Source of the DNA: Amyloporia xantha
Taxonomy: Eukaryota; Basidiomycota; Agaricomycetes; Polyporales; Adustoporiaceae
Assembly (NCBI GenBank): GCA_036971615.1
Contig: JAYKKR010000020.1
Location: forward strand, 62,001-126,000
Length of the DNA: 64,000 bases
Reading direction: 5' to 3'
Shown here in pieces: positions 1-64,000 of the stretch; within the stretch, counting starts at the first letter, position 1, and every line of letters begins with the position of its first letter. Both the position numbers and the translations under genes were made by a program. The notes under the pieces are model-generated. The model did not search any database, had not been told where the DNA came from, and saw only the letters and a list, made by a program, of their open reading frames with translations.

Positions 1-175
1 CATAGCCAGATTTCTCAATACGGAGGAAAGCCCCTCAAGGCGGATAGGCACAGCCCGTCATCAAGCGCGCCGAAAGCTATTACAATTTCTTCCGAACCAA
101 GAACAAACAAGTGGGGCTCAGACGCTGCGCGAGACGCCAAGGCCAACAGCATCACAAACCACTTCCCTGGTCAAC

Positions 176-424
176 ATGGCTTTCAGGATGGCGTGGAATA
201 CCCTAGCAAGAGAAGATCCTATCAAGGCCGAAGAATGCCGCAGGCGTGCAAAGGAGGACCAAGAGCGGATACGCTTGTTGCGAGAGGCAGAGCGAGCAAA
301 ACCGGAGGTCACAGCTGAAATTGTGGCGTCTGGCTCAGAGGTGCGGGACAGACAATACCATGAGTCGGAACAGGGACTGACAGCGGTGTCTGACCAACGA
401 GATGGATGGGGTTCGAGGGAGTAA
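176..424 (+). other. Short charged ORF, unrecognised
   Basis: An 82-codon open frame rich in Glu, Arg and Lys, starting MAFRMAWNTLAREDP. It resembles the charged segments (WxxLxxED...RAKEDQER) common in basidiomycete transposon-associated proteins, but I cannot name a family. The frame just upstream (about 60-130) reads like coding sequence (AESYYNFFRTKNK) in a different phase, so this may be the 3' part of a broken gene entering from outside the window. It could equally be chance. Confidence 0.25.
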
Positions 425-829
425 CCATGTGAGCGATATAACTGGATCCGGCCTTCCTCCGACGGGCGGGTCGCACGCAGAACCACCAGGCCACGCTGCC
501 GAAATACAAGGGAGGGGTAAGGACAACAGAATGTATCCGAACCGACGAAGGACATGTTGAGAGTGTTGCTGGTAAGTGAGATTGGTAGCAATATTGATGG
601 TCCGTCACTATGGATAAAGGAGATATGCCCTCGTGCAGTCTGGTAAGTCAACACGCTCTGGATGCCGAGAGAATGGGCAGATTCTCTGTTGCTATGCATG
701 TCGATGATGACTTCCCTTGTCACCATGTATTCCAACACTGCAAACAGGCTGTTACGGGGAACTATGACCTCTAGGACTCCTGGGTGCCACAAAGTGAGTC
801 AACAAGCTTATGTACATACCTTCATAAGT

Positions 830-1145
830 GCCTTCGAATCGTCTCCGGTCCACTGCTTGAATCCCCGTCCTTGATGGAACCGCCGAAGGCATGAGACCGC
901 TGGAACCGCTGCTATACTAGAACGGCTGTTAGATGTTCTGCTGGACTTCTGTGGACTTCAGCTACTTACCGTCGATCTATATCCGCCAGGATCTTCTCTG
1001 CTTCGCGTTTTGTATGCTTCAGGTGTAGATACTGTCCGACCCAATCAACGAGATGGTCTTTAAACGTTCCCTTGATAAGCTGGTGAAGGAGGTCGGGTGC
1101 AATAAGCTCGTGAATATCGGCACGGGGGAAGTCATTGGTGAACGG
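830..1145 (-). pseudogene. Plavaka transposase, 3' exons (left copy)
   Basis: Two exons of a Plavaka-type (CACTA-like, basidiomycete) transposase on the minus strand. The first (about 1145-970) encodes PFTNDFPRADIHELIAPDLL followed by HQLIKGTFKDHLVDWV, one of the most conserved blocks of the family. The second (about 916-830) encodes GFKQWTGDDSKALMK. Both have clean GT-AG borders. The exon directly upstream in the protein (FELGVLWDEYGLAGDIV) lies 3.4 kb away at about 4,500-4,560; the intron between them has been expanded by an H+-ATPase gene. Below 820 the expected continuation is decayed: LEYMVTREVI probably corresponds to the helix after the GDD block, then similarity fades. Family identity is secure; the element is dead. 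Confidence 0.8.
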
Positions 1146-1214
1146 CTGAAAACAAGGCAACGTAAGTCATTATAATTACTGAAAAAAGACTAGAAAAGAG
1201 GGCACAGAACAGCG

Positions 1215-4013
1215 TGACAGACTGGCGCTCCATGAAGGACAAACTGTGCGAACGAGTGACGAAGATGAGGGCCTGCGAGATGATCGTGGCCTCGAGGTAG
1301 ACGATTGAGTGCAAGATCGGGGTCATTGCGGTCGGTGGCCGTGCTGTGCGCGCCGCGCCGTCCATAAATGCCACACCCGACTTGCGCGAGAAGAAGTCAG
1401 TCTTGATGCTGATAGCGACAAGAGCAACCCTGAATGGGACAATCAAATCAATACATAATAAAAGCCATGAGAGAGCTTGATGACTTACGTGGACGCAGTC
1501 AAATAGAGACCGTAAGCGACGGCGTACGAGAAAATCTCAGCCAAATCCCAACTGTCTGGAGTGTTTGAGGGGAGAACACGGTCGACCCAAAGCATCATGA
1601 TAGTACCGTCGTTCAACAAGGCGATGAGCAGGACCATGAAGGGCGGGAAGTCGAAGCGGAACGCGAACGCGAGCGCCGAGGATAGCGAAGCAGACGACGA
1701 TACGGATGGTGATGGTGCAAGCGTAGATGGAGTAGTTCCTCATACGTTGGAAAATGACACGCGAACCACGGATGGCGCGCACAATCGTCGAGAGACCAGG
1801 CTCGGTCAGCACAATGTCGGCTGCACCACGAGCAGCGTCAGTAGCACCCTCGACGGCAATACCGACGTTAGCACGGGACAGAGCAGGGCGCGTCGTTGGC
1901 ACCGTCACCAGTCATGGCAACCAAGTGACCGTGACCCTGGAGACGCTTGACAATCTCATACTTGTGCTCGGGGAAGACACCAGCGAAACCGTCGGCGTCG
2001 AGAATCATCTCGTCGAGCGAACCGTGCTTGCCTCCGGGCGCAGGTCCATCCTTGAGCACCTTGGCGGGGTACATGCGATCACCGAGACCAAGACGACGGC
2101 CTGTCTCCTTCGCAATAGCAAGCTGGTCACCAGTCACCATCTTGACGCGAACACCGAGAGCCTGGGCGTCGTCAATGGTCTGCTTGGTATCCTCACGGGG
2201 ACGGTCGAAAATGGGAAGGAGACCGATAAGTTCGAAGCCGTTACCCTCGCCCTTGTGGTCAACGTGGTCGAGCTCCTCGTAAGCAACAGCGAGCGCGCGC
2301 AGACCACGCATGGCGAACTCCTCGGCATCGGCCTCGAGCTTGTTCTCGATCTCGTCCGTCTTGTTACGTGTGCAGAGTTCGATGATGATACCGGTCATAC
2401 CCTTGGTGACACGCTTGAGCGAGCCAGTCGACTCCTCGCGGTGAGTAATCGTGGTACGCTTGTCAACAGGATTGAACGGCTTGAAGTCGAGCAATTTGAT
2501 GCCAGCGCGAGCGCGGGTCACGTCGCCGAGTGCACCGACGACGCAAGCATCGATGGCATCCTGGTTCTCGGTACGACTCGGAGACGCGTATGCTGTCACG
2601 AGGATGACGTCCTCAGCAGAGAAAGGACCGTAGGTACGGACAGTCTCGCGATCGATGGTCAACTTATTAGTGGTAAGCGTACCGGTCTTGTCAGAGCACA
2701 GAATGGTGACGGCGGCAAGCTCCTCAATGGCAGTGATACGAGTGACAATGGCCTTGTACTTAGCAACCTGCCAAGCACCGACGGCAAGCGTAACAGACAA
2801 GACGGTGGGCATGGCAATGGGAATACCACCGATCAAGAGGACCAAGATGTTGTTGAGACCACGACGGTACTGGTAACGGAAACCAGCGTAGAGACAGAAG
2901 ATCTCAGCGAGGACGAAGATACCGATGGAAACCAAGCAGAAAGAACCGATCTGGGTGATAATCTTCTGCAAGTGACCGGTGGTGTCATCATCCTGACCGA
3001 CAAGCGAAGCGGCACGACCGAAGAAAGTGTTGGGACCAGTAGAAATGACAACACCCTCGGCCTCACCCAGCTTACAGGTGGAACCACTGTGAAGAAATAT
3101 TAGACTCGCATGACAATTTACACATCCACCATTACTTACGAGAAACACTGGTCACCCATCTTTTTGCTCTGGGGAGGGACTCTCCGGTAAGCGCGGCCTG
3201 GTCAATCGAGACGTTGATAGCCTCGGTCAAGCGACAATCTGCGGGAACGATGTCACCGATCTTGAACGAAACCATGTCACCAGGTACGAGGTCTGCAGAC
3301 TCGATTTCCTTCCATGAACCGCTACGCTTGACCTTCGCCTTGGGAGCGAGCGAGTCCATGAGCGCCTTGACAGCATTACCAGCGTTGTGCTCTTCGTAGA
3401 AACCGATGGCGGAGTTGATGAATAAGAGGAGGACGATACCGATGAAATCCTCCCAATGGGGGGGCATGTGTTCACCGTTGGAAAGGACGATGGCGACGAG
3501 CGCGGCACCCTCCATGACCCATGAGAGCGGGTTCCAGATGAAGCCCAATAACTGCAAAAAACACGCGATGAACAGTGCATTAACAAAACAATGACGAGAG
3601 CGCATACCTGAAGGAAGGGGTTCTGCTCCTCAGCCTCGAGCCTGTTGTGACGGAACAGCTCGAGACGGCGGCCAGCCTTCTCGTTGGATAGACCATTTTC
3701 GTCGCACTGGAGGAGCTTGAACACGTCCTCGACGACGATTGTCTCCAGATCGACCTTCTCCTTGTCGTAGAGGTCCTCAGCGCGGAGCTGAATCTGGGAC
3801 ATGTCCACCTTGGCATCTGTGAGGTTTTACATGTCAGATGACGAAGACGACACAGGCAATGACAAGGAAAAACATACGTGTAGCCGCTTCCTCTTCATGG
3901 CCGAAGTCCTTGCACTCCCTCTTTTTCTTTTCCGGCCCATTGGGGGTACCGGGCGTCTTGGAGTCTGCCACCGGCTCTGTAGGGCCAGCGACCTTCTCGT
4001 TGGGAGTGGACAT
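1215..4013 (-). pseudogene. PMA1: Plasma-membrane H+-ATPase (P-type, PMA1-like), truncated
   Basis: A P3A-type proton pump, which in life energises the fungal plasma membrane. The start ATG at 4013 opens MSTPNEKVAGPTEPVADSKTP, a fungal PMA1 N-terminus. Recognisable in order: the actuator loop with LTGES, the phosphorylation motif CSDKTGTLTTN, and the hinge MVTGDQLAIAKETGRRLGLG with [12 protein letters not shown]. Several GT-AG introns are kept, so the copy arose at DNA level. At least three single-base frameshifts break it: after LTGESLP near 3180, at GDGANDAP near 1890, and at FAIL near 1680. Similarity stops after SFMERQSV near 1215, so the last transmembrane helices and the C-terminal regulatory domain (roughly 150-200 residues) are missing. 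The sequence beyond is the 3' end of the host Plavaka intron. Confidence 0.88.
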
Positions 4014-4324
4014 GGTGAGGCAGGTAGGTGAACGGGATAGGGGAACAGGAGCGTAGGGAGAACCTTAGAGGGAGAGCGGCTTCACTAGCGCGAGAGAGGT
4101 CGGGCGATGCGACACACAGAGGATGAGTTGGGGGTATGAGGGAAGGGGGGATATCGGTCGGCGGAGTCCATGTTAGAGGGTATGGTTACAGCCCCGCCGC
4201 TGAGATATCATAGCCCTGAGCCGTCTGCTTGGGAATGCCTGCGCCCGAGCCTTCGCAGAGGAGAGTGACCCGCCGGACATCGGCAAGTTGAATGCCAACT
4301 CTGCTGACTGACCCCATCAGCTGC

Positions 4325-4405
4325 AGCCTGTCCCCGATGATATCCTCCCAGTCGGGAGGCGCGTGTTCACTGTTGGAAAGGACGATGGTGACGAGCGCAG
4401 CGCAT
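4325..4405 (-). pseudogene. Second short H+-ATPase scrap
   Basis: An ~80-bp piece reading ALVTIVLSNSEHAPPDWEDI on the minus strand, the same segment as [20 protein letters not shown] of the larger copy downstream. It lies between the Plavaka splice donor (about 4,500) and the 5' end of the nested pump gene. The second Plavaka copy at 37 kb begins its pump sequence at this same point. It may be the remnant of the original capture, with the fuller pump copy added later. Confidence 0.65.
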
Positions 4406-4494
4406 GTTAGAAGATAATGTGCAAACCACGAATAGCCGGGTATGCGAGATCATCAAAAAGATGCAAAGTTTAAAATAAGGGTAGAGAAAGAACA

Positions 4495-4566
4495 CTTACT
4501 ACGATATCCCCAGCAAGTCCATACTCGTCCCATAGAACACCAAGCTCGAACGTTTCAACGAGCATA
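4495..4566 (-). pseudogene. Plavaka transposase exon with splice donor (left copy)
   Basis: The minus strand encodes LVETFELGVLWDEYGLAGDI, immediately followed by a GTAAGTGTTCTTTCTC donor. The same protein block and the same intron start occur at 36,960-37,040 on the plus strand. Similarity to the second copy ends around 4560. This exon and the one at 1145-970 bracket the nested H+-ATPase. Confidence 0.8.
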
Positions 4567-4698
4567 GCCACCGGCGCACCAAGGCAGAAATGGAGGCATC
4601 TAGAAAGGTTATAACCGCCACCAAAGAGGCCAAGAAAGATACACAAAAAAATGATATTCGTCGTGCTGCTGATATAGAGGATAAGATGGCTGCTGGGG

Positions 4699-4795
4699 GG
4701 GGGGGTGGCGGTGGTGCGGTGGCGGTGGTGCGGTGGCGGTGGTGCGGTGGCGGTGGTGCGGTGGCGGTGGTGCGGTGGCGGTGGTGCGGTGGCAG
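4699..4795 (+). repeat. G-rich GGTGGC/GGTGGTGC minisatellite
   Basis: About six near-perfect tandem copies of a G-rich unit follow a homopolymeric G run. They form the 5' end of the SINE. Closely spaced G runs could fold into G-quadruplexes (inference). Confidence 0.8.
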
Positions 4796-5126
4796 CATCA
4801 CCAACAAGCCTCAGCTTGTGGCAACTGATCATGTCAGTGTGTCGCAGGTTCGAGCCCGTCCTGGGTGGTTTACCGTCTGAATCCTGCCACGGGGGGTTTT
4901 AGTGGGTGAGAGTCCCACACTACTTCCGGTAATCCGTATCGACGGGCCGGTCGTATGCATAATGCATTTCCTCCCAACGTGGGCGTCTTTGTGGGGTCTT
5001 AAGCTCCCTACAAACGCCAGCGGCCCCAGAGAGATGGCTTTGCCGGCTGCCGAGGGGTGCACCTTTCAGACCGGTCCTAGTTGACTTAAGTCCTAGCCGG
5101 GGTGCAATGCTCCACCAAAAAAAAAA
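4699..5126 (+). mobile_element. tRNA-derived SINE with poly(A) tail
   Basis: A ~430-bp retroposon. It contains an RNA polymerase III B box (GGTTCGAGCCC at about 4847) and an A-box-like stretch (TGGCAACTGATC), and ends in a run of about 12 A. It is flanked by a perfect 16-bp direct repeat (AAGATGGCTGCTGGGG at 4683-4698 and 5127-5142), the hallmark of LINE-mediated retroposition. The 5' end is a G-rich tandem array (4699-4790) of GGTGGC/GGTGGTGC units. It interrupts an open frame that becomes continuous when the element plus one repeat copy is removed. It cannot encode its own transposition. The LINE partner is not in the window. Confidence 0.85.
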
Positions 5127-5470
5127 AAGATGGCTGCTGGGGACCATAATCAGGATGCATCGCGGAGTTGGAGACCTATTCGTAAACCCGGTCAGCCTGG
5201 TCCTCTCCGACGAACCTACGCAATGCTAAACGTCCTTGGCGACCAAGGTGTCAAAGGATCGAAGGGTCTGAACCCTGATAAAGACAGCGGTGAAGACATT
5301 CCAGTCCAAAATAAAAAGGTATTGTCAGTTATTTAATGGGATGGCGGAAGCAATGTACCACTGACATTTCCAGGGATCCAGTCAAGGAAGAAGGCTGTCA
5401 TCGAGTGGTCTGACAGCGAGGAGAGCCCGGTTTCGCACAAGGAATCAGATGGCAAGGGCAGCGGAGCCCT

Positions 5471-5662
5471 GTTTCTGCTGCTTTTGTAATTAAATGATGT
5501 AACCCACAGTCCCACACAGCGTCATCAGCAGGGGGAGCAGGTGTCCACACCGCATCATAGCCCCACTTCTGCTGCTTTTGTGATGAAAAGATACAGCCCG
5601 CAGTCCCACATAGCGTCATCAGCAGGGAGAGCAGGCGCCCACGCCGCATCATAGCCCCACCT
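5471..5662. repeat. ~96-bp tandem duplication
   Basis: Two adjacent copies of a segment beginning near TTCTGCTGCTTTTGT and ending CGCATCATAGCCCCAC, about 96 bp each with a few differences. No coding signal. Confidence 0.75.
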
Positions 5663-6270
5663 CTGCTAGGGCCCGTGGTGAGAGCAGAGTGCCCTAAGGC
5701 CATGTGCACCTGCCGCCACGTGACAAAGCTGCATGGCGGAGTTGCAGCTGACTCTGAATGTGTGAGCCGCCCTCAGAGTTAACAGCTGATTTGTCAGATT
5801 TGATTGGCGCCCACATCAGCAAATCTCAAATTTTCCTTATTGAGTCTTAATGTACTTTCAATGGACTTATTTTACTTTCGGTCTTGATCATACATTGGCT
5901 GTACGCTCTCCAAGTCATTCAAGTAACTAAGTAAACTTTAATCCACAAAAAGAGGAGATATAACTAAAAAGACCAAAGAGTTAAATTTTGACAAGTTCAG
6001 AAAGAGAACAAAGCAAAATCTAACAAAAGGCGAGAGACTGTTCATCTCATGAAGTCGCTATAAGCCCGGTCTATACATCAAGCTATGCTAAGATTTCATA
6101 CATGTGATGGTCCGCAAACTTATTTACATAGAAAGTACGAAATGCATCCAAGGAATGAAAATGGCACATATTATATGGCACTTGTGTGGTTCTGTAAACA
6201 GGGATCAAGTGCGCCGCTCGTACAATGTAGTCGAGAAGAACGACAGATATTTTTGCTGAACGATCAACGA
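5663..6270. other. No gene recognised
   Basis: AT-richer DNA (especially 5,810-6,200) with only short open frames and no recognisable protein, repeat or RNA signal. Confidence 0.5.
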
Positions 6271-6274
6271 ATGA

Positions 6275-6605
6275 TCAGGGGTCGGCTTTGCACGCGCAGG
6301 GGATTCGATACTTACCGACGGTTTCATGGAACAGATGCGCAATGTTGTACAGGTTCCTCTTATGAAGATCCTTCAAGATTTCGTTGCAATACTTGAATTG
6401 CTCCGCAAAGACGTCGTTCTTCGGCGCCTTTGCCTTCCTCGCCTTCTTTGGAGCATCGTAAGGGAGATCCTTCGGTGCCAGTGGATGTATCACGCGTTTG
6501 GGTCTTCCACCTTGAGGGGTCTCCTCAGAACGACGTATGACGGGCACAGTCGTCAGTGGTCTCGCGCAGGTGCCTGCCTCTTAGGCGTCTCGATCGAAGA
6601 GCTCT
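6275..6605 (-). pseudogene. BDF1: BET bromodomain protein (BDF1-like), linker fragment
   Basis: The minus strand encodes PVIRRSEETPQGGRPKRVIH, PLAPKDLPYDAPKKARKAK, and then AEQFKYCNEILKDLHKRNLY followed by NIAHLFHETV. This is the linker between the two bromodomains of fungal BET proteins plus the first helix of bromodomain 2. A splice donor follows (GTAAGTATCG) but no further bromodomain sequence is found beyond it. The N-terminal half of the same kind of protein lies at 9,718-8,410 on the same strand, with a hexosaminidase fragment between. It cannot make a working acetyl-lysine reader. Confidence 0.75.
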
Positions 6606-8045
6606 CGGCCTCACCTTCCCAAACAGCGGTGGTTTCCCGGCCTTGATCAGCGCAGTGTGCGTGCTGCCCACAAAGTTGTCCAGTGCGTCATTCAACGTCG
6701 CACCGGTGGCGTTCAGAATCGCCATGGTCGCATCATCGGTCTCGTAGCTGTAGGTGTTGACCTCGTCTCTGCCAGTGCTGACGATGGACGATGGGAACAT
6801 GTCAGCGACGGCAGTGAACAAGCCGGCAGTCCATTCCATGACGGTCGAGTTGGCAAGACGCAGCTGGCCGGAAGGAGGCTCTGCGACAACACGAACGGTC
6901 AGCAAATGCCCATGGACAAGTGGAGAAGGGCCGGACCTGCTGCGTAGTTGGCCCAAGGGCGAGAGTCCACACAAGCCAGGTAGTTGGGGTGTGCGTCAGC
7001 CATGGCAGAGGTGTGTCCAGGGGTGTCAATTTCAACGACGACATCGATACCGCGCTAGATCGTACATTTGAGTACGACATCTCTTGACGCCACACTCCAT
7101 AGAAAGCACTCACAGCTCCCGCATACGAGATGATATTCTTAACATCGGCGGCGGTGTAGACCATCTCGGGCGAGTACGCGCCATAGGCAGCGAGATCCTC
7201 GTAACCGGGGACCTCGAGCGGGAAGCTCTGGCTGTCAACGACGTGCCAGTGGAGCTGATTGATTTGTCGAGGATTTTAGTATGCAGGTAGTAGATCAACT
7301 AGTACGTGACGCGACTGACCTTCACATAGCTCATAGCGTCAAGAGTGCGGAGGATGTCGGACACCCCGAAGCTGACATTTCAATAAGCTGTTCTCCGTGA
7401 CGTCCATCAGGCACTTACTAGTTACGCGCAGTGTCCAACAAAAGACCACGGTAGGGCTGGGCGACACCTCAATCAGCATCATAACACAACGTCAACGAGG
7501 GATCAACATACGTAAGCGGGGGAGTCCTCAATCTCCAGAGGCGTGTTGGTGGCATAGATCGTGCCATCATACGTGTACCACAGCTCAGCGAACGTCGTCA
7601 AGCCTCGGAAGAGACCCAGAGTGGAGGTGGCTGTGATCGTGGCCGCAGACCCGTTCGAGGAGACAGTAAGGGTGTATGCCTCGTCGCGCTCCTCAATGAG
7701 CTTTTGGGCCTCCTCGGTAATGGAGAGCACCTTCGAGCCAGGCTCGAGTGACAGGGTGAGCTCGGGGAGGTACGCCGCGGTCTCGAACGCGCTGACATCG
7801 CTTGAGCCGCGTCCAACGACGAGCCGCCCGAGGTTGTCAGTAAAGAGGTACTGCTGAGTGCGACCGATCACGTCGTATAGGTCCTGGGGAACAGGGGCGA
7901 TATCCCGAGACAGAGCGATGTGGAAGCTGAAGGGCAAACACAAGGCAGTCGTACCCTCGTTCAGGCTGTGAAGCAATGGCCAGATGGCATCGACGCGCGA
8001 GACAACGGCGAGACACGACACGACGAAGACAGCCTTGCTGAACAT
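6605..8045 (-). pseudogene. Beta-N-acetylhexosaminidase (GH20), C-terminally truncated
   Basis: A secreted GH20 chitobiase-like enzyme that removes terminal GlcNAc. The start ATG at 8045 sits in a strong CCACCATG context and opens a signal peptide (MFSKAVFVVSCLAVVSRVDA). Exons in order include PYRGLLLDTARN, FGVSDILRTLDAMSYVK, INQLHWHVVDSQSFPLEVPG, GIDVVVEIDTPGHTSAMADA and EPPSGQLRLAN, all with GT-AG introns. The catalytic acid pair Asp-Glu is present in STGRDEVN, where most family members read GGDE; the Gly-to-Arg change is unusual. The frame breaks after KPPLFGK, where the conserved VVWEEM strand should follow, and BDF1 linker sequence begins. Roughly the last third of the barrel is missing. 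Confidence 0.85.
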
Positions 8046-8409
8046 GGTGGGCAGTCGCGAGTCGAGCGCTGGACGTCGTTGCGGACAAGCACGGCTGACT
8101 GCACGCACCTCCGCCTTCTTGTATTCTCACAGGGAACCGAAGGCCATCAAACCGTATCTCTCTCACCGCGTGTGCATCCTCGGCGCATCCACGTCCGTTT
8201 CGACACATGGCTGTACATCTTGAGTCGCATGATCACTCTCGAGGCCTGAGATTAGCTTGCCTCTATCGCTTCTCTGTCAGCGACATCTCCAGATGGTCGC
8301 TTTTTTTTGACACTCACATCTCCTAAGACACACGCGCCCCACTAAGCATCTCTTCCCCTGCACAGGCACATCTTGTGTCTCGCTGCAAAGCGGGTCGTTG
8401 TCGAGTCAA

Positions 8410-9718
8410 TGTTCTGATGAAATGCGATATAGCAGGTATCGATTCGACTTATCACCAGACGCTGATGTCTGTGAGACCGTGAGGTTGCTGCTGGAGGGGG
8501 AGGTGGAGGTGTGGCTATTTTCTTGACGGCAGGGGCTTTCTGCTACTAGTACAATATAAAATAAGTAGTTGTTGAGATAAAATGACAAATAATTAGTTTA
8601 TACCTCCTCCGGGGGCGGCATCTGCTTAATCTGTTCGTCGAAAACAGCCTTGACCCACTTACCCATAGCGGTGATGGGATGGTCGGGACCATTGAACAGC
8701 GCGCAGTTAGTGAAGATTAGACGAAGATTAGACGAACATCAGCAATGAACTCGTCGACGTTATAGTAACGAGGATTGGTAGGATTCAGATCGGGCTTCGA
8801 AGGGTTCGAGAAGTCATCTTGCGGTCGACCGTCGAGAAGCCCATTGGATGCTTGACTATCGAAGGGTAGTGCGGGACGTTCAACGCAACAGGGTCAACAG
8901 GGTGCAAGAAAGGGCCCGAGTCTTTGATCTTCTTTAATATACGAATTGTTGACCGGAGGACCAGTGTGCAGGGGAAGAGCCGTCGGCGGCGATTCGGGCG
9001 ACGCGGATGCTGGAGGTGGAGTGCCAGTCTGCAGACGACGCCATCAGCACGCCCGCAACGGCGTACAGAAGACAACAACTTACATTAGCGAGCGATGCTC
9101 TCTCAGCGTCCAAGTACTTTCTTGCTCTCGTAGCGGGAGGGGGTTTATCATCATTGTGATCACTAGTTGTATTATTAGGATATGGAGAATCAGCAGCATG
9201 TGAGTCGACAACGGTCTCGCTGGACGATACAGCGGGTAGAGAAGAAGGCGGAGACTCGGCTTCGTGTCCGTTAGAGAGTCCATTAGAAGACGTAGAGTTC
9301 ACGTCAGCGTCCGCCATCTGCACGTCGCTGTCCTTTGTGGGCAGAGCTTCTTCGGCCGACCGGACATCCTCAAGGAGCTGGCCCGCTGGCGGAGGAGGGG
9401 TACCACTGGGTGGCTTGATGGGAATGGTGGCTTGAGAGGGGATGAGTAAGAGGACAACGAAGCGAAAGGGAGCGCGTTACCTGGATCTATGGGGGTGCCC
9501 ATCTGTGGCTGCACAGACGCGTCCTCGACCGAGTCGATCTTCATCGCGACTGGCTCGTGGCGGACATCTGACTCGGCACCGGTATAGTCGACATCGATCT
9601 TGCTGTCTGAGGAGGTCGAGTTGTCGATAGGGGTAATGGGGGAGTCGATAGCAGGCGAGGCAGGGTCTGCGTGACCGTTGATGTGGCTCACGGAGACGGC
9701 GATAGTCGCGTCGGCCAT
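8410..9718 (-). pseudogene. BDF1: BET bromodomain protein (BDF1-like), N-terminal half
   Basis: Starts at ATG 9718 (MADATIAVSVSHINGHADPA), a Ser/Pro/Thr-rich N-terminus. The bromodomain 1 core follows: ILKKIKDSGPFLHPVDPVAL, NVPHYPSIVKHPMGFSTVDR, then YYNVDEFIADVRLIF and NCALFNGPDHPITAMGKWVK. An 11-bp tandem duplication (GAAGATTAGAC twice on the plus strand near 8,711-8,733) shifts the frame just before the acetyl-lysine-binding Asn. The ZA-loop start also appears shortened. The fragment fades after a proline run (KKIATPPPPPP) near 8,460. The linker of a BET protein reappears at 6,605 beyond the hexosaminidase, so the two pieces probably come from one gene. Confidence 0.8.
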
Positions 9719-9769
9719 GGAGAATGAAGGGAAACGCATGACCATCATGGGGAGTGACAGGAGAGCCCA

Positions 9770-10880
9770 CTGGCCCGGAGTGTTCAATGTAACCAGGTTA
9801 TTGTACAGATGGTCTCGCATGCTGATGATGCGCTCTGCCATGCCCTTCACCCCAGTCTCCCACTCACCATACAGCTAGCCATTCATGAAGATGGTGCTCG
9901 CAATCCGCGTGCCGTGCAGCGGCGGATAGGCCGGATCACAATCTTCAGCTGGCTCTCCACGCGCTGCCGCAACGAGCGAGAACGCGCCGACACGTTCACC
10001 GTACAAGCCCATGTTCTTCGCGAACGACTGCGCAAGCGCGACCTGGTGTCCAGAAGAGATAAAGTGGTGTAGCGCAACCTACCATCTTCTTGTCGAAATA
10101 TCGGTATTGCTTCACTTCCAGCCAGGAGTCGCAGAAGACAGCGGTATGGTTGTCCCACGAGGGGTTGGGATGGAGTGCGGGAAGAAACGCTGCAAAAACG
10201 CACCGCCGATCCGCAAAGCACCAGTGCCCAAGATCGACTGAACCACGGCGATCTGTGCGCGATCACCACATTAAACCCAGTTCAGCACCGCGCATCTCCT
10301 TCTGTTGCAACACAGGGCATGACTAGAACCGACACACACCGAATTTTGTCCGAGAGGCTTGCTGTCTGCACCGTACGCAAGCCTCGCTGCAGCCTTCGTG
10401 AGCTCGGGCAGACCGCTGATTGGGAGGTACTCCTTGTCGGGGTTGTGCGCCGTGAGGAAGTCCTCAGCCTTCTTGACGCTGTTCAGGACATAGGGCTTGC
10501 CATTGCTGTCACGGTACGCGCCGATGCCCAAGTTAATCTTGCGCGGGTCCTTGTCGGCCTTGAAGGCTTCCGTCACACCTGGAGTGGAGGAGGAGGACGG
10601 TGGTGAGCGTCACGGAGGATCATCGGGAGACGCTCGCACGAAAAACCGTTTAGGACAGCCAGATAGGCTTCATAGCTTCGTTGAATGGACAAGGTTCCAG
10701 ACAGCCTATTCTCGTCTGCTCACGAGCACGCCCACCCAGCCAAGACCACACAACGAATCCCAGGAAACAGAGCCCGGGCCAAAGAACAGTTCTACGCACC
10801 CAGAATCGGGTCCGGCGGACCCGCGGGGACCGCAGACCAGGTCGACAGGGCAGCAGCACGGCGCACTTGTTGCGGCGCAG
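9770..10880 (-). pseudogene. Aspartate aminotransferase (mitochondrial type), internally deleted
   Basis: A PLP-dependent transaminase interconverting aspartate and oxaloacetate. Exon 1 (about 10,880-10,800) reads RAAPQQVRRAAALSTWSAVP then AGPPDPILG, like a mitochondrial presequence plus mature start; no ATG is visible upstream in frame. Exon 2 (from 10,578) reads [20 protein letters not shown] and on to the [17 protein letters not shown] block. Later pieces are SILGTGALRIGGAFLQRFFP and LEVKQYRYFDKKM. The sequence then jumps to the active-site lysine segment (SFAKNMGLYGERVGAF), so about 80 residues including the NPTG loop are missing. The 3' end dissolves near 9,770, directly before the BDF1 start. 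Confidence 0.85.
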
Positions 10881-10929
10881 CTCGGGTAAGGGGGCGGGTG
10901 AGGGTGGATCTGGGGGAACAGGAGATCCG

Positions 10930-10950
10930 AAGTTGGGCTGGAGTCTTTAT
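10930..10950 (-). promoter_or_regulatory. TATA-like box upstream of the AAT fragment
   Basis: The minus strand reads GCGCATATAAAGACTCC about 50-70 bases upstream of the first recognisable AAT codons, a plausible position for a core promoter that travelled with the fragment. Evidence is by motif and position only. Confidence 0.3.
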
Positions 10951-11439
10951 ATGCGCTGCGAAAAGATTCGATCTGCACGCAGTTCAACGATGTCTACATG
11001 TATCTGTGTCCCGCGAATTGCACTCGTTGGTCCTCAGGTGTTCTCCCATGGACGCTTCTGGTTCCTTTCGGATGTCGTCGGGGGTCGGTTCCTCTTGACA
11101 TGAGGCCAGTACAACGTTGTGTATTGACGTGTCGAACTCCAGCGAGCAGCTCTTGGACAGTAAGTGCTTCCCGTGCAGATTCCCCAACGTGATGCCTGTA
11201 TATCAAGAAATATTAGTTAACGTTTCGACTCGAGACGGAGAGCCTGAAGCAGCCCTAGATTACGTAAGTGCATTGTTGCAGGCGGGCACGTGTGGGTTCG
11301 GTGTCGATGTTGAGTTGGACATTGGTTGGACCAAGTCCCTTTGTTGGCGTTGTCGTCGTTGTCGGCATCACTCACATGGTATCGTCATCATCTCAGCCTC
11401 CGCCTTGCCTCCCAGTACTCCGTCAGCCCTGCCAACATG

Positions 11440-11773
11440 CGCCCGCTCGACTCCCCCGCCGATAATGGCGAGCATTATACCCTCACCTTCTCCGATTATT
11501 CTGTCTACTGTTAATGCGACTGACTCGGCGCACAGACAACAATCTGACCCAGGGGAATGTTAAGTAGGTTGAAGCGTGCGTTCTCCTGCACCAGCACCTA
11601 AGGCTCTTTACCTCCACAGCTTCGTCAGCGCACAAGAAGCAGGCAAGGACAACCTCGCGTTCGTCAACAGCGCCGGGAACACGATGATCAAGGTCGACAA
11701 CACATCTACCGTGAATGTCGGCAGCAATCGCAACAGCGTGCGCATCTCGACGAAAGACCACTTCACCGTGGGC
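11440..11773 (+). pseudogene. GH16 glycoside hydrolase fragment
   Basis: Plus-strand exons in order: EHYTLTFSD (about 11,470-11,500), a short exon with LTQGNV, and SAQEAGKDNLAFVNSAGNTM continuing KVDNTSTVNVGSNRNSVRIS TKDHF (about 11,621-11,770). This matches the N-terminal beta-sandwich strands of fungal GH16 enzymes (laminarinase/beta-glucanase type, NSVRI-x-TK). The catalytic ExDxxE strand should follow but does not; the sequence passes into tandem repeats. It cannot be active. Confidence 0.65.
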
Positions 11774-11789
11774 AGGACCCATCCCCCGC

Positions 11790-13289
11790 ACTGCCCTTTC
11801 CCGACAGCTGACACTCAGCACTCGACGCTGAGCGCTGATCGTACCCCCAGCGCAAGGTCGGCACGTTCCTCCGCGAACCGCACCGCTGTGCACTCCCGCG
11901 CTCGCACCATAGACACGCTCCCGCGCTCGCACCATAGACACGCTCCCGACTCCTCTCTCGGTCGTTCACCGGCGCGCCACCGACCCCCCGACGCGTTCAG
12001 TCACGCCCACAGTGCTATAGCGCTGCACCTTTGACCAGGCATACGACATCAACGAGCGCGGCGCGCGAATGACGGCGCACTGGACGGCTCTGCATCTAGT
12101 GGTGTGTAGCACAAGCACGAGCCCCGTCGCTACTTTGGCGTGTCGCCTGTTGTCGGCTCCCATCTCCCTTCCATCCCCATCCCTTCCATCCCCATGCACA
12201 CCCCTCAACCATGCATCTTATTCTACCCAGTCCAAGCCCCGTACAGCACTCACCAGCGCCCATTTAGTGCCCTCCCCTTTCCCGACAGCTGACGCTCAGC
12301 GCTGATCGTACACCTCGCCCACTTCCAGCTCCTAGCGTAAGTCCTGCACGTTCGTCCGGGAACCGCTCTGCTGTGCACTCCCGCGCTCACACTATGGACC
12401 CACTCCCGACTCCCCTCTTGCCCGTTCACCGGCGCGCCATCACACAAGCTCAGTCCGTCGGCGCTGCCCTCGTTCGTCGGCCAGTCCGGTCTGCTATTTG
12501 CAGTGTGCTGTCCACTGCATGCGAGAAGGGAAGGCGGGGCCGAGACTGAGTGTTGGAGGTAGCATGCAGGAGAAGGGGGACTGGGGTTGAGGGCAAGCGT
12601 GTGCCCCGTGGATCCTGGCAAGGGCAGGTTCATGCGGAGACATGCCAGGTGAGTCCGTCCACTTACTCTCGCTATTCTTTCGTTGATGAGCGCTCGAGCG
12701 TCCACTCCCCGTCTGTTGAGGACTCGGGTCTCGGAACTGCATCCGCAGACCGGTATGTACATGCCCCGCCGGTCAATGGGACCGTGCAGTCGTGTCTCAC
12801 AAGTACGTACTGGGGCCGATCGTCGATGTTCGGGCTGTGGGCAACGTCAGCAGGGGCTGGCCATCCTTCCACCCGAGGCGCGCACCCCTGCGCCGTCCCC
12901 TCACTGGTCCCGCCCCGCTGTGCACTCCTGCGCTCACACTATGGACCCATTCCCCGCTCCTATCTCGGCCGTTCACTGGCGTGCCGTCACGCAAGCCTAG
13001 TCCGTCAGGGCAGCCCCTGTCCGTCCGTCTCAGGCTGTAGTGTGTAGTGTGTTGTCCGCTTCGCGCGCTCGAGAAGGGAGGGCGGGATCGAGTGTGTGTT
13101 TTGAAGATAGCATGCAGGAGAATGGAGATTGGGGATCAGGGCGAGTGCACGCCCCGTGGATCCTGGCAACGGCGGGATCGTGCGGAGACTGACACAGGTG
13201 AGTCTGTACATTCGATCTCACACGTCTCTAGCTGATCCGCACATTAGCGTTTGATTCCCGTCCATCGAGGACTCGAGACACAAGACCGT
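11790..13289. repeat. Degenerate ~450-550 bp tandem units
   Basis: Related blocks recur at about 11,850-12,010, 12,340-12,890 and 12,890-13,289. Landmarks include CTGTGCACTCC(C/T)GCGCTC, CCCCGTGGATCCTGGCAA (12,600 and 13,150) and TAGCATGCAGGAGAA. A further diverged piece lies on the other side of the KDZ element (from 32,350), so that element inserted into this repeat field. No protein family recognised. Confidence 0.65.
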
Positions 13290-13297
13290 GCCCACAG

Positions 13298-14356
13298 AGC
13301 CCATTCAGTCATTATAGCCTACTCTATAGGGAGAGATATGGGTGAAATTTTTATTACTTAGTAAGGAGAGCGGACGTCGGCCGACGCCATCGCTATAGCC
13401 TGCAGTGCAGGGTCGGCCGAGAGGGTATAATATAGCCTGTAGATACGGCGCGGCCGAGTGCGCCATATTTCCGTAGTATATTCTCGCCTTCAAGTAGTGT
13501 CGGCCCAGGGCTATAATATAGCCTTTAGATACGGCGCGGCCGACTGCGCCATATTTCTGTGGTATATTCTCGCCTGCAAGTAGTGTCGGCCGAGGGCTAT
13601 AATATAGCCTGTAGACACGGCGCGGCCGACTGCGCCATATTATCGTGGTATATTCTCGCCTTCAAGTAGTGTCGGCCGAGGGCTATAATATAGCCTGTAG
13701 ACACGGCGCGGCCGACTGCGCCATATTTCTGTGGTATATTCTCGCCTGCAAGTAGTGTCGGCCGAGGGCTATAATATAGCCTGTAGACACGGCGCGGCCG
13801 ACTGCGCCATATTATCGTGGTATATTCTCGCCTTGAAGTAGTGTCGGCCGAGGGCTATAATATAGCCTTTAGATACGGCGCGGCCGACTGCGCCATATTT
13901 CTGTGGTATATTCTCGCCTGCAAGTAGTGTCGGCCGAGGGCTATAATATAGCCTGTAGACACGGCGCGGCCGACTGCGCCATATTATCGTGGTATATTCT
14001 CGCCTTGAAGTAGTGTCGGCCGAGGGCTATAATATAGCCTTTAGATACGGCGCGGCCGACTGCGCCATATTTCTGTGGTATATTCTCGCCTTGAACTAGT
14101 GTCGGCCGAGGGCTATAATATAGCCTGTAGACACGGCGCGGCCGACTGCGCCATATTATCGTGGTATATTCTCGCCTGCAAGTAGTGTCGGCCGAGGGCT
14201 ATAATATAGCCTGTAGACACGGCGCGGCCGACTGCGCCATATTATCGTGGTATATTCTCGCCTGCAAGTAGTGTCGGCCGAGGGCTATAATATAGCCTGT
14301 AGACACGGCGCGGCCGACTGCGCCATATTATCGTGGTATATTCTCGCCTTGAAGTA
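13298..14356 (+). repeat. Left terminal repeat: inverted end plus ~86-bp satellite array
   Basis: After a ~120-bp unique end, about ten to eleven tandem copies of an ~86-bp unit run to 14,356. Each unit has the perfect palindrome GGCTATAATATAGCC, a CGGCGCGGCCGACTGCGCCAT block, TGGTATATTCTCGCC and GTAGTGTCGGCCGAG. Two sub-variants (TATTTCTGTGG and TATTATCGTGG) roughly alternate, suggesting amplification of dimers. Subterminal repeats of this kind usually bind transposase (inference). Confidence 0.9.
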
Positions 14357-14559
14357 GTATATTCCGCCCTATTGTTTCCTTTTCTACGCTTTAATTATAT
14401 GCATTTCAATAAATCTCATGCTGTATGTATAATAATAATAATGCCTCGCCATCCATTAGGCTTTGCAATCTGTCATTCATCACGACGTTTCGTGTGTGGT
14501 CAGGTCAGTGGTGTGACTACAATTCAAAGCGCAAGGACTGATTGGCCATTTCCGACGGC

Positions 14560-16600
14560 TCCATACACCCCACCCAAGACACGCGCAGAGACAGGGCCAT
14601 CTTACATGTGTCCTTCAAAGGATCCAGCTGTGTGGACCCTTTGTGGGACACAGATCCAATGGCCATCTCAAGCGGCAGCATCGCGCTATATTCTACCGCT
14701 ATACATATTTCATGTACGCTAAGGTCATTTGAACTGGATCTACCCACCTACCAGCATCTAATACATATTCTCGCCCAACCCAAGACACGCGCAGAGACTG
14801 GGCCATCTGATATGTGTCCTTCAAAGGATCCAGCTGTCTGGACCCTCTGCGGGACACAGATCCAATGGCCATCTCCAGCGGCAGCATGCGCTATGGAATC
14901 ATGGCGCCACCATGTCCAGACGCGCTATGCAACCATGCGCCACGTACCTTGCCTGCCACATTGTGAGGCGTATGGCACGCAGGTGTTATGATGTGCTGGC
15001 GCTGTTGGACGGGGCCATTTCATCCTTGCTACCCTGGGTCACCCAGAGGAATCGAATCACCGTCCACGTTTTGAGAGTACCCCTGATGCTGATGGACAAT
15101 TCAGCTGCATCCGGAGTACTCATGGCGCGGAAGGCAACTCGATTCCACTGGTGAACGTAGAGAGCAAGGAGTTAATGGGTTTATCCAACAGCGCCTTGCA
15201 TGAATGAGTCAGACTCCAGACAGGAAGACTTGACTTATGTTCCTCCGAGCCGCATACCTGTGGCTCAGAAGGACATAAGTCAAATGGGCCTTGTCCGGCG
15301 GCGACGGGCGCCAGCAGGTGTTATGATGTGCTGGCGCTGTTGGACTGGGCCATTTCATCCTTGCTGCCCTGGGTCAGCCAGAGGAATCGAATCGCCGTCC
15401 ACGTTTTGAGAGTACCCCTGATGCTGATGGACAATTCAGCTGCATCCGGAGTACTCATGGCGCTGAGGGCAACTCGATTCCACTGGTGAACGTAGAGAGC
15501 AAGGAGTTAATGGGTTAATCCAACAGCGCCTTGCATGAATGAGTCAGACTCCAGACAGGAAGACTTGACTTATGTTCCTCCGAGCCGCATACCTGTGGCT
15601 CAGAAGGACATAAGTCAAATGGGCCTTGTCCGGCGGCGACGGGCGCCATCTGATGGCGAAGTGCATGCGCGCTCATGCTCGCTGTTGGGAGATGGCGCTA
15701 TGGCTCGCCTGACAGGGCGCCTTCATCTATGGTCTTCAGAGCCGCATACCTGTGGCTCTGAGGGCCACAGACTGAAGTTGCGCTGTCCGGCGGCGACGGG
15801 CGCCATCTGATGGCGCCGTGCATGGCGCGCTTATGCTCACTGTTGGGAGATGGCGCTATGGCTCGCCAGACAGGGCGCCTTCATCTATGCTCTTCAGAGC
15901 CGCTTACCTGTGGCTCCGAAGGTCATAGAAGAAGGGGCCTCGTTCAGCGGCTATATGCGCCATCCGATGGCGCCGTGCATGGCGCGCTCATGCTCACTGT
16001 TGGGAGATGGCGCTATGGCTCGCCAGACAGGGCGCCTTCATCTATGCTCTTCAGAGCCGCATACCTGTGGCTCCGAAGGTCATAGATGAAGCCGCCTCGT
16101 TCAGCGGCAATATGCGCCATCCGATGGCGCCGTGCATGGCGCGCGCAGGCGAGGCACATGGTGCGCAGCCGGCGTGATGTGCTGGCGTTCTCGACCTGCA
16201 TGATTCCTCAATGCTACCCTGGATCAAAGCATCTGAATCGAATCGCCATCCAACCATTGTTGGATGGCCATCCGATTCAGCTGCTTGAATACCAAGGCCA
16301 TTGAAGAATTGGCTGGCGCAGAAGGACGTCATGCATTTATGCACTCACCGCGCAGACGAAACGGATACATACGCCACCTGAAAACACCCACCTTTGACAT
16401 GGCGCGATGTCCAAAGAGCATGATTTGCTGGCGTCCTCGAGCTCGGCCATTCGTCAATGCTACCCCGAAGTTAAGCGTCTGAATCGCATCGCCATCCACA
16501 TGATTGGATGGTAATGTGATTCAGCCGCTTAAATACAAGGTCCATTGAACAAATGGGAGACGCTGGGGACGTCATGCACTCGTGCTCATAAAGGCAGCGA
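14560..16600. repeat. Subterminal tandem repeats of several families
   Basis: Four families follow the left array. A ~100-bp unit with CAAAGGATCCAGCTGTNTGG occurs at 14,569-14,690 and 14,775-14,885. A ~340-bp unit (TGTTATGATGTGCTGGCGCT...GACGGGCGCCA) is duplicated at about 14,978-15,315 and 15,318-15,650. A ~160-bp unit (GGAGATGGCGCTATGGCTCG) is present about three times from 15,660 to 16,140. A ~270-bp unit is present at about 16,160 and 16,420. Units are rich in ATGGCG. Short open frames here are repeat artefacts. Confidence 0.8.
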
Positions 16601-16661
16601 CAAGAAATACATACAGACGACGGCGAGATCCACCTACGACATGGCGCGCAGAGACCCGGTC

Positions 16662-17416
16662 TCACTCCTCATCTGGCAACAGCACCTCTTTGAAGGCGTC
16701 CAACATCCTTGTGAGGTCGCCGGCATCGCGATGGCGACTCTCGGCGAAGCGGGTGACCAGGCGTTCGACGTCATCCAATTGATGGCTGACCGCTCTCATA
16801 TCGCGGTAGTTGACTTGATAGGTGTCTCCGCGACGCTATGCGGCAATCGATGCAATTTATGTGAATGAATGTGTTGAAAAGGTGGGAGCGGGGTGGCGAC
16901 TTACTCTGTCATGCAGTGGATACTTCCACCATGCTGGAAGGTGACTGGGAGGGTCGTCTGGCCAAGTCCACCACGCGGGCTCGGTTTCTGTGTGCAGCTT
17001 CTGTAGCTGCAAGGATGGCGGCGAGGCGAGCGGCGTGAACGGCTGTATCTCGAGGACGTGGATCCGTGGGACGGCCCCAAAGACGGTGGCGTCGCTGATC
17101 TTGCGGACGACGTCGGGGAGCTCGACGTCGGTGACGCCGACGAGGGCGAGGCGGCCAAGGCAGTCGCGAAGGGCTTCCTGCTGAGCGTCAGAGCAGACAC
17201 GTTGGGGAAGGCGAAGCTTACCATTTCCATGCGGAGGCCAATCTCCCACCGCGCCAAGGTGATGTCGAAGCCAGCCACCTTGTCTCTACCGGCGGCGACA
17301 GACATGATGGTCGCTAGCGCCTGCTCGCAGCGCCAGGCATAGTATGAGATCAGTCGGCGGTTGATAGCGATGAGGCTGGAGAGGGACTGTTCGCGATTCT
17401 TCAAGGCGAGAGCCAT
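16662..17416 (-). CDS. Small unknown protein of the KDZ element
   Basis: Start ATG at 17416 (MALALKNREQSLSSLIAINR), with three likely exons. Exon 1 ends at GLRMEM with a GTAAGC donor. Exon 2 reads EALRDCLGRLALVGVTDVEL, then PDVVRKISDATVFGAVPRIH. Exon 3 reads YRDMRAVSHQLDDVERLVTR and ends FKEVLLPDEE before a stop at 16662. The predicted product is about 200 residues, soluble and probably helical, with no signal peptide. No family recognised. It is divergent to the transposase gene 276 bp away, so the two may share a promoter region. Confidence 0.55.
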
Positions 17417-17691
17417 TGCGCCGTGGGGTGAATGGGTTGGTAGGCCAAGGCGAAATGCAAGGCGAATTTGAGGAGTCGATGGTGGATCGGGTGATCGCCT
17501 CGAGGGAAGGTCATGGCGAAGATCCGTCGGAGATAAGCATCGGCCAAGTATCTGAAGGTGATCGCGTGGATATGATCCGTTGTTGATAAGGGATCAGGAG
17601 GCAGGGGCGTGAGAGATCGCCATTCAGTATGAAAAGGAAGCTGTCATGGATCACAATAAGCCAATTGTCATCTGTCCGCAGTGATACGGCC

Positions 17692-20600
17692 ATGGCCCGC
17701 ACGAAGAAGCAACATGTCAGTGGCGATGCGGTGTTCGTGCGTCGCGAAGAACGGCGAACTGCAAGAGGCGCCGTCACATACGTTCCCAAGGAAGCACCGC
17801 TACCGCGTGCGCATGTGCCGACAAGCGCATCAAGATCGCCGTCGAAATCCCCCTCTAAAGCCGCGTCTCATGACGCATATTCCGAACCCGTGCAGGAGCA
17901 TGTGGTGTTTGACGATGTGATGCCGATGAAGAGTCTGCACAAGGTGAGTACCGTCGCCTTATTTGGGTCGCTCAATGTCAACGCCGAAGGCGGGGCAGTC
18001 GCAGAACGACTTTATGCGCGAATGGCTTCCACTTCGCGATGTGTATCTAAGCCACATCATCGAGCTAGAAGCTCCACCAGGTGAGAGACGATGCAGCAAA
18101 TGCGCTGATGCGCATGGCGATTGGCGCTGCTTGGAATGCTTTGGGCGCCCCGTGTATTGCGAGGACTGCCTGCAGTTGACGCATCGCCGCATGCCGCTGC
18201 ATCGGGTGGAGAAGTGGGCGGATGGGTTCTTCGAACCGGCGTGGCTTCGGGAGGTTGGGGTGCGGATGCATCTCGGGCATGATGGCGAACCATGTGTGGA
18301 TGCGGAGTCCCCGATCACGCCGCTGGATGGGGATGCTGATAGCGATGGCGAAGACGACGACGTGAGTGACGCCGGGGACAATGAAGAGGATGAAGAGCCA
18401 ATCAAAGCGGACTCGACGGCGCCGCGAAGTCACTACGCATTTGACACTTTGACCATTGTAGATGTTACGGGGATGCATAGCCTGGACGTTGTGTGGTGTC
18501 GGTGCGATAACAGGCTCACTCGAGACCTGCAACTATTGGACATGGGCCTCTATCCTGGGAGCACCAAGCGGCCACGCACTGCGTTCACATTTCGGGTGTT
18601 GGATGATTTTTTGCTTACCAACAAGGAGTGCAAAACCTCGGGGATGAATTACTACAGCAAGCTTCGACGTGTCACAAACTCTGCGTTCCCGCATTCAGTG
18701 CAGGTAAGCCGCTATGTGCATATGAAGCTGTTTTCGCCGTTGAGAAGGGGCTAGAACCGTTACAGAGAGCTTCTGCGGGTGTCCCGCCAATGGCGAAACC
18801 TCAAATACCGCAAATGGCATGGATATGGTCATGGCGCCTCCAACGCGATACCAGCTGGTGGCCTCGCTTTGGGGTGCCCGGCATGTCCCAAGCCTGGCGT
18901 GAATCTCGCTTCCGGATGGCGTGATGACCCCGTACAGTGAGCCATGTAAGACGTTTTTGGGCGGCATGTGTAACGCGATAGCAGATGGAAGTACATGAGG
19001 AGCATCGTAATGGACGGCAACTTTAGCGCGGAGCATCTCAAGATGCGTCGCCCAGAGGACGACGTCATTCTCAGCGATGGCGACGCTTTCATGGTGGGCG
19101 ACGACACCTACAAGAAGCATCTCGCTGTCGCCATCGAGCATAAAGAGGTCCGCGATCGACTCCTAGTGGATGAACCGTTGGACGCTCATAGCCTATGTAG
19201 AAATCCTTCTGTCACGATCATCGCGCCGTCAACCAGGCGAATGCAGATCGCCATAACCTTGAAGCCACGGGGATTGGCGCCGCGGCCTGTGCGCGCCATG
19301 GGTTTTTCATGCCGCATGCGGTGGTTGATTTCAGAAAGGCGAGAGGTAAGTGGTTTGCTATTTCCTTTGTTCACTTACACCCGCCATCAGACAGATGAAC
19401 ATGGATTACGCGCTGAGCGAGGTGCTCGCCACCATGGCGGGTATCCAGGTGCTGCTGGTGATGTACGACATCATGTGTCAATACGGCATCAATCTCATGA
19501 AGCGGTTTGGGGAGAGTGAGTATTTGCACATGCCGGCGAACGTGGAGATACGGCGCGGAATAGGCCTGTTTCATGTCCACGGCCATCAAGACACATGCTT
19601 TCCTCGCTACTCACCCAACTTCATTCCCGGTGCTGGTCAGATTGATGGCGAAGTGATTGAAACCCTTTGGGCGCCGTTGAATCTCATTTCGGGTAGCACA
19701 CGCGGCATGACCACAGCACATAGAAAGGAAGTCATTGACGATCACATGAATGATTCCAATTGGAAGAAGTTGACCGGGATGGGTGGGCCAACCTTGACAT
19801 TGGTGGAGAGGTTGATTGACTGTGGTTTCAACAGCGAACACCCTTGTTAGGAAATGGCGAAAGGCCAAAGCCGGCACCATGGAGAGCGGGGACGTGTTGG
19901 AGTTCATTGAGAGATCGAGCACGGAGGAGCAGCTAGGAGAGTGGCGAGCCGCTGAGGGCGAGGCGCTCGCCATGCGTGACGCTAAAATCAGCGCGATGGA
20001 TGTCTTTGACGTGCAGATGAGAAAGGGTGAGAGTGCACACTAGAGGGTACGGCCATGATTAATGATGTGGCGCAGCACCCACCCGGATGCAGATCCAACT
20101 TCAACTAACGCAAACGGAAACATCGCAACATCGCCATCAGGGCGTAGCTGCATGGATAGCCACGGGCATGAAGATTCAGGAATTGCAGTAGGTAGCGTCA
20201 TTGAACATCGGGTGCCAAGCTCACAACAGGTCTTAGGTTGGTCATTAGCCAACTGAAACGGAAGATGGGCCGGCATCCGCTGGTGGCGGACCGCCTTGCG
20301 CTGGAGGAGCGCCGTCAGCGCCTTCAGAAGCGTATAGTGACATTCGAGTCCAAAGCCGCTTCGTACATTCCACTTGTGGCCGAGCCCGATGGGGATGGCG
20401 CCTCAGAGGCTTATGACGGGTCTGAATGGGATGCACTGGAGGAAGATGTCAATCCTCTTGATGAGATTTACACCGGTGAGATCGATTCTGGAATCCAGCC
20501 TGAGAGCGCCATCATTTCGCTTCCATCGCAGCTTGGCTACGATGTTGTCGTGGCCAGCGGTTTAGAGGACATCGCTTCGGAGGAGTTGAGTTTGCGCATT

Positions 20601-21254
20601 GGGCAGGCCAATGACGCCCTTCATCAGATTCGCCTCGCCATTGGTTACAAGTCAGTGCTGTTTCGTACGGCGGTTCGTCATGCAAAGAGCCAGCGCCAAA
20701 AGCTCCGGTCCTGGGACGAGGTCATCTCCACGCAGAGGGCGGTGCTAGAGAACGTGCGCATTTACAGTCAAAGCCGCCACGCCATCCTCGCTCTGAATCC
20801 GACTGACGCCATCAAAGCGCGCTTCCGTGCCATTCAACATGATGACCTCAAGGCGATCACCGCGCTGCTCGACAACTCCATCCGAGGAACACGGCAGGAC
20901 AAGTTGTCCTGGATATGGACCGTAGACATCGAGGGCGATTCAACGCAGTCCAACTGGTTGACGGAGTGTGAGTGCGCTTGTGGTCCGTCCAATGCCCGCA
21001 ATGCTGACTGCAGCGCGGCAGTGCATCGCGTCAACTGGTTCCGTGCAAAATCACGTAAGGATAGGTGGGCGGAGGAGTTTGTCATGGTCACGGCAGAGAT
21101 GGCGTGGACGCAGGCGAGCTTCCATAACAAGGCGAACCTATGGCGCTCCCGCCTCTATGGGCCTCCAGGTCATGTATGCTATGCGCGCCGTCAGGTCTCG
21201 CTGTGGACGCGCATGGCGGAGCATGCCGCTTCTCGCTTTAATACATGTGTGTGA
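17692..21254 (+). CDS. KDZ transposase with CxC2 zinc region
   Basis: The enzyme that would cut and paste the element. It starts MARTKKQHVSGDAVFVRREE at 17692. The first exon ends 17,943. The next carries the CxC2 cysteine cluster (RCSKCADAHGDWRCLECFG, VYCEDCLQLTHRRMPLHRVE; about 18,089-18,300) and VTGMHSLDVVWCRC. Further exons have ALGCPACPKPGVNL and the RNase H-like core: first acidic residue in IVMDGNFSAEHL (about 19,004), second in VMYDIMCQYG (about 19,460), and Glu in IDGEVIETLW (about 19,650). The C-terminal exon has QRQKLRSWDEVIST and ends ARRQVSLWTRMAEHAASRFN before the stop at 21,254. With introns at about 17,944, 18,704, 18,937, 19,148, 19,351, 19,783, 20,026, 20,165 and 20,970, every apparent stop is spliced out except for an uncertain junction near 19,783. 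It may be functional. Confidence 0.85.
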
Positions 21255-21327
21255 TGGTTCGCCATTCACGACCCTACTAGATACACAAACATAGACTTGA
21301 CACAAATACAGATCTGTGTATGCAACC

Positions 21328-22585
21328 TTAAGTCCACTCCATCCAGTGCGGTGCCTTGACATTCATCGCGGCATGCACTGAGTCCCTCATAAAATAAGCG
21401 TAGCATATGCGCTCTCCATCGCATCTCTGAACGCCATGGCGCAGAAGCTTTCCGCAAAGCGCAACTACGCTACCCGCCTTGTAGTCTATAGCGATATTTG
21501 GACCATCCAGCTGCATTTCCAATGCGCCGTAGCTCCCTACCGTGGTGAGAAGGTCGAACCACTGCTTGCGAGTTTTTGTCGCGGTGTAGCGGCGTCTCGC
21601 GATTGCTGATGACCTGAACGCCATTGAAGATCGAAGACCAAGCGCTTACTATTGCGGGATACTCCACTTCGCCAAGAAGCGACTCCATGCATGTATGTCC
21701 CGCAGCATACAGGTCGGGATGCATGATGGACATCATGCCGGATAGGATGGCGGCTGATTCACGGATGGCGGTCAACCATCGCCATCCACTCTGGCCATCT
21801 TTATCGCGTAAGCTCGCCGAAGGCAGCATTGGGTCCAATGGGCCCTGGATGTATGCGCCGTCATTCGCCAGTCATCAGAGTTAAGGGATCGTCAGCGTAC
21901 CGTGTGACCCAGCGCGTGCCATCCTGGAGACAGATTGACAGTCCCCGGAGGTGTGGTGCAGGTTGATCGATCGCGGAAATATGCTTCATGGTTTCGCCAA
22001 CTGACCCCCGGGGCTTTACGCATCAGTTGTGTTGATAGGTGGGCCGTCGCCAATTGTATCTCCCTCTGCCGACACAGCGTAGTGAGCACGGTGCATGGCG
22101 GAAGATGAATGAGCCCACCTGGCGATTCACATGAAGGACGCCCGGAAGCACCCATGCTAGGATGCGCGAGTGCTGGTCGAGGAGCACGCAGGGTTCATCT
22201 AGAACCACGGTGGTGTCTGGGAGGAGAGGCGGCCATTTAGTCTTGAGCTGCGCCTCCAGATTCACGTTCTGTCCGGTGTTGCCCACGCCTATAGCATCAG
22301 AATACCGGTCAATGTCCCAGGATAAGCGCACTACTTTCCGGTCAGCGCAGCATGAGTAGATGCCCACAGCATCCAAGAGTACACACCAGGTTTGATATAT
22401 GCCTTTGCGAGCTGGTGCGCGATCTGGCTGCATTCGACGACGATATCGGCGCGGATATGTGTGGGAGGCTGTGGGTTTCTCGGTTGTCCGGCTGCATTCC
22501 GAAGCTTGTGTAGCCAAAACTGAAACATATCGCGCATGCAAGCTGCCAATGTGTCGCTGAGCTCCAAGCCGCTGCCCGCTATCAT
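21328..22585 (-). CDS. TET/JBP-type 2-oxoglutarate/Fe(II) dioxygenase
   Basis: A DNA-modifying dioxygenase of the TET/JBP family, which oxidises 5-methylcytosine in characterised fungal members. Read from 22,585: MIAGSGLELSDTLAACMRDM, then VRLSWDIDRYSDAIGVGN and ILAWVLPGVLHVNRQ, then NLSPGWHALGH, then AILSGMMSIMHPDLYAAGHT and WSSIFNGVQVISNRETPLHR. The iron ligands would be His and Asp of LHRD (about 21,572-21,590) and the distal His of LRHGV (about 21,440). The 2-oxoglutarate-binding strand is ERICYAYFMRD. The frame ends MEWT-stop at 21,328. Between HRDKNS and QWFDLLTTVG the reading frame changes by one or two bases, so this copy is either inactivated or carries a sequence error. It is convergent with the transposase, 74 bp apart. 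Confidence 0.8.
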
Positions 22586-23033
22586 GGCTTACAGACGAGA
22601 TGGATGGAGATACACGCCCCATCTCGCATTATTGCTCAATCTGCCATCTACTGACCATGCTGCAACAGCATGTCCATTAGCTTTGCACACTTGTTTGGTC
22701 GATCACATCGTTGAGCAAGCGCCGGCAAGATCAGGCCCAGCCGATCGGCAAGGCGTGATCCGGTGATCGAGGCGCGTCATTGGCATGTGGACCGCGATTC
22801 TCGACCACGGCGCCATTACGCCGGGGCCTCGGCCTGTGAGATGCCGCGCTCCGCCGGAGGGATGCCGGTCGGGTCTGCCCCGACATGGACGCTTGCAGTG
22901 TAAGAGAGATCAGCGGGGTTAGAACAGGACGAAAGTATCACCGGAGGTCAGACACGTCTGGGCAAATGTTCAGTTGGGAGTGCCCAAGTGTCTGTCATCC
23001 TGAGAGCATCTCGGTCTGCTTGTTGTCCTCGCC

Positions 23034-26000
23034 ATGGGAATAGCTATCCTGCAGGCATATCTAGACAAGATCCCAGAGCAAATAGAGCGATGGCGCAACA
23101 CCAAAGGCACTGCGAGGGCACCCATTGTCGATGAGGCTGTCAATATCCTCATGGAACAATTCGCAGAGCTGACAGATAAAAATGGCCTGAAAAAGGTCAA
23201 ACCAACAGTTCATGGCATTGTCATCTTCGTCATTCACACATTTCTATAGTCCCTGGGGACCTATTTCAGCAACCACTACCGAATCGTAGAACCCCAGGTG
23301 CCCATCCCTGGAACGAAAAAACGGTCAGCGAGGGATATGTATCAAGAGGAGCACAAAACAGAGCTGCTAAGGGTGGCCAACGAAAGGACGGGAGGACGAG
23401 GTCTGGCCCACCAGGAGATAGGCGCATACACCAAGGTAGTGAGCGAGTATTGGGGCAAACTGGATGAGGACGCAAAGGCGGACTACCGGATGAAGGCGGA
23501 TGCGTTCAACAATGACGCCAAAGAGGTCAAGGCTGGATCTTCGGCGTGAGTGGGAGCGCGACCTTTGTGCTAAGTTAACGGCAGCTGATGGCGACGCAGG
23601 AAAGCGGACAAGGAGCTCATTCCGTTTCTGAGGAAATACGCTCGAGAGGCATACCGACGCCATGGTGTCAGGATCTTTACGTTGAGTAGCTACAAATCTC
23701 CTGATGGGAGAGTCGTCATTCAGGAGTGAGCAGGCAATTTGTATCGCCTCTCACCGCTCTGACCGCTTTTCACAGACACGACTTCAACGATGAGATGGAG
23801 AATGGAAAAGCCTTTTCCAAGGTGGACGATTGGCACGCAGATACGATGGTCAAATGGGCCAAGTACAGCACAGAGGCATTTGATAGCAATCGCGAGGCGA
23901 GCGTTGACAACGGAGAGGGAACGTCTCGCGGCACACGGCGAGAGCTGCTGGTCGACGATGGCGGTCTCCCGTTGATACCGCCAATGGATGGCGAGGATGC
24001 GCCATCCCTGCCTGTGATGAAATCCATGATCAGAGACTTTCTGTCTACTCACTACCGTAAGTCTTGATCCACACGGCGCTCACAAAGACGCTGATGGCGC
24101 CATAGAACGGGCTGCAGGAAGCGCCAAAGAGAAGTGCCCTTGGCGCGCGCTCAAAGTGCGTGGGGCTGAATTTATAGAAGCAGGAATGGTGCCAGACGGC
24201 TTCCAATTCGACGATCCGTCGCATATGGTCAGGAAGGACATCATCGCGGTCCTGCATCATTGGAGAGCGGCGCAAGAGGCAAACAAGGGGCAGTGCGCGT
24301 TCCGCTTCAAGGCATACCTGAAGAGCAGGGGGACGAGGATTCGGAGCTAATCCCTGCTGTGTATGAGGCGGCGAGAGCACCCAAAGGCGCTAAAGGCAAG
24401 GCGGGCCCCAAAAAGAAGAAAAAGAAGGCGGTGAAAAGCGGCAAGGGCAAAGGCGTGCAACGTCTCAGCACCGATGACGATAGCGCCGTGGACGACGACA
24501 CCGATCACGAGACTTTCAATCTGGACATCGACGTCGGGTCAACTTCCGACGAAGATGATGACAGCGAAGATGCAAAAGGCGCCGCACCCAATTGGGCGCT
24601 GCTCTCACGTAGACGGCGTCAGCAATGGCTGGAGGCGGCATCGCCATCGCCAGAATTTCGCGTGATCGTGGACGCGCTGCCTCGCATGATGGTAGTGACT
24701 TCATTTTTCTCCGTAAACTAAGGCTTACCTTGTGAGTGATAGAGTGGGCTGAAGACGACAAAGCGGGCGCCGGAAGGCGCCGACTGGGCGACCTGGCACA
24801 ACCCGCATCGACACTTGTCCTATATGGTTCATCGCCACGCCAATGGGCTCGATCCAGTGCTGAAGTGGCTCGACTCGAAGCCTTATTTGAACAAGTCCGG
24901 CAGGCTGACAGGGGACGTCGGCATGATTGAACAAGTGCTCCTCGTGATCGCCATGATAAGCCGCGATCTGACGGCGGCACAGTTCGCCTTCCAGGATCCC
25001 GACGCCCGCCTTTGGACATTCCACGCCATGTCAGCGAGAGCGCCATACCCTTCGCCGTGATTGCCCAGAGGCTCGACCCGCATGTATCATCGTTGTGCGC
25101 GCTGGTGAAGCAGGCACAATCTGTGCAAGGCGACGCGCCATCCATGGAAGGTAGCTCTGTCACCCGCAGTAGCACTGCGGCCGCGGCGCAGCCAACACCT
25201 TTGGAGGCCCCACCACCGGCGTTGAAATATGGTCCACCACCGCCCCACGTTCCCAGACAGGGGAAGCCATCACCTCGCCCTCCCATGATGCCCACTGGGA
25301 ATCTCAACAAGGGTCCACCTCCCCCACTCCGCCCGAAGCCTCGCCATTTGCAAACCCTGCGGGCGGAACAGGAGCGTCGTACGCCGGACCCGCCAGCGGC
25401 ATTGGCGAGGAAGCCGCGCCAATCCTCACATCCCCTAAGATAAGGCGATCGCGAGACGCGCATAATGGCCAAGTAGCTCAGCAATCCAGCTCGCCGTTGC
25501 CGGAACCTCTGCGAGGCACGCAAAAACATTCGCTTCCGTTTCCAGTCACAGGAAAACCGCCTCCAGCAAGGCCGCTAATGACCACGGGAAGATCGGTCTT
25601 TCCATCCATACCTAAGCGCGCCTTGGGTATGAGACCGCGTCCACAACTAGAAGAGAGACCGCCATCAATTGACGGCGCACCGCCTTCCTCGCCAATGGCG
25701 CCAGGGCGTGCACCGCCATCCTCCCCCATCGCGCTCAATGACGCAACTGTCCGCCGCGGGAGTATGGATTTCTCCTCCTCTCCACCTATTGCGATGAATC
25801 AGCTCTCACCCGTTCGAGATATGAGGGGCCTACAGGTTCATTTCTCCGACCGTGAAAATCATGACAGTGAAGACGAGAGCGACGGCGAGGCCAATCGTGG
25901 TCCTTCTCCCTCACTTCCTGTGCCAAAGCGCAAGACACGCCAAACAGCTCGGCAGGCAAAGGAGATCAATATTCAGGCACTGCCAACGGCAGGCGGGTCC

Positions 26001-26311
26001 TCGATCACGGGTGCTCTCAACGACATGAAGGTCGCCACCCACACTCGTCAGAAGACAAAAGCTAAGGAGGAAAAGTTGAAAAAGCGAAGTCACCGCGTGA
26101 GCGAAGAGGAGGAAGAGGAGGAGGAAGCAGAGAAACCACCCCAACCTCGTGAAAAGCGAAAAAGGCGGGTCGCTCAAAGCGGGCTCTGGCGGAGACTTAT
26201 AGCGATGGCGAGGAAGAGCAGGGCGAGCCTGCCCCCGCCATTCGTAGGTCATCGCGCAAGACAGGTAGGGGAGCTCAGCCCCGACCCACTAAAGCGCGTG
26301 GTCGCCGTTAG
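23034..26311 (+). CDS. HMG-like, Pro-rich, basic-tailed protein of the KDZ element
   Basis: Starts MGIAILQAYLDKIPEQIERW at 23034. Spliced pieces give LGTYFSNHYRIVEPQVPIPG, then RSARDMYQEEHKTELLRVAN and YTKVVSEYWGKLDEDAKADY. The last has the spacing of an HMG-box-like helix pair (xxxYWxxLxxxxKxxYxxxA), so DNA binding is plausible. Later exons contain PWRALKVRGAEFIEAGMVPD, an acidic/Lys-rich region (24,400-24,560), HRHANGLDPVLKWLD, long proline-rich stretches (25,150-25,750) and a basic tail, RRSSRKTGRGAQPRPTKARG, with the stop at 26,311. A frame change near 24,340 could be a missed intron, a gene boundary or a mutation, so this may be two genes. The HMG assignment is by pattern only. Confidence 0.5.
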
Positions 26312-26534
26312 AATACTATTTCCCATGTACACTACCTCGCATTTAAATTCAATGGCGATGATTGAACTCAGCGCTGCGAAGGATGGCGATGGCGTGCCGC
26401 TCCCTGTGCAAGCCCCCGTGGCGCACTGTGATGCCGAGGGTGTTGCCGTCATCGCAGTCTCAATGTTACTGGTCGCTGGAGAGTGTACACAATGCATTCG
26501 TTTGAAAGTACAGCAAAGTTACAAAAACAATTAT

Positions 26535-29306
26535 CTAAGGCGAAGCGGGAGGCATCTCGGCGTCGTCGACAGTGACGGGTGATGTTGCGGCATCAGGCTC
26601 TCGCTCCTCCGCGGCCACGCTCGCCATCTCGTCGTCGTCGATCTCCAAGGAGAAACGCCTGATTGAAGGTGTGGAGCCACCGGCGGGCGTCGACAGAGCT
26701 TCATTCGTGAAGTCCGATTGATCTCCTACAGAGCCACGCTCTGAGGTAGACCACGAAATGGGAGTGGCTCCCTCATGAGCGCTGTCCATGATCGCCCTCG
26801 CCTTGCGCCGTCGTTGCGCGTCCTGTTCCGCCTTCTGCACGAGCTCCACCGACAGATGCGCCTTGTCCAATAGCGTCTCGGCCTCCGCGTCGTTGTGGCG
26901 AGCGACGTCACGGCGCACTGACTCAAACTGCGCGATGAGCCCCTGTAATCTCGCCTCACCTGCCTCAATGCCCGCCATCGCCTGCCGCGTCCTCTCGCTC
27001 TCATCGCGCACGTTGTCCATCAACGTGTCCACGCGCACCTCCATGTTCGCGACTTGCGCACCAAGGCGATCCATCGCCATGTTCTCCTTGGCTGCACGCA
27101 GATCGTCCTGCAGAACCGTGACCATCTCCTCGAGCGCGGCGATGCGAGCGACGGAGTCCTCAGAGCGCACATCTTGCAGAGTCTGCTCCGCGCCTTCAAC
27201 TCTTGCCAGTAGGCCGCCAATCTGCCCCTCGGCGTTATCAATGCGCTCGGTCATGTTGACCTGCTGCCTGTTGATGGCGAGCAGTGACTGCTGGAAGTTG
27301 TCGACCATGCTACCGAAGCGGTCTTGCCACGCGGTCATTATGTTGATGTTCTTCTCGAGTCGGTGGCCTTGCTCAGTGAGGTACGCCGTAAATGGCTGGA
27401 AATGAGACAACTCCTGGTCCTGCGCGTAGCGCCCTTCATCCATGGCGGTGGGGTCCTTGGAGAATCCTACGTAGTGGTGGTACTCGCCATGGTGGTCTGG
27501 CAGCCACACATTGACTTGGTCAGTTGATCGCGCCGTCCAGAAAGAGTGAAGCCGACTTACATTTTACCTCGCCAGGCCTGAGCCCAAGCCGCGCCGAGCG
27601 ATCGCTCGAGCCGCTGGCCTCTGCCTCCTGGAGAGGACGGTCCGCGCGCTCCTTGCCCTTCCCTTTAGCCACCGCTGGAGGTGGCTTCCCAACCCACGCC
27701 TTCATCGAGCTGAGTGATGTCTTCGGGAGCGGCGCTATTGGGCGGGACGCAGCGGCATCGCCAGTCGCTGATGCCACCCGCAGCTGGCTGTCCACCTCCC
27801 GCGTCGTCCTTCGCATCGACATCCGCGCTACCCGCCTTGCCATCGTCCTTTTCCCCTTCTTCTTCATCCACATCCATCTCATCGCTCGCCTTCGATTCCG
27901 AACCCTTCGCCGCAGCTTTGCCCCGCTTGCCTCTATCCTCCACAAACTCCTTCCTCTCCTCATCCCAGCGCGGTGGAGGAGGCTTGATGCCATCGGCGAG
28001 GCTGTTCTTGATGACGTCCTGATACTTGCTTGCCAGGACTGCACCGTAGGGGCCCCTGATCGGATTGCCGCTCAGGTTGTGTGGCACGATCGAGCAGCCT
28101 ATCTTGCGCTTCAGGCAGCGCATGCAACGCCGACCGTCCACGACAGCAAGCCTGCATTCAGCTTTGGCCTTGGCGCAATTTCCGCAAGGCATCGCCTGAA
28201 GGCATGTCAGTCAGCATCGCTTGCCGCGCATCTGGTAAACGTACTCACCGAGACAAATGTCTCCGTCTCCTCCATCTCCTCACTCTCGCCTTGAGCGTCC
28301 TCGTCCATGTCGTCATCTTCGGGCGCCGGCGACGCCTTCGCCTTTCCCTTTCCCTTCCCCGTCGACGATCCCGCCTTCGCCTTCGACCGCGTCTGCCTGG
28401 CGTCATCATCCTTTCCCGCAGGAGACTTGCGCGATGAAGCCTTCTCGTTCGTCTTCGACGTCGATGGCCCCGCCTTCGTCTTCATCCGCGGCTCAGACTG
28501 GGCGGCCGTCGTTTCCTCTCCTGCCGCTTTCGCAGTGGTGGTCTTGACTCCGCCCTTGGATGCCGCCTTAGTTCCCGGCCGTCGTTGCAGCCCCTCCGCG
28601 CCGTGGCTTCTTCGTTACTGGTGCAGCGATGACGACGCCCTCATCGCCGTCCGTCGCTGGCGTCGTTCCCTTTGACCTTCTAGAGGCCGCCCCTGCGTCG
28701 TCATCCGCCCCCTTCTTCGCCACTTTCCCTCGACTCCCGCCTGCCTCTGCCTCCTCCGTCACCCCACTTGGCCCCGCAACTCCATCCCCACCCAGCGCAA
28801 CCTCGCTCGTACGCTTGCGCAACAGCGCTGCTGAGCCGTTAGTGATGACGTGGCGTATGGTTTCGCAGTGCACTCACCTTTCCACCAAAGGTTGCCCCCG
28901 AGGTCTTCGGCAATGTAATCGCCATGCCACACGTATTTGGAGAGGCCATGGCTTTGAATGGCGGGGTCGTCAACCTTGATGGCAGTCAAGTCCACTCCGC
29001 GCTTCTTGTGCGACGCCACCGTGTATTGCGCCATGGCGCTGACCAACAGCGGCGGCACTTGTAATCCCTCGCGGTGTTTTCCCAGCGCCTTGATCTTCGC
29101 GAAGATCGATTGCTAGAGGCGCCATTATACAGACTCAGCGCCACAGTGCTCACCCTGATTGTGTTACAATCACTTACCACTTCCTCCCAGAAGTTGCTCT
29201 CAAACACCTTGTACTTCGCGTCGCGCTTCCCGGGCAGAAACTTCAGCGCCTCTTCCAGGCGCACTGCGGCGATGATGATGTCGCTGTTGATGCTGGAGGC
29301 GGACAT
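26535..29306 (-). CDS. Zn2Cys6-like, coiled-coil protein of the KDZ element
   Basis: Start ATG at 29306 (MSASSINSDIIIAAVRLEEA). Exon 2 contains LSKYVWHGDYIAEDLGGNLW. A long Lys/Asp/Ser-rich low-complexity region follows (28,830-28,270). A cysteine cluster then spaced C-x2-C-x6-C-x9-C-x2-C-x6-C (CGNCAKAKAECRLAVVDGRR, then CMRCLKRKIGC; about 28,190-28,090) fits a fungal Zn2Cys6 DNA-binding domain. Then come an acidic stretch, and a last exon (27,500-26,535) with a long heptad-like coiled coil (MTERIDNAEGQIGGLLARVE...) and an acidic C-terminus ending MPPASP. The frame near 27,800 needs an intron or carries a shift. Likely nuclear and oligomeric; possible roles are regulating the element or DNA targeting (inference). 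Confidence 0.55.
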
Positions 29307-29339
29307 GGTGGTAGAAGCAAAGCGAGATGGGATTTGACA

Positions 29340-29376
29340 GCTGTGGTGATGGCGGTGGTGGTGGTGGTGGTGGTAG
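29340..29376 (+). repeat. (GGT)n simple repeat
   Basis: About ten tandem GGT/GTG triplets between the divergent starts of the two right-hand KDZ genes. Confidence 0.85.
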
Positions 29377-29549
29377 AAGAAGAGACGAAGTCAGACCCAC
29401 GCGGTGCATCGCGTTGGTTGATGGCGGGCGCCTGGCGGAAAGATCCGCGCCCGTTCGATCGGCACCGCACGTGTTGCGCTCATGGGTATATTAGATGCCT
29501 CTAGACGAACTTGGCACGTTTCCGCATTCCTTCCGCCTTGCTTTCAACC

Positions 29550-31320
29550 ATGTCGGAACACGCAGACGAGCTAGGTGAGCACATCATGTAGATATCCTCA
29601 CGCCAACCTGCGCTCACTCCCCTCAGCCCGCCAAATACTAGACTTCGACTCCTCGCCCATCAGAGGTGATGCCCCTCGCCCTACCCTGGACTTCGAGTCC
29701 TCGCCCATCAGAGGGGATGCCCCTCGCCCTACCCTGGACTTCGAGTCCTCGCCCATCAGAGGGGATGTCCCTCGCCCAACTCTGGACTTCGACTCCTCGC
29801 CCATCAGAGGGGATGTTCCTCGCCCAATTCTGGATGTGGTGTCTTCGCCTTCGCCTTCGCCTTCACGCACTCTGCCACCAGCGCGTACGCTTGGCGATTT
29901 GTCCGCATCGCCATCGCCATCCCCGCCGCCGCTAAACTTTCGCTTTGCTATGTCGCCAACGCCTGACCTTGCCAACGTTCAGGGGGGATCTGCACAACGT
30001 AGCACTCCTCTCGATATGCCGCCACCGCCGTCCGCGCCTACTTCAAAAAGACGTGTGGACCTCGTCTTCCCCCAATTAACGTCCCCTCAACTACGTAGGC
30101 CCACAATGCAGTCGGCATCTTCCCAAGATATAGATCTCTTCCGTCCATCGCTCAACATTTCGCCCTCACCGCCGAATACCTCGCTATCAAGACAACCGTT
30201 GGATTTCACCTCGCCATCGCGAATGCAGACCTCACCTTTTAGATCCGCCCTGGACCTTTCGCCATCGCAGGTAAACACCCCGTTGCACCGTCCACAGCTT
30301 GACCTGGAGGCATCTCCAGAGCGAGTGCACAGCGCCCAGCCTACCTTCGAGTCGCCTGTCCCTCATCGTGCACACCTCGACTTGTCGCCATCGCTGTCTC
30401 CAGTCCTCCAGCTCCGCGATCAGCTGGATCTCCCGGCCACTCCATCCCCAGGTATGTCCACACTCATGTTTTTAAACCTATTTCCTACTGACACTCCATT
30501 CCTCTACTATTGAAGATAGAGGCGCGCCTATGGATGGCGTCGTGGATGGCGGCGTGGACGGCGGCGTGGACGGCGGGATGGACGGCGGGATGGACGGCGC
30601 ACTTGATCACGACCTTGCGCATAGCCAAGATGGCGATGTTGACATGGCGGATGAGCGCCTCATCCAACTCAATCGCCAGGTATTTTGCCTCGCTTTCTCT
30701 TGCCTTTGTGTTTGAATACTCATAGACAGTACCTTGACATTATAAATGAGGTGTTGGACGAGCACAACATACCCCGCGGTCCTCTGGTAAGTGAAAGCCC
30801 TCCATCGCCTTCATCGTCATGCTGATACCACTCCAGGACTTGGAGGCACACCGTCAGCGGCTCAGAGACCGTGGCCAGGATCTCCCTCGTACCTTCGCCC
30901 TCGCTCCCATTCTGGATCACGACGAGGACATCATTGACTCAAGTAAGTACAGCGAAATTCACCCTTTCACCATACTTAAATATGCAAAGAATTGGAGAAT
31001 CCATACTTTGATGATGGCAGAGGCCACTCCCCCAATAGCGCCATGAACGCCATCGAGATTAAATTCGGTATGACACTGCGCTCGCAATTTGCCATTCGCT
31101 AAAGAAAACAATAGAAGGTTTTCCTCGCGGAAGCGAAGAAAACTTGATGTTCCTTCAAGCGCAATCCCTGAGCGAGAGGTTACGACGTATAGAAGAGGAC
31201 ATCGACGTCGCCAACGCAATCTTGAAGCTGCACCAGCCCATCAAATCCTTGCTCACAGCCAAGCCACCGCAGGACGGGACCACTGGGGTTGAAGCCATGA
31301 TGTGGAATGGCGAGATATAA
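29550..31320 (+). CDS. Ser/Pro-rich repeat protein of the KDZ element, intact
   Basis: Seven exons splice cleanly: 29550-29574, 29627-30451, 30516-30679, 30730-30786, 30837-30942, 30990-31067 and 31115-31320, giving about 486 residues. It starts MSEHADEL. Exon 2 holds four to five copies of a 16-residue repeat (LDFESSPIRGDAPRPT) and then many degenerate LD(L/F)xxSP motifs. Exon 3 has a VDGG/MDGG run. Exons 4-7 form a predicted helical C-terminus: YLDIINEVLDEHNIPRGPL, LEAHRQRLRDRGQDLPRTFA, and SLSERLRRIEEDIDVANAIL. Repeated S-P sites suggest heavy phosphorylation (inference). No family recognised. The absence of frameshifts indicates recent function. Confidence 0.7.
29640..29840 (+). repeat. 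48-bp in-frame tandem repeat
   Basis: Four to five near-identical 48-bp units (TCGCCCATCAGAGGGGATG core) encode the 16-residue SSPIRGD repeat. High identity indicates recent expansion. Confidence 0.85.
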
Positions 31321-31514
31321 TTCGTTATACAGTATATACTCCGATGTCGTTGGCATCAAGGACAAAATGTAGTCACAGAATATTGAGTTGCTTTACCAAT
31401 ATACGCGAACACATGACCTGGCGGCGCCGATACCGCGCCATGAAAATACCATCCCAGTGGGCATACCAGGCCCATAAGCGCGGCGCGCCATGATGCGCGA
31501 TATGAATACCACTG

Positions 31515-32341
31515 CATCCACCATCGGCCGACGCTACTTGAAGGCGATAATATACCACGGAAATATGGCGCACTCGGCCGCGCCGTGTCTAAAGGCTATA
31601 TTATAGCCCTCGGCCGACGCTACTGGAAGGCGATAATATACCACGGAAATATGGCGCACTCGGCCGCGCCATGTCTACAGGCTATATTATACCCTCTCGG
31701 CCGACACTACTTGAAGGCGATAATATACCACGGAAATATGGCGCACTCGGCCGCGCCGTGTCTAAAGGCTATATTATAGCCCTCGGCCGACGCTACTGGA
31801 AGGCGATAATATACCACGGAAATATGGCGCACTCGGCCGCGCCATGTCTACAGGCTATATTATACACTCTCGGCCGACACTACTTGAAGGCGATAATATA
31901 CCACGGAAATATGGCGCACTCGGCCGCGCCGTGTCTAAAGGCTATATTATACCCTCTCGGCCGACACTACTTGCAGGCGAGAATATACCACAGAAATATG
32001 GCGCACTCGGCCGCGCCGTGTCTAAAGGCTATATTATACCCTCTCGGCCGACACTACTTGCAGGCGAGAATATACCACAGAAATATGGCGCACTCGGCCG
32101 CGCCGTATCTACAGGCTATATTATACCCTCTCGGCCGACGCTACTTGAAGGCGAGAATATACTACGGAAATATGGCGCACTCGGCCGCGCCGTATCTACA
32201 GGCTATATTATACCCTCTCGGCCGACCCTGCACTGCAGGCTATAGCGATGGCGTCGGCCGACGTCCGCTCTCCTTACTAAGTAATAAAAATTTCACCCAT
32301 ATCTCTCCCTATAGAGTAGGCTATAGTGACTGTATGGTGTG
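31515..32341 (-). repeat. Right terminal repeat: inverted satellite array plus end
   Basis: About eight copies of the ~86-bp satellite in reverse orientation to the left array, then the inverted unique end reaching TATAGTGACTGTATGGTGTG. Several long open frames here are produced by the repeat itself because the unit length keeps frame; they are not genes. Confidence 0.9.
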
Positions 32342-32349
32342 GCCCACAG

Positions 32350-33250
32350 GTCAGTATCTGCTGCCGGTCGATAGCACCATGCAATCCCGTCGCAGAGGTG
32401 CGTGCTTGGGTCGATTCTCGATGCTCAGGCCGTCTGCAGTGTCGGCTGGGGCTGGCTGTTCTGCCATCTCGCCGATCTGTCGTTCGGACGGTTCGCCTCT
32501 GCATCAGCGGCTCCGCGTCCGGTCCGCGGCCTCCATTCAGCCCGCTCAATCAAGTTGTATGCAGTGCTCTGTATGGCCTGCGTTCTGGTCTTCCGCGGTG
32601 GACTGGCCGAGCGGCGGAGAGGTACGTGGATAGATCGTGCGTGGATAGATCGTGTTCGGGCATTGATCGGCGGAACTGAAGCTGTGTATTTTAGATCGAC
32701 CCTTTCGAAGGCGTCAATTCCAGGTAACGATGAACCAGATGACCCTGCACACCACCTCAGTAAGTCGTGGTGCCATTTTAATGTGCGGGACGGCGGCGCT
32801 GATGGTGATCTAATAGGGCTGCTCGCACTCCGCAAACACGATCCAGATGAGCAAGCTGATCAACTCGACGGACTGCTCTACCGCTGCGAATGGCAACGAG
32901 GGCTGTGTGGTGATGACGCCATCCACCAGCTCGTACGGTGACACTGAAGTATCTTTTTGTGGAGCGGTGTGTCTGATGGTGCCTTCTCAGGCTTCGCGGC
33001 AGATGGCGGAGGGATGTTCGTTACCGAATTCGCTAGCTCTGGTATCTCGTAAGCTTTGCATCTCTTCCGCTCGTGATCCGCTGGTTATGGCTGGACGGGC
33101 TGTGCGGGCCCTGTCGACCATCTTTTCCTGTACTTTATTTTACTTATTACGTCTTCATCTTCTTGTGGTCACTTTATTCTGTCTTAGAGTCAATAATAAA
33201 TTTGCTATCAAGCAGAGAAGCATTTTCAGAACATGATCAAGATCCTAGTA
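32350..33250. other. Right flank of the KDZ element; no gene recognised
   Basis: The first ~150 bp is a diverged copy of the tandem unit seen at about 12,745-12,900 (shared GCCGGTC(G/A)AT and GGGGCTGGC(T/C) landmarks). The remainder has overlapping open frames without recognisable similarity. Confidence 0.45.
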
Positions 33251-34490
33251 AGCTGAATTTAAGTGGAATAAGAATTATAAGACATGTGTTTTACGTACTT
33301 AGACCAGCATCTAAGGACAATAAGAACCGCTAAGTGAATTTGAGATATTACTGATACACTTAATGACGGCAGTAAGTCTGGGAAAGGAACATAAAAGAGG
33401 TTTAAGGACGATTAAAGTAAAGGGATCGTCTTATTTAAACCATTTGGTCTTGGTAAAGTGTATTATGTCTTACGGTTTCTCTCTGTCATTAGGGCACTTA
33501 CGAACTTATCTAAGGCATTTAAGACCAATAAGACAAAGTTGACATTTGCTGATATACCGGGCGACGCTCATGCTAGCTGGTCACCGGACGTGGGCACCAT
33601 CAATGTGAGGTGCGCATAGGGGCAGGGCATGCAGTTTGGCTTGAAAAGGCAGCGCGCCGAGAGGAGCAGTAAAGGCAGATAGTGGACGATGTCGGAGGTC
33701 GGGATCGGCCGAGGAGACAGCAGTGAAACTTCATTTTTTTCTGTCTCTTTTGGGAAGTTTACAGATTAGGAATGTCTGTAAAAACCTTACGGAAACGCAT
33801 TCAGTATCTCTACCTGCACGACTCGTGATTTTTTCTCTCTCTCGACCAGCATCGCGCCTTTATCCTTTACCGACGTGACGCTGTGTCACCCATTTTTGCT
33901 TCCATGGGCTGTTCTGGCTATTTTTTATGTAACCCATGACTCGATTGATCAAGACGCGGTGTGGAGCTTACAGGTATGTAGTGTCGAGTCTGGGCAGCTC
34001 ACGCACTAAGACGTGAATGCTATCGAGACATGTTCATGATCACCTTGTGAGATGCAGGTGTTCAACGGTGGAAGGCAGTATACTATGCCTAACCGTGCAC
34101 TCGGCACACCCCGCATGTCAGCACCTTTTCTTATATAGTAAATTTGGGGCCCAAAACTGCCTGCTTTTGGTGGGAAAATTGGCTTGCTGACCGACATGGG
34201 GGGTAGGCCGAGTGCATGTGACGGGTGCGGGCGGGCCGCAGTCCGCTGTTGGGCCTTACACTCAGACATCCGGCCTTCCAAACTTCGCAATATATAGATG
34301 CCAACCGTAAGCTTGGGCCTATTGCCATAAATCGTTGGTGAGAGAAAGAAGGGCGATTGGTGGCAGCAGTGCATGTGGAGTCAGCTACGAACACGGCGTG
34401 AGAGGGGGCCCAGGTCTTTTGATGAGTTACTTTGACTCACGCTCTTCTCCCTAGTTTTCCTCATCCTTCACTGCCAGGTTCGCCTTTGCT
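33251..34490. other. No gene recognised
   Basis: AT-rich between 33,150 and 33,550, mixed composition after. A minus-strand open frame at 34,131-34,394 has no recognisable family. Confidence 0.5.
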
Positions 34491-36379
34491 ATGCCCGCCT
34501 CCTCTGGATTTCCCGCCCGCGATTATTCTCCTCACTCTTCCCCTGGGTCACCGCTGTCACCGCTGAACAGCAACAGCTTCTACACCAAGCACCGCAGTGA
34601 TAGTTACGGCGTTGAGACACTACGTGTTTCTGATAGCGTCCCGACTCTTCGTGGGCCCCTCAAGAAAATCAAGTGCGGAGGTACGCACTCTGTCCCCGTG
34701 CTCTGTACAACCAACGCAGAAGATGAGTCCGTAGTCAGCTATCCCCCGGTGATCTTCAAGATCTGGGGTGAAATCGCTGGTGGTAGCGACTTTCCTTACA
34801 ACATTGTTGATGACATTGTGCGTTAAAACAGAGTCTTTCCTTTCACTGCTTATTGCTTTCATCTCAATCTTGCACAAACAGACTTGCAAAGACTTTACGG
34901 CAGAAGACCTCCAGAAACTTGAGGACTGTGCCTGTGAGCACCCAGAACTCTACTCCTTCAAGTAAGTCTATGTCGTGGAATCTCTGTTCATCAGTATTTG
35001 AATAGTGGTATGAAAGGTGGATATACGATAGTGATAAGAGGACATTGACTGCCATGGCCACAACGATGCTCCACTACCAGATTTGTCAAGCTTACAACAC
35101 GCGTATTCATGACTACCACGAGACCCTCCTTCTCCTCCTAAATCCAGAACTATACAGAAGGCTAGGTCTGAGAGTAGCACCTCTGGCCCGTCACCTCACA
35201 GCTCGACGAAAGGTTCAGGGTGGCCGTGGAAATGCTGTCGTTCCTGACTCCGGAATGACCCTTTCAATAGGCCAAGATCAGCACATAATTGAACTTGGCG
35301 AGGCAGCGGTGACTCAAGGATTCCGCTCCGTTAACCCGAATTCACCAAGTGAAGGTGTCATCGACAAGGTGGGTAATTGAAATTGGATACAATCCAGTAC
35401 TGACCATGTTTAACAGATGGCACGAATATTTGGTCGGGAGTATAAGTCTGTCTTTCCCGAACTCAAAGCGGTGTTAGGTTTCACCATTCTAAAAACGGTT
35501 GGCAAGAATTGGACTTTGCCGGGACCGGAGCAGAATTGGGGACCGCTATTCCTTGATACTGATGAGTTTGAGCAATTAAAGACAATGCAGCCCGCACTGG
35601 TTAAAGGGACAGGACCCTGGAAAGCGTGCAAGGAGGGGGATATTGGTAAGGTGGCAGAGTTCGGAGCAGCAGAGGAGCTGCTTTGGATTTCAGTAGGTCA
35701 GACACGCTTCGAAGAATTCCAGGCGCTGGTGTGCAAAACTCCCCAGGCCCCAATCAGGGAGTGGTACAATAAAGGCTTTCTTATAGTAAGGATCTATTTT
35801 TATTGTATGTATATACCACCTGATGTCAGTGAACAGCCAGTCGTTGACAACTATGACGACCCTGCATTATCTGAGGCATACCCTGAGCTATCTTTGCACC
35901 GACAATCATTTATCAATGGCATCGTGCAACAGCGCAAGGACTTGCTTGACTTCATGGGCAATGAGTTGGGTGAAAAGGCACTGGCATACAAAGAGGCTGG
36001 AAAAGGCGACGGTGTAGACCCGAATGAGGCAAAGAGGTTAAGTATGCTGGCGCTAGAGATTGCCAAATTTTCTTTATGCCTTCTTCAACCTGATGACAAT
36101 ATCATGGCGTGCATCAGGCAGAATGTTGAAGGTTATATACCTGCATTCCTTGATGCTCTGAAGAAAGGTGCGCGGCAGACTGCAGAGCAGAGGTGGGAAG
36201 CCAAGAGGTTGATTCCAGTAGCACCGGCAAGCAGGGCTGGGCAGTCGAACAAGCGAAAGGCTGAGGAGGAGATTGATGTGGCGGAGCAGCGCCGGTCATT
36301 GAGGGGACATTTAGACCAATTGGTTGCAGAGGGGACAGAGCATGTGAAGAAGGAAGTGTCTGCTAACTCTACTAACTAG
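34491..36379 (+). CDS. Unknown intact multi-exon protein next to Plavaka
   Basis: Five exons (34491-34817, 34882-34961, 35032-35368, 35417-35785, 35837-36379) splice with GT-AG borders into about 551 residues. The N-terminus is Ser/Pro-rich (MPASSGFPARDYSPHSSPGS). The middle has LKKIKCGGTHSVPVL and VIFKIWGEIAGGSDFP, then DFTAEDLQKLEDCACEHPEL. The C-terminal half is helical with FIFGREYKSVFPELK-like charged segments, ending in a basic/coiled stretch (SNKRKAEEEIDVAEQRRSLR). No signal peptide, transmembrane segment or catalytic motif was recognised. The stop lies just upstream of a same-strand Plavaka transposase remnant, so it may be the accessory gene of that element. Its integrity contrasts with the decayed host genes around it. 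Confidence 0.55.
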
Positions 36380-36389
36380 ATGTAAGCCT

Positions 36390-37024
36390 TGCGTTTGTGC
36401 CTATCATATATATAGTTGGCAGTGATAAGACAACTGTTTCGGTTGCAACTGGACAGAATGAATATTATCCGCTATATATCGGGATTGGTAGCACTCACAA
36501 TAATGTTCGCCGCACACTTGCATTAATCGGTTTCCTGGTGATTCCTAAGAGTAAGTCCGTATTGCACTGCGGAAGCTTCCGTGCATTAATCCTGATTTCC
36601 GATAGCTGATAGACAATGTGCGGACGACAACAAGTTCCGGAAGTTTCATCGACAGCTATTTCACTCATCCCTGTCAAGAATATTCCAGTCTCTGAAACCT
36701 GGGATGACGACACCCGAGGTAGTCCGTTATGTTGACGGACATTTCAGATGTGTTATCTACGGTCTTGGCCCATACATCGCCGACTATCCAGAACAAGCTT
36801 TACTCGCTTGCATCGTGCAGGGCTGGTGTGCTAAGTAAGTCCTATGTCTCATTCAACTCCACCAAGCAGCTCGTTCATCAATGATTTGTATATCTAGATG
36901 CACTGCAAAGAGTACGAATTTAGACGAACCAGGATCAGGTCGTCGATCACGAGCTCACGCAGATCGTTGAAACCTTCGAGCTTGGTGTTCTATGGGATGA
37001 GTATGGACTCGTTGGTGACATAGT
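36390..37024 (+). pseudogene. Plavaka transposase remnant (right copy)
   Basis: Three exons: about 36,390-36,550 (PIIYIVGSDKTTVSVATGQN, EYYPLYIGIGSTHNNVRR), about 36,606-36,837 (FRKFHRQLFHSSLSRIFQSL, YGLGPYIADYPEQALLACIV) and about 36,899-37,024 (RAHADQIVETFELGVLWDEY GLVGDIV). The block order matches Plavaka transposases. The donor GTAAGTGTTCTTTCTC is identical to the left copy and again leads straight into H+-ATPase sequence. The next transposase block (PFTNDFPRADIHEL) is not found downstream; SYF1 sequence stands in its place. Earlier N-terminal exons were not found. Confidence 0.8.
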
Positions 37025-37149
37025 GGTAAGTGTTCTTTCTCTACTCTTATTTCATCCTTTGCCTCTTTTCGATGATCTCACACCCCGGAGCCGGAGACAA
37101 AGCACTGAGGTGGGCGCTCCGACAGGCTGTCGCGACAGTTTCCTGCCTG

Positions 37150-39125
37150 ATTTGGGCAACCGCGGAGCCGGCGCTTGTCGCTATTGTTCTGTCGAACGGA
37201 AAGCACATGCCTCTTGACTGGGAGAATTTCATCGATATCGTCCTCCTTCTGTTCATCAACTCGGCCATCGGTTTTTACAAAGAGCACAACGCTGGTAATG
37301 CCGTCAAGGCGCTCATGGATTCGTTGGCCCCCAAGGCCAAGGTCAAGCGCAGTGGCTTGTGGCGAGAGATCAAGTCGGTCCCGGATGATATGGTTTCCTT
37401 CAAGATCGGTGACATTGTTCCCGCCAATTGTCGTCTGACGGAGGCCATCGATGTGTCGATCGACCAGGCCACTCTCACTGGCGAGTCTCTTCCCGGACAA
37501 GAAGATGGGTGACCAGTGTTTCTCGTAAGTTGATTCGTGGTATCAGTTCGTGTCGAGACGCTTATATTGTCGCGTGCTTCATAGCGGCTCAATCTGTAAG
37601 CAAGGAGAGGCTGAAGATGTTGTCATCTCTACCGGTCCCAACACGTTCTTTGGTCACGCTGCGTCGCTCGTCGGCCAGGATGACGACTCTACCGGTCACT
37701 TGCAGGAGATTCTCGCTCAGGTCGGCTCTTTCTGCCTGGTGACCATCTGTATCTTCGTCCTCGCCGAGATCTTCTGTCTCTACGCCAGTTTTTGTTATCA
37801 TTATCGTCGTGGTCTTAACAACATCCTGGTGCTTTGGATTGGTGGTATTCCCATCCCCATGCCTACCGTCTTGACCGTCACGCTTGCCGTCGGTGCTTAG
37901 CAGGTTGCTAAGTACAAGGCCAAAGTTGTCACGCGTATCACTGCCATCGATGAGCTGGCTGCTGTCACCATTTCGTGCTCGGACAAGATTGGTACGCTTA
38001 CCACGAACAAGCTGACCATCGTTCGCGAGACCGTTCGTACCTACGGTTCCTTCTCGGCGGAGGACGCTATCCTTCTCGCGGCGTACGCGTCTCGTACTGA
38101 AAACCAGGATGCCATTGATGCTTGCGTTGGCGGCGCACTCGGCGACACGGCTCGTGCTCGCTTGTCAATCAAGTTGCTCGACTTCAAGCCGCTCAACCCT
38201 GTCGACAAGCGTACCGAGATCACTTACCGCGAGGAGTCGACTGGCCAGCTCAAGCATGTTACCAAGGGTATGACCGGTATCATCATCGAGCACGCGCAAC
38301 AAGACGGAAAAGATCGAGAACAAGCTCGAGGCCGATGTCGAGGAGTTTGCCATGCGTGGTCTCCGTGCGCTCGCTGTTGCTTACAAGGAGCTCGACCATG
38401 ATGGCTACGGGGGTGAAGGTAATGGCTTTGAACTCATTGGTCTTCTTCCCATCTTCGACCCTCCCCGTGAGGACACCAAGCAGACCATCGACAATGCTCA
38501 GGCCCTCGGTGTCCGCGTCAAGATGGTGACCGGTGACCAGCTCGCCATCGCGAAGAAGCTGGATGTCGTCTCCGCCTCGGTGACCACATGTACCACATGT
38601 ACCCCGTTGTCTCGTGCTAACGTCGGTATTGCCGTCGAGGGTGCCACTGACGCCGCTCGTGGTGCTGCCGACATTGTCCTGACGAAGCCCGGTCTTTCGA
38701 CGATCGTCCACGCTGTCCGTGGTTCGCGTATTATCTTCCAGCGTTTGAGGAACTACTCCATCTACGCTTGCGCTGTCACCATTCGTATCGCTGTCTGCTT
38801 CGCCATCCTTGCTTTCGCGTTCCGCTTCGACTTCCCGCCGTTCATGGTCCTGATCATTGCGCTGCTCAACGACGGGACGATCATGACGTTGTCGGTCGAT
38901 CGGATGCTGCCGTCAGCACACCTGATAGCTGGGATCTCGCTGAGATCTTCTCGTTTGCAGTTGCTGATGGCTTGTACCTCACTGTTTCTACGTGCGTATC
39001 TTCTACGTCATATCGAGTGAGCGCTAACTTTGATTATGATATAGCCAAGATATAGCATCGCGCTCGTGGCTGTCTGCATCAGGACGGACTTTTGCTGGCG
39101 CAAGTTCGGTGTGACGTTCATGGAC
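37150..39125 (+). pseudogene. PMA1: Plasma-membrane H+-ATPase (PMA1-like), second nested copy
   Basis: Begins in mid-gene at [20 protein letters not shown] within the Plavaka intron and runs colinearly through LTGESLPG, GQDDDSTGHLQEILAQVGSF and ILVLWIGGIPIPMPTVLTVT. It is damaged throughout. A stop replaces Trp in VGAWQVAKY (about 37,898). The phosphorylation motif reads CSDKIGTLTTN, where the family has CSDKTGTLTTN. The hinge block after LAIAKK is scrambled and shortened. It ends near VCIRTDFCWRKFGVTFMDGA (39,125). It lacks both the N-terminus and the C-terminal domain. Compared with the left copy it is older or less constrained. Confidence 0.85.
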
Positions 39126-39127
39126 GG

Positions 39128-39618
39128 CGCGCACAGTGCGTCCACAAGGCGACGAAAGTCAAATTCAAGTCTCTGGACGAGCTAGCGGAGACATGGCCTG
39201 AATGGGCAGAAACGGAAATCCGGCATGAGTGGGTGTTCCTGCGTCTATATGAGACCTAATCATGAGCGCAGGAGCTACGACGAAGCGATTCGCGTCATGC
39301 AGTGGGCTTCGGCCATTTTGAAGAACACAAAAATTAATTATCATGATCACGTCAGTGCTCATCGGTCTGTCTCCTTACTGGTCTGACTGAATATCTCTAC
39401 AGACGTTACCGGTGCAAGCTCGACTTTTCCGATCGCTAAAGCTGTGGTCGTTCTCCGTCGATCTTGAAGAGTCGCTCGGCACTGTTGAGTCCGCAAAAGC
39501 TGTCTACGACAAAATCCTGGATTTGCATATTGCGAACGCACAGATAATTGTCAACTACGCAACTTTCCTCGAAGAGAACAAGTATTACGAGGAGAGCTTC
39601 AAGTTAAGAGACAAGTGA
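39128..39618 (+). pseudogene. SYF1: SYF1-like splicing factor fragment (HAT repeats)
   Basis: Directly after the pump sequence, plus-strand exons read VKFKSLDELAETWPEWAETE IRHE, then SYDEAIRVMQWASAILKNTK INYHDH, then LPVQARLFRSLKLWSFSVDL EESLGTVESAKAVYDKILDL ending EENKYYEESFK. This is the HAT-repeat region of SYF1 (XAB2), a scaffold of the NineTeen complex of the spliceosome. Introns are preserved. It carries only about 150 of some 800-900 residues. The junction falls immediately after the pump fragment on the same strand. Confidence 0.85.
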
Positions 39619-39649
39619 AATTTGTCAAATGGTACGTCGGAACTGATCA

Positions 39650-40366
39650 GGATACCTGCAGCGTGACGAAGCTGGAGTCATCGATCTGATGCGTATACAG
39701 GATGGATTCAAGGTTGACACTGGTATAGTCCGTGCCCGCCGTTGAAAGTACCGAGACGGCCCTGGGTGAGGTGCTTGATCCACTTGTTGCCAGCACCGTA
39801 CTTAGTTCATCTTGGGGTAGTCCGCGAACTCCTCGGACGACGGTGCACGGTGTGCACCACGACAAGGCGACATGTCGACGAGTAATCAGATATGTAGTCT
39901 GCCTGCACAGTGTCGAGACTACACGGTGGTAAGGTGCAGGACAGCCGCGACGGCGGCTATCTCAGGTCTTCAACCAAGTTGGCGGGCTGTCACTTGCAAG
40001 TCTAATTATAGCTCCTTGGCGTCCGTCGACTACTTTCTGCATGCTCTACATGACGTCCCCTGCTGGCTTTCCTTCATTCTACGCTAAAGAGGATGTTTTC
40101 TGCCCAAAAGGCTCGACGAGTGCACACAAGAAATACGAGAGATAGGCTGCCTTTCGGCTTTTAATGTACGGCAGTACCTGCATTTTGGCTTGTAAAGCAC
40201 GGTGTGGCGTTTCTCTGCACTGTTCGGTGCCTCGCTCTGCTCCAGTCCAAGTCTGCCCTACTCGATCTCCCACCTGCTTCCACACCAGGCTCTATCCCTC
40301 CTCATCCTTGCCATTCTCGCTCTTCGGCCCATCCCTCGTACTATCCCTGCCTCGCCACTCTCACAA
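39650..40366. other. No gene recognised
   Basis: A short minus-strand stretch near 39,760-39,840 reads like protein (NKWIKHLTQGRLGTFNGG), but I cannot assign it. The rest has only short frames. Confidence 0.4.
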
Positions 40367-43300
40367 GATGCCATTAGGCTGGATTTCGACTCTGCGATCC
40401 AGTAAGCATGAGCATGAGGCGATAAATGCGCCCCGTGTGTATTGTACCCCTATTTCCATATGCGAATGCTAACTACTTCTCGTTCACCTCCTTCCAGCAA
40501 ACCGCAGATGCCCACTCTCGTGAGCCGACACTGGCTGGATTACCCTACGCATCATCTCAATGACAACTTCAGCACGTCCCCCAATGCCTCTACGAGCCGC
40601 CCCGATCAAAGCGTGCTCGTTGTCCGTCCACTACTGGACACTCAAGGACTCTTCCGTGAAGCATCTACCAGCTACACCGCCCACTGCTATGACTCCAGCA
40701 CGTCCGGGCAGCGTCGCAGAGGCATCTCGATGCCTTCCGGTAAGCTCTGCACGCTCCTTGCTGACCATGCCCCTCGCTCATCCACTACCCCCCAGCGCTC
40801 GTTTCGCCGGACCGCGAAATCTCGAATTGCGATCAGAGCGCCTTCGGATGGGGCAGGAAACGCTCAGAGAAGATGGATGACGAACCTACGCACCGTCCGA
40901 TGCCCTCGGATGGACGCCCGGCGCTCATACCCGCCCTCTTGCCAGACGACGAAATTCAAAGATTCATCCAAACTGTTTTTGCAATGGGCGCAGCGCCGCC
41001 TCGTCACTCGTGCAAATGGCCTGGGTATATTCTTCACGCTCATCGAGCCGATGCACGAGAGGTTCCTTGTCACGCCGCTCCCTCGAAGCCGAGCACCCCT
41101 ATCGGATTGAGACCGATCACGCCCGTGACATCAAGACCGGGGACACCATTCGGGTCAAGACCATCCAGTCCCGCCATAATGCCCACCACGTCCAGGATGG
41201 ACCCCAATGGCTGGAGCCCCATGCACTCCCGGCCCACCTCGCCCGGCGCCGATCGGGGCAAGCTGCGCTACTGCGCGGGCAATAGGTCACACCAGGCGAG
41301 CGCGTCGTCCCTCCGCCTGACGATTTCGCGGCATCTGAGCTTCCGCCTGCACCGGCATGAGGAAGACAGCCACCACGAGCGGCTCCACTTCTCCCTCCTG
41401 CACCTGGCGCATTCGCTCTCCGTCCCACATGCGATGTCGTTGGAGGCGGCCGTCGGCGTGTTTGAGTCGCAGCGGTACCTAGCGCTCGAAGCGGCTTGGC
41501 TTTCGCATCCCGACTCACCGGACGTGACAGAGCAGTTCGTGGTCCTGCTCAGCGAGAGCTGGTATGAATTATTGGTAGCCTGCGCAGATATTGTCAGGGG
41601 CGTGAAATCTTGGATCGGTAGCGTATGGGAGAGAAGCTTCGCTCGGCGCTCTAGCATCGAGAGAGATAGGGCGGAGCACTTAGCCACCCTGGCCACTTTC
41701 AAGGAAAAGATCTCACAAGCGCTTGAGCGGGACAGGAAAGATTACAGGTGAATAGGGATTGATTGTTGGCACTATGAGCGTGATTAACAGTGACATCAGG
41801 TTGCGGATCCATACCGCTCTGCATTTGATCTGAACCATGTGGGCTCGCCCGAAGGGACCGTAGAGCCTCCTCAGCATCGATATTTGTTCCATTGCTACGT
41901 ATGTCAGTACCATCTCATACGCTTTTCTTGCATCTTGATCAAAATTGTAAGTCGAACCTTGGCTCTCGCACAATAAGTGCATTGCTCACTCTTACTGCCA
42001 GTGTCAGCTGGAGGCCATCATTCAATTAGAAGAAAATAACAAGAAGGCGAGACTCTAAAGAAGCTGTTCGACTGGAACCGTTATGATGGCTCAGCTGAAT
42101 TGGAACATGACGATGACGAAGACCCAGGTCGGTTTCTTCACTAGATCCCTTTGCTATAGTCTCATTGTTGCTGTACTATTACATGTTATCCCGGGTATGC
42201 AGACAGAGTGAGAAGAAGACCTCGGATTGGCTTCGCGTCGAAACCCCGATGCCTTGCCGCCTGGGAACGTCTTCGAGGAGGTTATGTCGTGGCTCCATGA
42301 TCTTCTCGCAGCACTGTCGGGCGGGAATGCACTGTTTTCCCAGAAGGCGGGACTGGTTAACAAGTTGAGCAGCAAGCCAACCGTCACTAACGTGAAGGGG
42401 ACTGATATCTCAATCCCAGTCATCCTATGTATTCCTAGTTTCCTGAATAGTTCTACCCATTTCGCATATAATTCACTAATTCCATTCTGTTGTGTACCAG
42501 CGGCTGACTCTTCACAGCTGAAAGATTTGTTTGGGGGATGTAAGTCATCCATCACAGAGCAGTGTCCATAGTTTGACCATTTTCATGGGCCAGTTGACAC
42601 TCGCGCGGTTTCGGGGTGATGTGACTTTCGCGCTAGCTGCCCGTCTAATTAGTACGCTTTTGGGCTGCTTATTGGGGATGGTATTATGGTACGATTGAGA
42701 TTCTTGATGCGAAAAGCAGGGCGCAGTACTCAAGGCCCTAATATTTTCATGTTAGGTATATATCCGCTGGGAGGGGAAAAGGGAACACTTATTATTAATA
42801 TGGCTTCGCCGCGATGCTTGGAGTGTGTTTTCCATTCGTCTACTACGGCCGTTTATATTGGCCAGGTCCACCGATGACCAACATTATTTTCTTCGTTACT
42901 ACTGCACTGGTGCGTTAATCAGCGTTCCGACAAGTCTAACGCATCGCAGACTCATCTATTTCTATGCCTAGGTGCTCGGATTTTCATGGCAGAATAAACA
43001 TTTTCCTGTAATTTTTCACTTCTACAGTTTTGATCTTGCATGGGTTCGTATTTTCTTTCTACCACCTGGTTAGAAATTCTCAATATCCTGTCCTTTGGAG
43101 GAGGTTTGTCGTTGTAACGGCCGGCGTCACTGCAGCATTGTGCGTCTACTCTACTTGTATTTGCTATAGATGTCTTACTCAGTCATGCGGCAGTCTTTTT
43201 TCCTTCCTTCCCCCATCCACGACACTTCGTCGGTATCAGCGTGCGATGCTGTCAACGACAGCAGCAGAGCTAGGTACAATGTAATGCTCGATCGTTTCCT

Positions 43301-44140
43301 TTGCGAACACACGAGGTCGCCACGATACGGATAAAGGGGAGATTGTTCAGGCACCGGTGGCCATTCGAATGAAACTGAAGCGATCAGTTGTACTAAAGAC
43401 CAACATCATCTCGAAGTGCGTCATTGTATAATATTGCGACACATCCACGTCTGACTTCTTTTAGTTCTCCCTACGAGGCAAATGGCCAGCTGACCGGTAT
43501 CAACACATCCTGGAGCTTCAAATGTAATGTTCATAGCGAGTGATTCAATATTCTTCGTCCCATTGATCGTCTTTTCCTGCAGGCAATTGACGTTCTTACT
43601 ATCTCATCTGATGTCTGTTGTGGAACATCTGGACCCTGCTTGGTCTCGAGCATTTCTTCGCCGCTCTCGTTTTCTATATGCGGAATTCCAAGGTGCTGTT
43701 CTGGCCGTTATCAGTGCGTACTTCTCGATGCTCGATGGTAAATTATCAGTCACTGATAACTTCCTCTATGGTAGACATGATCTCAACCGCGCTGCGCACT
43801 GGTACTCCTCTGCCACAGATAACGCCATGCCCACTCTTAGATCGTTTCATGGTTTATACGCACGGCCTGAACGTCATCCGACAGGAAGAGGACGACGACT
43901 ATGGTCTTACACGGACGGTGACTATTGATACATTGGAGAATGAACAGTATTGCCCTTGGGACGTTATTGGTTTCGTCAGACTGGTGGCATTGCCATACAA
44001 CCTTCGCCATGGGCATTACAACCGCTTTCGGCATCGTTCTACGCTTGGACAAGCTGATAGTCACCACAAAGGAACTGGTTGGCGAACAGTGCCATATCCA
44101 CGGAATTGGTGTACCCACTTCCGCGCTGCATGCACCTGAC
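40367..44140 (+). pseudogene. ArAE_2/DUF2421-like membrane transporter, degenerate
   Basis: Successive plus-strand blocks match a large fungal membrane protein of the aromatic-acid-exporter-like (ArAE_2_N/DUF2421) type. In order: RANGLGIFFTLIEPMHERF (41,020), LHFSLLHLAHSLSVPHAMSL and AVGVFESQRYLALEAAWLSH (41,380-41,500), DPYRSAFDLNHVGSPEG (41,815), YHLIRFSCILIKI, SRRNPDALPPGNVFEEVMSW (42,230), ARFRGDVTFALAARLISTLL (42,600), LGFSWQNKHFPVIF (42,975), MSVVEHLDPAWSRAFLRR (43,610), then QITPCPLLDRFMVYTHGLNV and GIVLRLDKLIVTTKELVGEQ (43,830-44,090). Adjacent blocks sit in different frames with stops between, more than introns explain. The first membrane domain is missing or unrecognisable before 40,800. 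Family name is moderately secure; order and strand are clear. Confidence 0.6.
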
Positions 44141-44770
44141 TGAGTCCGCCCCGGACGCCTCCAGCGAGCCTCGCAAGTCCCCCAGACGAAATTTGCACTT
44201 GTGTCGTCCGGCGAGAAGGGCTGGCTGCAGAACGCGAATCAGCGACGGAGACCGTGGGCGAAGAGGTTCGGAGCATGCTCACCGTCATCGTCCGCCTGTG
44301 TGGAGTGGACCCCACAGTGTCTGGGCGATGTTTGATGGGTTTCCCAATGGCTGCTGAAAGGGAGCGTCAGTGCGCACGAACGTCGTCGAGGGCCTCCTGA
44401 ACGCACCGGATGGGCACAACGTGTGATGTGCATGCTGTAGGCACGTTCCCTCATGCAGCCTGTGCGTGCGCCCCGAGTGCCCCGAGTGCAGTGGACGACA
44501 TTTGATGGATTTCGTCGTCCGGCGAGAGGGCGGGGGTCGGGGACTTCATCCGGGGGCGTCGGACTGTGTTCACGCTGCTCTCGTGTCTGCTCTGAGCATC
44601 CTGTGCGCTATCCGAAGGCCGTCCAATCAAAGTTCGAGGTTCTGCGAGCCGGCGAAAGGTCTGTTTGGGGCATGGGGATGAGCGCGAGCGGTCATCGTCG
44701 AGGGCCTGGCTGGACGCAGCGGATGGTTTCGAGACATCTTCTTTGTCAGAATCTTTCTGCACGTCCTTGC
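44141..44770. other. No gene recognised; GC-rich with internal similarity
   Basis: Segments around 44,185-44,400 and 44,500-44,740 share GTCGTCCGGCGAGA and GGTTCNGAG-like strings, suggesting an old duplication. On the minus strand a frame (VVRTFMDEDLIRALGPKGKD and onwards) continues past the end of PSY2 similarity but is not recognised. Confidence 0.35.
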
Positions 44771-44772
44771 CT

Positions 44773-46358
44773 TTAGGTCCAAGTGCGCGGATCAGGTCTT
44801 CGTCCATGAAGGTACGGACCACCCCGAAGGAAGGAGGAATCATTCTCAACATAGTTGATGATGTCGATCTGGTTGAAGATAACGACGGAGTTGAGGATGT
44901 TGAACGTGGAGTCGTCGATAGCACGAGCAAGCATGACGTCTTTGAGGAACTGGAGGCAGTAGGTATGATGGACTTTCTTCTGTATCGCCTCATTTCGCAA
45001 CAGGACAGGTTGATGGAAGCGCGACGTCTGGTGGAGAAACTCCTAATAGTTCGCTTTGTGACCAGGGAATTCAGGATCGTCTGTGAAGTACGGAGTGGTT
45101 AGACGAATTGCGCGCATACAGGCAGAGTAGAGCATGACGGACATTCGAGCATGCCAACGACACCGAGGAGTAAATCGTCTTCGAGAATATGTTCGTAGAG
45201 GGTGGGTTCGTTCAACGAGACTAGATCTCATTCTCAATATTTGAATTTCACGCTGGGTATGGAAACTTACGGATAGCCTGCATACAAGGACACAAAGTGT
45301 GCAAATTCTGGATGCTCTCTAGGTCTTCGGCCTGGTGCATGACGTCAATCATGCCTTTAACGTATTCCTGTGCTAGACGGCCGGTGAGACTTACAAGTCC
45401 GCGGTAGCACAAATTGCCTCGCCTCTGTTTGAATGCACTCATAAATGCGCTCCTTGAAGGTAGCGTTCCGTGCCAACGACTTGTTAGCTCTCTCAATCTC
45501 GCCCATAATCCCCAGCTGTGGGTATGGCAGTTGTCCAGTCCTGAAGACGCTGGACGGGGTGATGGATTGTTCGGGCCCAATCATGAGAGAGGAAGACAAC
45601 CGCGCCTCTTCTAATGAATTCATTTGGCACAAGACTCTTTGTATGCGGAACAGGGTAAGACACATACCTCGAGCGTTCATGTGTCGCTGAACTTCTTGAA
45701 TGAAATGCCACACCTCAGCACAACCCTCCGGGTCTTGAAAACTCAGTGCATAGTCAACTCCATCTGGCTCGGTCCACACAATCAAAGTATCTGTGCGCCG
45801 GGTTTAATACTACATCTAATGCAACAAGATAGGCTTATCACGCACCTTGCTGCCGCTGATAGACATCATTGGATCGTATAGTCGTCGACAGAATCATGTG
45901 GTTAAAGTGGGCTTCGGCGCGGGCGATTAGGAGCGCCTCGTTCTCCTGGAAGTCGCCGAAGCAAAACGCGGTGCCCTGGTCGACCCAGCGCGAGCCGATG
46001 AGCTCGTAGACCTTCACACGCTTCAGTTCATGGCTATCCTCCTCTGCCCGCTGGCCCGAGTCGTCGCCCGACATCAGCCGCTCCTGCTCCAAAACTTCAA
46101 CATGCTCTGCCTCGCCCGCAGCGCCTACAACCTCGCCTGTCGGATCTGCCTCACTTGCTGCCTCCTGCCCCTCCAGCACCTTCGCTGCCCCATTGACGCG
46201 TCGTTGAGCTCTGGAGAGGTTGCAGATGGCGAGACATCGCACGAATTTTGAGCGTGATTGGTGGGGGATACTTGTTGCTGTGATGGCACACCTGACGACA
46301 GGACGGGGCCCAGGGTCTGTGTCTCTGTAGCAGTAGCCGCAGCATGGACGCTGCTCAT
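44773..46358 (-). pseudogene. PSY2: PP4 regulatory subunit 3 (PSY2/SMEK), truncated
   Basis: Start ATG at 46358 (MSSVHAAATATETQTLGPVL). The EVH1/PH-like N-terminal domain follows: RVKVYELIGSRWVDQGTAFC, ILSTTIRSNDVYQRQQ, TLIVWTEPDGVDYALSFQDP, AEVWHFIQEVQRHMNARG. The armadillo-like region follows: PQLGIMGEIERANKSLARN, AEDLESIQNLHTLC, and QRKVHHTYCLQFLKDV-like KKVHHTYCLQFLKDVMLARA IDDSTFN. In life it targets PP4 phosphatase to phospho-histone and repair substrates. Breaks seen: a frame change near 46,215, an in-frame TAG in HKANY-stop-EFLHQ near 45,047, and loss of similarity near 44,820. Roughly the C-terminal half is gone. It lies directly downstream, on the same strand, of a truncated CACTA transposase. 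Confidence 0.85.
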
Positions 46359-46702
46359 GACAATGGGAGACCGCCGGCAGAAGCAGAATTTATGTAGGGG
46401 AAAATGAGGGAAAATGCGCGATGGTGAAGCGGTGGCTGGTCAGGGTTCACGCGGCGTGACTTGAATGAGAGATTTCGGGATGCATCCCAGATTATGAGAC
46501 CCTCGTTCTGCAAGGCAGCGACATGGTGCAAGCCAGGAAATAGGAACGAGTCAGGGTTCTTCGGCTTGTTCGGGCCTGGAACAATCGCACCTGGCATGAT
46601 GTACTTCTTCTTGTAGCGCTTGTCGGGAGAGACATCAACAAATATCCCAATATAAATCCAACAATTTGACACCTTATGCTTGTACAGCTGCGCTCCGTCC
46701 AT

Positions 46703-48170
46703 CAGCTGCTTATGTACCGTTGATGCACCAAATAGCGGATAAGCCCCCAGACCCGTTATGCACCAGGCAGGCTATCTGCCTGTACCCTGGTGCATCATTT
46801 CCAGGGGCTTCGCCGGACCCTCCGGGGCCTCCTAGCTTTCGCCGTAGGCCCCCCCGGCATCACGGCTAGTTACTATATTGGGTAGGTATGTATTCCGTGA
46901 GCCCTGGGTCATTCAGTATATGGCAGACTATGTATTTTAGGGTATTTTTGGCTCAAATAAAACATAAAAATTCACAAAAAGATATGTTGTATTCCAGTAA
47001 CTACAGGGTACCTACTGCATACACTATATCAAAACTAGAATATTTACGTAGGTTCAGATGAGCGGGCCAAACAGGCAGGCAGCGGGAGCACCCGCGCAAG
47101 CGAGCAGGGTGTTAGTGGGGTGAACGAGTGGGGGCGGGTCAAGCATCGGGCGGGCGAGGCGAGTGGGGATGGGGCGAGCATCGAGTGGGCGAGCAGGCAG
47201 GGACAGGTCAAGTGTCGGGGTACAGGCGGTGCGAGCAGCAAGCGTCGAGCATTGAGTATCGAGCGGGGAGCGGTGTCGAGCGGGAGAGCGTCGAGCCGGG
47301 GGCGTCGAGTGGGGAGCGGGAGCGTCAAGTAAGGAGCTGCGTCGAGCGGGGAGCAGGGAGCATCGGTCGGCGTCGAGCGTCGAGTGGGAGCGGGAGCGGG
47401 AGCGGGAGTGTCGACTGGGGAGCCGCATCGCGCGTCGAACCGAGGGCGTCGAGTGGGAGCGTCGAGTGGGGAGCAGCGTCGAGTGGGGAGCGTCGAGTGA
47501 GGAGTGGGAAGCCGAGAGCGGGGAGCGTCGAGCGAGATCCTCGAGCGGGCATCGAGTATCGAGCGGGGAGCGTCGAGTGTCGAGCGAGAGCGGTGTTGAG
47601 CGGGGAGCGTCGAGTGAGGAGCCAGGAGCCTCGAGTGAGAGCCTCGAGCGGCGAGCGGTGAGCCTCGAGCGAGAGCGGCGTCAAGCGGGGAGTGGCGTCA
47701 AGCGGGGAGCAGGGAGCGCCGAGTGGGGAGCGGCGTCGAGGGGGGGCGGCGTCGAGCGGGGAGATTTGAGGAGCGGGGAGACTTGAGCGGGGAGCGGGGA
47801 GTCGAGAGCGTCGAGCCAGGCGCGAGGAGCTGAGCAGCCTCGACGCGCAGAACTGCGTCGAGGGCGGAGGTGTGGTGGTTGTCGGTCGGGGTCGCTTATA
47901 GCGCCGTCAGACTGGGCAGCAAACAGTTAGTCAGCGGATGCAAAACACAAAACAAGAAGAGACTTACCTTAAGACGCTGCTCGCAGGGAGCAGCGGGACG
48001 TCGTCACCGTCGAGGACGACGTCGAGCAGACGACCAACGCTGACGCGTCGCAGTTGGCGCACAGCGCGGAAACAGCCGGGATACCCGATTTGGGTATGTG
48101 GCTGAAGTCGTGCTCGTGCTGCTCAGCGAGTACGACGGTTCTGAGCAGGTATCGTCGCTATGTAACAAAT
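46703..48170 (+). repeat. Left arm of the fold-back element
   Basis: Outer inverted end, an AT-rich patch (46,920-47,045), a GC-rich minisatellite of 14-18-bp units based on GTCGAGCGGGGAGC, then a unique inner segment to about 48,170 with a TTACCTTAAGACGCTGCTCG stretch mirrored near 48,820. Confidence 0.75.
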
Positions 48171-48569
48171 TGAAAGTAATTAGAATGTATGGAATAGTAT
48201 ATAAATCAGTTGTTTAGATAATCCTCAACTTCCTTAGAGAGATATAAACGAAACATACATATTTGGGTTCCAGAAGAGTGAAAAATCGGCATATTTTGGT
48301 AAATCTCATGAGCAATAGCCTATGCAGAGGTAGAATAAAAGTTACCCTGTAATATATATCATATAAAGATGTACTCCGTCCACATTCTGTGCGGATAGGT
48401 AAGCATTTGCGGCGGCGCTGTTCGAAACGGCGGTGTAGGTCGGCTTGCGAACATTTCGACCATTCAGTCGCGCCTGGCTGAGCGCGCCACCTGATTGGCT
48501 GCGCAAGGCCTCGGCCGACTCGGGGCTCTTCCTCACCTAGCAGATCTTGTCTTGTACGTCTCATTTTTG

Positions 48570-50150
48570 GTAAATATATTATAGTACTACTCTACTGCTC
48601 TGATGCGAATTCTTGAGGAGATTGAGGCACTATTGAGTGCCTCAGCTACATTAAGACGGATGTAAGACCGATAAGACGCCTTCCATATTGGGCAGGCCGG
48701 CATTTCCCGACTGCCAATCGTGACGCGTCGCCCTTGGTGTCTGCTCGACGACCACGACCACGACAACAACGGCGTCGTCGTCGTCCCGCTGCTGCCTGCG
48801 AGCAGCGTCATAATGTAAGTGTTTTCTCCTTTTGTGTTCTTCATCCGCTGACCAGCCGTTTGTTACCCAGGCTGACGGCGCTGTAAGCGACCCGGACCGA
48901 CACCATACCTCCGCCCTCGACGCGCAGAGCTGCGTCGAGGCTGCTCAGCTCCTCGGGCCCGGCCTCCCACTACCTGGTCCCCCTCGACGCTCCCGCTCCC
49001 CCTCGACGCCGCTCGACGCTGCTCCCCCTCGCCGCTCCCCACCCGCCGCTCGACGCTCCTCACTGGACGCTCCCCCTCGACGCTCCCGCTCCCCCCTCGA
49101 CGCAGCTCGACACTCCGGCTCGACGCCGCTCCCCACCCGCCGCTCGACGCTCTCCCTCAATGCTCCCCCTCAACGCTCCCCGCTCCCCGCTCCTCGCTCG
49201 ACATTCGACGGTCCGGCTCAATGCCGCTCCCCGCTCCCCACTCCCGCTCCCCGCTCGCTCGATGCTCGATGCTCGACGCTCCGGCTCGACGCCGCTCCCC
49301 ACCCGCCGCTCGACGCTCCCCCTCAACGCTCCCCTCAACGCTCCCCGCTCCTCGCTCGACATTCGACGGTCCGGCTCAATGCCGCTCCCCGCTCCCCACT
49401 CCCGCTCCCCGCTCGCTCGATGCTCGATGCTCGACGCTCCGGCTCGACGCCGCTCCCCACCCGCCGCTCGACACCCTCACTGGACGCTCCCCCTCAACGC
49501 TCCCCGCTCCCCGCTCCCCACTCCCCGCCCCTCGCTCGACGCTCCGGCTCGACGCCGTTCGCCACTTGCCGCTTCGCGCTCCCGGCTCCGCGCTCGCGCT
49601 CAAGGCGTGAGGCTCCCTCTCGACGATCGACGCTCCCCACTCGCCACTATGCACTTACCCCGCCCGTGTTCGCTCGCTACCCGTGTACGCTCGCCCCGCA
49701 TTCGCTCGCCACCCGTGCTCGCTTGTTTGCTCGCCACCCGTGCACGCTTCCTGCCCGTGCTCGCTCCCCCCTTCCCCCGCTCGGCCTGTCTGCTGAACGT
49801 AGCTACTGTAATAGCTTTTGTTATGATTGTACTCTGTAGCTAGTGAAACGAAAATAAAAATGATTTTCTTTGCTATTTTTGTACATTTTTGATGTCCAAA
49901 TGAGTGTGCCATCCAAAATATATATTCCACCATTAAATAAATGATCTAGGGCACTCAGAATACATACCTACCAGATATAGTAACTAGCCGTGATGCCGGG
50001 GGGGCCTACGGCGAAAGCTAGGAGGCCCCGGAGGGTCCGGCGAAGCCCCTGGAAATGATGCACCAGGGTACAGGCAGATAGCCTGCCTGGTGCATAACGG
50101 GTCTGGGGGCTTATCCGCTATTTGGTGCACCAGGTATACATAAGTTGGTG
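48570..50150 (-). repeat. Right arm of the fold-back element
   Basis: Reverse-complement counterpart of the left arm, with the minisatellite at about 48,950-49,780, an AT-rich patch and the outer end. Unit composition differs between the arms, so the minisatellites have diverged or expanded independently. Confidence 0.75.
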
Positions 50151-51400
50151 CGTCCATGGAGAAGATAAGACAAACGTCGTCTGGCAAGATTTGAGAATCC
50201 TGACAGGCATCCCAGAAATCAGATCCGTGCGGAATATCTTCGATGATATTCAACCCCCCAGATGCGTGAAGCTCTGCGAGAAGGTCCTCCATGAGACATT
50301 TGCGATACAGCATGTTGACGGCCCCCTCAGGCGAGCGAAATCGTGCCTGAATTTGGGGTCCGACTGGATATGTGTTGAATTGCTGACGCAGCTTTTTAAA
50401 ACTGCGTGAGGCTAGGGGGGTGGTATCATAGCGTGACTCGCTACAGTAAGGGCATGTGTCGAGATTTTCGAATGGTCCGGTATAGCTGATACGTGTATTT
50501 GGGCACATGTTCTCGAGGATCGGGGTGATACCACTGAGTTCGGCAACTTTCTCTTTGACACAATGATGTGTCAGAATGTTGTCCTCGGGATGTCGTTCCA
50601 GAATCGCCTCACGCGTCTCATTATAGATCCTTTCTAATCTATCTGTGTCGGCGAGAAAAAGCTTGATTAAGAGTCGCCGATCAGGACTGAGTGTCGCCTG
50701 CTCGACTAACGGATGTCGAAGCCGCCACTGGGTGCCTCGTCAAGCTTGCCGTCTGTCAGAAGTGGGTTTGACTGCAACTGGTGAATGAACTTCAATGCGG
50801 TGTCTATGGTTGGAATACGTGAGGTAAGGGCTACGCGCACCTGTATTGTGTATTGACTACACTTGCAGGGTCTTCGACGAGGTGACTTTGATTGTCGAAA
50901 TTTCTCATGGCAGGGAGACTGTCTGAGATCGCTGTGTGGGCAGACATATCCTAACCAATGCAATATTATTACAAAAACTACGATAATTCCGAGTGTAATA
51001 GGACTATTACCTGTTCATTGAGTTCCATGATGTTGGGATTTCCGATATGGAATGCATTCCGCTGATTGTCTGCAGAATCTGCGGATGTGATACAGGAAGT
51101 CTGTGCAATTGGTGGCACCTGGCACGAACCTCCGACGTTTGCGACTGACCCTCGCCGTGCACGCATTCATCTAATTTTGGACTCGTGTCCATTAGCTAGA
51201 AAACGCTTTTGCCGAGAAAATCGCGCTGGTGTACGATGAGCAGGGTCTGCCTGCGGGATCTTGCCTTCAGTGATCTGAGCGTCGCATGCTTGTTTATGTC
51301 GGTACCAGGTAGCGTATAAACACCAAAGTTTTCCATCGCGTTGGCATTTTAAGCATCCACAGAAGAACGCGTCATTTGTCCTCGGACTCGATAGTATTCA

Positions 51401-53420
51401 TTACAGACTAGCCAGGGACAGCATAGTATTCTCGTGCCAAGAGTAAAGTGAGAAAGATACATATCGTCTATTAGGAAGTAAGTATCGAAGAGGAGTCTAC
51501 CGAGTTAGTCGACACAATTCGATGGGAAGCGACGGGTAAGACAGAATCCAGATGGTCAGTAAGCCTAAGCACCAGCAGAGCGACAACATTCCACGTGACG
51601 TCTGCAGCTTCTGCTTCCCCTCGTGAGGAGTCGTGTTCGCGTGTTCGGTGTGCTGCGTGGATCGATCCCATTCGATCGCGCGAGTCAGACTGCTGGCAGA
51701 GTCGATACCATCCGACCTCAAATGTCGGCGTTTTCACTGAGTCTGGGGTTGGCGACCAAGGCATGTTTTCCGATGTTTGCGGCCGTGGAGCATTACGATT
51801 TGACTGATTTAGGTCTAACTAAGCCGCCGCCGAGTGCGCTAACCTCGTCGGACTCGTCCTGCGACTTGGTCGTCCTTCTGTATGCTACCCCAATCATGTC
51901 CCAGAATGGACATCGCCCTGCCAGATTTGGTAGTGTGCTAAGTTCTCTAGCTGTCGATGTCGATGCTCCGTTCGAATTGAACCTTGCTGTCGGATATATC
52001 GTCACGTCAATGAGCTCCAGATTGCTTGCCACTCCCGTTCCCCTCTCTTGTTGCTCATATGCCAGACATCAGCCCCCAGCAGCCCAGCTTCCGTTTCCCC
52101 TGGAGCGCTCCTCATACCATCCGCCTCAAATCTCCCGATGCATACACTATCCACAGCTCTCCCAATGCCAACAGCACTTGCAGGCGCCGTCATCCAGATT
52201 CCAGGCCAGACGTACTGAGACGGCAGTAGAACATCTGGGACGTATGGCATTTCCGGCGCGACATGGCAGCATCCCGACGATGCAGACGAAGACGAGGATG
52301 AGGACGCAATCGGCAAGTTGAAAGACGGCAGGAAACAATGGGAGCGCACCGAAGAGGAAGTAGAAGCAAAGGGTGGCGTTGATGCCATCCTGGAGGACCC
52401 CTCTGCCGTTTTGACCGTACGAGACGTTAAGAAGGCGGTTCCCAATCAATGTTGGTCTTCCTCAGTCCTCTATACTCTGACACGTCCCCACTTTTAGCTT
52501 CAAATTACTTGACCCACGAGTGAGTAATGACCACAGAGCTTGAACATCTCGCGAAACTGATAACCTCTCCCATAGCACCATGCCTTTGCCCATTTTGTTC
52601 TCCCGGTTTCTGAGGCAGCCATAAAATCTCAGGAATGGCCTGGCAAGGAGCATCCAGACGATAAGAAGAACGAGCAAGAAGGCGATGGAAAAGGCGGTTA
52701 GGACAACTCGGAACAGAAATCCGACGTGGAGTCGGACAACGAAGGCTCGGAGGCACAGGAAGACTCGAAAGAAGGAGAAAAGAAGAAAACAGAAGAAAAT
52801 GCGCAGAAGAAAGGTGGCGAGAATAAAGATGACCGAGATCCTGAGGTTTCGTGCGAACTCTCCATCATCCTTGCCGACATGCAGGCGTCGAAAGTGCTTC
52901 GAAATTACAGTGGTGAAGTACGTGAACCACTCAAGCTGATCGATGGTGATGCCGAAGAACAACTCGAGAGCAGAATCAGCATAGACGACCAGTACTTCAG
53001 TCGGGTTTCCTTTGTTGTCATGCTGACTGTATGTGGTGTGTAGGGCTACGCCTGACTCCTGGATTCCTCACTCGAGACATCTCCGCTCAAACACCGGCCA
53101 TAAGAGCTTACCCCGTGGTATTATCGCGGTTATGCATAGGCTCCACTATGTTCGAAGCCGTGGTCCTGTTCCCGCTCTTGACTGGGACTCCCATCGGCTC
53201 TCTGTCACTGTCTATGCCGATCCTGAGCTCCAGGGAAGCAAGGTTCATATAGCTGGCAGGGCGCACTTTGAGACCGACCATGGCGGTGAACTGATGGCAG
53301 CTCGTACTTGGACAATGGACGAAATGGCCTATGGCATATTCCCCGTCTGCGAACTCCAAATAACGAATGCCTGCGATGGAAGTTCGTCGTTCACGCTAGG
53401 ACCTTCTTGCCTTTCCTGAT
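51401..53420. other. Unassigned, probably gene debris
   Basis: Protein-like plus-strand stretches without a recognised family: an acidic segment at about 52,270-52,440 (LKDGRKQWERTEEEVEAKGG, then ILEDPSAVLTVRDVKKAV), a Lys/Glu-rich one at 52,640-52,830, SIILADMQASKVLRNYSGEV at about 52,860, and LSVTVYADPELQGSKVHIAG near 53,200. They fall in different frames with stops. They may derive from one or two broken host genes. Confidence 0.35.
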
Positions 53421-53439
53421 CGTCAAATTTTACACGCGT

Positions 53440-53715
53440 TTAATAGCTGTATCCCCCGCTCTTCAAGCGCGTCAAGGTGAAGATAGCCTCGAACCAGTTC
53501 CACCCAGTCGGCGGCTCCTGGGTCGAGAAGACTCGAACCTGCCCTCCCCCCCTCTCACGCGCCAGTTCATCTTTGGGCAGCGCTATTTCGAGAGCCGGTT
53601 TGGCGTGCGACGCGAGACGGCGTGGTTGCAGGACTCGTTCAGGTTGACGGGCGCGCTGCCTCAGCTGATTCGGCTGGCGGACATGAAGTATTTCTTCACA
53701 CAGCTGGTGAGTGGT
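53440..53715 (+). pseudogene. AMS1: Alpha-mannosidase (GH38, AMS1-like) fragment
   Basis: The plus strand reads LYPPLFKRVKVKIASNQFHP VGGSWVEK, a frame change in a C-rich run near 53,540, then LTRQFIFGQRYFESRFGVRR ETAWLQDSFRLTGALPQLIR LADMKYFFTQL. This is the GH38 catalytic-domain segment around the zinc site and nucleophile loop. Family members usually read ETAWLPDSFG, so Pro and Gly are changed here, and the nucleophile Asp is still present. A donor-like GTGAGTGG ends the exon and nothing downstream continues it. Only about 100 of over 1,000 residues are present. Confidence 0.8.
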
Positions 53716-53719
53716 TGCA

Positions 53720-54490
53720 TCTCTTCGTGCGTTCATGCTGGTGTATGGCGACGGGCGCCTTGTGTGTACATACAGTTCAGAAATATATTTCTTGGCTGTG
53801 GCTGCACAGAACTGTTCCGTAGTGGTGGGAGAGCGAAGAGATGCCAGGATGTCACGCGCACGGAGGCACTCAGAGTATAGGTGTAGCGATCGACACAATA
53901 TTAATTATATTCGCACGGGCACGAGTGGCAGTTGCCTGAAGCGGCGATTCAAAAGCAATGCACGCAACAAACCTTATCAGCGCCATCTTTTGTCCACAAC
54001 TCCTCCTTCCTCATAGTACGTCCTCCAGTCCTCCAGTCCTCCACCATAACCCTATTCCCCAATTCCAAATTTGTGATCTTCCTACTCTGTGGGTCTGCGG
54101 GACGGTTTGAGCCCTCCAACGCAGCCTACTTAACCTGTGCGCAAAGTCTGTTGGACTTTTGCTGCTAGGTGTTTTGAGACCTCAAATTGGTGCAATTGGT
54201 GTGTTCTATAGCTGCTGTGAATTATGTCATACTCATGTTCATGACTGGGTATCCTTATGTCTGTTGCAGGCCCACTTAGGAGTGCTTTTGACTCATTGGG
54301 ATATTGGTGTGTTTTTTGTAAATTATGTTATTTCCATGCCTGATTCTGATTCACTCTAGCTACCGGATTCCCACTGCTGCATCAAGTATGTGTCCTATTA
54401 CCTTATATGATTATGCACTGACAGATCTTATGCCAATCATCTATACAATCTGAAGACAATCTTCAAGTTGCACTTATATTCTACATCTCA
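53720..54490. other. Transition into AT-rich island; no gene recognised
   Basis: Base composition shifts from GC-rich to AT-rich between about 53,880 and 54,200. A short CCTCCAGTC triplication lies near 54,010. The region is presumably upstream sequence of the recombinase-like gene at 54,491. Confidence 0.4.
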
Positions 54491-57400
54491 ATGGCTGGTG
54501 GACGCACGGGCCTCCTCACAAAGGAGCAGAAGCAGTTTGTTCAGAGCTTCATGCCTGAATATGCATCCAAAAAGGGTACTCAAGAGTGTCAAGCTCTGGC
54601 AAGCCATATCATTCAGGAATTTGGTAAAAAGTGGACTAATGCAACTGAATACACAAAAGTGAGCCTGACTAAAAATCTATAACTAAACAAGCTCTGATAA
54701 ATTCTGGCTGTAATGTAAGGCAATTAAAAACTATATAAATAATGCCACCCGGTCTGAAAAGATTCTTGCTCTGCGGCAGCAGTGGAAGGATCAATTCATG
54801 TAAGCTTTTTTCTTAATGTGCATTTCTTCTGAGAACTTGAAGTAATTGTTTCCTGCATTGTAGAAAAATACAGGATGAGACTAGCAAAGCAAAAAGTAGT
54901 AGTGCCAGTGATGATGCAACTGTGGAAAACTCTCCCAATGAGGATGGCCCAGTACAAAGGTAAAGATTGGTGAGATCATCTATTACATAGGTTCATTAAT
55001 GCATTTTACAGCTCATCTTCCATGCTTACCTCCAACAAGAAAGCTTCTGCTCTTGGCTCAATATCTAAGTTCAATGAAATGGCTCATGATGCGCTGCAGG
55101 ATGAAGTGGGAAATAAAAAACTGATTGTTGATACACTGCCAAGTCTGTGAGTGGATTTGCATACACCCTATTTCAGTCTATATAATACTAAATGCACTGG
55201 CAGGTTGTTCTCTGAGAATGTATTGTGCTCTATGCAGAGCATCATTGCAGAAGCAAGTGTCAAAATGAGTGTTGCTGTTATGATTCAAGATGAAAAAGAA
55301 CCACTGAAAGTTCAATTGTACGTAGGAGATAACTCAGACATATCACTTTTGGTTTCACTAATGTGAAACTAGTTGGAGTAATGAGCAGAGGTTTTCTAGC
55401 CTGCCTGATATGCAAGGTTTCAACAACATCAGTGGGCAGATGGAAGTGGCGTGTCAAGAATGGCATAAAAAAGCAAAGCTTCTCTATCTTCAAGAGAAAA
55501 GAGCAGCAGCAGTGAAAGATGAGACCAAGCCAGGTCAGATAATGTTTATTCTCTTGAGCAATGTATCTCATAGCTATGTTAGTTTTTGAAAGGCGGCTAC
55601 AATATTCAGCTGATGGTATCACTGTGGCTGCAGCATCCCGCAATATTGTGGAGGGAGATGAAAATGGGAAGATAAAATGTACTTACAAGGAGGGCTGTAG
55701 TTCATCATTCAAGCTACAGAAAGACAGGAAAATCCACCACCTTGTGATGCATCAAAATCAAACAAATCTTGTGTATTATGGTAAGCCTTTTTCTGTAATT
55801 GAGCATTCACATCACTCATATTGACTTCACATTCAGGGGAAAAGAAACTTGTAATACGAGGGAACCATCCATCTTTTCCTGGAGCATTTTGTTGCCCTTG
55901 TGGCCAGTTTGCTGCCTATAATGTTCATCATCTCTCAGGACATTCCCGGACTAAACATTCACACGAGGTTTGTACTCAATCTTGTTTTTATATAGCCTTG
56001 TTTAATAAACTGTTTTTGTTGCAACAGAAATCTGAAGTTTCACATGCTTCTTTATCTGCAGAAGTATCAGATAGTGGTGTTGCACGGTCAACACGCCAAT
56101 CAGCCAAGTTGGCCGTGTCTACAGCAGATCACAGCTTCACTCAGCATCTTTCTGCACAAACTTCTGTCCAGTCTGGCACTTCAGCCAGCTCAGATTCAGA
56201 GCACACATCTGTTCAAAATCTTGCTGCACAGACTTCCAGCCAACTAGATGTTTCAGACATTGCAGATATGGAGTCTATTGCTACTGTACAAGGCATAGAT
56301 GCAGAACCTGTGAGCCTACCACCACAACCATTTGTTCCTGATGTTGTGACAGGTTAGTATTTGCATTTTATTAGTCTCCATCATTAATAGCTAACATTTA
56401 CTGAATCTAATAGGGCTGGCTAGTTCCCCTCACCTTGTCAAACCCACTAGGACTGAGCCTGTGTACTGCTGGTCTGATGACCGCCATCAATGCACTCATG
56501 GAGAGAAGGCCTTGATTGCATACTGTGAAGTTGACACTTCCTGTGCAGTTCTGTCATATCTGGTTAACGGAGCATACTATAATCATCTTCTTGGGATGAT
56601 AATTAGTCCTGCTGTTCAGACTGGAATACCCTTCAGCTATCTTGAAAGATTTGTGGAGAAGCATGCAAAATATTCTGTACAATCTGCTTCAACTTGGGGC
56701 CATCACCTGTCAACTCTTCTAAAGCATATTCGTGTCGCATTCAATATTTCCAAGTATCAGACTGAGGACACCATAACCTCTCAACTGAAATCAATTCAGT
56801 TGAGTACTCCAATTCCAGGGCTTCCAAGACCAGTTCTTTCTATCCAATGTCCAGGCTGTGGAGAATGGTGTAATGCTGTAGAAAAAGAAATACAAAAGGG
56901 GCTCAAGTCTCACTGGTATTACTCTCCACGCCCATGTCAATCAGTGCCTTCTGATTCAAAGCGAAAACAACTTTCTTTATCCTGGGCTCAGATTCTATTT
57001 GGTTATCTTGGGAATGCTGCAAGACGCCATCGCATACCACTCATATCATCTTTCTCTCCCCCTCATTACATTCCTCCAGCTCCAGCTGCAACTGCCAAGG
57101 TGGAACATTTTATCCATAAATTTCCTGAACCATTCTTCATCATCAAGCTTGGCTGGCACAAGTATCTGGATAGCCTAGATGCCAAACCTCATGCTTTGAT
57201 GCAGCTTGTGCAGTTACCTTCCAAATGCACTGCAAATTATTGGCCAGAAGACTCTGAGGGCCGGGCAGTGGAAATAGGTCTTGGAATAGCGCACCAGCTT
57301 CATGGCACACTTCTAATTCATGCCAACAATCGTGTATCAGAAGCACATGCATCTCTCCGAGATGCTATCACAGCTGAGTGAGTTTATGCAAAATTATCTT

Positions 57401-60224
57401 ATATTAAGGCATATGCTAATATTTTTTTTCAGCACAAAGGCTCATTTCCGGCAACTTCAGAATAAGACTCTTATTGCATACCGGTCATTAATGACTCAAG
57501 AAGTTGCAATGCTAGTTCGTGTGACTTTATGGCGCCAGATTCCCAAGAAAAAAGCTCTTCTGGGAAAGTTTGTTCCTATAATTACATCAAAGCAAGCCTC
57601 AATCATTCAAGATATCTACATGGTCTTGCGTCAAGGGGAAAAGTTAAACCAAGCTGTGCTAGGGGGCCTCCTTTATCGCTTCATGGTGTCATTGTTCACC
57701 ATGAATATACCAATATCCAAACAGATTGGTTGCTCTCTGGAGCAGGTTCTGCTACTCTTATTAATCACAGAAGATCACCAGTATCGAAGTGCAAATTTAT
57801 TGACTGCACTCTGTGCTCGGGGCCAGCGCGCCATCTTCTCTATCTTCATTCATGCTGCATTCTTGGGAGATTTTGATCAAGATTGGGTCCCACCAGCAGC
57901 TATATCTACAAGCAATACATCTAGTGGCCAAGTGGAGGACTCTTCAAATACAGACCCTTTTGATGCAGATGACATTGTTATGGATGCTCTGGATGATATG
58001 GATGAAGTCACTGTAGACTTGCATGATGAATACTTGGACAATGCAGATCAAACCTTGGACAAAAGCATATTCAACCAATCAAGCTACTTAATTGAAGATG
58101 ATGGCTTTGAAGAGGCAGATAATGACACTAAAGAGGCACCTCTTCTTGCAAGTATCTCAGAGCAAGATGAGCAAGACCCTATATTATTGTAAGCAACATT
58201 ATAGTCTTAATTCTTCATATGAAATTCATTATTTGTATATTTCTAATGAAGCTTCATGAGCAACCCTATGAATCGAAAGTATATTCTTCCACGTCCCACC
58301 GACAGCAGTACAGCAATGAGCCGGCTAAAGAAAATCTGGGAGATAGCTGCCAGAGCTGCTGAAGATGAGCCTGGATCTGTCAAGTTGGATTGGCAGCCTG
58401 ATGGACAATCATTCCACTTCACATTTGGTGGAATTCAGGCCCGGGAAATCAGTCTTATAAAGCTGCGCAACTCAATCAAAACCAATGTTGAAGGTCTCAA
58501 AGCCCATCTTCAGAACCTTTTACCTGAAGGCTTTGACTTTGGTGAATTCGAATCCAACACTATCCACGATGAGCCAGATCATCAAGAATCTCTTTTTGAC
58601 CAGCCTAGAAATCAGGCAATTTTTCGCAAGCTCCAAGAAATGCTTTGGGAAGCCTTAAAAGAGGCTGGGGTCAGAAGGAAGAGTGGGGAGATAAACAAAA
58701 CTGCTGCAAAGAAATTTCTAGGAGAAAGTCAGGAATTACTCAACCATGTGGCATCAGCTCTATATGGTTGTATGGGTATCCCTCCTCGAGCATGGCAGAT
58801 GGCCGAAATGTGCTTTAAAGGTGCAGGCAGCTTTCCTAGAAACATTCGCAAGACCCGCAATGGATTTGTTATCCTAGCTGAGCCTCGAGCAAAGCAGACC
58901 AATTCTGACATTGCCAAAGCTTTCTGGGGTCTGCCACCTCAATTAGGAGAGATCCTGATATTCACAATTGGGGTACTTAGGCCAATTGAGATTTTACTCA
59001 TGGAAAATTTTGGCTACAAGACAGAAGAGGCATCCACATACATTTTCATCCACACTGGTACCAGAGAGGCACAGCGCTCTCGCCGATGGTCTGGAAGTGA
59101 TATCAATAAAGCTCTTCTTTCAGACACTCTTCCCCTGGAGCTAAGAATGGAGAGCAGAGCATACCGCCATGTTATGTGTGCAATTGTCAAGCATCATTTT
59201 CTACATATGCTTCAAAAATCTTTGCCACAAGAACTTGCTGGAACAATGGGCCAGGGTCAACATAGTAAAGCAGTTGATGATGCTCACTATGGGGTTGATG
59301 ATATGACTAGGGCCACTAGAACAACAACTGATGAACAGAAGTTCCAATTTGCCATAAGCCAGACAATTCAGGCTTACATTGGTCTGGTGCCACCAGACTA
59401 TCATTGGAGTCAATATGCAGCACCTGGAGTCCAGGCTATGTATAATGCTGATCGCTTCAAGCAGATGGCCTTGGATACAGCACGGCGGCATATTTTACAA
59501 GGAGCCTATGGTGTTGTTGATGAATCACTTAGTATTATTTCTCGTGTTGATCAAGTGCAAAAAGTCTTGAAGAATATGCCATTTCTTTATGGCCCTAAGG
59601 TATGTCTAGAACCAGGAGCTACTTATCTTTACTAATCTCTCACTAGATTGAACAGGATGAACAGGAAGATGATGAACAGGAACAGGATGAACAGGATATA
59701 GCTGGCTCTGAGGCTGCTTTGCCAAAGTGGTCAATGCTAGGAGATCATGTTCTTGTTGCTGTAACATCTGCAGCATATTATGGCGATACCCAGCCCTCAG
59801 CGGTAGCTCTTCCTCCAATTGATGGATTCCCGGTAGATGCTGTAGCTAATTCAATTTGCCTGGTCAGTTTTTCCATCACTGGTCTTAAAGCTACTGAGCA
59901 AACCTCCTATATTAGATTGTGGTTGCACTATCAGAATGGGCCTCAGGGTTCTTGAAAAGTTCAAATCTAGCTGTTCAAACACATTCCATTGAATCACAAA
60001 TTCAGGAATGTACCCAGATATTGAATGCTTACAAATGCAAGCGCCCCAAATCCTGGTTCGCATTTTGTCAGGCTGTGCATGAGGATGCCAGATCAAAAGG
60101 CCTGAGAAATTATCTCATGGAAGAGGATGAGGTTTTGCCTGTTTCTTTTGCCTTACTTGCAGACAACATAGTTGCAGAGTCAGATGATGAAGATGAAGAT
60201 GGAGAGTTTGAAAGAATGCTATGA
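54491..60224 (+). CDS. Large zinc-finger protein with tyrosine-recombinase-like domain
   Basis: Fourteen exons join cleanly to about 1,650 residues, starting MAGGRTGLLTKEQKQFVQSF. Zinc motifs: C-x5-C-x12-H-x4-H (about 55,675-55,750), C-x2-C-x13-H-x4-H (about 55,890-55,965) and CPGCGEWC with later Cys (about 56,850). Middle exons are long and helical. The exon at 58,252-59,599 resembles a tyrosine-recombinase catalytic domain: Arg I in GVLRPIEILLM (about 58,970), an ESRAYRHV box in place of H-x-x-R (about 59,150), and QGQHSKAVDDAHYG (about 59,250), which fits the terminal H-S...Y motif with Tyr as nucleophile. An acidic tail ends ESDDEDEDGEFERML, stop at 60,224. No frameshift is needed. Base composition is clearly more AT-rich than the neighbours. 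Crypton or another YR element is the best guess; family assignment is by motif only. Confidence 0.6.
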
Positions 60225-60411
60225 CAAGGTCATCCAAATTTCCCCTGTTTGTAATATAGATAGTTTATACAAGTCAGAAAATATCTTTTTAGTCTTTCAA
60301 CATTTATACAGTGGCCTATTCTTGCTGAAAATTACACCAGATTGTCAAGTGTAAAACCCAGATCCTGTCTTCTACAGTGAAGAGTACTGCACCATACAGC
60401 CCAAGCTTAGA

Positions 60412-60778
60412 TCACAATGGGGGAGCATGCTGGAGCAACGCGGGAAATGGTGGTGATGCAAGAGAGATCAAAGTAGTCAAGTGAGATTGAATCACGGGAG
60501 GAGCAACATGAGGAGCAACCAGTGCAAGCAGGTACAGTATGGCAGGCAATATGTCACCGCCCCCCCAGTGGTGGGCCAGTGGTAGGTGCTGCTTGCAGTG
60601 TGCCATCAAGGGTAGTTAGAAGAGCAGCAAAGTATGCTGCAGGAAATGCCTGCACACTTTGCTTGCGGGAGGTAGCCTCGAGAGCATGAAGTAGATTTGG
60701 AAGAGTTTTCTGATGAGCCAGAGACGAAGAGGTGCGAGGACGGATTTTGGCTAATGCCTCCTCCAGGTTCTCGGCCAT
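60412..60778 (-). pseudogene. RRP12: RRP12-like ribosome biogenesis factor, N-terminal fragment
   Basis: Starts MAENLEEALAKIRPRTSSSL at 60778 and continues AHQKTLPNLLHALEATSRKQ, FPAAYFAALLTTLDGTLQAA. A one-base change in a C/G run near 60,565 shifts into ILPAILYLLALVAPHVAPPV IQSHLTTLISL. This matches the HEAT-repeat N-terminus of RRP12, a pre-40S/60S export factor. It stops near 60,412 after about 120 residues of a >1,100-residue protein. It begins within about 65 bp of the stop of the truncated ThrRS on the same strand. Confidence 0.7.
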
Positions 60779-60842
60779 GTTTCGTTTGTGGGTAGCAAAT
60801 ATACAAAGAGGAGCAATAGCTGAGCCCACACTACTGTTCCTG

Positions 60843-63712
60843 CTACCTCAAGCTCAATGTGTGCTCTCCGTTGTCGACATCAGCGAAGATCACTAGGTCG
60901 GACAGCTTCTGTGCGACTTCTGACGCATACTCTTTCTGCGAGCGATAGACATTATCAGTACAAACGGGTGTCTGCTGTTCGGAGACAGGAGACAACTAAC
61001 GTATGGAGCTACAATGGGGACAACCAGAACCTGGCGAGGAAACAGCCAGAATGGCCTGATAAGAGAAAATATCAGTCTCATCAGCAGCGTGACTTTGGCC
61101 ATGTATCTCACCATTTCCCGGCAAAGTGCTCAATAATGATGGTGATGAATGGTTCCAAACTACCCAGGATCGCACGATGGATGATGACAGGCCGAGATGG
61201 TGCCTTATCCGCGCTGGCGGTGTCATCGGCACTGCGGTACTTCAGGTTAAATTGTTCAGGAAGCTGGAAGGTCGCCCATTGGAACGAACGGCACAGCGCA
61301 TCACGGATGGTGATGTCGATTTTCGGTCCATAGAATGCCGTCCCCAGGGTTGATCTCCCATTTGCCCGGATACTGATTTTCCAGAGCCGTCTTCAATTGC
61401 TGGATGCAAGGGAGAGCGAAGTCAGACCTGGAAAAGCAGAACGAGCGGTTCAGGTTTGATCACTCATGTTCTCGGCTTCGTCCCAGGTCTCGATGGTGCC
61501 CTTGCCAGGCCGAGTGGAAAGCTCGAGACGAAAATCGGACCCAAACAGACCATAGATATGCTGCTTGAAGTCGAAGAGATACCCAATCTCCTCCTCGATC
61601 TGTCATTGGAGCCCATCAATCGACGTCGGAGGCAGCCGACCGCGAGCATGCTTACCTGCAACGGCATACAAAATACGTGCGTGTCGTCTTGGACGAACCT
61701 CCTCATCCTCACTCGCGTCAGCCCCGTCAGCGCACCAGAGGCCTCATTTCGGTGAATGATACCAAACTCGGCCATCCGGATAGGCAGCTCCTTGTAGCTC
61801 CGGCCGCGCGAGTCGAGGATCAAACAGTGGCCCGGGCAGTTCATCGGCTTCCGGGCCCACCCCTCCTTCTCGACGTTGAGCGTGAACATGTCGTCCTTGT
61901 AGTTCTGCCAGTGCCCGGACGTTTCCCAGAGCTTGCTGTGGTACATGTTCGGCGAGATGACTGCGGAAATGGTCACGAAAATTAGTGAAGGAAGAGGCAA
62001 GGCAGTCACCTTCTTGGTAGCCACGTTTGAAGTACTCAGACTGCAAAAACGAAATGAGCGATCCGAGAGGACGATCAGGTAGCGCAGAGTGCGCACCCGC
62101 ATGAGCTCGACGAGAGTGTTGTAGATCCTGGTGCCGTGGGGCAACCAGAAACAGCTGCCGGGACTAAGATCGTTGAAGAAGAATAGCTCTTGTTCCTGGC
62201 GTTTCTGTTAGCCCCCGCGTCGACTAGAGGCCCTAAACACAGACCTTTCCAATCTTCCTGTGGTCGCGCTGTGCTGCCTCCGCGGGGAACTCTTTATATT
62301 CGGCAAGCTGCTTCTTGTCCAGGAACGAGATGCCGTAGATCCGCTGCAGAGTCATTGCTCGGGTCTCCGAGGAAATACGAGGCGGAGTTCTGTAGGAGGA
62401 TGAACGGTGAGAACAACGTGGGCAAGTGATGCGTATCGATTTACCTTGGTAACCATGAACACCTTGATCTTGCCCGTGTGAGGGATATGGAGGCTGACAC
62501 ACAGGTCCACCATCGGCCCACAGCGGTATACGGTGGTCGACGTGCCATCGGGAATCTTCGACTCGATGAGATGTTTCTTGTACTTGTTGTACTACGTGCA
62601 ATAAAGTGAGTCCACACAAGCTGTTGCGCAGCTTAAACATGATGACTCACCGCGAACATCTCGAGGGGCATCTCCTTCCTCCTTCGAAACGACGAGTCGC
62701 TCAAACTTCTGTTTCTCTTTATTCGCCATAGCGGAGAGCTTCTCCAGAGTGGGATAGTCTGCATTCGTGACGACCCTTCACGAACTATTTTCAGTCAAAG
62801 GGTTCAATGCGACACCGATAGATCTCACCGTTCATCAATTGCCAATTTGTAGAGGAAACCTTCCCCCGTGGGTGGGCCGATACACAAGTGACACCCATAG
62901 TGACGCTCCGCAGCCTCCCCCAAGACGTGAGCCGACGAGTGCCCGAAAACGCACTTCCCTGAAGACTCGGATGAGTGAAAGCTAAAGATAGCACAGCCTT
63001 ATGTTTTCGTCACGACGATTCTACAGGTGTTACGTGGCCAATCCGGAACCTACTGCCTACATAGGGCGATGCCCTCGCGGACAATGAATGGAGACAAAAA
63101 AGATAGCACAGCTTGATTACAGAAGATATTCACCTTCTGGGTGCTCGAAGTCAAGCAGCTCTAGTGAGCACGAGGCTTCGAGAGGTCGCTCCAGATCCCA
63201 GACGTCGCCATTCACCTAGCAGGAGTCAGCGAAGCGCACCGCATTCCCACAAATTTACCACCTTTGCTATGACAATGCGATCGGCAAGACCCTTCGAGAT
63301 CTCTTTCGCGACGTCCATCGGACTTGTCTCCAAGCTAGCTCCTTTGCGTTTTGATCCATCTGGCAAGGTGATTTCGATCTCCTGACGAGGCTGCGCTGTG
63401 TCCGAAGAAGTCAAGCATGCTCAACACCGCGTAATTCCAGGGTACACACATTTTACCCACTCGTCGTACTCGGCTTTCAGTTGGTCGAACATTTTGATAC
63501 GGTTATCGAAGAACTCGGGAGGTTGCAGCTAACCAGTACGAGTTCAGTGTATGCCCATAGTCCATAATGCATGTACATGCCTCCAATGGTTGCCCAGTGG
63601 CCGCAACGCTCTTGTCCTTCTTGTCCTTTGGTTTCTTGCCTTCATTTGCGTGGGGACCCTGTAACGCAGGAAGCTGCGCAGGCTGTGAAGTAGACGCGAC
63701 CGGCGTAGTCAT
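60843..63712 (-). pseudogene. Threonyl-tRNA synthetase, frameshifted and C-terminally truncated
   Basis: Start ATG at 63712 (MTTPVASTSQPAQLPALQGP). Domains in order: TGS ([20 protein letters not shown]), the editing domain ([20 protein letters not shown] region, about 62,540-62,460), and the class II core with [50 protein letters not shown] and [20 protein letters not shown]. Motif 3 lies near 61,000-61,200. The anticodon-binding domain begins (FPRQVLVVPIVAPYV) but the frame stops after DVDNGEHTLSLR at 60,843, some 50-60 residues early. Frame changes occur at KEE-EMPLEMFA (about 62,680) and [13 protein letters not shown] (about 61,320), plus a two-residue insertion in [12 protein letters not shown]. 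Introns are retained. It cannot be the cell's working enzyme unless the sequence is in error. Confidence 0.85.
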
Positions 63713-64000
63713 ATTGGAGACTAGATGAGCTGTCGAATAGTTATATCTGCCGGATTGGAGAACGTGGTGGTGGGCTAATTGCGAGCGAAGCGAGCATATT
63801 CGTAGGGGGTTGAGACAGGTTGAGACCTGTCTCTCAGTGTATCATACGCGGGTTGGTCGAGGTTGCTTTTTGAACTTCGACTCCGCACTTTCGCATTACG
63901 TAAGTGTGCCTGCCACCTCATTTAGTATACCGGTGGTCCTCACATTTACCCTTTCGCTGCTCAGCGGATTTCGAGCAACTGTCGCATCGTTGCTTCAGGG
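63713..64000. other. Upstream region of ThrRS copy; no gene recognised
   Basis: Probably carries the 5' UTR and promoter that came with the ThrRS copy. No clear TATA box or other motif seen. The window ends here. Confidence 0.35.

Follow-up and report, generated by a model that had tools for sequence, protein, structure and literature searches.

The window, a 64,000-nucleotide stretch of the Amyloporia xantha genome, contains a complete KDZ transposon whose family is young, is recently or still mobile and moves as a unit of about 18–19 kb. Five further genes accompany its transposase (Table 1), and the element is probably best understood as a cut-and-paste transposon that carries its own anti-silencing kit. 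All six genes placed inside the element by an earlier note, which had been made from the letters alone, were present as open frames in the gene models.

Table 1. Positions of the element and its parts within the window.
Feature	Position	Strand	Remarks
Left target-site duplication, GCCCACA, 7 bp	13290..13296	.	single copy left at empty site
Complete transposon, 5'-GAGCCC...GGTGTG-3'	13297..32341	+	19,045 bp
Left terminal inverted repeat	13297..13508	+	outermost bases imperfect
Left satellite array, 86-bp units, ~11 copies	13412..14358	+	two CGGCCG palindromes in most units
Subterminal tandem repeats, 335-bp (x2) and 157-bp (x3.6)	14979..16144	+	
Small gene, ~187 aa, four exons (model)	16662..17416	-	
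KDZ transposase, multi-exon, CxC2 and KDZ domains	17455..21300	+	better-supported core exons 18005-21173
TET/JBP dioxygenase, CcTET-like (predicted)	21328..22585	-	catalytic exon 21328-21871; 5' part of model uncertain
HMG-box-like gene	23034..25060	+	3' end of model uncertain
Zn2Cys6/coiled-coil gene, ~750 aa, eight exons (model)	26535..29306	-	
SPIRGD-repeat gene	29550..31320	+	long open frame at 29575-30513, with 3' exons
Right satellite array, ~8 units	31524..32226	-	inverted relative to left array
Right terminal inverted repeat	32130..32341	-	
Right target-site duplication, 7 bp	32342..32348	.	

The near-identical inverted ends and inverted satellite arrays that the earlier note described were both found, with arms that are 98% complementary (13301-13508 versus 32130-32337) and a satellite unit of 86/87 bp. 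The 8-bp flanking repeat it reported was also present (GCCCACAG at 13290-13297 and 32342-32349), but the true duplication is 7 bp. Base eight (G) is the element's constant first base in five other complete copies and is not duplicated there, which led us to reject an 8-bp, Zisupton-like duplication; because only the first seven bases are duplicated in the other complete copies, we set the bounds at 13297-32341. Exact 7-bp duplications flanked all six complete copies and 20 of the 26 copies tested, with 20 different sequences. The further 20 end pairs, matched from left- and right-end matches (20 of 22 pairs drawn up, two more than 35 kb apart being omitted), comprised 14 exact duplications, one with a single mismatch, two reciprocally swapped and three unmatched.

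A genome search with the left end, as the earlier note had advised, recovered at least 40 places at 99–100% identity: the first 200 bases from 13298 matched at this level in 40 of 40 scored places (219 candidates), and these copy numbers are lower bounds since only the best candidates were scored. The recurrence is not due to chance. The empty site of the window insertion was located on another contig, where 687 of 687 bases were identical (100%). Core divergence among eight copies (six complete, two covered in part) was 0.17–0.68% of sites. Many 1-bp differences separate the copies, and since these could reflect either decay or faulty assembly, no single copy can be called autonomous with confidence.

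The transposase matched the CxC2 profile (E = 4e-27 in the window, 2.2e-26 for concatenated exons) and the KDZ profile (PF18758; E = 1.6e-48, profile positions 3-217 of 217, concatenated exons). Residues D303, D420 and E481/E484 of the concatenated model, which we take to be the catalytic acids, were invariant in a 10-sequence alignment, in agreement with the D-D-E residues noted earlier. With its transposase domain and cysteine cluster, target-site duplication and mobility, the element belongs to the KDZ superfamily, and 711 relatives of the transposase were found outside the genome in the protein database, the closest pointing to Polyporales.

The predicted oxygenase matched CcTET (E = 5e-10) with the distal H and D337 kept, and HxD was kept in a separate piece matching at E = 0.03; together these residues in a CcTET-like region place it among AG-type TET/JBP proteins. 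Of 14 copies, 10 keep an uninterrupted frame through the catalytic exon, which joins the HxD and distal pieces, and four do not; in the window copy this exon has lost the frame, and that copy is 2 bp shorter near 21570. Enzymes of the TET/JBP kind can remove DNA methylation. C>T changes occurred at 75 of 1377 CpG cytosines but at 16 of 3388 non-CpG cytosines (odds ratio 12, with the minor allele treated as derived), a 12-fold enrichment as would be expected of methylated copies.

Scores for the HMG-like gene did not reach the Pfam HMG cut-off of 22.4 (17.0 bits for the window exon, 12.7 concatenated and 18.5 for the family-B exon). Its predicted structure had a low pLDDT of 66 and a weak best Foldseek E value of 0.32 (best probability, 0.95), and HMG boxes made up most of the best 50 of 67 matches to this low-confidence model. 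The Zn2Cys6 gene encodes a cluster with the spacing CX2CX6CX9CX2CX6C, whose six cysteines were invariant across three families (one sequence each), at scores that did not reach the Pfam Zn_clus cut-off of 21 (13.1 bits in the window, 13.5 in family B). Outside the genome the whole protein had no homologue at E ≤ 0.01 among 7,994 candidates, a search that low-complexity words may have swamped, and residues 273-372 had none at E ≤ 1 among 117 candidates; the search covered fungal proteins, as the 711 transposase relatives attest, and requires shared exact 5-mers, which makes this a weak negative. The small minus-strand gene had no Pfam match and has relatives elsewhere in the genome.

Parts of this gene set have been met before. 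Iyer et al., in PNAS in 2014, reportedly described KDZ elements with TET/JBP and a divergent HMG cargo gene, and are said to have listed no Zn2Cys6/coiled-coil, small minus-strand or SPIRGD gene; those elements would share with ours the KDZ transposase, TET/JBP and HMG-type cargo. Kojima 2025 (PMC12730594) describes KDZ elements with TET cargo, among which the TET-bearing Kyakuja of Agaricomycetes share with our element a KDZ transposase, an AG-type, CcTET-related TET/JBP and 7-bp duplications. From Polyporales, the order towards which the closest relatives of our transposase point, that article reports no TET-bearing lineage other than Kyakuja. Unlike two Laccaria Kyakuja families, which as described there have 5'-CA..TG-3' ends without inverted repeats (PMC12730594), our element has GA..TG ends, inverted repeats of ~210 bp and inverted satellites. 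Zisupton, cited in the same article as having 8-bp duplications and inverted repeats, shares the KDZ transposase and long inverted repeats with our element but, on that description, differs from its 7 bp wherever an exact duplication is present (20 copies). The main text of Kojima 2025 (PMC12730594) contains no occurrence of HMG, and a Zn2Cys6 cargo gene was not found in its accessible main text; neither that gene nor the six-gene module turned up in a literature search whose coverage of subscription journals was thin. The earlier note's view of the unit as undescribed therefore holds at most for the fixed six-gene order and for three of the genes (Zn2Cys6, small and SPIRGD), since TET cargo is published and HMG cargo reportedly is too.

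Judging by homology, the KDZ transposase would act on the inverted ends by cutting and joining them; the TET/JBP protein would oxidize 5-methylcytosine on the element. Anatomy suggests that the HMG-box-like protein might bring the long ends together by bending them for transposition. The layout of the Zn2Cys6/coiled-coil protein resembles that of GAL4; this protein may recognize the CGGCCG palindromes of both terminal satellite arrays and, once bound, may guide TET and the transposase to the ends of its own element. Terminal repeats and arrays hold 40 of the 53 CGGCCG occurrences in the window, and interiors hold two to three per copy (six copies compared). That the protein binds CGGCCG is guessed from the kind of protein it is, and the enrichment could merely accompany the satellite. 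In the VANDAL21/VANC system of Arabidopsis, according to Hosaka 2017 (PMC5735166), an encoded protein binds short motifs of its own family, often in tandem and in repeat numbers that differ between copies, and brings about a loss of methylation. A fungal counterpart, in which the Zn2Cys6 protein reads terminal CGGCCG and brings TET, HMG and transposase to the ends of their own element for self-targeted demethylation, is a tentative proposal that may well prove wrong. The likeness is a functional analogy only, to an unrelated plant element and protein; the fungal element would combine a TET oxygenase with a separate putative DNA-binding protein, and binding is reported for VANC whereas here it is deduced. 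Kojima 2025 (PMC12730594) speculates that the TET proteins encoded by these mushroom elements are untargeted in their action.

An alternative reading, which we judge improbable, sees here a KDZ transposon of the usual TET-carrying kind: transposase and TET alone would matter, and the rest of the cargo would have been acquired once and carried along as passengers. None of the five cargo genes lay near 58 of the 144 KDZ matches tabulated in the genome; KDZ transposases in themselves therefore do not require these genes, which accords with passengers. On the other hand, the order small(-) KDZ(+) TET(-) HMG(+) Zn(-) SPIRGD(+) occurred at 39 of the 144 matches, with near-constant spacing at most of them; seven of the 39 come from a diverged second family (38–58% protein identity), where all six genes likewise keep their places and strands. 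The distance windows in this tabulation were wide (up to 24 kb), and it used 144 of 150 listed KDZ rows (174 in total; six second halves dropped), 114 of 114 for TET, 77 of 116 for HMG, 100 of 148 for Zn, 79 of 81 for the small gene and 64 of 149 for SPIRGD, the rows left out being mostly second fragments of one place. Copies of full length carry these same six genes, arranged alike. Together with the 7-bp duplications and the empty site, the shared order upholds the co-mobile six-gene unit that the earlier note had posited.

Patterns of change among copies also bear on the passenger reading. Among 13 copies, nonsynonymous (N) changes fell below expectation relative to synonymous (S) ones in the transposase (14N/27S, p = 5.6e-6), HMG gene (7N/13S, p = 0.0033), TET gene (5N/8S, p = 0.034) and small gene (5N/7S, p = 0.053), where this and every p value below is a single-test value from mutually related copies and the set is 14 copies minus an interrupted one, removed after an excess of changes was noticed. 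With that copy included, counts were 42N/44S for the transposase (p = 1.2e-4), 8/10 for TET (p = 0.045), 7/13 for HMG (p = 0.0038) and 5/8 for the small gene (p = 0.028); in eight copies they were 5/15 for the transposase (p = 2.6e-5), 5/6 for HMG (p = 0.09), 1/2 and 4/1 for TET in two pieces and 3/2 for the small gene. The Zn2Cys6 gene gave 21N/29S (p = 9e-4) or 19/31 (p = 1.5e-5) in eight copies, varying with exon frames and spectrum. The interrupted copy (C34:245019-253519) is older, with its HMG gene ~14 kb further on and another KDZ match between, and private changes in its transposase did not differ from neutral (28N/17S, p = 0.22). These counts suggest purifying selection on the transposase, HMG and Zn2Cys6 genes and, more weakly and near the 5% line, on the TET and small genes. 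The deficits in HMG and Zn2Cys6, at least as significant as that in TET, speak against mere passengers; the SPIRGD gene, with no sign of selection (9N/5S summed), would suit them.

So would a 6.1-kb copy on C24, which keeps both ends (93–96% identical) despite lacking 14450-27365, a stretch that takes in four of the genes (small, transposase, TET and HMG) and some of Zn2Cys6. The earlier note had named copies with the same ends and absent genes as evidence against its unit, and this copy is one. Internal-deletion derivatives are common among DNA transposons, however, and the copy reads as such a derivative, leaving the six-gene unit standing. The published TET cargo of KDZ elements, described in PMC12730594, likewise fits passengers.

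We consider it highly improbable that the transposon is partly domesticated, its cargo working for the host or for chromosome functions such as those of centromeres or heterochromatin: copies do cluster (C12 2.37-2.55 Mb and C34 2.22-2.43 Mb), but they are very young and spread over many contigs, their target duplications differ, and for one of them an empty allele or paralogue exists, as would be expected of an active parasite. We rejected as next to impossible an assembly or nesting artefact, with separate elements landed side by side by chance, because, although nested insertions do occur (one copy carries a 4.3-kb insert and several end pairs lie 20–34 kb apart), the order recurs with mostly near-constant spacing at the 39 KDZ matches and in the diverged family, and 7-bp duplications sit at the outer ends.

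We prefer to read the element as a young, recently or still mobile KDZ transposon that brings along its own kit against silencing. Being young and abundant, and having an empty site, the family is suited to methylation, expression and transposition assays. With a putative DNA-binding protein as fixed partner, sites packed densely at the two ends, and the oxygenase and its partner each showing signs of selection, it would become directly testable whether a fungal transposon targets demethylation. If the self-targeting proposal were true, fungi would possess a counterpart of VANC made of an oxygenase and a separate DNA-binding guide, kept as a fixed module through long KDZ evolution.

The element is a KDZ transposon variant with a six-gene module, and the earlier note's reading of these genes as one co-mobile system was borne out across the genome (46.8 Mb, 60 contigs; the window is C13:62001-126000). 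All five partner genes occurred in the window's order and orientation at 39 of 144 tabulated KDZ matches, 7 of them from a second family of seven six-gene elements, which protein searches revealed in the same genome and which showed 52-58% (small), 51-52% (HMG), 38-46% (Zn2Cys6) and 42-45% (SPIRGD) identity to the window proteins. Judged from tabulated positions, gene spacing was near-constant in 31 of these 39 loci, with the remaining 8 containing insertions or partner genes common to a neighbouring locus. A third, more distant group (HMG identity about 25-33%, with weak E-values for some) united KDZ, TET, HMG and Zn2Cys6 at 10 further matches, and 37 had other partial gene sets. The other 58 had none of the five cargo genes nearby, and KDZ elements lacking this cargo therefore exist too. 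Small and SPIRGD genes also lie ~2 kb apart at C16:505091-506782 and C39:55322-57442, with none of the other four genes between them among the matches listed. C39 also has a series of small-gene matches at intervals of about 15.6 kb (91132 to 137956), which may represent either an array or some derivative element.

The near-identical inverted ends and inverted satellite arrays seen initially correspond to terminal repeats of ~210 bp, each accompanied by a satellite array (86/87-bp units), the left and right arrays being oppositely oriented. The size of ~19 kb and the right bound were upheld, as was the presence of a flanking duplication. Despite its 8-bp look in the window copy, this duplication comprises only 7 bases in five other complete copies, and a G precedes AGCCC in all copies displayed, so the left bound moves from 13298 to 13297. 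Among 20 further end pairs, 14 had exact 7-bp duplications, 1 had a single mismatch, 2 had swapped flanks and 3 were unmatched; with the six complete copies included, the 20 exact duplications all differed in sequence. Two adjacent copies (C34:2221207-2254757 and C34:2266159-2284312) each bear the 7-bp flank of the other, a signature of inter-copy recombination.

Transposable elements in the window.
Feature	Window position	Length	Ends and flanks
Complete element	13297-32341	19,045 bp	7-bp duplication at flanks
Second element	46703-50150	about 3.4 kb	inverted arms 230 nt (91%), CA..TG ends

The genome search proposed earlier recovered at least 40 left-end matches at 99-100% identity, as well as an empty site (C34:2080570-2081256) identical to the joined window flanks at 687 of 687 bases. 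This site is an allele or recent duplicate of the empty site, suggesting a second haplotype or recent duplication within the assembly. All 40 scored left-end matches (first 200 bp; best 40 of 219 candidates) and all 40 transposase matches (full-length; best 40 of 95) were 99-100% identical, while 39 of 40 right-end matches (best 40 of 57; 1 partial) and 38 of 40 Zn2Cys6 matches (best 40 of 67; 2 partial) reached 97-100%. Core divergence among eight copies was 0.17-0.68% of sites. Six complete copies measured 18,160-19,045 bp, and their satellite units numbered 4-14 in the left array and 5-8 in the right. Copies cluster strongly at C12 2.37-2.55 Mb and C34 2.22-2.43 Mb, regions that may be centromeres or heterochromatin. 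Copies with the same ends minus the genes had been named as counter-evidence; one occurs, a 6.1-kb relative on C24 with ends 93-96% identical, without 14450-27365 and hence most genes, but with an unrelated 1.5-kb segment and duplication bases matching at 6 of 7. It reads as a non-autonomous derivative, and its right end and flank are shared by a C39 locus.

Gene models are approximate, having been built with a simple custom splice-aware finder. CxC2 and KDZ domains are both present in the transposase, and its acidic residues, the putative D-D-E acids noted earlier, are invariant across ten aligned sequences. Polyporales supplied its top-scoring relatives, in Sparassis crispa (47%, covering 99% of the query) and Wolfiporia cocos (54%, covering 63%), which points to a probable polypore-like host. 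Public single-chain annotations from S. crispa (P0002, P0029) and Ganoderma boninense (P0032) combine CxC2, KDZ and Tet_JBP, as either fused genes or merged adjacent models. For the TET/JBP gene, CcTET, a protein of solved structure, is a match at E 5e-10, and HxD, the distal H and D337 are all retained. Of 14 copies, 10 have an in-frame open catalytic exon; in the other 4, including the window copy, this exon is closed. Some of the numerous 1-bp indels between copies probably stem from errors in the assembly. The HMG-like protein scores under the Pfam cut-off, and its low-confidence predicted structure best matches HMG boxes, without significance. The Zn2Cys6 protein retains six cysteines in three families (one sequence each) and contains a long predicted coiled-coil stretch, where Pfam matches are weak and of coiled-coil type.

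Several module genes show signs of selection, given an expectation that takes the CpG-rich mutation spectrum into account. Nonsynonymous/synonymous variable sites across 13 copies numbered 14/27 in the transposase (69% nonsynonymous expected; p=5.6e-6), 7/13 in HMG (p=0.0033), 5/8 in TET (p=0.034) and 5/7 in the small gene (p=0.053), with 21/29 in eight Zn2Cys6 copies (p=9e-4); 11 copies of the SPIRGD gene gave no sign of selection (7/3 and 2/2). An older interrupted copy (C34:245019-253519), where a different KDZ match sits between TET and HMG, is a natural control: its private transposase changes (28/17) did not depart from neutral (p=0.22), and 45 of its 72 private changes were CpG C>T. Between copies, C>T affected 75 of 1377 CpG sites and 16 of 3388 elsewhere, the pattern given by deamination of methylated CpG. 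Oxidised methylcytosine is described as enriched in inverted-repeat transposons of Laccaria and Coprinopsis (PMC8889193).

The 7-bp duplications resemble those of Kyakuja and the long inverted repeats those of Zisupton. The comparison covered ends and target duplications; because the ends lack the features described for Kyakuja, we make no assignment of the element to that clade. The second element in the window, with CGTCCAT as its 7-bp direct repeat and with GC-rich satellites in inverted orientation, looks like a non-autonomous Kyakuja-like element. Window positions 54001-60000 (GC 0.40-0.43) are AT-richer than the remainder.

AG-type TET has been speculated to act untargeted (PMC12730594), and Arabidopsis VANC is a precedent for element self-marking through tandem motifs (PMC5735166). 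The palindrome CGGCCG occurs 53 times in the window versus 18.6 expected, 40 of the 53 within the two terminal repeats and arrays; element interiors hold two or three each in six copies. Recognition of CGG triplets is common in the Zn2Cys6 class of proteins. Because CGGCCG is packed at the ends and the class often reads CGG, we propose that the putative Zn2Cys6 protein would mark the element's ends and may guide TET and the transposase.
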